Of a stretch of DNA of 32,061 nt, positions 1 through 32,061 are shown in pieces. The stretch is taken from positions 35,498 to 67,558 of the forward strand of contig PARE01000037.1 of NCBI GenBank assembly GCA_002709525.1, read 5' to 3'. This DNA comes from Magnetovibrio sp. GTDB taxonomy: Bacteria > Pseudomonadota > Alphaproteobacteria > Rhodospirillales > Casp-alpha2. Position 1 is the stretch's first letter. Each line of letters opens with the position of its first letter. The translations under genes were made by a program, and so were the position numbers. Below the pieces are notes generated by a model that did no database searches, was not told the origin of the DNA, and worked only from the letters and a program-made list of their open reading frames with translations.

Positions 1-936
1 ATCCCCGGCGGTGAACCGCTTATCCATAAAGATATCGTTCCGATTGTCGAAGGAATCATCGCGCGCAAGAAATTCGTATATCTTTGCACCAACGGTCTGC
101 TCCTTGAGAAACGGATTGACAGGTTTACGCCATCACCGTACCTCACCTTTTCCGTTCATCTCGACGGTTTGAAGGATCATCACGACCGTGCGGTAGATCA
201 GGCTGGGACCTTTGATATCGCTGTTCGAGCCATACGCAAGGCCAAGGATCTAGGGTTCCGGGTCAACGTGGCGTGCACTCTTTTCGACCAATTGGACGCG
301 GGTGAAGCGGCTGAGTTTTTTAACTTCTGCACTAACGATCTGCAAGTCGAGGGCGTGACCATTTCGCCGGGTTACGCCTACGAGCGTGCCCCTGATCAAA
401 AGCATTTCCTGAGCCGGCGCAAGACCAAGCAGTTATTCCGAGATATCTTCGCCAAACCAGACGCGAAGACCTGGCGGTTCAGCCAGTCCACACTATTTTT
501 AGATTTCCTGGCAGGTAATCAAAGCTACAAGTGCACTCCTTGGGGCAATCCGGCGCGCAATGTATTCGGATGGCAACGGCCATGTTACCTGCTGGGTGAA
601 GGTTACGCTGATAGCTTCAAATCCCTAATGGAAGAAACTAACTGGGACAACTACGGCACAGGAAATTATGAGAAATGCGCCGACTGTATGGTGCATTGCG
701 GATACGAGGCGACGGCCGTTACCGACACGGTTGCCCATCCCTTAAAAGCCCTTAGGGTTTTCTTGCGTGGAGTCAAGACGGATGGAGATATGGCTCCCGA
801 GATTCCATTGCACAATCAGCGGCCCGCGGAATTTGTCTTCGAGGGACTGGTAAAGACCATGACCCAGAAACGCGAAGAAGAAGAAACCCGCCTAAAATTG
901 AAGCCCGGGCCCCAATCTGAGAGCAACGCCGCGTAG
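1..936 (+). CDS. hpnH: Adenosyl-hopene transferase HpnH, 3' part (radical SAM), 5' end outside window
   Basis: The reading frame is open from base 1 to the stop at 936, so about 311 C-terminal residues are present and the start, with the radical-SAM CxxxCxxC cluster, lies upstream. The visible part opens with the GGEP motif (IPGGEPLIH) that follows the cluster region in radical SAM enzymes, then CTNG and a Ser-Val-His-Leu-Asp-Gly strand typical of HpnH. The C-terminal domain holds a cysteine-rich segment (CADCMVHC). HpnH joins the 5'-deoxyadenosyl group to hopene, giving adenosylhopane, the first step of C35 hopanoid side-chain synthesis. It lies head-to-head in its 3' end with hpnG, the next enzyme of the pathway, and their ends overlap by 45 bp. 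Identification is strong because of the adjoining hopanoid genes. Confidence 0.93.
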   Translation: MPGGEPLIHKDIVPIVEGIIARKKFVYLCTNGLLLEKRIDRFTPSPYLTFSVHLDGLKDHHDRAVDQAGTFDIAVRAIRKAKDLGFRVNVACTLFDQLDAGEAAEFFNFCTNDLQVEGVTISPGYAYERAPDQKHFLSRRKTKQLFRDIFAKPDAKTWRFSQSTLFLDFLAGNQSYKCTPWGNPARNVFGWQRPCYLLGEGYADSFKSLMEETNWDNYGTGNYEKCADCMVHCGYEATAVTDTVAHPLKALRVFLRGVKTDGDMAPEIPLHNQRPAEFVFEGLVKTMTQKREEEETRLKLKPGPQSESNAA

Positions 937-1569
937 ACTTTCGAAAGCGCTTTTCGCATCTCTGCTCAGACCAGCCAGCTCCCCCCACGACCCGGGCCGT
1001 TGGACAGCCTGCCACAGAAGTTTCCAGATCCGCAGCTCACCCGCCGGCGTCAAGCATCGAAGCAACCATGGCGGTACAAACTGGTCATGTGGATCAGAAA
1101 TAGCCCGAATGACTACGAACGGTACACCATGACTAGCTGCTACCCGGGCGACCGCGTGACTTTCCATGTCACAGGCGACAGCCGCTGAGCGCTGTTGGAG
1201 CCTCTTTTTCCCATCACGTGTCGAAATCAACCGGTCTGTGCCTACCAGACTGCCCGAAACAACCTCACATACGTCTGAAATCGACCCGCTTATCTTGTTT
1301 CGCCATCCTATGTCTGAGAGGTAGCGCTGATCTCCATCAATGACATCGTCCGCCAGGATAATCGCGCCTGCCGGCGCGCCCTCCGTCAAACCGCCAGCGA
1401 CGCCAAAGCTCAACAAGCCGCTAGCGCCTGCGTCAATGAACGCTTTCGCACCATGTGCGGCACGCTCCGGCCCGACACCTGAAGATGTTTCAAAATCCCC
1501 TGGCACGCGTTTAATAGTATCGAGGCAAGCCGACTCACGTGGTAAACCACTGATGACACCAATCTTCAC
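892..1569 (-). CDS. hpnG: Adenosylhopane nucleosidase/phosphorylase HpnG
   Basis: This 225-residue protein is a nucleoside-phosphorylase-fold enzyme that releases adenine from adenosylhopane. Visible family features are the N-terminal GVISGLPRE strand, the glycine-rich SFGVAGGL loop at residues 54-61, the DMES segment at 134-137 that contacts the ribose in this fold, and the catalytic-type Asp in AISDP (D159). The start is GTG at 1569, only 3 bp after the stop of shc (TAA 1575-1573), so translation is probably coupled to shc. No strong Shine-Dalgarno sequence is seen. The last 45 bp run antisense under the 3' end of hpnH. The C-terminal tail past residue 185 is poorly conserved in the family and gives no further clue. 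Confidence 0.88.
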   Translation of the reverse strand: MKIGVISGLPRESACLDTIKRVPGDFETSSGVGPERAAHGAKAFIDAGASGLLSFGVAGGLTEGAPAGAIILADDVIDGDQRYLSDIGWRNKISGSISDVCEVVSGSLVGTDRLISTRDGKKRLQQRSAAVACDMESHAVARVAASHGVPFVVIRAISDPHDQFVPPWLLRCLTPAGELRIWKLLWQAVQRPGSWGELAGLSRDAKSAFESLRGVALRLGPGLQF

Positions 1570-1572
1570 AAC

Positions 1573-3531
1573 TTAGATCCCGTGCGTAGGATACTTGAAA
1601 TTTCTCTTTTGCAAATTCCGATAACGCGCCAAAGCCCAAAGCGGAAAGAACGCGCTGTAACCGTGATAACGAAGATAGAAGACGCGCGGGAAGCCAACCG
1701 CGTTAAAATATTCCTCTTGCCATTTACCCTCCTCCCGAGGGGCCCTCAAAAGAAACTCAACGCCCCCTTTGACAGCAACACTGTCTATCTCGCCAGCCGC
1801 CATTAAGGCCAGGACAGCCCACGACGTTTGCGACGGTGTCGAAGTCTTCACTTCATCGCGACGATGCTGCCAATAGCTGGCGCAGTCCTCACCCCAGCCG
1901 CCATCCGCTTGCTGGCGACCCTTTAGCCAATCGACGGCCCTACGAATGTAGGTAGCCTGCATATCTTCGCCGACGGCGTTGAACGCACACAATACAGACC
2001 AGGTCCCATAAACATAATTGTTCCCCCATCGGCCGAACCATGACCCATCTTCCTCCTGTTCTTGCTTCAAATAGTCAATGGCCCGACGAACCACCGAATA
2101 CTCACGGCCGTAACCGCATTGTGCCAGCATGCCGAGGCAACGCGCGCTCACGTCTGCCGTAGGAGGGTCCAACAACGCGCCATGATCAGCGAAAGGAATG
2201 TGTTGAAGGATGTTGTGATCATTATCCACATCAAAGGCGCCCCAGCCACCGTTAGAGCTCTGCATGCCGATAATCCATTCAACGCCACGTTCGATAGCCT
2301 TGCGATATTTTTGCGGGTCCGCACGATGCAGCGCCATGACAACCACGGCAGTATCATCGACATCCGGATAATGATCGTTCCAATATTGAAAGGCCCAACC
2401 ACCGGGACGAAGATTTGGGGCTTTCTCAACCCAGTCGCCGCGGACGTCCAAAATTTGGCGCTTTATCAGCCAATCGGCCGTCTTTTCAAGAATTGGATCC
2501 CCTTCTTCGACACCAGCTTCCATGACCGCATGCGCTGCCAGGCCGGTATCCCACACGGGCGAAAGGCATGGCTGGCAGTAACCCCAGTCTTCACGGAATA
2601 CTAACAACTTGTCGATAGATTTGCGGGCGATCTGATAGTCCGGATGGTCCTTTCCATATCCAAGAGCATGATATGACATTACCGTATTCGCCATTGCCGG
2701 GAAAATGGCACCCAGGCCATCCTCACTGTTCAGGCGCTCCTTGATGAAAACCAGAGCCTTCTCTATAGCCCGTTTCGTCAGCCAAGTGGGTATTAGCGAT
2801 TCAAGTGGGCGTATCAACCGGTCAGCGACTAGAAATACATCTCCCAGCCAGTGGCCCGTGGGATTAACCATGTAGGAAGTTTCCTCTTCCGCAGGTGTAA
2901 CGAATAATTCATCGATTTTGACGCACCGCGGGTTGATAGCAGCCGGCTTCAGAGCGGTAAGTATCAACAGCGGGATCATCACGGTACGCGACCAATAAGA
3001 CACCTTGCTCGTATGGAACAATGTCCATTTTGGCAAAAGCAGCGCTTCTATACGAATGACCGGCACCGCTCGCCATGGAACCTGTTCGAATAGGGCGAGC
3101 GTAATCCGGGTGAACACATTTGCCTTCGCAGCACCGCCTTCCGCCAAAATTGCATTGCGCGCCCGAACCATGTGAGGTGCATTGGTATCGTCACCGACCA
3201 TCTTCAGGGCAAAGTACGCCTTCACGGAGGCACTCATATTAAAGTCCCCATCGTGATAAAGAGGCCATCCGCCGTGCTTCTCTTGGATACACCGAAGATA
3301 ATTGGCGAGCTTCGCCTCAACCTCATCATCAATCGTGCCAAGAAAATGGTTTAGAAATATGTATTCAGCGGGAATCGTCGCATCGGCTTCGAGCTCGAAT
3401 GCCCAATGGCCATCCGCGGCCTGTTGGCTGCCGAGCCACTTATTTACTTCTTCAATGACCCCATCAATCTCGCGTACATCCGACGCTTCACTCTCGTCTG
3501 TTGGTCGAATTTTTCCAGTTAAAATTTCCAT
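1573..3531 (-). CDS. shc: Squalene-hopene cyclase
   Basis: The protein has 652 residues, in the usual range for bacterial class II triterpene cyclases. The catalytic Asp motif is DVDDTA at residues 390-395 (family consensus DxDDTA; the middle Asp protonates the terminal double bond of squalene). Several QW repeats are visible: GSQQAADGHWAFELE near 34-48, IQEKHGGWPLY near 82-92, GMQSSNGGWGAFD, QEQEEDGSWFGRWG and GRQQADGGWGE towards the C-terminus. The enzyme is monotopic in the inner membrane and forms hopene and diplopterol. It is preceded by a 105-bp gap after hpnE, the largest break in the run, and followed 3 bp later by hpnG. A weak GGAAGAG sits about 10 nt before the ATG. Confidence 0.97.
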   Translation of the reverse strand: MEILTGKIRPTDESEASDVREIDGVIEEVNKWLGSQQAADGHWAFELEADATIPAEYIFLNHFLGTIDDEVEAKLANYLRCIQEKHGGWPLYHDGDFNMSASVKAYFALKMVGDDTNAPHMVRARNAILAEGGAAKANVFTRITLALFEQVPWRAVPVIRIEALLLPKWTLFHTSKVSYWSRTVMIPLLILTALKPAAINPRCVKIDELFVTPAEEETSYMVNPTGHWLGDVFLVADRLIRPLESLIPTWLTKRAIEKALVFIKERLNSEDGLGAIFPAMANTVMSYHALGYGKDHPDYQIARKSIDKLLVFREDWGYCQPCLSPVWDTGLAAHAVMEAGVEEGDPILEKTADWLIKRQILDVRGDWVEKAPNLRPGGWAFQYWNDHYPDVDDTAVVVMALHRADPQKYRKAIERGVEWIIGMQSSNGGWGAFDVDNDHNILQHIPFADHGALLDPPTADVSARCLGMLAQCGYGREYSVVRRAIDYLKQEQEEDGSWFGRWGNNYVYGTWSVLCAFNAVGEDMQATYIRRAVDWLKGRQQADGGWGEDCASYWQHRRDEVKTSTPSQTSWAVLALMAAGEIDSVAVKGGVEFLLRAPREEGKWQEEYFNAVGFPRVFYLRYHGYSAFFPLWALARYRNLQKRNFKYPTHGI

Positions 3532-3591
3532 ATTCGCGTCGCTCTTCCGGATTGGATCGCCACGGTTTAAATGTAGGTGGCGACCCTTTCC

Positions 3592-3621
3592 ATAATCTTA
3601 AACCTTGTCATTTTGTGTCAA
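3592..3621 (-). promoter_or_regulatory. Possible internal sigma-70 promoter before shc
   Basis: Reading the minus strand, a perfect TTGACA (plus-strand 3621-3616) is followed after 18 bp by GATTAT (3597-3592), about 60 bp before the shc start. It lies in the only sizeable gap (105 bp) of the hopanoid run, so shc-hpnG may have their own promoter. The -10 box is poor, so this is a weak prediction. Confidence 0.3.
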
Positions 3622-3636
3622 AAAACTATCGCGATT

Positions 3637-4908
3637 TCAAGTATTTCCACCCATTTTATTCATTTTAACCAGAGCGGCGGACGCGGCAGAAGCACCAGAC
3701 CGGATACTACCCTCGATCGTTGCTGGAAGACCCGTGTCGGTCCAGTCACCTGCAAGGTAGAGATTATGCCACTGGGTTCGCCGATCTGGCCGCCGGCTCA
3801 GCTGGTCGGGAGTCTGGAGGAATGTGGCACGCTTCTCTTTGACTATGCGAAACGACGGCATCGGAACATCCACGAGACCATAGGCAGCCTGAATGTCCCT
3901 CCAAAACCGCACCGCGACTGTCGCCGATGGCAGGTTCACCAACGACGTAGCCGCACTAGCGGTGACTGAGACCACATCACCGCGAGAAAATAGCCACTCG
4001 GCGGTTCCTCCAACTACCCCCAGAAGCGGAAGCACATTAAAGACTTGGTTGACTCTAAAATGTCCATTTACAATCGGCGAGAAAGCATTTGGGCCGTCGA
4101 TACCGTCAAACATCTTTTGGGCGACAGCGGCAGGAACGGCACTGATCACACAATCATTTTCAGAGAGGTCGATCCGGTCCTTTCCAAACTCCAGCGCCGC
4201 CACCTTATCATTGATTTTATGAACACCTGTAAGGCGATGATTGAAACGCAGCTCCCCGCTCATGGCTGTCACGAAATCAACCGCAGGTAAAACCAATGAC
4301 CGGCCCAATCCCTGCGGAAAAAAAACGGGCCGACATGCAGCCTCTCCCTTAGCGAATGTCTCTGCAAAGACCTGTCGCATTGGAACGGCACCGGCTGCTG
4401 CTGGATCCGTATTTGTTACTGCAACAATGACCGGCGCCCAAAACCGCCGCCACAGGACGCCGCCCGTCGATATCACGTCCTTGACTGACTGGTTATCCTT
4501 GGCCCACATGATCCGACAGCTTTGAAGATAATCTGAAAGCGAAGCACCTGGGACGCGATTCCGAGAGGACATCAAAGACCAGGGGATCCGACCCTTGTCG
4601 GGTCGTACGGACCACCGAGTTCCGTCGGCTAGATCAACGAACGGAATATCTGCCGGCGAGTGAACATCGATGGTATTATCAGCCCCAATCAGGCGCAGAA
4701 AATCTCGTGTAGCGTGATTTCCGCTGAGGACGAGGTGATTGCCATTGTCTATCTCGCACTCTAATTTGTGATCAAAAAAGGATCGGCAACGCCCGCCGGC
4801 ATAACCGGCGGCTTCATGAACAATAACAGAAATGCCATGCCCGACCAATTGTACAGCAGCTGACAGTCCCGCCAGACCAGCGCCGATGATATGCGCCCGA
4901 CCACTCAC
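3637..4908 (-). CDS. hpnE: Hydroxysqualene dehydroxylase HpnE (squalene-associated FAD-dependent oxidoreductase)
   Basis: HpnE reductively removes the hydroxyl from hydroxysqualene in the HpnC/HpnD/HpnE route to squalene. The protein begins with an FAD-binding Rossmann fold (GAGLAG at residues 9-14, followed by a strand ending in an acidic residue, IVHEA) and ends with the flavin-monooxygenase-type segment LYLAGDWTDTGLPATIEGS. I chose the GTG at 4908. It forms a 4-bp GTGA overlap with the hpnD stop and puts the Rossmann strand directly at the N-terminus, giving 423 residues. The upstream ATG at 4983 would add 25 residues with no family resemblance, all inside hpnD. Translational coupling to hpnD is likely. 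Confidence 0.92.
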   Translation of the reverse strand: MSGRAHIIGAGLAGLSAAVQLVGHGISVIVHEAAGYAGGRCRSFFDHKLECEIDNGNHLVLSGNHATRDFLRLIGADNTIDVHSPADIPFVDLADGTRWSVRPDKGRIPWSLMSSRNRVPGASLSDYLQSCRIMWAKDNQSVKDVISTGGVLWRRFWAPVIVAVTNTDPAAAGAVPMRQVFAETFAKGEAACRPVFFPQGLGRSLVLPAVDFVTAMSGELRFNHRLTGVHKINDKVAALEFGKDRIDLSENDCVISAVPAAVAQKMFDGIDGPNAFSPIVNGHFRVNQVFNVLPLLGVVGGTAEWLFSRGDVVSVTASAATSLVNLPSATVAVRFWRDIQAAYGLVDVPMPSFRIVKEKRATFLQTPDQLSRRPDRRTQWHNLYLAGDWTDTGLPATIEGSIRSGASAASAALVKMNKMGGNT

Positions 4909-5795
4909 AACATGCCGTACCAGAACATCACCCAAAGTCGTACCATAGGTGATAGTCTCACGCGGCGGCGGGGCGGCATCCAACCTGTTTGAATTAATGC
5001 CGTCAAAATTCGTCTGTAGACCTCAAGCATCATCACCGCAGGACGTACGTCTTCCCTGTCACAGGTTTCGATAATCGCCAATGCCTCGTGAAAGTGTTGG
5101 GCCGCCCTGTCAGCCAGTTCCTTGCAAACATCGTGTAGGCGCGGGTCGCACATGACTGCCGCCAGGTCCTCGATCCTCGTAATGCCGTGCTTCGAGAGAA
5201 CATCGGCGGGTAGATAGAGCCTATCTCGTTCGGCGTCTTCATCCACATCGCGGAGAATATTGGTCATTTGCAGAGCTTGGCCCTGGGCAAAGGCAAGACG
5301 GTCGCCTGTGTACGCGTCAAGTCCGAACACCCGCGTCGACAGCCGGCCAACAGCCGATGCCACACAATCACAGTAGAATATCAGTTCTTCGAGATCCTTA
5401 ATTCGCACACGATCTCGGGTATCCATCTCCATGCCGGCAATGATGGCATTGAAATCTTCTTGACGCAGATGGAAGGTTTCTACTGCCGGCAACAGCGCGT
5501 GTCCAACGACGGAGCGTGTGTTGCCGGCAAACAGACGACCGATCTCATCCCGCCATTCGTCCAGCTTCTCGAGTTTCGCAGCTTCGGCTCCAGGTTCGCC
5601 AATGTCATCGGCTATGTCGTCGACTTCCCGGCAAAATGCATAGATTGCATACATAGCCGCGCGCTTTGCCGGCGGCAAACGCCGCATCGCCCAGTAAAAA
5701 GACGTGCCGGAAGCCTTGACGATACTCTCAACATGAATATCCGACCGCGTGGAGGGGGGTACGACTGATTTATGAATGACCGTTTGTTTTGTCAT
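4905..5795 (-). CDS. hpnD: Presqualene diphosphate synthase HpnD
   Basis: A 296-residue member of the squalene/phytoene synthase family, which condenses two farnesyl diphosphates to presqualene diphosphate. Both Asp-rich Mg-binding motifs are present: DDIADD at residues 59-64 and the RDVDEDAERDR helix at about 182-192, followed by LYLP. HpnD is told from HpnC by these two full motifs and by its position directly before hpnE. The stop overlaps the hpnE start by 4 bp. The first ~22 residues are a variable extension. After the promoter-proximal genes hpnC and hpnB there is a 36-bp gap to this start. Confidence 0.93.
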   Translation of the reverse strand: MTKQTVIHKSVVPPSTRSDIHVESIVKASGTSFYWAMRRLPPAKRAAMYAIYAFCREVDDIADDIGEPGAEAAKLEKLDEWRDEIGRLFAGNTRSVVGHALLPAVETFHLRQEDFNAIIAGMEMDTRDRVRIKDLEELIFYCDCVASAVGRLSTRVFGLDAYTGDRLAFAQGQALQMTNILRDVDEDAERDRLYLPADVLSKHGITRIEDLAAVMCDPRLHDVCKELADRAAQHFHEALAIIETCDREDVRPAVMMLEVYRRILTALIQTGWMPPRRRVRLSPMVRLWVMFWYGML

Positions 5796-5831
5796 GGTGC
5801 TAATGGATACACGACCGCACGGGCGACGTCA

Positions 5832-6971
5832 TCAGCTATAGTGCCGTCCCTTCCAGCCCCCACCTTTACCCTGCAAATGGCGCAGAGACGACGAAATCGT
5901 CATCATGCTGAAAAATAAAGCAGCAAAAGGCAGCCAAGCGGCACGCCACATGGGTTCGCCGTAAAGCTTTAAGGTAGGCCAATAGGAGAAGGCCATGATT
6001 GCCCAGGATACACCGCCAGTAAGTGCAATGTCGGAATGTCCAGAAGCAAGGCCATAAAATACGGCTGTCGGTGGGACTAGATAAACAATAACCATACCGG
6101 CCAGTGTTCCGATAAGCGATATAAATGAGTAATCCAGCTGCACGAACGCTGTTCGCGCGACCATATCCCAAATATCGCCCAGCGTATCGTATGCCCGAAG
6201 ACTACAGGTCTTGTCTGTCAAACCGAGCCAGATGGCCCCGTGCACTTTTATCAACCTAGCCATGGCGCAATCATCAATGAGTTGATCTCGAATTGGCTCG
6301 ACGCCACCAGCAAGCCGGAGGGTTTCGCGCCGGATTAGCATACACCCCCCAGCAGCCGCTGCGGTCGGGCTAACCGGATCGTTCACCCATGGAAATGGAT
6401 ACAACTTCTGGAAAAAGAACACGAACGCAGGAATCAGAAATTTCTCCCAAAAGCTCTGAGCCCTAAGTTTGACCATCAAAGATACTAAGTGCCGGTTTTC
6501 ACTTTCCGCCTTGTTGACTAATTGGGCGATGTTATCAGGTCCGTGTTCGATGTCTGCATCAGTCATCAAGATATATTCGGCATCAGGAAGATGGAGATTC
6601 GCCTGTGTCAGTCCCTGATGGATGGCCCAAAGCTTACCGGTCCAGCCGACTGGCAAGAGACTGCCAGAAACTATACGCAAGTCCTGCCAATCACCAGCAG
6701 CATCAGCGGTGCCATCATCGCTGCCATCGTCAACGACAATGACATGGATTTGGCCGGCGTAATTCTGTCGCATCAGCGACGCAACGGTTCGCCCAATAGT
6801 CGGTGCTTCATTCCTTGCCGGAATGATGGCGATGACGCCAGGCCTGTAAGATTGTCGACCGCTCTCCAAAAGTCGTTGATCGGCCCGCCAAAACCCGCCT
6901 CGGAAGAATTCCAGAACGAGCCAGATAGCCAAGGAAAATCCAGCCAACGGCATCATCATATCGGCGACCAA
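5832..6971 (-). CDS. hpnB: Hopene-associated glycosyltransferase HpnB (GT2, membrane)
   Basis: A 379-residue family 2 glycosyltransferase. Visible features are the N-terminal membrane helix (residues about 5-24), the nucleotide-binding strand IAIIPARNEA, VVDDGSDDGTAD, the metal-binding TDADIEHG, and a hydrophobic C-terminal half with about three more membrane segments. This is the architecture of HpnB, found in hopanoid loci; its acceptor and sugar are not established. The start at 6971 is a TTG. It is preferred because GAGGA stands about 6 nt upstream, while the ATG triplet at 6959 has no such site. The gene sits between hpnC and hpnD, which in many alphaproteobacteria are adjacent. Confidence 0.87.
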   Translation of the reverse strand: MVADMMMPLAGFSLAIWLVLEFFRGGFWRADQRLLESGRQSYRPGVIAIIPARNEAPTIGRTVASLMRQNYAGQIHVIVVDDGSDDGTADAAGDWQDLRIVSGSLLPVGWTGKLWAIHQGLTQANLHLPDAEYILMTDADIEHGPDNIAQLVNKAESENRHLVSLMVKLRAQSFWEKFLIPAFVFFFQKLYPFPWVNDPVSPTAAAAGGCMLIRRETLRLAGGVEPIRDQLIDDCAMARLIKVHGAIWLGLTDKTCSLRAYDTLGDIWDMVARTAFVQLDYSFISLIGTLAGMVIVYLVPPTAVFYGLASGHSDIALTGGVSWAIMAFSYWPTLKLYGEPMWRAAWLPFAALFFSMMTISSSLRHLQGKGGGWKGRHYS

Positions 6972-6992
6972 AATTATTCCTCGCCACCTAAA

Positions 6993-7871
6993 TTATATGG
7001 GGCGGCGCTGCAGCAAAACCCCAAGGGCAACGGGGATAACTCCCCGGATACATTGCCAAGCATATCCAGGCTTCGTGAGGGCTACACGGGTCGCAAGGGG
7101 GTCCTCAATCCGCAGCCGCGCGATCAAACGCTCGGCGATATTAAGAATCGCTGCCGATTCCATCGCTAATCGCCAGCACCTAACACCAACCGGCAAACTC
7201 CTCGCCTCGCCCATGAGATCCTCAGTCGCTGACAATGTCCGATTTAAGACCTGACGCACCTGCGGCGAGGATTGTTCTCCGGCCAATTCAACCACACCCA
7301 TGCCTTCTTCGCCCATCCAATCGCCCGGCAAATATACGCGGTTTAGTGTGAGAAAATCGTCTTTGCAATCCTGGAGATGATTGATCACCTGCAGTGCATT
7401 ACACAATGCATCTGACGGACCATACCCGTTATCGGATCCCCCGTGCAGATCGATTAGGTATCGTCCTACGGGGGAGGCAGAGCGAGAGCAATACTCCATA
7501 AGGTCAGGCCAATCGTCGTAACGGTTCTTCACCGCGTCTTGCTTAAAGGCGTCTATGAGGTCTAGACAGTGCCTGTTGGGGATATCTGTCTCCTCAAGGC
7601 TGGCACGCATTCGCAAGCCAATTTCGAACGCGCCGCCCACATCGCGACCGCCCTCCAAAGCCGCCGCGAAGCCATCAAGGCGTGTAACTTTATCTTCGGG
7701 TTCCAGTTCCGGATTATCGGCAATGTCGTCAATGGCGCGGGCAAACCGATAAAAAGTCGCAACATGTGGCCTTAAGGCCGCCGGGAGCAACCATGACCCA
7801 ACCGGGAAATTTTCATAAGCCGCATTTTTACCGGACGGCGTTTCAACACTCGGTTGGCAACTTTTATTCAT
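6993..7871 (-). CDS. hpnC: Hydroxysqualene synthase HpnC
   Basis: A 292-residue squalene/phytoene synthase-family protein that converts presqualene diphosphate to hydroxysqualene. The first Asp-rich motif is AIDDIAD (Asp at 48, 49 and 52). The second is NHLQDCKDDFL (Asp at 168, 171 and 172), a form typical of HpnC and clearly different from the motif in HpnD. The N-terminal segment ENFPVGSWLLPAALRPHV is a good HpnC signature. It is followed 21 bp later by hpnB and preceded 30 bp upstream by hpnM, so it belongs to the same transcription unit. Confidence 0.93.
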   Translation of the reverse strand: MNKSCQPSVETPSGKNAAYENFPVGSWLLPAALRPHVATFYRFARAIDDIADNPELEPEDKVTRLDGFAAALEGGRDVGGAFEIGLRMRASLEETDIPNRHCLDLIDAFKQDAVKNRYDDWPDLMEYCSRSASPVGRYLIDLHGGSDNGYGPSDALCNALQVINHLQDCKDDFLTLNRVYLPGDWMGEEGMGVVELAGEQSSPQVRQVLNRTLSATEDLMGEARSLPVGVRCWRLAMESAAILNIAERLIARLRIEDPLATRVALTKPGYAWQCIRGVIPVALGVLLQRRPI

Positions 7872-7901
7872 AACGTTGTCTAAAACGAGGGGGCTCCAGG
7901 T

Positions 7902-8540
7902 TCAAGAATTCGCCGCCAGACGTTTCCTCAATTCGCTTAATAGGCCCTCGATCTTGCCCCCATTCTTCCGAATGACAGAAGCAAATTCTTTTTGCTGAGT
8001 AAGCCCCATGCTCAGGCCTTCAACCATCAAATCGACAATCTTGAAGTTTTCATCCTTGTGGCTAATGCGCCAAATAACTGCGACAGGTTTTAATCCCACC
8101 GAGCGGTTGATCAAGGAATGAACCAAAATATCGTTCTTACCGCGAATTTCTGACCGGCCAACGTCCAGCTTTTCACCAGAATACTTGGCGAATCTATCGG
8201 CGTAAATAACAACCATCAAATCTTCAAACAACCTCAGAAATTCTTCACGTTGGCGTGCATTGGCGCGCCGCCAATATCGCCCTAAGACCCACTTTGCGAT
8301 TCCCTTAAAAGCAAAGTATTCCAACATTAATTTACGGAAACGACTCCTGCGTTCGGCCTTGCTAATATTCTGCGCCGTCAAGGATTGGATAGTACGTTCG
8401 GCAACCTTTGTGACGAATTTGCGAGCGTCTACAGTGACATGGTTATTATCCGCCGCCGCATTACCTACACCGACAGTTAAGCCCACAACCAGACAAATCA
8501 CTGGCAATGCTGCCTTCACCATTCGCTCGAACGATGCCAT
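7902..8540 (-). CDS. hpnM: Hopanoid-associated MlaC/Ttg2-type lipid-binding protein HpnM, periplasmic
   Basis: 212 residues. An N-terminal signal peptide is visible: basic residues, then a hydrophobic run ALPVICLVVGLTVGVG and a small-residue cleavage region near NAAAD (about residues 27-31). The mature part matches the MlaC/toluene-tolerance family: an all-helical first half (FRKLMLEYFAFKGIAKWVLGRYWRRA) and a beta-rich second half ending KIVDLMVEGLSMGLTQQKEFASVI, where the DLMVEGLSM block is a family hallmark. Such proteins carry lipids through the periplasm, and HpnM is tied to hopanoid export together with HpnN, which is not in this window. A strong AGGGGGA lies 7-8 nt before the ATG, and this is the first gene of the hopanoid run. 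Confidence 0.88.
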   Translation of the reverse strand: MASFERMVKAALPVICLVVGLTVGVGNAAADNNHVTVDARKFVTKVAERTIQSLTAQNISKAERRSRFRKLMLEYFAFKGIAKWVLGRYWRRANARQREEFLRLFEDLMVVIYADRFAKYSGEKLDVGRSEIRGKNDILVHSLINRSVGLKPVAVIWRISHKDENFKIVDLMVEGLSMGLTQQKEFASVIRKNGGKIEGLLSELRKRLAANS

Positions 8541-8662
8541 CGGACATTCCCCCTGTGGTTGTTATAGACTGCCTAGGGTAGAAGAAAATCACCACCACAG
8601 ATATTGATGGTATGACACAAAAGCTATTTCATTTATTAGATTTTTATCATTTGAGGAACTAC

Positions 8663-8684
8663 ATTTTATCGATATTGATAAAAT
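8663..8684. promoter_or_regulatory. Perfect 8-bp inverted repeat between hpnM and the GMC oxidoreductase gene
   Basis: The arms ATTTTATC (8663-8670) and GATAAAAT (8677-8684) are exact reverse complements with a 6-nt spacer, in a locally AT-rich divergent intergenic region of 225 bp. It could be a repressor operator for either gene, or both. No regulator for it is encoded next to it. Confidence 0.35.
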
Positions 8685-8765
8685 AATTCATCGATACACT
8701 ATTGTCTCCTCGAAGGAAAGTAGGCTAAGAGAACGGTCTCATCGCAGTATTTGAAATGCAAGAGC

Positions 8766-10394
8766 ATGCTATCCGCTTTTGAGCAATACGACTATGTTGT
8801 TGCGGGTGCTGGGTCCGCGGGATGCGTTTTGGCCAATCGATTGTCCGCCGATCCCGCGAAGAGGGTTCTGCTCTTAGAAGCTGGTGGGCGAGATTGGTAT
8901 CCTTGGATCCACATTCCCGTTGGCTATTTCAAAACCCTGCATAACCCGATCACGGATTGGAACTTCAAGACTGAGCCAGACCCGGGCTTGAACGGCAGGG
9001 TCATAGATTGGCCTCGAGGCAAAACGTTGGGTGGTTCGAGTTCAATCAATGGTCTCCTCTATATCCGCGGCCAACGCGAGGATTACGACCACTGGCGCCA
9101 ACTGGGCAATACGGGTTGGGCCTTCGACGACTTACTGCCCTATTTTATACGCTCGGAAGACTTTCAAAACGGGATTGATAAATTCCACGGCTGCGGCGGC
9201 GGTCTGTCCGTCGAAAACATGCGCGCCAAGCGGGATATTTCCGAGGCCTTGATTGCCGCCGCAGAAGAAATCGGTGTGCCGCGTAACGATGACTTCAACG
9301 GTGCGAAACAGGAGGGTGTTGGCTATTTTCAACAGACCGCGCGCAATGGCCGGCGCTGCTCCACGGCAGTAGGCTTCCTCAATCCAGTCAAAAACCGACC
9401 GAATCTCGATATAATTACCCACGCCCTAGTAGAGAAAATCCTGGTCAAAGATGATCGTTCAACAGGCATTGGCATCTCGGTAAAAGGGAGTTCTCACACA
9501 TTTGGATTGAACTCTGGCGGCGAGGTTATCCTCTCCGCGGGGGCCATTGGCTCACCGCAAATCCTGCAGCTATCCGGAATCGGCCCCGGGGACTTACTGC
9601 AAGGCCTTGGAATTCCCATCATCAAAGACTTGGCTGGCGTTGGCGAAAACCTGCAAGATCATCTTCAGATTCGCTCAGTCTACGAGGTAAACGTCCCCAC
9701 CTTTAACGAGGAAATTAACAGCCTCGTCGGTCGCATGAAGATCGGATTACAATACGTATTCTCTCGTAGCGGCCCAATGAGCATGGGGGCCTCACAAGTC
9801 GGCATTTTCGCGCGTTCGCGGCCCGGCCTCGATACGCCCGATATACAATTCCATTTCCAGCCCCTTAGCGCCGAAAAACCGGGTATTGAAATGCACTCCT
9901 TTCCGGGCATCACTCTTTCAGTCTGCCAGTTACGTCCTGAGAGCAAGGGTCGGGTCCAGATCATATCACCTGACCCGAAAACCTATCCAGCAATTCACCC
10001 CAACTATCTGGCGACACCGTCGGATCAACAGACGGTCGTCGACTCCCTAAAATTCACGCGTCGTTTGGCCGAAACAGAAGCCCTAAGACCCTATATTATT
10101 CGAAAGCAGCTTCCCGGCCCGAGAATCAAAACCGACGAAGATCTCTTGGATAGCGCCCGCAATATCGCTCAGACTATCTACCATCCAACCAGCACCTGCA
10201 AAATGGGATCCGACGTTACATCAGTAGTCGACGAACGGCTGCGGGTCCATGGAATCGCAGGATTACGTGTAGTAGATGCCTCGATAATGCCGACCATCGT
10301 GTCCGGCAATACCAATGCACCAACAATCATGATTGCGGAAAAGGCCTCCGACATGATTATTGAAGACGCTAAAGACCATTCCGTCGCTGCCTAA
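8766..10394 (+). CDS. GMC-family FAD oxidoreductase (choline dehydrogenase-like)
   Basis: With the ATG at 8766 the protein has 542 residues, normal for the family; a TTG at 8751 in the same frame is the alternative start. The N-terminus holds the ADP-binding fold ([17 protein letters not shown]) ending in LLLEAGG, followed by the GMC signature 1 region ([21 protein letters not shown]). Signature 2 is [20 protein letters not shown]. The C-terminal active-site pair is seen as His in [10 protein letters not shown] and Asn in [14 protein letters not shown]. Such enzymes oxidise alcohols to aldehydes with FAD; the substrate cannot be told from sequence. The next gene, 64 bp downstream on the same strand, is a PLP aldolase and may be cotranscribed. 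Confidence 0.9.
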
Positions 10395-10458
10395 GTCTGT
10401 TAAGACTAAGTGACATTAGATACACTCTCGATATAGTCGATAATCTGAGGAGCTCCTG

Positions 10459-11517
10459 ATGCCATCAATCTTGCCGCCGCCGCGCATCGATCTTTATTCG
10501 GATACCAAATCGAAACCATCGCCGGGCATGCGCAAGGCCATCGCAAATGCCGATGTCGGTGACGAGCAGCGTGACGAGGATCCCACTGTTCGCAAACTCC
10601 AAGAAATGACCTGCGAACTTCTGGGTAAAGAGGCCTCCCTATTCCTCCCGTCGGGCACCATGGGTAATGCCATCGCATATCGCGTTTGGGTCGAGCCCGG
10701 CCAGGAAGTTATCCTCGACAAGACCTGCCATGTACTGCACTCAGAAGCCGGCGGGCCAGCAGCTCTTTCCGGCGTCATGACCCGTATCTTGGACGGAACC
10801 GAGGGAGTCTTTACCGGGAAACAAGTTGAAGCCGCCATTCGGCCCTTGGGCCGCTACAATGTGCCTCAATCGGTGATGGTCTCTATCGAGCAAACGGCAA
10901 ACGCTGGTGGCGGTGCCATTTGGCCCTTGAGAAGCATCGAAGATGTTGGCGCAGTCGCCGATGCGCATAATTTGACCCTTCATATGGACGGCGCACGCCT
11001 ACTCAATGCCGTGGTCGCCACGAACATCTCGGCTGAGGCCTATGCTGCGCAGTGCGATAGCCTGTGGATTGACCTATCCAAGGGACTTGGATGCCCTGTA
11101 GGGGCCGTTCTCGCAGGCAGTGCCGACTTCATCCATCGCGCCCGGCGTTTCAAGCACCAGTTTGGCGGCGCAATGCGTCAGGCCGGAATCATTGCGGCGG
11201 CAGGCGTTTACGCGCTGGAGAATAACGTTGAGCGGATGGCCGAGGACCACGCTAACGCCCGAAAATTAGCGGAGGGCATCGCCAACACGAAAGGTCTTTC
11301 TCTGGAGTTTGGCTTGCCTCAAACCAACATGGTCTACTTCAATGTCGCCAAAGACCGCATGACTGCTCAGGAACTTCACGAGAAGCTTTGGGCCGATCAT
11401 GGGATCCGCATTGGTGTTTCCGGAGCTCAACGCTTCCGCGCGGTGACCCATATTGATATTAGCGCTGCGGATGTCGACGAAGCGCTGAGAGGCCTGAGTG
11501 CCGTGATGATGAACTGA
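10459..11517 (+). CDS. Threonine-aldolase-family PLP enzyme (beta-eliminating lyase superfamily)
   Basis: 352 residues, a fold-type I PLP enzyme close to low-specificity L-threonine aldolases. Features are the N-terminal IDLYSDTKSKPSPGMRKAI (family consensus DLxSDTxTxPt..M), VGDEQRDEDPTV, the LPSGTMGN phosphate-binding loop, the cofactor-facing Asp in HMDGAR (D177), and the Schiff-base Lys in WIDLSKGLGCPVG (K208). Such enzymes cleave beta-hydroxy-alpha-amino acids to glycine and an aldehyde. A good site, GAGGAG, precedes the ATG. The unusual 'YSDTKSKP' in place of 'RSDTVTRP' hints at a subfamily with a different substrate. It could share a transcript with the GMC oxidoreductase. Confidence 0.87.
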   Translation: MPSILPPPRIDLYSDTKSKPSPGMRKAIANADVGDEQRDEDPTVRKLQEMTCELLGKEASLFLPSGTMGNAIAYRVWVEPGQEVILDKTCHVLHSEAGGPAALSGVMTRILDGTEGVFTGKQVEAAIRPLGRYNVPQSVMVSIEQTANAGGGAIWPLRSIEDVGAVADAHNLTLHMDGARLLNAVVATNISAEAYAAQCDSLWIDLSKGLGCPVGAVLAGSADFIHRARRFKHQFGGAMRQAGIIAAAGVYALENNVERMAEDHANARKLAEGIANTKGLSLEFGLPQTNMVYFNVAKDRMTAQELHEKLWADHGIRIGVSGAQRFRAVTHIDISAADVDEALRGLSAVMMN

Positions 11518-11861
11518 CCGACGCCGTGCCGCCGGACCAGATGAACTGCAAACTCGTGCTGTGCATAACCCTAGGTGCCCCCTCGGCAGGACTTCGGGTT
11601 GAATCGTTTCTATTTGGATTTGAACGTGCTTCTTAACCTATTTATCAAGTTAACGGACCTTATGGTTAGTCTTTCTCGTTAACTGGGTATCTTCTGCGGC
11701 TACTACCCAATTCAAAATTATGAGAAAAAGCACTAGCCCCTTCAAAGCCAATTCAAACATGCGTGGTATGGTAGCCCTTACTCAACAACTTACGGGTATC
11801 ATAATGCTCTGGTGACCAGGCCCTCAAAAGGCTCAGCCTACCCGTATGATCGGCAACACTT
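11518..11861. other. Convergent intergenic region, no gene seen
   Basis: 344 bp between two genes that end towards each other. It holds two perfect 8-bp inverted repeats: AGTTAACG (11648-11655) with CGTTAACT (11677-11684), and TACGGGTA (11791-11798) with TACCCGTA (11839-11846). The second encloses the small palindrome CTGGTGACCAG (11809-11819) and starts 16 bp after the stop of the minus-strand decarboxylase gene. Neither has a T-run, so factor-independent termination is not clearly supported. No open frame with coding character was seen. Confidence 0.5.
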
Positions 11862-12425
11862 CTAGCGATTGCGTTTCGCCACTTCGTTCATGAACCGGTC
11901 GCGAATCACGACTGGCGGAATAGTGATGTTTGGCACCGGAACGTTCCCCGACTCACACTTGCAGACAATAATAGTCATCTTGTTTCCTTCAAGGGCCGCC
12001 TTCAAAATGTTTGCCGTTTCTTCCGCCTGGCACTCAACAACGTTGTCGCAACCGCACGCCTCAGCTACCTTGGCCAATGACGTCTTCTTGCCTGTATAGG
12101 TCGGCTGGTCGCCGGTGGAGCCATAGCTGCCGTTGTCGATGATCAAAAGCACGAAGTTATCCGCCACATTATTGGCGATCGTCGGCAGAGTCCCAAAGTT
12201 AGTCAAGATCGATCCATCACCGTCAATGGCGACCACTTTTTCGTGTTGCGCTATGGCCAAACCTAGTCCAATTGACGAACAAAGACCCATGGTACCCAGC
12301 ATGTAAAAGTTGGTTGGCTGGTCATCCCACATGTGCAATTCCTGCGAGGGCAGACCAATGTTGCAAATTACTAGCTCGTCCGTGATTACCGGGACGATAG
12401 ATTTCAAAACTTCGCTGCGGATCAT
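11862..12425 (-). CDS. ThDP-dependent 2-oxoacid decarboxylase, beta (ThDP-binding) subunit, sulfopyruvate decarboxylase type
   Basis: 187 residues from the ATG at 12425. This start makes a 4-bp ATGA overlap with the stop of the alpha-subunit gene and has GGAGG about 10 nt upstream; the longer in-frame start at 12479 would lie entirely inside alpha and has no support. The ThDP/Mg motif is clear: IDGDGS, then the N of IDNGSYGSTGDQ about 30 residues later. The protein matches the C-terminal, cofactor-binding half of ThDP decarboxylases, as in ComE of methanogens and in bacterial sulfopyruvate and phosphonopyruvate decarboxylases. The substrate is not known. The neighbouring dehydratase suggests it acts on the 2-oxo acid that enzyme makes. 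Last gene of the three-gene minus-strand run. Confidence 0.85.
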   Translation of the reverse strand: MIRSEVLKSIVPVITDELVICNIGLPSQELHMWDDQPTNFYMLGTMGLCSSIGLGLAIAQHEKVVAIDGDGSILTNFGTLPTIANNVADNFVLLIIDNGSYGSTGDQPTYTGKKTSLAKVAEACGCDNVVECQAEETANILKAALEGNKMTIIVCKCESGNVPVPNITIPPVVIRDRFMNEVAKRNR

Positions 12426-12928
12426 AGGAGGCCCCTCCAGAAAGTGGCGTCGGTTAGGATTGCCGTCGGTTTCGCGCACATTAGCGTGTATTTCAGGATT
12501 TCCGGAAGTTCCTCGACGTCCTCACGCTTGTGGAAGTGGAAGGTCGGGATTCCAAGTTGCTGCAACAGCGGTTTAGTGTGAATAGCCATCTCCACTTGAC
12601 AGGCTACCGGTTCACCGAGCTCACCACGGAAGCTAATCAGCATGGGGAGAGGGATTTGGTAGAATTGGATCAGAGTCGCCAGGGTGTTGATAGTCACACC
12701 CAAGGCTGTATTCTGCATGATGATGCAGGGCGTCTTGCCACCCATATAGGCGCCCGCGCAAAGCCCCATGCCCTCGTCTTCCTTGTTCGAAGGCACATGG
12801 TGGATCTGACCGTTCTTGTCGAGCTCATCGATGACGCCCGCCAATTGCTTGCAAGGGACGGTGGTGACAAAGTCAACACCCCCCTGGATCAGATCGCCAA
12901 CGACTCGTTGCGAAATACCGTCTGACAT
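12422..12928 (-). CDS. ThDP-dependent 2-oxoacid decarboxylase, alpha (PYR-domain) subunit, sulfopyruvate decarboxylase type
   Basis: 168 residues from the ATG at 12928, chosen because AGAGAGGAAAC precedes it at good spacing. An in-frame ATG at 12952 would give 8 more residues and overlap the upstream gene by 8 bp. The segment VTTVPCKQLAGVIDEL, the conserved catalytic-type Glu in KEDEGMGLCAGAYMGGK and the GVTINTLATLIQFYQIPLPMLISFRGELGE block match the alpha subunit (ComD-like) of sulfopyruvate decarboxylase, equal to the pyrimidine-binding domain of larger ThDP enzymes. It must pair with the beta subunit encoded next to it. The window has no sulfolactate, taurine or phosphonate gene, so the name describes the family and not the substrate. 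Confidence 0.85.
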   Translation of the reverse strand: MSDGISQRVVGDLIQGGVDFVTTVPCKQLAGVIDELDKNGQIHHVPSNKEDEGMGLCAGAYMGGKTPCIIMQNTALGVTINTLATLIQFYQIPLPMLISFRGELGEPVACQVEMAIHTKPLLQQLGIPTFHFHKREDVEELPEILKYTLMCAKPTAILTDATFWRGLL

Positions 12929-12944
12929 TACTGTTTCCTCTCTG

Positions 12945-14117
12945 TTAGCCATCGATCAATGGCTTCAATACCATGTTGTAGAGTTTTGATTTTGTCTCCA
13001 CGCCAAGTCCTGGTGCCTCAGGCGGCTGAACCAGACCGTTTTCGATGACCGTCTCGTCACCAAACCCGCCGAATGGCTGAAAAACCAGCGGATAGGTCTC
13101 CGTGCCGCCCAACTGTAAGCCAGCCGCCAGATGTAATCCTAGCTGCTGTCCACCGTGAGGGCCGTGACGGCGCGTTGCCCAGCCCATGCCCTCCGCCATC
13201 CTCACAATTGAGATGAACTCGCTTGGGCCATAGCAGAGCGATGGGTCGAACTGCAACCAATCCTTGTCACGCCGCAACCCGCCGTGCCGGATGAGATTGA
13301 GCGCATCCCCGCGCGAATATAGGTTCTCCGCCGTGGCGATGGGCATAGTGCAAACTTTGGCCATCTCTGAATAGGCCTCGTAATCAAGAGGATCCACCGG
13401 CTCCTCAAACCACGCAAGGTCATATTGGGCCATGGCGCTCGCGTAATTCATCGCAGTGTCCAGATCTAGGGCAGCGTTAGCGTCGACGGCGAGGTTTTCA
13501 CCGTCTCGGGCAACTTCCAAAGCGGTTTGGATCCGCAACATATCCTCATCGATGGATCCACCACCGATCTTCATTTTCATCAGCGTGTAGCCGCTATCGC
13601 GGTAGCCCTGCATTTCAGTTCGCAGTCCATCGAGGCCCTTGACTGGATCGTAATAACCGCCGCCGGGATAGACGGGCACCTTTGCATCATAGTTACCATT
13701 ATTAAACCGATCGGCGATCACCCTATACAAGGGTCGCTCCTCGATCTTAGCAACCACATCCCAAATCGCCATGTCAATTGCACCGACGGCGAACGCGCGC
13801 TCGCCATGTCCACCCGGCTTCTCATTAGTCATCATGCAAGCCTGGATGCGGGCCGGGTCTAGGTTGTGTCCGGTGGCATCCAATAGGCTCTGCGGATCCG
13901 CTTCGAGAAGACGCGGGATCAGACGTTCCCGGAGCACACCCCCTTGGGCATAGCGGCCGTTGGAATTGAACCCGAACCCGACCACGGGTCTGCCGTCCCG
14001 GATCACATCCATTTCTACGGCGACGACACTATTCGTCATCCCCGAGAAATCGATAAACGCATTACGCATGGGCGACGAGAGAGATGTTGTGGTTTCTCGA
14101 ATTGCCGTGATGCGCAT
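12945..14117 (-). CDS. Enolase-superfamily acid-sugar dehydratase, D-tartrate dehydratase-like
   Basis: 390 residues, a mandelate racemase/muconate lactonizing enzyme-type protein. The catalytic set is complete: K181 and K183 in the KMK motif, metal ligands D212 (VDAN), E238 (FEEP) and E264 (AEN), and His 321 in HGPHGGQQ. The N-terminus (SSPMRNAFIDFSGMTNSVVA, then GFGFNSNGRYAQGG) and the C-terminal LGGTETYPLVFQPFGGF block closely resemble D-tartrate dehydratase of Bradyrhizobium. From memory its catalytic residues K184, D213, E239, E265 and H322 are each one position higher than here. Such enzymes turn a 2,3-dihydroxy acid into a 2-oxo-3-deoxy acid. It is the first gene of an operon with the decarboxylase subunits and is divergent from a GntR regulator. 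Confidence 0.85.
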   Translation of the reverse strand: MRITAIRETTTSLSSPMRNAFIDFSGMTNSVVAVEMDVIRDGRPVVGFGFNSNGRYAQGGVLRERLIPRLLEADPQSLLDATGHNLDPARIQACMMTNEKPGGHGERAFAVGAIDMAIWDVVAKIEERPLYRVIADRFNNGNYDAKVPVYPGGGYYDPVKGLDGLRTEMQGYRDSGYTLMKMKIGGGSIDEDMLRIQTALEVARDGENLAVDANAALDLDTAMNYASAMAQYDLAWFEEPVDPLDYEAYSEMAKVCTMPIATAENLYSRGDALNLIRHGGLRRDKDWLQFDPSLCYGPSEFISIVRMAEGMGWATRRHGPHGGQQLGLHLAAGLQLGGTETYPLVFQPFGGFGDETVIENGLVQPPEAPGLGVETKSKLYNMVLKPLIDG

Positions 14118-14200
14118 ACCGTGCTTCCCATCCTCATGGAACCGTTAGCGACGAAGGCCAATCGTCGTACATCCGCGCCTTGAACGAGTCAATATACTCT

Positions 14201-14215
14201 TATATGTGTTATATA
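14201..14215. promoter_or_regulatory. Candidate operator of the GntR/HutC regulator
   Basis: A perfect inverted repeat, TATAT (14201-14205) and ATATA (14211-14215) with 5-nt spacer, lies 23 bp before the regulator's ATG in the 121-bp divergent region shared with the dehydratase operon. Short AT-rich palindromes of this size are common GntR-family operators, but the arms are low-complexity, so the call is tentative. Confidence 0.35.
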
Positions 14216-14238
14216 GGAATTTAAATGAAAATCACATC

Positions 14239-14967
14239 ATGATCCGACCCGTGACGGGCCAAGGGCCACTCTACCGCCAAACTCGCGACCTAATAATCCG
14301 TCGCATCGCTGACGGTGCTTGGGAGCCGGGCCAACGCCTCCCAAGCGAGTGGGATTTAGCCGATGAGTTCGGAGTTTCTCAGGGCACCGTTCGTAAGGCA
14401 TTGAACGATCTGGCAGATGAAAATATGGTTGTGCGCCATCAAGGTCGTGGCACTTTCGTGGCCTCCCATACCTCCCAGCGCGAGCTTTTCCATTTCTTCC
14501 ACCTGGAAGCCCCGGGTGGCGTTCGCCAACTCCCAGTAACAAGTCGTCTGATTGGCGTAACCAGTCGTCGGGCAAGCCGCAACGACATGGAGCGTCTAAA
14601 TTTATCCATCAACGCCTATGTGGTCGACATACAACGGGTCCGAGATTTGGGCGGGAAACCGGTGATATCCGAGCATATCACCCTGGCCGCCAAACTCTTC
14701 CCCAGCCTAACCCAGGAAGACGATCCACCAAACGAACTCTATCAGTTTTATGAGCAGCGTTTTGGAATGACTGTCCATCGGGCAGTGGAACATCTGCGCG
14801 CGATTGCCGCTGGCGCTCGTGAAGCTGAACACCTTGGGGTTAAACAGGGCACTCCTCTCCTTGAGATTGACCGGGTCGCCGAGGCTGTCGATGGCATGCC
14901 CATTGAGTGGCGGCGCAGCCGCTGCGACACGCAAAACCATCGGTATCTCAGTGAAATTTTAAAGTAG
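14239..14967 (+). CDS. GntR-family transcriptional regulator, HutC subfamily (UTRA domain)
   Basis: 242 residues from the ATG at 14239; an in-frame GTG at 14206 falls in the putative operator and is less likely. Residues 10-76 form the winged helix-turn-helix (YRQTRDLIIRRIADGAWEPG, LPSEWDLADEFGVSQGTVRK, then the wing HQGRGTFV). Residues of about 95-235 match the UTRA ligand-binding domain, with the typical AGAREAEHLGV and GTPLLEIDRVA blocks. It is transcribed away from the dehydratase/decarboxylase operon, so it most likely represses that operon and responds to its substrate or product. The ligand is unknown. Confidence 0.9.
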   Translation: MIRPVTGQGPLYRQTRDLIIRRIADGAWEPGQRLPSEWDLADEFGVSQGTVRKALNDLADENMVVRHQGRGTFVASHTSQRELFHFFHLEAPGGVRQLPVTSRLIGVTSRRASRNDMERLNLSINAYVVDIQRVRDLGGKPVISEHITLAAKLFPSLTQEDDPPNELYQFYEQRFGMTVHRAVEHLRAIAAGAREAEHLGVKQGTPLLEIDRVAEAVDGMPIEWRRSRCDTQNHRYLSEILK

Positions 14968-15041
14968 CTGCTCCAATTTTCTAAGGCAGCGGACCATTGG
15001 CTCGACGATTGACAACTCTGTAATTCCCCAAAAGCGGCAGG

Positions 15042-15083
15042 AAAAAGCCCAACCGGTCAAGGGGGGGGACGACCGGCTGGGCT
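15042..15083 (-). terminator. Factor-independent terminator on the minus strand
   Basis: On the minus strand a 13-bp stem (plus-strand arms 15046-15058 and 15071-15083; one G-U pair in the RNA, no mismatch) with a 12-nt C-rich loop is followed directly by TTTTT (15046-15042). It lies 142 bp downstream of the TPR pseudogene and reads in the same direction, so it is probably its surviving terminator. It may also stop antisense reading into the GntR gene. Confidence 0.75.
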
Positions 15084-15224
15084 GCTCTCGGTCCAACAAG
15101 TTGCAAAAAACAGGGGAGACTGCGCTTGTTGAACTCAGGGGACGATTAATATACGGGGACAGTCTCACTTCGGATCACCTATCCCAAATTTTTACCCCGT
15201 TCCAGTTTATAACCTACATTCTCC

Positions 15225-15591
15225 GTTGATGTGGATACTCTGCCAGAATGGCATCCCATTTCATCACCGCTGCAGTAATCTCGCCAGACGCCGCTCACGC
15301 AAAAACGTCGATGGGCGCCTATTCACGGAGTGTCACGCCCAATTTGTGTGCCTGCGCAGTGGGCAACTCACGGGTTACCGCAAGATTCGCCGAACTAAGG
15401 CCGCCAAAGAGGCGCAAACATCCTGTCAAAAAATAACCCCTGGCAAAATCGGGATCGACCTCTGCTGTCGTCAACAGTTTGCCTACCAGTTCATCTGTAA
15501 ATGACATATAATCGTCCATTGCATCATTAAAGTCCTCAACCGTTTCCAAGAGCGCTGCGATAAATTCCAATCTCAACTTGTCCGTCGCCAT
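15225..15591 (-). pseudogene. Remnant of a TTC38-like tetratricopeptide protein gene
   Basis: An open stretch of 90 codons starts at ATG 15591 and stops at 15319, but the same frame goes on to about 15225 with family-like sequence interrupted by TAG (15321-15319) and TGA (about 15297). Read through, it runs LGVTLRE, stop, APIDVFA, stop, then SGEITAAVMKWDAILAEYPH. Together with the preceding DPDFARGYFLTGCLRLFGG this is the N-terminal part of TTC38-type TPR proteins of about 440 residues (repeat ending in 'WdaILaeyPhd'). Everything after the second repeat is missing. The function of these proteins in bacteria is not known. The alternative, a true 90-residue protein, is less likely because homology continues past the stop. 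Confidence 0.65.
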
Positions 15592-15997
15592 ACAACTTCT
15601 CTATATAGTTTGATCAACCTGGGCGTTCGGCTCTCCCCGAATTATTTTGTTGGGTCCATGTCTGTCGTCCGCAGATACTTTCGATAGGAATCTTGAGCCA
15701 AGATAAATTTGTCTCCCAGACAAGAATTTTCACCCATGGCACCGCTGACGAAGACCCAATTCGCTTAATTTTAAACACGGTCGTAAATCGGTCCGGCTGA
15801 AACAGACCAATTGAGGTCTTTGTATGACATCACAGCCATAATCTTGCGGAGCCACCGCATAAGTTGTCGTGTTTTAAAGACCTTCCCGAGCTGATCGAAT
15901 CAGGGTGCAATTAAGGGTCAATTCACTATTGAGCTTTCCTGTTAGGCGGGCGCATCATGCAAATTATAACCGATCGCCAGATACTGAAGAGATTTTA
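15592..15997. other. Intergenic region, no gene seen
   Basis: 406 bp between the TPR pseudogene start and the CitE-like lyase start. No coding frame, RNA gene or clear repeat was recognised. The in-frame extension of the lyase from 15905 was rejected as non-coding. It should contain promoters for the lyase (and formerly for the pseudogene), but no convincing -35/-10 pair was found. Confidence 0.5.
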
Positions 15998-16858
15998 ATG
16001 CCTTTTGACCATCCCGTCATACCTCGCCGCAGTTTCATCTTCGCGCCAGGTCTGAAACCCGAGATGTATCCGAAAGCGCTCGCGTCTGGAGCCGATATAG
16101 TATGTGTCGAGTTGGAGGACGGGATCGCACCCAAAGACAAGGACACGGCGCGCGCCAATGCCTTGGCATTGTTCGCCGAACGCCAAGAAGACGACTGTGT
16201 CGAACGTATTGTCCGTATAAACTGCCTTCGATCAGGCTTCGGCATCAAGGATGTACAGGCGATACTTGATACGGATACGCCACCACCGGCCCTCATGCTG
16301 CCGAAGGTCATGACCCCTGATGAAGTGACCTGGCTTGACAACCTACTTACAGAGCGCGGACACGAGACGCGCCTACACATCATCATCGAGACTAATGCAG
16401 GTCTTGAGGCGGCCTATGACATCGCCCGATCCAGCCCGCGCATCGACGCCCTGTTCTTCGGCGGCGTCGACATGGCAGCGGAGCTCCGATGCCAGAACGC
16501 CTGGGAACCCCTTCTCTATGCGCGCTCTCGTGTCGCCCATGCCGCCGCCGGAGCCGGGATCGACGCCATCGATGTGCCATTCCTCGACCTCAATGACACG
16601 GACGGCATGGCACGGGAAGCGGAACTGGTCCGGGACCTAGGCTTCAGCGGAAAGGGCTCGATCCATCCGAGACAAATTGCAATTCTAAATGACGTCTTTA
16701 CCCCAAGCGCCGAGGAAGTCGCTCACGCCAAACGAGTGACCGAGGCCTTCGCGGAAGCCGACACCGGGCTCGTGGTCATCGACGGCAAGCTAATTGAAAA
16801 ACCGGTTCTCCGAGAAATGAGGCGAATCTTGGCTGTTGCTGCCCGGATCTCGGCCTAG
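15998..16858 (+). CDS. HpcH/HpaI-CitE-like CoA-ester lyase
   Basis: 286 residues from the ATG at 15998, chosen for the GAAGAGA site about 5 nt upstream and because PRRSFIFAPG at residues 9-18 is where family members start. Landmarks of the CitE/malyl-CoA lyase fold are the acidic VELEDGI (E40, D41), the substrate-binding Arg in VRIN (R73), LPKV at 101-104, the metal ligands E131 (IIIETNAG) and D158 (FFGGVDMA), and the GKGSIHPRQI block. Members cleave or form (S)-malyl-CoA, citramalyl-CoA and similar beta-hydroxy acyl-CoA esters. The catalytic loop reads NCLRSGFG where NPxxTxxG-like sequences are usual, so substrate prediction is unsafe. A monocistronic gene facing the M20 hydrolase. Confidence 0.85.
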   Translation: MPFDHPVIPRRSFIFAPGLKPEMYPKALASGADIVCVELEDGIAPKDKDTARANALALFAERQEDDCVERIVRINCLRSGFGIKDVQAILDTDTPPPALMLPKVMTPDEVTWLDNLLTERGHETRLHIIIETNAGLEAAYDIARSSPRIDALFFGGVDMAAELRCQNAWEPLLYARSRVAHAAAGAGIDAIDVPFLDLNDTDGMAREAELVRDLGFSGKGSIHPRQIAILNDVFTPSAEEVAHAKRVTEAFAEADTGLVVIDGKLIEKPVLREMRRILAVAARISA

Positions 16859-16925
16859 CGCTCCGCGACCAGTCGATGCTGACGAAACGGCAACATCGTG
16901 TCGCCCTCATCTTTCGCCACCCAGC

Positions 16926-18170
16926 CTAAACTGCCTCCGCCGAGTCCAACATTACCTGCGCCAGAACCTGAGTCCCGGCAGCCAGGTCTTCTGGCGCAGC
17001 GTCTTCTCGTTCTGTGTGGCTAACGCCATCCTTGCATGGCACGAAGATCATCGCCGTCGGCGCAACATTGGCAATCTTGCAGGCATCGTGACCAGCGCCT
17101 GAAAACATATCCCGGCACGAAAAATTCCAGCGCGCGGCTGCCTCTCGGATTGATTGCACTAGATCCGCATCAAATGTGGCTACCTCAGAGTAGTTAGTTT
17201 CCAGGATTTCCAATTCTAGGTTCATATCAGCGGCAATAGCCTCGCAGACGCTGATCATCTCTACCTTCACCGCGGCCAAAGTTTCCGCGTTGGGATGGCG
17301 ACTATCGATGGTGAAAACCGTCTGGCCGGGGATGGTGTTACGGGAGTTCGGTCGCAACCGCACGTGACCCACCGTGATGACGGGCCAAGGCTCATGGTTG
17401 AAGGCCACAGCGTTTAACGCATTGGTCATCCGCGCCGCGCCCAAAAACGCGTCCTTGCGAAGGTTCATAGGCAGCGTTCCCGCGTGCCCCTCTTCGCCAG
17501 TAACAGTAATCTGGAAAGCCCGTTGACCCTGGGCGCCGAGGACCACCCCTATTGGTAGCTCCTCGTTTTCTAATATTGGCCCCTGCTCGATGTGATTCTC
17601 GAAATAGGCCTTAATCGGAAAGCCGCCGCAGCGCTCAAGCCCAGCATATCCAATGCGCACCAGTTCGTCTCCAAACCGGATGCCGTTAGGGTCAACGCCG
17701 TCCAGAACTTCTGCTTCCGGGCGTAGACCCGCAAACACGGCGGAGCCCATGGTTTTGGTAGTGAATCGGCAGCCTTCCTCATCCGTCCAGACGACGATAT
17801 CCAAGGAATGTCGGGTGCGAATGTCGGCATCATTAAGCGCACGAACCACCTCAAGCCCTGCTAGCACTCCATAAGCTCCATCGAAACGACCACCAAGGGG
17901 CTGAGTATCCAAATGGCTGCCGGTCATCACCGGCGGCAGATCCAGTTCCGTACCAGGACGGCGAACGAAGATATTGCCCACCGTATCGACCCGCACTTGA
18001 CAGCCTGCGTTCTTCGCCCAAGAAACGAAGAGATCGCGGGATGCCTTATCCTCGTCGCTGAGAGACAGACGGCAGACGCCGCCACCCGAGGTGGCCCCTA
18101 TCTTCGCCATTTCCATATGGGATTGCCATTGCCGATCCCCGTCAATTCGGGGGGCTGTCACGTCACTCAT
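16926..18170 (-). CDS. M20-family Zn-dependent amidohydrolase (N-carbamoyl-amino-acid hydrolase / allantoate amidohydrolase type)
   Basis: 414 residues, normal length for the hydantoinase/carbamoylase family. The binuclear metal ligands expected for the family are visible: H86 (TGSHLDTQ), D97 (GGRFDGAYG), E132 (TDEEGCRF), H193 (ENHIEQGP) and H361 (GAGHDACKIA). The lid domain carries GEEGHAGT and the substrate-contact region RLRPNSRNTIPG. Members hydrolyse N-carbamoyl amino acids, allantoate, ureidoglycolate or beta-ureidopropionate. The start overlaps the stop of the upstream amidase gene by 4 bp (ATGA), so the two are cotranslated and probably act in one route releasing ammonia from an amide- or ureido-type substrate. 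The exact substrate is not predictable. Confidence 0.88.
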   Translation of the reverse strand: MSDVTAPRIDGDRQWQSHMEMAKIGATSGGGVCRLSLSDEDKASRDLFVSWAKNAGCQVRVDTVGNIFVRRPGTELDLPPVMTGSHLDTQPLGGRFDGAYGVLAGLEVVRALNDADIRTRHSLDIVVWTDEEGCRFTTKTMGSAVFAGLRPEAEVLDGVDPNGIRFGDELVRIGYAGLERCGGFPIKAYFENHIEQGPILENEELPIGVVLGAQGQRAFQITVTGEEGHAGTLPMNLRKDAFLGAARMTNALNAVAFNHEPWPVITVGHVRLRPNSRNTIPGQTVFTIDSRHPNAETLAAVKVEMISVCEAIAADMNLELEILETNYSEVATFDADLVQSIREAAARWNFSCRDMFSGAGHDACKIANVAPTAMIFVPCKDGVSHTEREDAAPEDLAAGTQVLAQVMLDSAEAV

Positions 18171-19489
18171 GCACTTTTCTCCTCAACCCAGCGCACCGCG
18201 CGCATCAAATCTGCGTCTCTTCCTCGCTTACCTATTACCTGAACCCCTATGGGCATGCCGTTCGGCCCCTTAAGAAGCGGCAGCGACATAGTTGGCAACC
18301 CGGTCAATGTCCAAATTCGCTGGAACGCAGCGTTACCGGTGGACTCTAGCCCTACAGGCGCCTCACCCGGCGCCGCCGCGGTGATCAGCGCATCGTAGTG
18401 CTCGAATAAGCCATCCAGGGCGGCAATCAGGGAATCGGTTAACTCACGCGCTGCTATATAATCCGCCGCAAGAATATCGCGTCCGGCAACGATACGGCGC
18501 ACAGTTTCTACCTGCAGCTGATCCTCGTGATTATCGACGTATTCGCGAAGGTTCATCCATACGTTCGCGTTCATAACTATTGCCTGAGCCTCCAAGGCGC
18601 CATCGAAGATCCCTCCCAAAGTCACCTCGGGAATATCGCCAAGACCATCGATGTAGGCCCCAAACAATTCATCCATGTAGGGTTCGGCGAACGCCCAGGG
18701 CGGGCCCTTGATGAAGGCCAATCGCAGGGGTGAATCATCTGTTCCTGCAAGGGCCTTTAACAATCCCGCGTTGGGATGGGCTCGCATGTCAAAATCTCTC
18801 GGGTCACGGACCATCAAGACATCTCCAGCCATGGCCACATCCTTGAGGCTACGGGCATAAATACCCAAATGATCAAGGGCGCGAGCCAGGATAAACACGC
18901 CGTGACGGGAAATGCTTCCATAGGTGGGCTTGTAGCCGTGGACGCCACAAAAAGACGCAGGCCGCAGCATGGACCCGCCAGTCTGAGATCCTAAGGCGAG
19001 GGGCACCATGAAATCCGCTACCCCGGCGCCGGAGCCGCTAGACGATCCGCCCGGCGTGCGCGCTGTATCATGAGGATTGTGGGTGCCACGCTGCCCAGTC
19101 ATGGCAAACTCTGTGGTGACTGTCTTGCCCAAAATTATTGCGCCCGCTGCCCGCAACAGGGCTGTTGACGTCGCATCACGGCTTGGTCGGCGCCCCTTTA
19201 GTTGATCAGAGCCGCTCTCCGTCGGCATATCAGCAGTGTCGATGATGTCCTTCAACCCAACCGGCACGCCATGCAACAGATCCAACGGGTTGCCGGCGGC
19301 CCTGTGTTCATCACAGGCCCGAGCCTGCTTAAGGGCTAGGTCTGGATCCCAAAAGGCCCAGGCCTTAACAATATCCTCTCGCTCAGAAATTCGCTCTATG
19401 CACGATTGAGTCACTTCCTCAGCGGAAACGTCTCCCTGGTTGATGGCGTCAGCCATCTGCGAGGCCGTCCAGGTATTGATCTCATTCAC
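18167..19489 (-). CDS. Amidase-signature-family amidase
   Basis: 440 residues with the whole amidase signature: catalytic Lys K80 in GVPVGLKDIID, the GGSSSGSGAG loop holding the cis-Ser at about 149-151, and the nucleophile S173 in GSQTGGSMLRPAS, followed by VHGYKPTYG. These Ser-cisSer-Lys enzymes hydrolyse amides to acid and ammonia in the cytosol, and include allophanate hydrolases and many aliphatic or aryl amidases. The C-terminal part (GLPTMSLPLL, PIGVQVIGKRGRDADLM) is standard, and no allophanate-specific second domain is present. It overlaps the M20 hydrolase by 4 bp. GGAGAGGAG lies just upstream of the ATG at somewhat long spacing. Confidence 0.88.
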   Translation of the reverse strand: MNEINTWTASQMADAINQGDVSAEEVTQSCIERISEREDIVKAWAFWDPDLALKQARACDEHRAAGNPLDLLHGVPVGLKDIIDTADMPTESGSDQLKGRRPSRDATSTALLRAAGAIILGKTVTTEFAMTGQRGTHNPHDTARTPGGSSSGSGAGVADFMVPLALGSQTGGSMLRPASFCGVHGYKPTYGSISRHGVFILARALDHLGIYARSLKDVAMAGDVLMVRDPRDFDMRAHPNAGLLKALAGTDDSPLRLAFIKGPPWAFAEPYMDELFGAYIDGLGDIPEVTLGGIFDGALEAQAIVMNANVWMNLREYVDNHEDQLQVETVRRIVAGRDILAADYIAARELTDSLIAALDGLFEHYDALITAAAPGEAPVGLESTGNAAFQRIWTLTGLPTMSLPLLKGPNGMPIGVQVIGKRGRDADLMRAVRWVEEKSA

Positions 19490-19798
19490 ATTAATCTCCT
19501 CTCCACCGCAGGATAAACTATAGGGTCAAGGCGCATATTCTCGCAACGCTCACAAGGACCTAACCTTTTGGGCTATTTTTTGAGCAACTAATAATTCTTA
19601 TTCCCACGGCCTCTCTGTGCGTGTCTGTCTCAAAGATAAGAAATTCAATCAAGCGGTAACTCATTTTGGTTTTTCCCAGGGATGAAAACATGCGTTTGGA
19701 GTGAGAGACCCGCCGCCTTGCAATTTCACTTAATTCCGTTTCCAAGCCGCGCGGACACAGCTAAATTTCACTAGAATATTTAGATACGGAACGAACGA
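19490..19798. other. Divergent intergenic region with a direct repeat
   Basis: 309 bp between the amidase (minus) and the enoyl-CoA hydratase-like gene (plus). AATTTCACT occurs twice on the plus strand (19722-19730 and 19764-19772), 42 bp apart, close to four helical turns, both upstream of the plus-strand gene. That could be a paired activator site but may be chance. The minus-strand frame of 61 codons in this region has no visible homology and no ribosome binding site. Confidence 0.4.
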
Positions 19799-20590
19799 AT
19801 GTCAGCGAACGATCAAATTCTTACCGAAGTGGACGGTTTTATTGGACGGTTCACGATTAACAATGCGGCCAAACGAAACTGCATGACTTTGTCCATGTGG
19901 CAGCGCATGGGCGACGTATTCGCGGCTTGGGCCGACGACCCAGAAGTGCGGGTGATCATAGTTCGCGGCGCGGGCGAACAATGCTTTTGCGCCGGTAATG
20001 ATATTTCCGAATTCGCCGAGTTGCGGTCTTCGCCGGAGAACATCGCCAACTACACCGCTGTCACGGATCGTGCCTACGCCCTATTCAAGGCGGTGCCGAA
20101 ACCAACCATTGCCCGAATTGCCGGGTTTTGTATCGGTGGCGGACTGGAAATGGCGCAGCTTTGCGATATCCAAATCGCCGCCGATACAGCCACCTTTGGC
20201 GTTACACCCGCAAAGTTAGGGCTCGGGTACAAACTCAACGATGTTCAACTTCTGACCGACAACGTTGGCGCTAAGGTCGCAAAGGAAATGCTGTTAACCG
20301 CACGCCAGTTCCCGGCTGATGACGCACTCCGATGGGGGCTGGTTAATCGAGTTGTGGCGGAACATGACTTGGATGAGATCGTCGAGAGCTATGCCCACGA
20401 AATTGCTGCCAACGCCCCTCTTTCCGTCAAAGCCGCCAAGATTATCGTGGCTGAGGCCTCCAAGGAAACAGCACATCGCGACACGTTACTTTGCCAGGCC
20501 CTTGTCGACGCTTGCCACGAAAGTAACGACTATCAGGAGGGCCAGCGCGCCTTTGCCGAGAAACGCCTCCCTGAATTCAAAGGAACATAA
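19799..20590 (+). CDS. Enoyl-CoA hydratase/isomerase (crotonase) family protein
   Basis: 263 residues with the crotonase fold. The oxyanion-hole segments are CFCAGNDISEF (about residues 61-71) and FCIGGGLEMAQLCD (about 107-120), and the first catalytic Glu position is present in GGGLE. The second Glu of true hydratases (in the FGxPE motif) is replaced: the segment reads FGVTPAKLGLGY. That favours an isomerase, decarboxylase or other crotonase reaction over plain hydration. The 4HBT thioesterase follows after 6 bp, so the two form an operon and may act on the same acyl-CoA. The site before the ATG (CGGAACG) is modest. Confidence 0.85.
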   Translation: MSANDQILTEVDGFIGRFTINNAAKRNCMTLSMWQRMGDVFAAWADDPEVRVIIVRGAGEQCFCAGNDISEFAELRSSPENIANYTAVTDRAYALFKAVPKPTIARIAGFCIGGGLEMAQLCDIQIAADTATFGVTPAKLGLGYKLNDVQLLTDNVGAKVAKEMLLTARQFPADDALRWGLVNRVVAEHDLDEIVESYAHEIAANAPLSVKAAKIIVAEASKETAHRDTLLCQALVDACHESNDYQEGQRAFAEKRLPEFKGT

Positions 20591-20596
20591 TTAACC

Positions 20597-21049
20597 ATGC
20601 CTGACATCGACCTCACAAACCGCGACAACTTCGCTTACTTCACCAATGTGACCACCCGGTATTCGGATCAAGATGAACTCGGTCATATTAACAATTGTTC
20701 ATACGTTGCCTACGTAGAAGCCGGAAGGGTCCAGTTCTTGAGCGGGCTTCTCAATCGCGATATCCACCCAGGCATTGATTTCATCTTGGCTCGCGTTGTC
20801 ATTAACTACATCCGGGAGTCATACTACCCTGGAATTATAGAGGTCGGTTCTCGCATCCTGGCACTTGGCACTAAGTCTGTGACTACCGGATACGGTCTAT
20901 TTAAAGACTCGCTTTGCGTGGCAACAGGGGAGTCGGTGACTATTTTTTTCGAAGTCGAGAGCCGCAGCACCATTGAAATACCCATCGATATCCGGGCCGC
21001 CTTGGAAGCCAATCCAAAACAAGCCCATCGCGCGGGCACTTCACAGTGA
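20597..21049 (+). CDS. Hotdog-fold acyl-CoA thioesterase (4HBT family)
   Basis: 150 residues, a single hotdog domain. The active-site region YSDQDELGHINNCSYVAYVE (about residues 22-41) has the Asp-x-x-Gly-His-x-Asn-Asn motif of 4-hydroxybenzoyl-CoA thioesterase-type enzymes, then the long helix to GRVQFL, and the beta-strand core (VVINYIRESYYPGIIEVGSR). It would hydrolyse an acyl-CoA to free acid and CoA in the cytosol. It starts 6 bp after the crotonase-like gene, so the pair is very likely cotranscribed. A short hairpin (GACGGC 21065-21070 / GCCGTC 21083-21088) follows the stop. Confidence 0.87.
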   Translation: MPDIDLTNRDNFAYFTNVTTRYSDQDELGHINNCSYVAYVEAGRVQFLSGLLNRDIHPGIDFILARVVINYIRESYYPGIIEVGSRILALGTKSVTTGYGLFKDSLCVATGESVTIFFEVESRSTIEIPIDIRAALEANPKQAHRAGTSQ

Positions 21050-21064
21050 TAGATCGACACCAGG

Positions 21065-21095
21065 GACGGCTTTTCTGGGAACGCCGTCGGTCTTT
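21065..21095 (+). terminator. Weak hairpin after the thioesterase gene
   Basis: GACGGC (21065-21070) and GCCGTC (21083-21088) form a 6-bp stem with a 12-nt loop, 15 bp past the thioesterase stop, followed by GGTCTTT only. It could help to end transcription but lacks a proper T-run. The rest of the 286 bp to the next gene shows nothing recognisable. Confidence 0.3.
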
Positions 21096-21335
21096 CGCAC
21101 CCAGAAGGCTCTCGACGGCAAACGTTACGGCCAAGTAAAGAGTGCCCCGTCAGCCATTAGTATCAGCTGCGTAAGCATGAAAAACTAACTGGGAACTGAG
21201 CCCAAACAATCACCCATATGGGGTGGCCCAGGTTTCCAAGCATCTAGGCGCAGAAATCCATGAACTTTAAGACGGTCCAAGCCGCAAAAAAGGGACGATA
21301 CCCTTAAGCCTTTGATCGGCGGTTTTTAATTTTTA

Positions 21336-22226
21336 TCAGCCAATAGTGAGAAAACTACGTGCTTCGAGGATCACCCGGTCAGGAGCCTCCTCCGGGAGAA
21401 AGTGTCCGCAGTTTACAGCGGCACCACTAACTTGATCAGCCCAACGGCGCCAAACGGCTAACGGGTCTTTACCACCCTGCGGACCTCCGAGTCCCCGATT
21501 TTCACCCCATAAAAAATGGACAGGGCAGGTTATGCGTCGATTACTGTCAAAATCTTGCTGATCTAAATCATGATCGATCGTCGCACCGGCGCGGTAATCA
21601 TCACACGTCGCACGGATAACTTCGGGTTTTGTAAAACAACGCAGATACTCCGACATGGCCTCGGGATGAAATTCGAACCCAGGAGCGGCCCAGCTCTGCA
21701 TCAACCAAGCAGCAAAAAATTCTGGGTCAGCACCAATCATCTTCTCAGGCAACGGTGCTGGTTGCGCTAAAAATGGCCAATGGAATCCACCTATCGCCCG
21801 GGCCTTATCTGTTCCCTCCCACATGTCCAGCGTCGGCACCACATCGAGGGATATCAGCCGAGTCACGACCTTTGGATAATCCAGAGCCATACGGTAGGCC
21901 ACTCGTGCCCCCCGGTCATGTCCGATAATAGCGAAATTCTCAAACCCAAGGGCCGACATGGCCGAAACCATATCTGCAGCCATAGCCCGCTTGGCGTAGC
22001 CACTGTGATCAACACCGGCATCCGGACACGAACTGTCTCCGTAGCCCCGAAGGTCCGCTAAGACGACCGTAAAGTCTCGCGCTAATGCAGGAGCGACGAG
22101 ATGCCAACACACATGCGTTTGTGGATAACCGTGCAATAACAGCACTGGTTCACCAACTCCACCAAACCTTAAATGTATGTCGGCGCCGGCCGCGGAAAGA
22201 CGCCGTATTTCGAAACCTTCAAACAT
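21336..22226 (-). CDS. Alpha/beta hydrolase, haloacetate (fluoroacetate) dehalogenase-like
   Basis: 296 residues. The residues that define fluoroacetate dehalogenase are all there by position: nucleophile D104 in GHDRGA with R105 and R108, D128 (SLDVVPT), H149-W150 (GFHWPF) of the halide pocket, Y211 in DDYRAGATID, and H275 in NCGHFLPEE. The AQPAPLPEKMIGADPEFF block is also typical. In the studied enzyme, as I recall it, these are D110, R111, R114, H155, W156, Y219 and H280. This supports hydrolytic dehalogenation of a small 2-halo acid, although epoxide hydrolases are relatives. The gene is not clearly in an operon. An oxyanion-hole HGYPQT lies at 32-37. Confidence 0.82.
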   Translation of the reverse strand: MFEGFEIRRLSAAGADIHLRFGGVGEPVLLLHGYPQTHVCWHLVAPALARDFTVVLADLRGYGDSSCPDAGVDHSGYAKRAMAADMVSAMSALGFENFAIIGHDRGARVAYRMALDYPKVVTRLISLDVVPTLDMWEGTDKARAIGGFHWPFLAQPAPLPEKMIGADPEFFAAWLMQSWAAPGFEFHPEAMSEYLRCFTKPEVIRATCDDYRAGATIDHDLDQQDFDSNRRITCPVHFLWGENRGLGGPQGGKDPLAVWRRWADQVSGAAVNCGHFLPEEAPDRVILEARSFLTIG

Positions 22227-22396
22227 TTTTATCCGTCAAGTAGTCGTCCGTTGGAGATAAAAGTAACAGTATCTGGACAGAGATAACACTTCACGCTTTT
22301 CCGGCTTGCGCTGCACACCAATCGAAACCTGATAAGCGTCTCTCGCGGACCGAACGCCATGCCCAAACTATTTCCACCCCCTCAAAACAAATAAAT

Positions 22397-23290
22397 CTAT
22401 GCCAAATATTCCTGGGACACATCTATTCGGCGACGTAATTCAGCAATGTGTGCAGGACTAATACCACAGCAGCCACCAATTATAGTGGCCCCCTGCTCAG
22501 TCCAATTCATTGCATAATTTGCATAGCCATTTGGATCAAGATCATCTCTTGTAGCGAGCTTATCGACAGTATCACCAGGTTTGAGCTTGGCGGCTGCCAC
22601 ATACCCGTTCGCCATGCCGCCAAATGGAAGGTCTTGCTTCGATAAAATTGCCATTGCCTGTCCAACAGCTTCTGGAGTTGAGCAGTTCACCAGAATGGCC
22701 TCAGCTCCCCCTGCAGCAGCCTCCTCGACACCATCCAGAAGCTGTTCACCGGACCGCAAGCAGGTGCCGTCTGCATCGTCGACGGTGAAAGACACCCATA
22801 TCGGTTTATCTGTTCTATCCACCGCATGACAGACGTAACGTGCCTCGGCAACGGATGACATGGTTTCTGCAATAAACAAGTCCACTGAGTGCACTTGTTG
22901 ATGGGCAATAAGCTCATAGCTCCTCATCGCCTGATCTTTTGGCGGGATTAATTCAGAACGGTAACTTGCGACAAGCGGCGGCAAGCATCCCGCAATGCGC
23001 ACCGCTTTGCGTGTGTTTTTCCGGGCAGCAAGCGCCGCCTTGACTGCTGCTTTCTGGATCATCTCAAAAAATGAGGGATCCGCATCTCGGGTCATGCGTT
23101 CGGGTGTCGCTGCATATGCGTTCAAGCAAATCACCTCAGCACCAGCCTCAATAAAATCACTATGAAGTTGAATGACCATCTCAGGGTCATCAAGCATGGC
23201 TTGCGCCGAGAACAAAGGCGTCGCTAGCTTTTTACTACGAAGAAAAAGTTCTTGTCCCATCCCGCCATCTAATAGTGTCACGTGCCGCAT
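22397..23290 (-). CDS. Homocysteine S-methyltransferase-family protein (MmuM-like)
   Basis: 297 residues from the ATG at 23290. I chose this start because GGAGAA is 9-10 nt upstream and the family opens with 'TLLDGGMGQEL'; in-frame starts at 23323 and 23401 would add 11 or 37 residues of no resemblance. The zinc-binding cysteines that activate the thiol are C203 (VNCS) and the pair C274-C275 (GGCCG). The protein is the single-domain type without cobalamin or folate modules, like those using S-methylmethionine or related methyl-sulfonium donors to make methionine from homocysteine. The neighbourhood gives no sure donor, and betaine or dimethylsulfoniopropionate-type donors are also possible. 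Confidence 0.85.
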   Translation of the reverse strand: MRHVTLLDGGMGQELFLRSKKLATPLFSAQAMLDDPEMVIQLHSDFIEAGAEVICLNAYAATPERMTRDADPSFFEMIQKAAVKAALAARKNTRKAVRIAGCLPPLVASYRSELIPPKDQAMRSYELIAHQQVHSVDLFIAETMSSVAEARYVCHAVDRTDKPIWVSFTVDDADGTCLRSGEQLLDGVEEAAAGGAEAILVNCSTPEAVGQAMAILSKQDLPFGGMANGYVAAAKLKPGDTVDKLATRDDLDPNGYANYAMNWTEQGATIIGGCCGISPAHIAELRRRIDVSQEYLA

Positions 23291-23633
23291 TGATAATAGT
23301 TCTCCGAGAAGACCTGAGGTCATAGTTAAATTAGGTACACGCGTTTCAAATGCCGGTTGAACGCTCTGACATTGAGTGTATCGAAGTGCCAAGCCTAACA
23401 CTCGCGCTTGAAGGCCGATGGATCCCTCTCATTGTTCCACTGATAGTCTAACCAAATGCGTATTAAGATGAATTTTTTCAATAAGGCTAGTACTACTGTT
23501 ACCGTTTTTTATTTTTTTCACTTTAGTACTCAGATTAACCCAAAATAGATCAAATTTTTTAGCAATCGTGAAACCGAGACAGTGAATTGATCGTACTTTA
23601 AGTGTTTAGCCTATTTAGAGATAATCGTTACAG

Positions 23634-24389
23634 ATGACATCATCGTTAACCCAGCTAAGCTCATTCGGCAGGACCATTAACGCCGTGGTCGTCGGCGCCA
23701 GTGGCGGGATAGGGCGGAGCATTACATCTCAATTGGCAGGTATGGAGAATATTCGCCGCATCTGTGCATTGTCCCGAACACCTATCGAAAGCACCAACAA
23801 GGTTACTAATCATTTCATCGACCTCGAGGAAGAGAGAAGTATCGAGTTTGCAGCCCGGTTTGCAAAGAGAGTTTTTGGCGACATTCAACTTGTCATCGTC
23901 GCCTCAGGTCTTTTGCACGATAAAGCTATGAAGCCTGAAAAGGCATTGCGTCAAATTGATAAAGACAATTTCGCGAGGGCGATGGCCGTCAATGCCATCG
24001 GACCTGCTCTGATTATCAAGCATTTTGCACCTTTGATGCCGTGCTCTGGCAAGACGGTAGTTGCGGTGGTTTCGGCGCGCGTAGGATCCATCTCAGACAA
24101 TTTTCTCGGGGGGTGGTACGCCTATCGGGCATCAAAAGCAGCGGTCAATCAAATTGTCCGTACGACCTCAATCGAAATTGCGCGGAAAAATCATGAGGCT
24201 GTGGTGCTTGCCCTCCACCCAGGTACCACAGATACCGGCTTGTCGAAGCCATTCCAAGGGGGTGTGGCCAAAAGTCGGCTATTTAGCCCCGATCAATCTG
24301 CTGAGTGCATGTTACGTATAGTTGATGATGTCAGTGCCGCAGATTCAGGCAAGCTTTTATCGTGGGATGGTTCTGAACTACCTTATTAA
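23634..24389 (+). CDS. Short-chain dehydrogenase/reductase (C-factor-like)
   Basis: 251 residues, classical SDR layout: cofactor loop GASGGIG at 21-27 after a beta-strand, an acidic FIDLEEE strand-end, S147 in the VVSARVGS strand, and the catalytic pair Y164 and K168 in YAYRASKAAVNQ. N120 (AVNAIG) completes the tetrad. The DKAMKPEKALRQIDKDNFARAM block and the short C-terminus ending in WDGSELPY resemble bacterial SDRs of the CsgA/C-factor group, which often have no assigned substrate. It stands alone between two minus-strand genes, with a 231-bp AT-rich region upstream. Confidence 0.87.
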   Translation: MTSSLTQLSSFGRTINAVVVGASGGIGRSITSQLAGMENIRRICALSRTPIESTNKVTNHFIDLEEERSIEFAARFAKRVFGDIQLVIVASGLLHDKAMKPEKALRQIDKDNFARAMAVNAIGPALIIKHFAPLMPCSGKTVVAVVSARVGSISDNFLGGWYAYRASKAAVNQIVRTTSIEIARKNHEAVVLALHPGTTDTGLSKPFQGGVAKSRLFSPDQSAECMLRIVDDVSAADSGKLLSWDGSELPY

Positions 24390-24596
24390 CGTCTGCAGTG
24401 ATACTGTGAACGCTTTGGCGATCGATAAGACGACGGCCACGCTCTACTTGGTATTTCGGTTTAGTATACCCCAACTTTTATGTCGTGATTATATAGCTTA
24501 AGTGCCAATTTTTGGCTTGGCTCCGCTTAAAGCAAGTGAAGACTTGGAGAACTAGCCTTGGAAAATACCAATCTCGATATCAACGTCTTGTGTCGC

Positions 24597-25031
24597 TCAG
24601 GTTGCGGGTAAATTGTGCGCTAAATCGGGAGTTGCCAGAAACGCCTTAACAAAGTCTAGGCAGTCGGAAGCATTGTCCGCTAGGGAAAACATTGAAATTT
24701 TGTCTAGTTGCCATTTCCACTGAAGCGGTTGGAGATTGGCCTCGTTGGCAAAACCCATCTCCCAATCGAAGAATACCCTGTCCTCTATCAAACCATCGGT
24801 TATTGTTTTTACGGAGTGATGCCTTTTGTCACGCTCTATCGTCCAAAATAGTTTATCAATGGTTTCTTCAGAACCCTCGATGTATTGAAGAAAGGCGCTG
24901 TCTGACCGCACGAGCATTCCCGTCACGGCGTTTCTAGCGTTATTTGAGCGTGACGTAACTAGAATATTGGTCATCTGACGATCGTCACACTGCTCCGAAA
25001 CCTTACTGATATAAAGAATGAATTTGAACAC
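24597..25031 (-). CDS. Stand-alone BLUF-domain blue-light photoreceptor
   Basis: 144 residues starting at GTG 25031. The BLUF flavin pocket is complete and in exact register with AppA: Y7, N31, Q49, W90 and M92 match AppA Y21, N45, Q63, W104 and M106 (same spacing of 24, 42, 83 and 85 residues from the Tyr). Other family features are ARNAVTGML at 32-40, FLQYIEG at 47-53 and IERDKRHHSVK at 65-75. There is no output domain; the remaining ~45 residues should form the two capping helices. Such short BLUF proteins signal by protein contacts. It is followed by the SDR (convergent) and preceded by a small membrane protein gene in the same direction. Confidence 0.92.
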   Translation of the reverse strand: MFKFILYISKVSEQCDDRQMTNILVTSRSNNARNAVTGMLVRSDSAFLQYIEGSEETIDKLFWTIERDKRHHSVKTITDGLIEDRVFFDWEMGFANEANLQPLQWKWQLDKISMFSLADNASDCLDFVKAFLATPDLAHNLPAT

Positions 25032-25174
25032 TGAAAAATCTCACAAGATAGCTACGGTAACGATGAGTTTTACAACCCATAACGCGATCCGTCACTGTAT
25101 CAATTGAAGGGAGTAATCGCTACCAAACTTCTACTGAGCAAATATGTGACCCCTTTACACGAAAGAACAGTATT

Positions 25175-25483
25175 TCATCCTCCCCAGAGGTCGTCGTAAC
25201 GTGCACATCCGTCTTTCTGATCTTTGTAGTGGCTTCTGTGGTCCAAGGTTCGACCTTTGTTTGACCGTCTAAAGATATCGGCGGTGAAAAACACACCGAG
25301 AAGTAAGATTGAGTGAGCCGCCATTGACGGACCAATCATCGAAATCGCTCCGATCCAAACGCTAAAGATAACTGACCACATCAGGGCCAAGACAGTCATC
25401 AGTTGAAAGCGAACTATTTTCGGAAGCCGAAACAAGGCGTTCGACTCTGGGTTCATGATTAACGAGTATGCGCGACTGAACAT
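25175..25483 (-). CDS. Conserved small membrane protein, function unknown
   Basis: 102 residues, started by an ATG with GGAG 8 nt upstream. Two hydrophobic segments are seen: about residues 27-46 (LMTVLALMWSVIFSVWIGAI) and 50-69 (IGPSMAAHSILLLGVFFTAD). The soluble tail ends in YDDLWGG. The form 'NPLFRLPKxVRFQxM...W..IF..WIG' with an acidic/aromatic C-terminal end recurs in small proteobacterial membrane proteins of unknown role, which I recall only as a general pattern. It is transcribed divergently from the HupE-like/SodN genes, and the predicted metal-regulator palindrome lies in the shared upstream region. Confidence 0.7.
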   Translation of the reverse strand: MFSRAYSLIMNPESNALFRLPKIVRFQLMTVLALMWSVIFSVWIGAISMIGPSMAAHSILLLGVFFTADIFRRSNKGRTLDHRSHYKDQKDGCARYDDLWGG

Positions 25484-25665
25484 GTGTCTGTCTCCAAAAG
25501 TGTATACCTGAATGTACGGAGGTTTTTAGAGATTGGATCACGAAAACTTCGCTCGGCGGCGCGATCTCCTGCTGGCAGGCACGTAACGAGTCGTATTCAT
25601 TTGCGTATAACATGAGCACACACCGGCCCAATAAATAAAAATTGGGAAAATATCGCTCCTTTTGT

Positions 25666-25692
25666 TATTGAGAATGAGAGTCATTCTCAATA
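25666..25692. promoter_or_regulatory. Fur-family-type operator, 12-bp perfect palindrome
   Basis: Arms TATTGAGAATGA (25666-25677) and TCATTCTCAATA (25681-25692) are exact reverse complements with a 3-nt spacer (GAG). The form resembles boxes bound by Fur-family metal regulators (Fur, Mur, Nur). It covers the -35 box and spacer of the promoter of the HupE-like/sodN/sodX genes, so binding would block RNA polymerase. A nickel-responsive Nur-type regulator would fit the gene content, but the sequence alone cannot say which metal. Confidence 0.8.
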
Positions 25693-25696
25693 TAAT
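25668..25696 (+). promoter_or_regulatory. Sigma-70 promoter of the nickel SOD operon
   Basis: TTGAGA (25668-25673) and a perfect TATAAT (25691-25696) are separated by 17 bp. Transcription would start near 25703, leaving a leader of about 55 nt before the ATG at 25759. The whole -35 and spacer lie inside the palindrome described at this site. Confidence 0.75.
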
Positions 25697-25758
25697 ACGC
25701 AGAATAGAACAGTTGTTACGAAATCTCGGTCTAACCTCGTGAAAAAAGGATATGCCAA

Positions 25759-26154
25759 ATGAGTCTGCCCAAAAACTCTGTCGTGGCGCTGACCATATTG
25801 ACGGGATTTACGCCATCTGCCATTGCCCACGATGTCGATCGCGTTAGTTCCGCCGCACTACACATACTCTCCAATGGCGAGCACTTCTCGGGGTTCTTTT
25901 TCCTCGGTATATTGACCGGGCTATTTGCCAGTCTAGCCGGCAGTTGGCGGCGATCCGTGGGCCTCTGCATGGCAGCCATACCTTTCTTTCTTCTCTCTAG
26001 CGGCTCACACGTCTCACTCATTGAGCCTGGTGGGATGATTTTCGCTGTGGGTTTTTTGAGTACGGGTTTCCTAATCATGTTCGTCGTTGGTAACGCGGCG
26101 ATAAGGGTCCTACACGATACTGATGCAAATGAGAAATCTGTGAAAAAGGATTAG
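25759..26154 (+). CDS. HupE/UreJ-like membrane protein, probable nickel transporter of the SodN module
   Basis: 131 residues. A signal-like first segment (VVALTILTGFTPSAIA) ends just before the His-Asp of AHD, as in HupE/UreJ proteins where a metal-binding His follows the cleaved signal. LHILSNGEHFSGFFFLGILTG is the equivalent of the HPxxGxDH metal motif of the second segment, here with Glu-His (E41, H42). Three more hydrophobic segments follow. HupE proteins are usually near 190-200 residues with six helices, so this is a short form. It is the first gene after the Fur-type promoter, 86 bp before sodN, and an uptake role for nickel is inferred from that. Site AAAAGGA precedes the ATG. Confidence 0.7.
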   Translation: MSLPKNSVVALTILTGFTPSAIAHDVDRVSSAALHILSNGEHFSGFFFLGILTGLFASLAGSWRRSVGLCMAAIPFFLLSSGSHVSLIEPGGMIFAVGFLSTGFLIMFVVGNAAIRVLHDTDANEKSVKKD

Positions 26155-26240
26155 CAGCCGCACCTCTATCAAAGCCCGTATGAGCATCATGGCGCGACAG
26201 TGTGGCGCCGCAATTTTCCTCAAGCTTTGGAGAAGCATTT

Positions 26241-26738
26241 ATGATCTATCAAATTCTTGACGCCCTCGATCACGCCAAAAAGCTTCCGCAAGCCCATGCG
26301 CACTGCGACATACCATGTAAGATTTATGATCCGGTTTCGGCTCAGCTCGCCGCGCTCTCCGTTGTCAGGCTTATAGACATCATGACCGAGGCGTCCGCGG
26401 CTGAGCCAGAAGCACTCCAGACACAAAATACGATCGCACGTTGCGTTATGCGAAAGGAGGAAGAAGCCGAAAGGGTCAAACAAGAAATCCGCATCATCTG
26501 GGGTGACTATTTTAAAACTCCACATTTTAAAGAATATGGTGAGATTGATGACTTAACTCACCAAATCATGCAGAAAGCCAGCGCATGCAAACAGGGCATT
26601 CATCGCGAGGACGGACATGATCTGGTTAATCTAGTTAATAATTTTGCGGAAATATTCTGGCACACCAAAGAGGTAAAAACGGTTCGACGGATATGTCCTT
26701 ACCCTCCCTCTCTGGAAATCGTCTATCCATCTCTTTGA
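26241..26738 (+). CDS. sodN: Nickel-type superoxide dismutase precursor SodN
   Basis: 165 residues from the ATG at 26241 (GGAGAAG upstream; the in-frame start at 26202 lacks support). Residues 1-20 are the propeptide. Cleavage after Ala20 frees the nickel hook H21-C22-D-I-P-C26-K-I-Y29, whose His1, Cys2, Cys6 and Tyr9 are the metal ligands and active-site Tyr. The Gly after Cys6 in studied enzymes (CGVY) is Lys here. The helical bundle is recognisable (IIWGDYFKTPHFKEY, and the end IFWHTKEV). The enzyme is a cytosolic hexamer that dismutates superoxide. The last ~20 residues after the normal family end overlap the sodX start and look like an extension. Confidence 0.95.
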   Translation: MIYQILDALDHAKKLPQAHAHCDIPCKIYDPVSAQLAALSVVRLIDIMTEASAAEPEALQTQNTIARCVMRKEEEAERVKQEIRIIWGDYFKTPHFKEYGEIDDLTHQIMQKASACKQGIHREDGHDLVNLVNNFAEIFWHTKEVKTVRRICPYPPSLEIVYPSL

Positions 26739-27100
26739 ACAATACCGAATACCCTACCATGTTTGGCTGGACCGTCTTACGCATCAGAGGTCGCAGTATG
26801 TCCCCTGCGCTCGAAAACGGGGACTTTGCGATCGCCAAGCGCCTAACTCGGGAGGCGCATCTCTCCATCGGTGAAATCGTCCTGGTAGATCATCCAGACC
26901 TGGGCCTGATTGTAAAATATGTTATGGCTCTTTCGCCAAGCGGCGTCCGTTTGATCGGTGCCGCCTCGAGTTCAATTGATCCGTATGCGACGGGCATGAT
27001 TGCAAGAGATAGGGTGCTATCGCGACTGGTGTGGAGGATCAAACCCATCCACATTCATCGCCTCCGCAGTCAGTACAATTGTCTCGAGGTTGACAGCTAG
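26693..27100 (+). CDS. sodX: Nickel SOD maturation protease SodX (S24/S26 signal-peptidase-like)
   Basis: 135 residues. The Ser-Lys protease motifs are present: S35 in GRSMSPAL with the SMSP form of signal peptidases, and the general base K75 in LIVKYVMAL. GDFAIAKR at 43-50 and GEIVLVDHP at 60-68 complete the fold. SodX removes the SodN propeptide so that His1 can bind nickel. The ATG at 26693 overlaps sodN by 46 bp; a second ATG at 26759 (MFGW) would also keep the catalytic residues and would remove the overlap, but it has no visible ribosome binding site. Cotranscription with sodN is certain in either case. Confidence 0.9.
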   Translation: MSLPSLSGNRLSISLNNTEYPTMFGWTVLRIRGRSMSPALENGDFAIAKRLTREAHLSIGEIVLVDHPDLGLIVKYVMALSPSGVRLIGAASSSIDPYATGMIARDRVLSRLVWRIKPIHIHRLRSQYNCLEVDS

Positions 27101-27209
27101 TCCCTCGACAGATCAGGGACAATCACTCTAGCCTTAATTCTAGTTCACGGGGAACTTTGGACGCAGCGGTCTAAAACTATTTATTACAACCCAACTCGTT
27201 GAGCTATAC

Positions 27210-27560
27210 TCAGACCGTGTTCGCCCGTTTACTTTTTAAGTCAAAATTCTGGTTCCCAAAAAGCTCACAAAGAAATTCAATTGTTCTTCGAGCGTCATTG
27301 CTTGCGAGACTGTAAAAAATTTCTTTTGCCACTCTCCGAGTGTTCACAAGGTCTGTAGCTCGCAGCCTAGCAAGCTGTTGAGACAATGTTGGTTGGCGGA
27401 TGCCAAGCAAATGTTCCATCTCTCCAACCTTAAGCTCATGCTTTGATAATGCGCACAATATAATAAGACGATTTTCGTTTCCGAGAACTTTGAGAAAGTC
27501 GCTCACCACCTTGGCATTTCCGAGAGAGATATTTGATAATGGATCAATATTTATATTCAT
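27210..27560 (-). CDS. ArsR-family winged-helix regulator
   Basis: 116 residues. The fold runs from FLKVLGNENRLIILCALSKH (helices 1-2, about 22-41), VGEMEHLLGI and the recognition helix RQPTLSQQLARLRATDLV, to the wing (TRRVAKEIFYSLAS). The sequence is nearest the BigR/SqrR/YgaV branch that senses reactive sulfur. It has the first Cys of that branch (C36 in ILCAL), but the second Cys (C98, EFLCELF) lies four residues before the usual place, where Gly is found. No arsenic-type CxC motif is present. It converges with sodX, and no obvious target gene lies next to it. Confidence 0.87.
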   Translation of the reverse strand: MNINIDPLSNISLGNAKVVSDFLKVLGNENRLIILCALSKHELKVGEMEHLLGIRQPTLSQQLARLRATDLVNTRRVAKEIFYSLASNDARRTIEFLCELFGNQNFDLKSKRANTV

Positions 27561-27886
27561 AGCATCTGGTTTCTCTTGTTACCGGTCTGTCCAAATTAAA
27601 GTCTGCACAATCACATTTGCGATAGCGTTCATGTGCAAATTGATCCAATTTTTGGAGAAAATCCGCACGATTGCGACTTAAACTGCGACCACGTGATCGA
27701 TGCCAAAGCCTTGGCCAAGCAACGCAAGAGCGTATGATTTGGCTGCACCTGTCCTTCCAACCTGACATGCCGCGATAAAAGATAGGGAAAGGCACTCGAT
27801 ACGCAACAAGCCCAACGGCCATCAAGGTAGTGGTTCAAAAGGCCCGCCATTTCATAGTCTTGGATCCTGTGGGCTGCGCATCGGTG
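27561..27886. other. Upstream region of the ArsR gene; no certain gene
   Basis: 326 bp. An inverted repeat ATTTGC (27615-27620) / GCAAAT (27635-27640) lies 55-80 bp before the regulator start and could be its operator, but the arms are short. On the minus strand several overlapping frames of 70-90 codons are open; one frame holds a plausible protein end (about 27770-27685, reading GRTGAAKSYALALLGQGFG and then DHVVAV before a stop), which may be the relic of a lost gene. I do not recognise a family. Confidence 0.35.
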
Positions 27887-28819
27887 TCAAGCGGTTTCAA
27901 TTGCGACAAAATGTCCGGCCGCCACTTCCTCATAAGTGACAGAAGGCGGCGCATAGTCTAGCGGGCGGACGGCACTCGGGATTTCATCTGTTGCCAGAGT
28001 TCGCTCAGTCCGGCGAAGATTGGGGTCGGCAACTGGGACAGCTGACAACAATTTCTTGGTGTAGTCGTGGGTCGGGTTTTCAAAAATCGCTTTGCGCGGA
28101 CCAATCTCCACGATGCGTCCCAAATACATAACAGCGACCCGGTGACTAATCCGTTCAACAACAGCCATGTCATGACTGATGAACAGAAAGGAAAGGTTAA
28201 ACTCGGACTGAAGATCCATCAGTAGGTTGATAACCTGTGCCTTGATTGTTACGTCAAGGGCCGAAACAGCCTCGTCACAGACAATTAGCTTTGGGTCTAA
28301 CGCCAATGCACGAGCAATGGAAATCCTCTGGCGTTGACCGCCACTGAATTCATGTGGATATCGACTAGCAAACTCTGGGTCCAGGTTTACGTGTCGAAGA
28401 AGATCAGAGACCCGGCTTTCGATGGCCTTACCTGCGTAAAGTTTGTGAACATGAATCGGTTCGGATAATATATCTCGAACCGACATCCTTGGGTTTAGAG
28501 ATGAATAAGGATCTTGGAAGATCATCTGAACAGAACGGCAAAACTCCTGGCGTTCCTGGCGAGTGTAATTCAGGACAGATTTCCCTTCGAATATAATATC
28601 GCCAGCGGTTGCTTTCTCCAGTCCAAGAATAGTGCGGCCGGTCGTGGTTTTGCCACAACCGCTCTCTCCGACCAGGCTTAGGGTTTCGCCACGTTTGATC
28701 TCAAAAGAGATATTCTCAACAGCGTGAACACGAGCGTACGGCCGGCTGAGGATGCCCTCATTCAGATCGAAGCGCGTCGTTAAATTTTTCACTTCAAGAA
28801 GGCTCAAAGTTTCTAACAT
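27887..28819 (-). CDS. Opp/Dpp-type ABC transporter ATPase (OppF/DppF position)
   Basis: 310 residues from the ATG at 28819, chosen for GGAG 7 nt upstream (a TTG at 28834 is the in-frame alternative). It has Walker A GESGCGKTT, the Q-loop QDPYSSLNPRM typical of the peptide/nickel family, ABC signature FSGGQRQR, Walker B LIVCDEAVSALDVT, and the C-terminal PTHDYTKKLLSAVP element of Opp/Dpp/Nik ATPases. It pairs with the upstream OppD-like ATPase to power import of a small peptide, opine, nickel or nickel chelate. No permease or binding protein gene lies in the window, so the partner is encoded elsewhere. Confidence 0.9.
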   Translation of the reverse strand: MLETLSLLEVKNLTTRFDLNEGILSRPYARVHAVENISFEIKRGETLSLVGESGCGKTTTGRTILGLEKATAGDIIFEGKSVLNYTRQERQEFCRSVQMIFQDPYSSLNPRMSVRDILSEPIHVHKLYAGKAIESRVSDLLRHVNLDPEFASRYPHEFSGGQRQRISIARALALDPKLIVCDEAVSALDVTIKAQVINLLMDLQSEFNLSFLFISHDMAVVERISHRVAVMYLGRIVEIGPRKAIFENPTHDYTKKLLSAVPVADPNLRRTERTLATDEIPSAVRPLDYAPPSVTYEEVAAGHFVAIETA

Positions 28820-28852
28820 GATATACTCCGGCAACCCAAAGTTAGACGTTAT

Positions 28853-29719
28853 TTATGTTTGGTCGACAATGGCAGGAAACTTCTCCGGCGCAGTCATCCC
28901 GTTCATTGAGCCGATCCGAGGCACTGCACTGATCAATTTTTTTGTGTAATTGTGCTGGGGGTCGTGGAAAATTTGTTCAACCGTTCCTTGCTCAACAATC
29001 TTGCCGTCAAACATCACAACAACCCGGTCGGCCATTTCTGCAATCACCGCCATATCATGCGTGATAAAAAGAACCGACATTCCCAACTCGTCTTGGATAT
29101 CTTTGATCAGATCGAGAATTTGCGCCTGGATGGTCACGTCCAAAGCAGTGGTCGGTTCATCCGCGATCAAAAGTGAAGGCCCGCACGCCAGAGCCATAGC
29201 AATCATCACACGTTGGCGCATGCCGCCTGAGAGGTTATGAGGATACTGGTTAAGCTTTCCCTCCGGGTCCGGAATGCGCACCTTTCTCAGAAGGCTCAAA
29301 ACCCGCTGTTCTGCTTCCTCCTGGTTCATGTCTAGATGCTGGAAAAGATGCTCGGTCAATTGCAAACGTAGGTCTAAGACGGGATTTAGACAGGTCATTG
29401 GTTCCTGGAAGATCATCGATATTTCGCGACCACGAATTTGACCGATAGTCCCTTCATCCAAAGCCGTTAATTCCAGCCGGCCCAAGCGTTCGCTGTTAAG
29501 ATAAATACCACCTGCGGGCACATACGCGCCGGCCATATCGTTGAGACGCAACATGGACATTGATGTGACCGATTTGCCAGAACCTGACTCGCCAACCACG
29601 CCAAGCGTTTCACCCTTGCGAATTTCAAAGCTCACACCTCGAACCGCTTCTACGTGCTTACCTACCGTTGGGAAATTGACATGCAGATTATCGACTTCAA
29701 CAAGTACATCGTTTTTCAT
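28853..29719 (-). CDS. Opp/Dpp-type ABC transporter ATPase (OppD/DppD position)
   Basis: 288 residues. Walker A is GESGSGKSVTSM, the Q-loop QEPMTCLNPVL, the ABC signature LSGGMRQR, Walker B LLIADEPTTALDVT and the terminal HNYTKKLISAVPRIG. GKSVTSMSML after Walker A and MTCLNP mark the OppD/DppD/NikD side of the pair. It is about 40 residues shorter than usual because the C-terminal domain ends early (AIVDQT), so the Cys-rich iron-sulfur motif seen in some DppD proteins is lacking. A purine-rich GAAAGAAAAG stands before the ATG. It starts 11 bp after the unknown 169-residue gene and is followed by the second ATPase after 33 bp. Confidence 0.9.
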   Translation of the reverse strand: MKNDVLVEVDNLHVNFPTVGKHVEAVRGVSFEIRKGETLGVVGESGSGKSVTSMSMLRLNDMAGAYVPAGGIYLNSERLGRLELTALDEGTIGQIRGREISMIFQEPMTCLNPVLDLRLQLTEHLFQHLDMNQEEAEQRVLSLLRKVRIPDPEGKLNQYPHNLSGGMRQRVMIAMALACGPSLLIADEPTTALDVTIQAQILDLIKDIQDELGMSVLFITHDMAVIAEMADRVVVMFDGKIVEQGTVEQIFHDPQHNYTKKLISAVPRIGSMNGMTAPEKFPAIVDQT

Positions 29720-29730
29720 CTTTTCTTTCC

Positions 29731-30240
29731 CTAATGAACAACCCGGCAGCCAGCAGTTGACGACTGACTATTGACGATGAAAAGACGGTGGTTGCGACGA
29801 CGTGTTGATGTCAGCGCGAGGATGTGGGCCTTCAAACGTTCAATTGACTGGGCTGACATGCCTACCTGATCCAGGATGCAGGCAATCGTTGACAATTCTC
29901 TCTTCGCGCCGGTCAAAGCGCGTTGTGGCAACCACCATGCGAGAACTTCACTAACGATCGTTGAATGTCCTGCACGTCGAGCGGCGATCGCATATAGAAG
30001 TTGCAGTTCAAAAACACTTACACTCGGGTCACCAGGTCCGTACAAGTCGACAACAAACGGGTCGTATTCCCACAAAAGTCCCAGCAGACGGCGGATAGGA
30101 GCATCGACGGCGCTGTACACGTGTTGATTCCGTAACAAGTATCCATCCCGTTCTTCTTGAAACGTAAATTGTCTCATCGAGTTGACGAGGGATATCTCTT
30201 CGGCAGCAAGCGTGTTGTAAACAATTGAGTCTGACATCAT
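29731..30240 (-). CDS. Protein of unknown function, first gene of the ABC-ATPase operon
   Basis: 169 residues. I do not recognise a family. The start is well supported (GGAGG 7 nt before two successive ATGs), and a metal-type operator/promoter lies just upstream. Residues of about 20-155 look like a soluble, mostly helical protein: FTFQEERDGYLLRNQHVYSA, then LLGLLWEYDPFVVDLYGPGD, FELQLLYAIAARRAGHSTIV and a basic RRRNHR near 150. There is no signal peptide, membrane segment or Cys cluster (a single Cys at about 117 and one near the end). The final 15 residues look like a run-on. Being first in the operon, it may be a regulator or partner of the transporter. Confidence 0.6.
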   Translation of the reverse strand: MMSDSIVYNTLAAEEISLVNSMRQFTFQEERDGYLLRNQHVYSAVDAPIRRLLGLLWEYDPFVVDLYGPGDPSVSVFELQLLYAIAARRAGHSTIVSEVLAWWLPQRALTGAKRELSTIACILDQVGMSAQSIERLKAHILALTSTRRRNHRLFIVNSQSSTAGCRVVH

Positions 30241-30259
30241 CGATCAACCTCCATGATTG

Positions 30260-30288
30260 CCTATAATGCGAATGACAAGCATTCGCAA
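30260..30288 (-). promoter_or_regulatory. Fur-family-type operator inside the promoter of the unknown-protein/ABC-ATPase operon
   Basis: On the minus strand TTGCGA (30288-30283) and TATAGG (30265-30260) are separated by 17 bp, the first gene starting 20 bp later. Across the -35 and spacer lies a perfect palindrome, plus-strand arms TGCGAATG (30267-30274) and CATTCGCA (30280-30287) with 5-nt spacer. The arms and register are the same as in the nickel SOD promoter at 25666-25696. Confidence 0.75.
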
Positions 30289-30460
30289 CACTATTTTGCT
30301 TACTTTTCGTGATTTTCTTGCTCAAGGCCCAGCCAAAGCACACAAAATTTTGATCTATTATCGAAATCCGGTTGTCGAAGTCTGATTCAAAAGTTAAGAG
30401 TCATTCGCAGGCCAAATGCCCGATATAGTTTTCGGGTCCGGCGGAAAAAAGGAACACGTC

Positions 30461-31897
30461 ATGTATAACGAAAAAATCGAAATGTTGATTAATGGCCGTT
30501 GGTGTCAGGGTAGCGAGGGGAAAACTCAACCATTGTTCAATCCAGCGACAGAGGAAGTATTGACGGATGTTCCACATGCTTCTGACGCAGATTTAGAAGA
30601 GGCCATCCACGCAAGCGCCAACGGTTTCAAGATCTGGCGCAATGTCACGCCGCTGGACCGCCAAGCCATTATGGAAAAAGCAGCGCGTTTGATGGAAGAC
30701 CGCATCGACGACATCGCCAAGACTTTGACCCTGGAAATGGGCAAGCCCCTTGCAGAAGCGAAGGTCGAGATGAGCTTCGTCATCGACGTCACCCGTTGGT
30801 ATGGCGAGGAGGGGAAACGAGCCTATGGCCGGTTGGTGCCAGCGCGCGTGCCGGGTTCGCGGCAGATGGTCGTAAAAGAACCAGTGGGGCCAGCCTGCGC
30901 TTTCGTAGCCTGGAATTTTCCGGGCACAAATGTCATCCGCAAGGTTGCAGGGGCCCTAGCAGCGGGTTGCTCGATGTTGATTAAACCAAGCGAGGAAACT
31001 CCGGGCACAGCCGTTGCAATCGCACGTTGTTTTCAAGACGCCGGCCTACCGGACGGAGTCCTGAATGTCGTGTTTGGAGTGCCCGATGAGGTCTCACGCA
31101 AAGTTCTAGGTTCTTGGGTCCCCAGAAAGATGTCATTTACCGGTTCAATTCCTGTTGGAAAGCACCTTCAAAAACTTGCTGCAGATACCATGAAGCGTTG
31201 CACCATGGAACTTGGCGGACACTCCCCCGTTATTGTATTTGACGATGCGGATGTGGAAAATGCGTTGAATATGGCGGCCGGCTTTAAGTATCGAAATGCC
31301 GGCCAGGTTTGCATATCGCCAACCCGCTTTTTTGTTCAGGATAAAGCATACAAATCATTTGTTGATGGTTTTGCTGAGCGCGCACAAGCGATCAAAGTGG
31401 GGAACGGCATGGATGATGGAGTCCAAATGGGCCCGCTGATCGACGAGAGACGTCTGCCAGTCATGGAAGATTTCGTCGCAGATGCACGTAACCATGGTGC
31501 AAAAGTAGTGACTGGCGGCGAGCGAATTGGCAATCAAGGTTATTTTTACGCACCTACAGTGCTCTCAGATGTGCCAGATGAGGCAAAGATCATGAACGAT
31601 GAGCCTTTCGGTCCGCTTGCTCCGATGACACAGTTCAATACGTTTGATGAGGTAGTCGAACGGGCTAATTCTCTGCCTTTTGGTTTGGCTTCCTATGTCT
31701 TCACGTCTGATGGCGGCAAGGCTACGAAAATAAGTCAGGCTCTGGATACCGGACTGGTCGGTGTTAATCATCCGATGGTGGCTACACCTGAAACGCCATT
31801 CGGCGGCGTAAACGAGTCGGGTTACGGTTCTGAGGGAGGTATCGAGGGTTTAGACGCCTTCCTGCGAACAAAGTTTGTTACCGAAATGGGGGTCTAA
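30461..31897 (+). CDS. NAD(P)-dependent aldehyde dehydrogenase (succinate-semialdehyde dehydrogenase-like)
   Basis: 478 residues from the ATG at 30461, chosen for AAGGA 7 nt upstream; an in-frame ATG at 30416 has no such site. All catalytic residues of the family are visible: N152 (WNFPG), K175 (IKPSE), the FTGS nucleotide loop at 226-229, E250 (MELGG) and the thiol C284 (AGQVCISPTR). The substrate is not sure: LEMGKPLAEAKVEM and the end part EEDx-like GGVNESGYGSEGG suggest the succinate/glutarate-semialdehyde group. It faces away from the ATPase operon. A half-site TCATTCGCA (30401-30409) of the metal-type operator lies 52 bp before the start. A strong terminator follows. Confidence 0.9.
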   Translation: MYNEKIEMLINGRWCQGSEGKTQPLFNPATEEVLTDVPHASDADLEEAIHASANGFKIWRNVTPLDRQAIMEKAARLMEDRIDDIAKTLTLEMGKPLAEAKVEMSFVIDVTRWYGEEGKRAYGRLVPARVPGSRQMVVKEPVGPACAFVAWNFPGTNVIRKVAGALAAGCSMLIKPSEETPGTAVAIARCFQDAGLPDGVLNVVFGVPDEVSRKVLGSWVPRKMSFTGSIPVGKHLQKLAADTMKRCTMELGGHSPVIVFDDADVENALNMAAGFKYRNAGQVCISPTRFFVQDKAYKSFVDGFAERAQAIKVGNGMDDGVQMGPLIDERRLPVMEDFVADARNHGAKVVTGGERIGNQGYFYAPTVLSDVPDEAKIMNDEPFGPLAPMTQFNTFDEVVERANSLPFGLASYVFTSDGGKATKISQALDTGLVGVNHPMVATPETPFGGVNESGYGSEGGIEGLDAFLRTKFVTEMGV

Positions 31898-31950
31898 GGT
31901 ACCTACCTCGGGAGTCCAACGAGGCCAAAGTCGTACAAGGCATTTATTGG

Positions 31951-31994
31951 CAAAAATTGTCCTGCAACTTTCTAACGTTGCAGGACAATTTTTG
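31951..31994. terminator. Bidirectional factor-independent terminator, 18-bp perfect stem
   Basis: Arms CAAAAATTGTCCTGCAAC (31951-31968) and the exact reverse complement (31977-31994) enclose an 8-nt loop. The A-run and T-run at the arm ends give a U-tract on both strands, so it can end the aldehyde dehydrogenase transcript (plus) and the tRNA transcript (minus). It overlaps the last two bases of the tRNA 3' CCA. Confidence 0.92.
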
Positions 31995-32061
31995 GTAGCG
32001 GAGGAGGGACTCGAACCCCCGACACGCGGATTATGATTCCGCTGCTCTAACCACCTGAGCT
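31993..32061 (-). tRNA. tRNA-Met (CAU), 3' part; 5' end outside the window
   Basis: Read on the minus strand, the D arm (AGCTCAGGTGGTTAGAGC), the anticodon stem GCGGA/TCCGC with loop ATCATAA (anticodon CAU, plus-strand 32033-32035), the variable loop, the T arm with GTTCGAGTC and the 3' acceptor strand with encoded CCA (31995-31993) are all present. Only the first ~7-8 bases of the acceptor stem lie beyond the window end. The anticodon CAU also occurs in tRNA-Ile2 (lysidine), but the stem sequences resemble the elongator tRNA-Met of alphaproteobacteria, and initiator features (three G-C pairs in the anticodon stem) are lacking. Confidence 0.9.

Follow-up and report, generated by a model that had tools for sequence, protein, structure and literature searches.

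A 32,061-nt stretch of DNA (the window) from the marine bacterium Magnetovibrio sp. carries a gene for an enolase-superfamily dehydratase-like protein directly before the two subunit genes of a sulfopyruvate-decarboxylase-type enzyme, raising the question of which acid these proteins act on and whether they serve one pathway. The gene order and family assignments at this locus are established and are as follows:

8751..10394, + strand: GMC oxidoreductase, choline-dehydrogenase type; conserved flanking gene, not assigned to the pathway
10459..11517, + strand: threonine-aldolase-type gene (Beta_elim_lyase); conserved flanking gene, not assigned to the pathway
11862..12425, − strand: comE, sulfopyruvate decarboxylase beta subunit; TIGR03846 above cut-off; ORF opens at 12479
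12422..12928, − strand: comD, sulfopyruvate decarboxylase alpha subunit; TIGR03845 above cut-off; ORF opens at 12952
12945..14117, − strand: MR/MLE (enolase superfamily) dehydratase-like gene; complete catalytic set, TarD sister clade; putative substrate discussed below
14118..14205, no strand: divergent intergenic region, presumed from its position to carry both units' promoters
14206..14967, + strand: divergent GntR-UTRA regulator; homologues adjoin comDE or suyAB in relatives

The operon and its decarboxylase

An earlier reading of the sequence alone (the sequence-only reading) had placed the dehydratase, alpha and beta genes in this order, divergent from a regulator, and the ORF calls confirm it. 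Ribosome-binding-like sequences indicate a likely comD start at ATG 12928, 16 nt after the dehydratase stop, and a likely comE start at ATG 12425; with these starts the 4-bp overlap between comE and the comD stop described earlier is also confirmed, and the view of the three genes as one unit beside the regulator is supported. The regulator had been called HutC-type. It is a GntR-UTRA protein, but its score of 116.5 bits against the HutC model lies below the cut-off of 220, making it HutC-like rather than HutC.

Both decarboxylase subunits pass their curated NCBIfam models, alpha with 152.5 bits against TIGR03845 (cut-off 147.95) and beta with 234.8 bits against TIGR03846 (cut-off 221.5), and the ThDP-binding motif GDG-X26-N was found by eye in the beta translation. 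Thirteen plasmid genes match comD at more than 60% identity, all at 72–74%, and the annotation of 12 is sulfopyruvate decarboxylase alpha; the one Leisingera comD locus opened also contains HpsN-, SDR- and alcohol-dehydrogenase-kind genes and an alpha-hydroxy acid oxidase gene. On a different contig from comDE, the window genome (82% complete, 5% contamination) encodes an Xsc of 940.9 bits, above a cut-off of 676.4 that none of 14 control genomes exceeded, and this gene is followed by one of phosphate-acetyltransferase type. Because the curated cut-offs are passed and a true Xsc is present in the genome, the ordinary sulfonate role of the decarboxylase is supported; the earlier opinion that this usual role lacked support is not borne out, given these models, the plasmid and Leisingera relatives, and the Xsc and phosphate-acetyltransferase-type genes. 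The accompanying statement that no sulfonate gene is present is accurate, beyond comDE, for the window genes run against Pfam (positions 1–22226) but does not extend to the genome, which carries Xsc. Judged from sequence, ComDE very probably decarboxylates sulfopyruvate to sulfoacetaldehyde, followed by Xsc and phosphate acetyltransferase. The window operon lacks a linked sulfolactate dehydrogenase gene, and the best ComC-like and SlcC-like matches in the genome, at 41% and 36% identity, lie on other contigs.

The dehydratase-like protein and its subfamily

The catalytic residues K183, D212, E238, E264 and H321, reported earlier as intact, are present and, like K181 and D291, do not vary across 17 aligned proteins (the window protein and 16 relatives that we picked). 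Presumably K183 is the catalytic lysine, H321/D291 the His-Asp dyad and D212, E238 and E264 the metal ligands. As in the family generally, Lys183 and His321 would flank C2 of the substrate from two sides, and the enzyme would therefore abstract the C2 proton. The closest solved structures are 4KEM (485 bits) and the B. japonicum protein Bll6730 (1TZZ, 2DW6, 2DW7; 448 bits), the latter being the D-tartrate dehydratase, and the protein shares 56% identity with a tarD-labelled gene.

The window protein belongs to a subfamily that forms its own monophyletic clade (support 99/91; 69–100% identity within) and, within the collections searched, occurs only in the family of the window species. This clade falls outside a group of 44 rows (99/96) whose members include the tarD-labelled gene, the gene of 4KEM and two rows linked to tartrate dehydrogenase, in a tree from which Bll6730 itself is absent. 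The sister row of the subfamily, from G076, stands directly before a gene 62–67% identical to annotated tartrate dehydrogenases. Seven positions (D157, A215, S293, C295, H318, G319 and Q324) are fixed in the subfamily and occur in at most 2 of 56 other relatives; all are barrel sites near catalytic residues in sequence. The gene is under purifying selection in both of its genomic contexts, with dN/dS of 0.070 beside comDE and 0.074 and 0.076 beside suyAB. Two tartrate dehydrogenase probes and a DctA probe had no match in nine subfamily stretches of 6–32 kb each (the window, L008, L009, L129–L133 and L210); the same probes matched four of 12 control stretches, three of which were the probe sources.

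Operons and linkage in related genomes

In two species of the same genus (G002 and G004), suyA, suyB, the dehydratase gene, slcC and comC stand in this order beside the same GntR regulator as in the window, and this suyA-suyB-dehydratase-slcC-comC group is a sulfolactate operon. The G004 copy (L130) was read by probes alone, because most of the ORFs called there were antisense. Neither genome has a match to ComD, and in G002 homologues of hpsN, hpsP and hpsO lie ~14 kb beyond comC. The dehydratase-comD-comE arrangement occurs in the window species and two others; the neighbours of the dehydratase include comDE in G000, G001 and G003, and comC in G002, G004 and G011. G011 retains suyAB and comC but has only a decayed dehydratase gene, with an hpsN homologue ~5 kb from the remnant. 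The distance between the dehydratase gene and comD is 9.1 kb in G022 and 5.6 kb in G028, where the gene stands outside the comD operon. An LhgO-like flavoenzyme gene beside comDE in these two genomes is the sole LhgO-like match of each; each of the seven remaining genomes in this comparison has a 57–64% homologue off the comDE/suyB contig (G011 has two more at 36%), so that the LhgO-like gene may be a housekeeping one. The G045 copy is free-standing, beside an apparent aconitase fragment; that this fragment might be suyB cut by the contig end was considered and rejected, as it matches no probe and reads as aconitase.

In seven of eight places a subfamily gene has comD or suyB no more than 10 kb away, compared with one of 31 places of more distant relatives. 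That one is the decayed G011 copy, and moving it post hoc changes the counts to 8/9 and 0/30. The linked genomes come from a single family, and the linkage cases are consequently few and related. Viewed from the decarboxylase, 57 comD-type loci in named contigs have the dehydratase adjacent in two and ~9 kb away in one; G096, G108 and G149, with matches of 30–35% identity, stand outside the comD counts and are absent from the suyB list as well. Co-occurrence of dehydratase and decarboxylase, the refutation test proposed with the sequence-only reading, is weak overall, yet linkage to sulfolactate-pathway genes is much commoner for the subfamily than for its relatives.

An hpsN homologue is present in the available stretch at eight of the 57 comDE loci, and the comD genes at these eight are 67–74% identical to that of the window; a hydroxyacid dehydrogenase or oxidase gene lies within 6 kb at 32. 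By the same probes, 25 loci have no linked dehydrogenase within 6 kb, and only two of these have the dehydratase. None of the three dehydratase-containing comDE operons has a sulfolactate-dehydrogenase-type gene within 6 kb (the G001 contig is only 6.2 kb long). Such a gene is found at 14 of 15 other comDE loci opened in the window's family, three of them with the LhgO-like gene only; the G043 comD locus, a short stretch, is outside this count. The idea that the dehydratase stands in for a missing sulfolactate dehydrogenase looked strong within the window's family but was given little weight, since those 25 of 57 loci also lack a linked one.

Candidate reactions and related systems

Our leading but tentative reading, to which we assign somewhat less than an even chance, is that of a sulfolactate/sulfopyruvate catabolic locus that absorbed an enzyme of the TarD sister clade, with sulfolactate as its most probable substrate. 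The occurrence of the same dehydratase inside the suyAB-slcC-comC operon of two same-genus species points to a sulfonate. The enzyme, once taken into the locus, would take the C2 proton of sulfolactate; ComDE, to judge by its family, would convert sulfopyruvate to sulfoacetaldehyde, and Xsc and phosphate acetyltransferase, encoded elsewhere, would yield acetyl phosphate, sulfite and acetyl-CoA by the known pathway. Return of the proton on the other face would make the protein a one-enzyme sulfolactate racemase, which taken singly is unlikely, and expulsion of sulfite would make it a sulfolactate sulfo-lyase, less likely again. PMC12421959 and PMC11382572 describe SlcC and ComC as a two-enzyme sulfolactate racemase. 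G002 and G004 already hold both genes, so that a second racemase would be redundant there, and the retention of suyAB and comC beside the decayed G011 gene indicates that the pathway can do without the dehydratase; both points count against the sulfolactate reading.

The main rival, a substantial minority possibility, is a passenger tartrate dehydratase that converts a tartrate isomer to oxaloacetate for central metabolism and shares locus and regulator with an ordinary comDE, with no joint pathway. Such an enzyme requires no partner, and the full TarD-type catalytic set, the 56% identity to a tarD-labelled gene and the tartrate dehydrogenase next to the G076 sister branch all count in its favour; in two of seven plasmid loci opened, a relative also adjoins an annotated tartrate dehydrogenase gene or is one gene away from it, and a third has dctA next to the relative. 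The free-standing G045 copy, the detached G022 and G028 copies and the decay in G011 with suyAB intact also favour it. The G045, G022 and G028 copies and the G076 neighbour, like the close match of the N-terminal loops to Bll6730 and the window operon's want of a linked sulfolactate dehydrogenase, speak against a sulfolactate role. Against a passenger stand the linkage to comD or suyB (7/8 versus 1/31), the position inside the suyAB-slcC-comC operon in two species, the nine stretches with neither tartrate dehydrogenase nor dctA, and the seven subfamily-specific barrel positions. The proposal that oxaloacetate from D-tartrate is decarboxylated by ComDE to malonate semialdehyde is very improbable: the first enzyme is TarD-like and oxaloacetate corresponds to sulfopyruvate with a carboxylate in place of the sulfonate, but the decarboxylase is a typical ComDE with Xsc in the genome, eight of the 57 comDE loci keep company with an hpsN homologue and 32 with a hydroxyacid dehydrogenase or oxidase gene, and the G002 and G004 dehydratases stand with suyAB in genomes with no ComD match. 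Nothing beyond paper chemistry favours this route.

The sequence-only reading had also offered a sulfonated or phosphonated dihydroxy acid, of which the sulfonated half is consistent with the suyAB-slcC-comC context. A true dehydratase could convert 2,3-dihydroxy-3-sulfopropanoate, the sulfonate analogue of tartrate, to sulfopyruvate for use by ComDE in the window or by ComC and SuyAB in the sister species. All six operons or remnants with the gene include a sulfopyruvate-using neighbour (comDE or comC), and its three comDE operons have no dehydrogenase-type gene within 6 kb while 14 of 15 other family loci do. The latter argument is weakened by the 25 of 57 comDE loci in the same state and by the three genomes forming one clade; moreover, the substrate would be an alpha-hydroxysulfonate, formally tartronate semialdehyde with bisulfite added, for which we know of no natural source, and we regard this reaction as quite improbable. 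The phosphonate half, with the ThDP enzyme as a phosphonopyruvate decarboxylase, is rejected. The families are related and TIGR03297 is matched weakly, but the scores of 129.8 and 80.5 bits fall short of its 312.5 cut-off (a one-chain model that each subunit can fit only in part), no PEP mutase exceeds its cut-off in the window genome, and the sister species carry suyAB.

Taken broadly, the chances are slightly better than even that this is a new enolase subfamily acting on a C3 sulfonate (as racemase, sulfo-lyase or sulfopyruvate-making dehydratase), the first from the TarD branch, retained across a change between SuyAB and ComDE-Xsc. Published sulfolactate routes use SuyAB, ComDE-Xsc or CuyA, with the enantiomers interconverted by two dehydrogenases. 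An exact-term search of one open-access library found no description of a tartrate dehydratase tied to sulfopyruvate decarboxylase, of a mandelate racemase tied to sulfolactate, of a sulfolactate racemase under that name or of an enolase-superfamily enzyme tied to organosulfonates (SfcF, below, escapes such terms), and none joining sulfopyruvate and a decarboxylase to malonate semialdehyde or a phosphonopyruvate decarboxylase to an enolase-superfamily dehydratase. If the sulfolactate reading is true, one enolase-superfamily enzyme would handle sulfolactate, a new step and new chemistry for the family, and the swap of suyAB-slcC-comC for comDE around one and the same gene in different species opens this reading to test. 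DHPS and sulfolactate are described as important marine organosulfur currencies in PMC11382572 and PMC11131964.

The closest known system for the window is the ComDE-Xsc branch of sulfolactate/DHPS degradation in Alphaproteobacteria, as presented in PMC11382572, with which it shares comDE, Xsc and the phosphate-acetyltransferase-type gene. It differs in its TarD-sister first gene, in having no linked sulfolactate dehydrogenase, and in HpsN matches of only 48% and 36% (relatives have the 57–61% type), in a genome 82% complete. The SuyAB-SlcC-ComC operon (PMC12421959 and PMC11382572) is present in G002 and G004 beside a window-type regulator. SuyB shares 72.7% identity with the S. mexicanum protein and 68.6% with its counterpart in a Cupriavidus pinatubonensis hpsN-hpsO cluster, but the dehydratase gene is inserted between suyB and slcC; the window genome has no suyB match at E 1e-90. 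SfcF, the sulfogalactonate dehydratase of PMC12421959, likewise belongs to the enolase superfamily, and its sulfonate locus in S. mexicanum also contains suyB, slcC, comC and a GntR regulator gene, but its substrate is a C6 sulfo-sugar acid. The probable SfcF of S. mexicanum, chosen by family, neighbours and the strain named in that paper, shares 27% identity over 239 residues with the window protein, indicating no close relation. TarD (Bll6730) resembles the window protein in family, in the 448-bit match, in catalytic residues and in N-terminal loops, and differs from it in that the subfamily has a clade separate from the tarD-labelled gene, barrel residues of its own and a sulfolactate gene context.

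Organization of the operon and of the corresponding loci

The operon consists of the TarD-like dehydratase gene and two decarboxylase genes, and diverges from a regulator gene.

14117-12945, minus strand: enolase-superfamily gene (dehydratase), first of the three in order
12928-12422 (likely), minus strand: comD, second; start placed by a ribosome-binding-like sequence
12425-11862, minus strand: comE, third; start placed by a ribosome-binding-like sequence
14206-14967, plus strand: GntR-UTRA regulator, divergent from the operon

The comD and comE genes overlap by 4 nt. The catalytic set listed in the sequence-only reading (K183, D212, E238, E264 and H321) is complete, and all five residues are invariant in an alignment of the window dehydratase with 16 chosen relatives (17 proteins). 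Comparison of the window species with its congeners gives simple Nei-Gojobori dN/dS estimates of ~0.07 (dehydratase), 0.04 (comD), 0.06 (comE) and 0.06 (regulator), at high synonymous divergence (0.7-1.2).

The order regulator, dehydratase, comD, comE is found in the window and in G001 and G003. In G002 and G004, two other species of the window's genus, the homologous regulator is followed by homologues of suyA and suyB (sulfolactate sulfo-lyase), the dehydratase, and slcC and comC (sulfolactate dehydrogenases). In G002 the threonine-aldolase and GMC genes known from one flank of the window operon sit past the suyA-comC set, and in G004 the amidase and hydrolase genes from the opposite flank sit on the regulator side. 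The G002/G004 SuyB has the Pfam families of galactarate/altronate dehydratases, with no SuyB model among its NCBIfam matches; the name is therefore based on its neighbors and its relatives, namely the S. mexicanum homologue encoded in a suyB-slcC-comC cluster (72.7% identity) and the UxaA-family gene of a Cupriavidus pinatubonensis hpsN-hpsO cluster (68.6% identity). Homologues of hpsN, hpsP and hpsO lie ~14 kb past comC in G002, preceded by TRAP-transporter genes as judged by eye. Genome G011 has the order regulator, suyA, suyB, dehydratase remnant, comC, the remnant occupying about 6770-7930 of L210 (G011:C8:236000-249000) with broken reading frames. Four species of genus g7 (G010, G021, G027, G035) carry regulator, suyA, suyB, slcC and comC without the dehydratase, and seven species of genus g6 carry regulator, comD, comE, slcC and comC.

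Among 150 genomes, comD was found in 20 and suyB in 37, with no overlap (chance probability 0.002, relatedness ignored); three comD matches of 30-35% identity were dropped and suyB was counted at E up to 1e-90. Within the family (comD 19/48, suyB 20/48) the corresponding probability is 6e-7, relatedness again ignored. The excerpted text of a published survey of hpsN genomes lists SuyAB/CuyA and Xsc/CuyA overlaps and names none for SuyAB/Xsc (PMC11382572).

The locus adjoins hopanoid-type genes at 1573-8540: a squalene-hopene cyclase, an amine-oxidase-type gene, two squalene/phytoene synthase genes, an HpnB glycosyltransferase and an MlaC/HpnM-type protein. The hpsN/hpsP/hpsO and TRAP-type block of L246 (G002:C11:17000-30819) lies between GMC and hopanoid-type genes, which are adjacent in the window, so that such a block is absent there. 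A CitE-like C-C lyase, for which the nearest model is the itaconate-degradation lyase RipC (under cut-off), lies at 15905-16858 and also adjoins the operon in locus L009. An amidase and hydantoinase/carbamoylase-type hydrolase pair at 16926-19489 is kept near the locus in a number of relatives, G004, G011 and G022 among them.

The decarboxylase and sulfonate genes of the genome

The window decarboxylase is of the ordinary ComDE type, with both subunits scoring over the NCBIfam sulfopyruvate-decarboxylase cut-offs. Relatives on 57 named contigs are 56-93% identical. Within the stretch examined, an hpsN homologue is present at 8 of these 57 loci, a D-2-hydroxyacid dehydrogenase gene at 24 and one kind of aldehyde dehydrogenase gene at 23; we infer that the two dehydrogenase genes mark a sulfonate pathway. 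All 13 plasmid comD matches over 60% identity fall at 72-74%, 12 of them annotated as sulfopyruvate decarboxylase alpha. In the one Leisingera locus opened, comD and comE are accompanied by a TRAP transporter, an SDR, an alcohol dehydrogenase, an alpha-hydroxy acid oxidase and a gene annotated as histidinol dehydrogenase, a family to which HpsN is described as related (PMC11382572).

On a separate contig the window genome (82% complete, estimated contamination 5%) encodes Xsc, scoring 940.9 bits against a cut-off of 676.4 that none of 14 control genomes exceeded. A phosphate-acetyltransferase-type gene follows it, and an omega-aminotransferase gene (AptA model, over cut-off) lies on the opposite side. 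The sequence-only reading had held the usual role of the decarboxylase to be unsupported; given Xsc and the phosphate-acetyltransferase-type gene, this is true of the window taken alone and does not extend to the genome. Elsewhere in the genome, L247 (G000:C4:6000-22000) has an HpsN-like gene of another kind (~48%), an SDR gene and an apparent TRAP transporter.

A dehydratase subfamily and its linkage to sulfolactate genes

In a tree of 65 proteins, eight dehydratase copies at 69-100% identity group together as a single clade (support 99/91), with the G076 protein as sister (100/99 for the nine). This subfamily lies outside a 44-row group (99/96) that holds a tarD-labelled gene, the gene of the solved structure 4KEM and two copies adjacent to tartrate dehydrogenase genes. 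Residues fixed in the subfamily and rare (≤2/56) in other relatives include D157, A215, S293, C295, H318, G319 and Q324. Members occur in 8 of the 48 genomes of the window's family. At this level, neither a class-wide sample of 385 genomes, with four candidates scored per genome (best other 59%), nor the 646 plasmid records that gave a match (all <60%) yielded a member. The window genome has six additional, distant matches of 27-33% identity on contigs C34 (three), C13, C3 and C38.

Seven of the eight subfamily places have comD or suyB within 10 kb, compared with 1 of 31 other places (relatedness ignored); the exception, in G045, is free-standing. The single linked place among the others is the decayed G011 copy, the readable part of which has the subfamily residues around H321, and moving it into the subfamily after the fact gives 8/9 and 0/30, again ignoring relatedness. 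The linked genomes all belong to a single family and are mostly draft assemblies, representing few independent events. A comD or suyB gene is present somewhere in all eight subfamily genomes, but also in the genomes behind 24 of the 31 other places, and mere co-occurrence therefore says little.

Candidate reactions of the dehydratase

In the routes described in PMC11382572 and PMC12421959, sulfolactate is oxidised to sulfopyruvate or split by SuyAB, and its enantiomers are interconverted by SlcC and ComC. Sulfolactate could also be the substrate of the dehydratase, by racemisation or sulfite expulsion, and we put these readings first because this substrate is already present at the locus. In the manner of a mandelate-racemase-type enzyme, Lys183 and His321 could take the C2 proton of sulfolactate, which would be given back on the opposite face (racemisation), or else sulfite would be expelled. 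The roles given here to Lys183 and His321 are those of the catalytic residues of TarD; Bll6730, the B. japonicum protein of 1TZZ, 2DW6 and 2DW7, is the D-tartrate dehydratase. By Pfam, SuyB itself is a member of a sugar-acid dehydratase family.

A dehydratase that makes sulfopyruvate would fit every operon with the gene, each of which also holds comC or comDE, but we know of no natural source for the substrate of such an enzyme. Nearly as likely as the sulfolactate readings is a tartrate dehydratase carried as a passenger: tartrate genes adjoin several relatives, among them the sister branch; the G045 copy shows that the gene can occur by itself, and G011 that the pathway can lose it. The G076 sister gene directly precedes a gene 62-67% identical to the tartrate dehydrogenases beside two copies of the 44-row group; the nine subfamily stretches, that of the G011 remnant included, have neither a tartrate dehydrogenase gene of that type nor dctA. 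At L135 (G076:C3:545000-563000, 2627-10349) the sister-branch enzyme lies between aminotransferase-type and tartrate dehydrogenase genes, and the upstream transport genes look NitT/TauT-like by eye.

A precedent for an enolase-superfamily enzyme in a sulfonate locus is provided by the sulfogalactonate dehydratase SfcF (PMC12421959), although it is only 27% identical to the window dehydratase and its substrate is a C6 acid.
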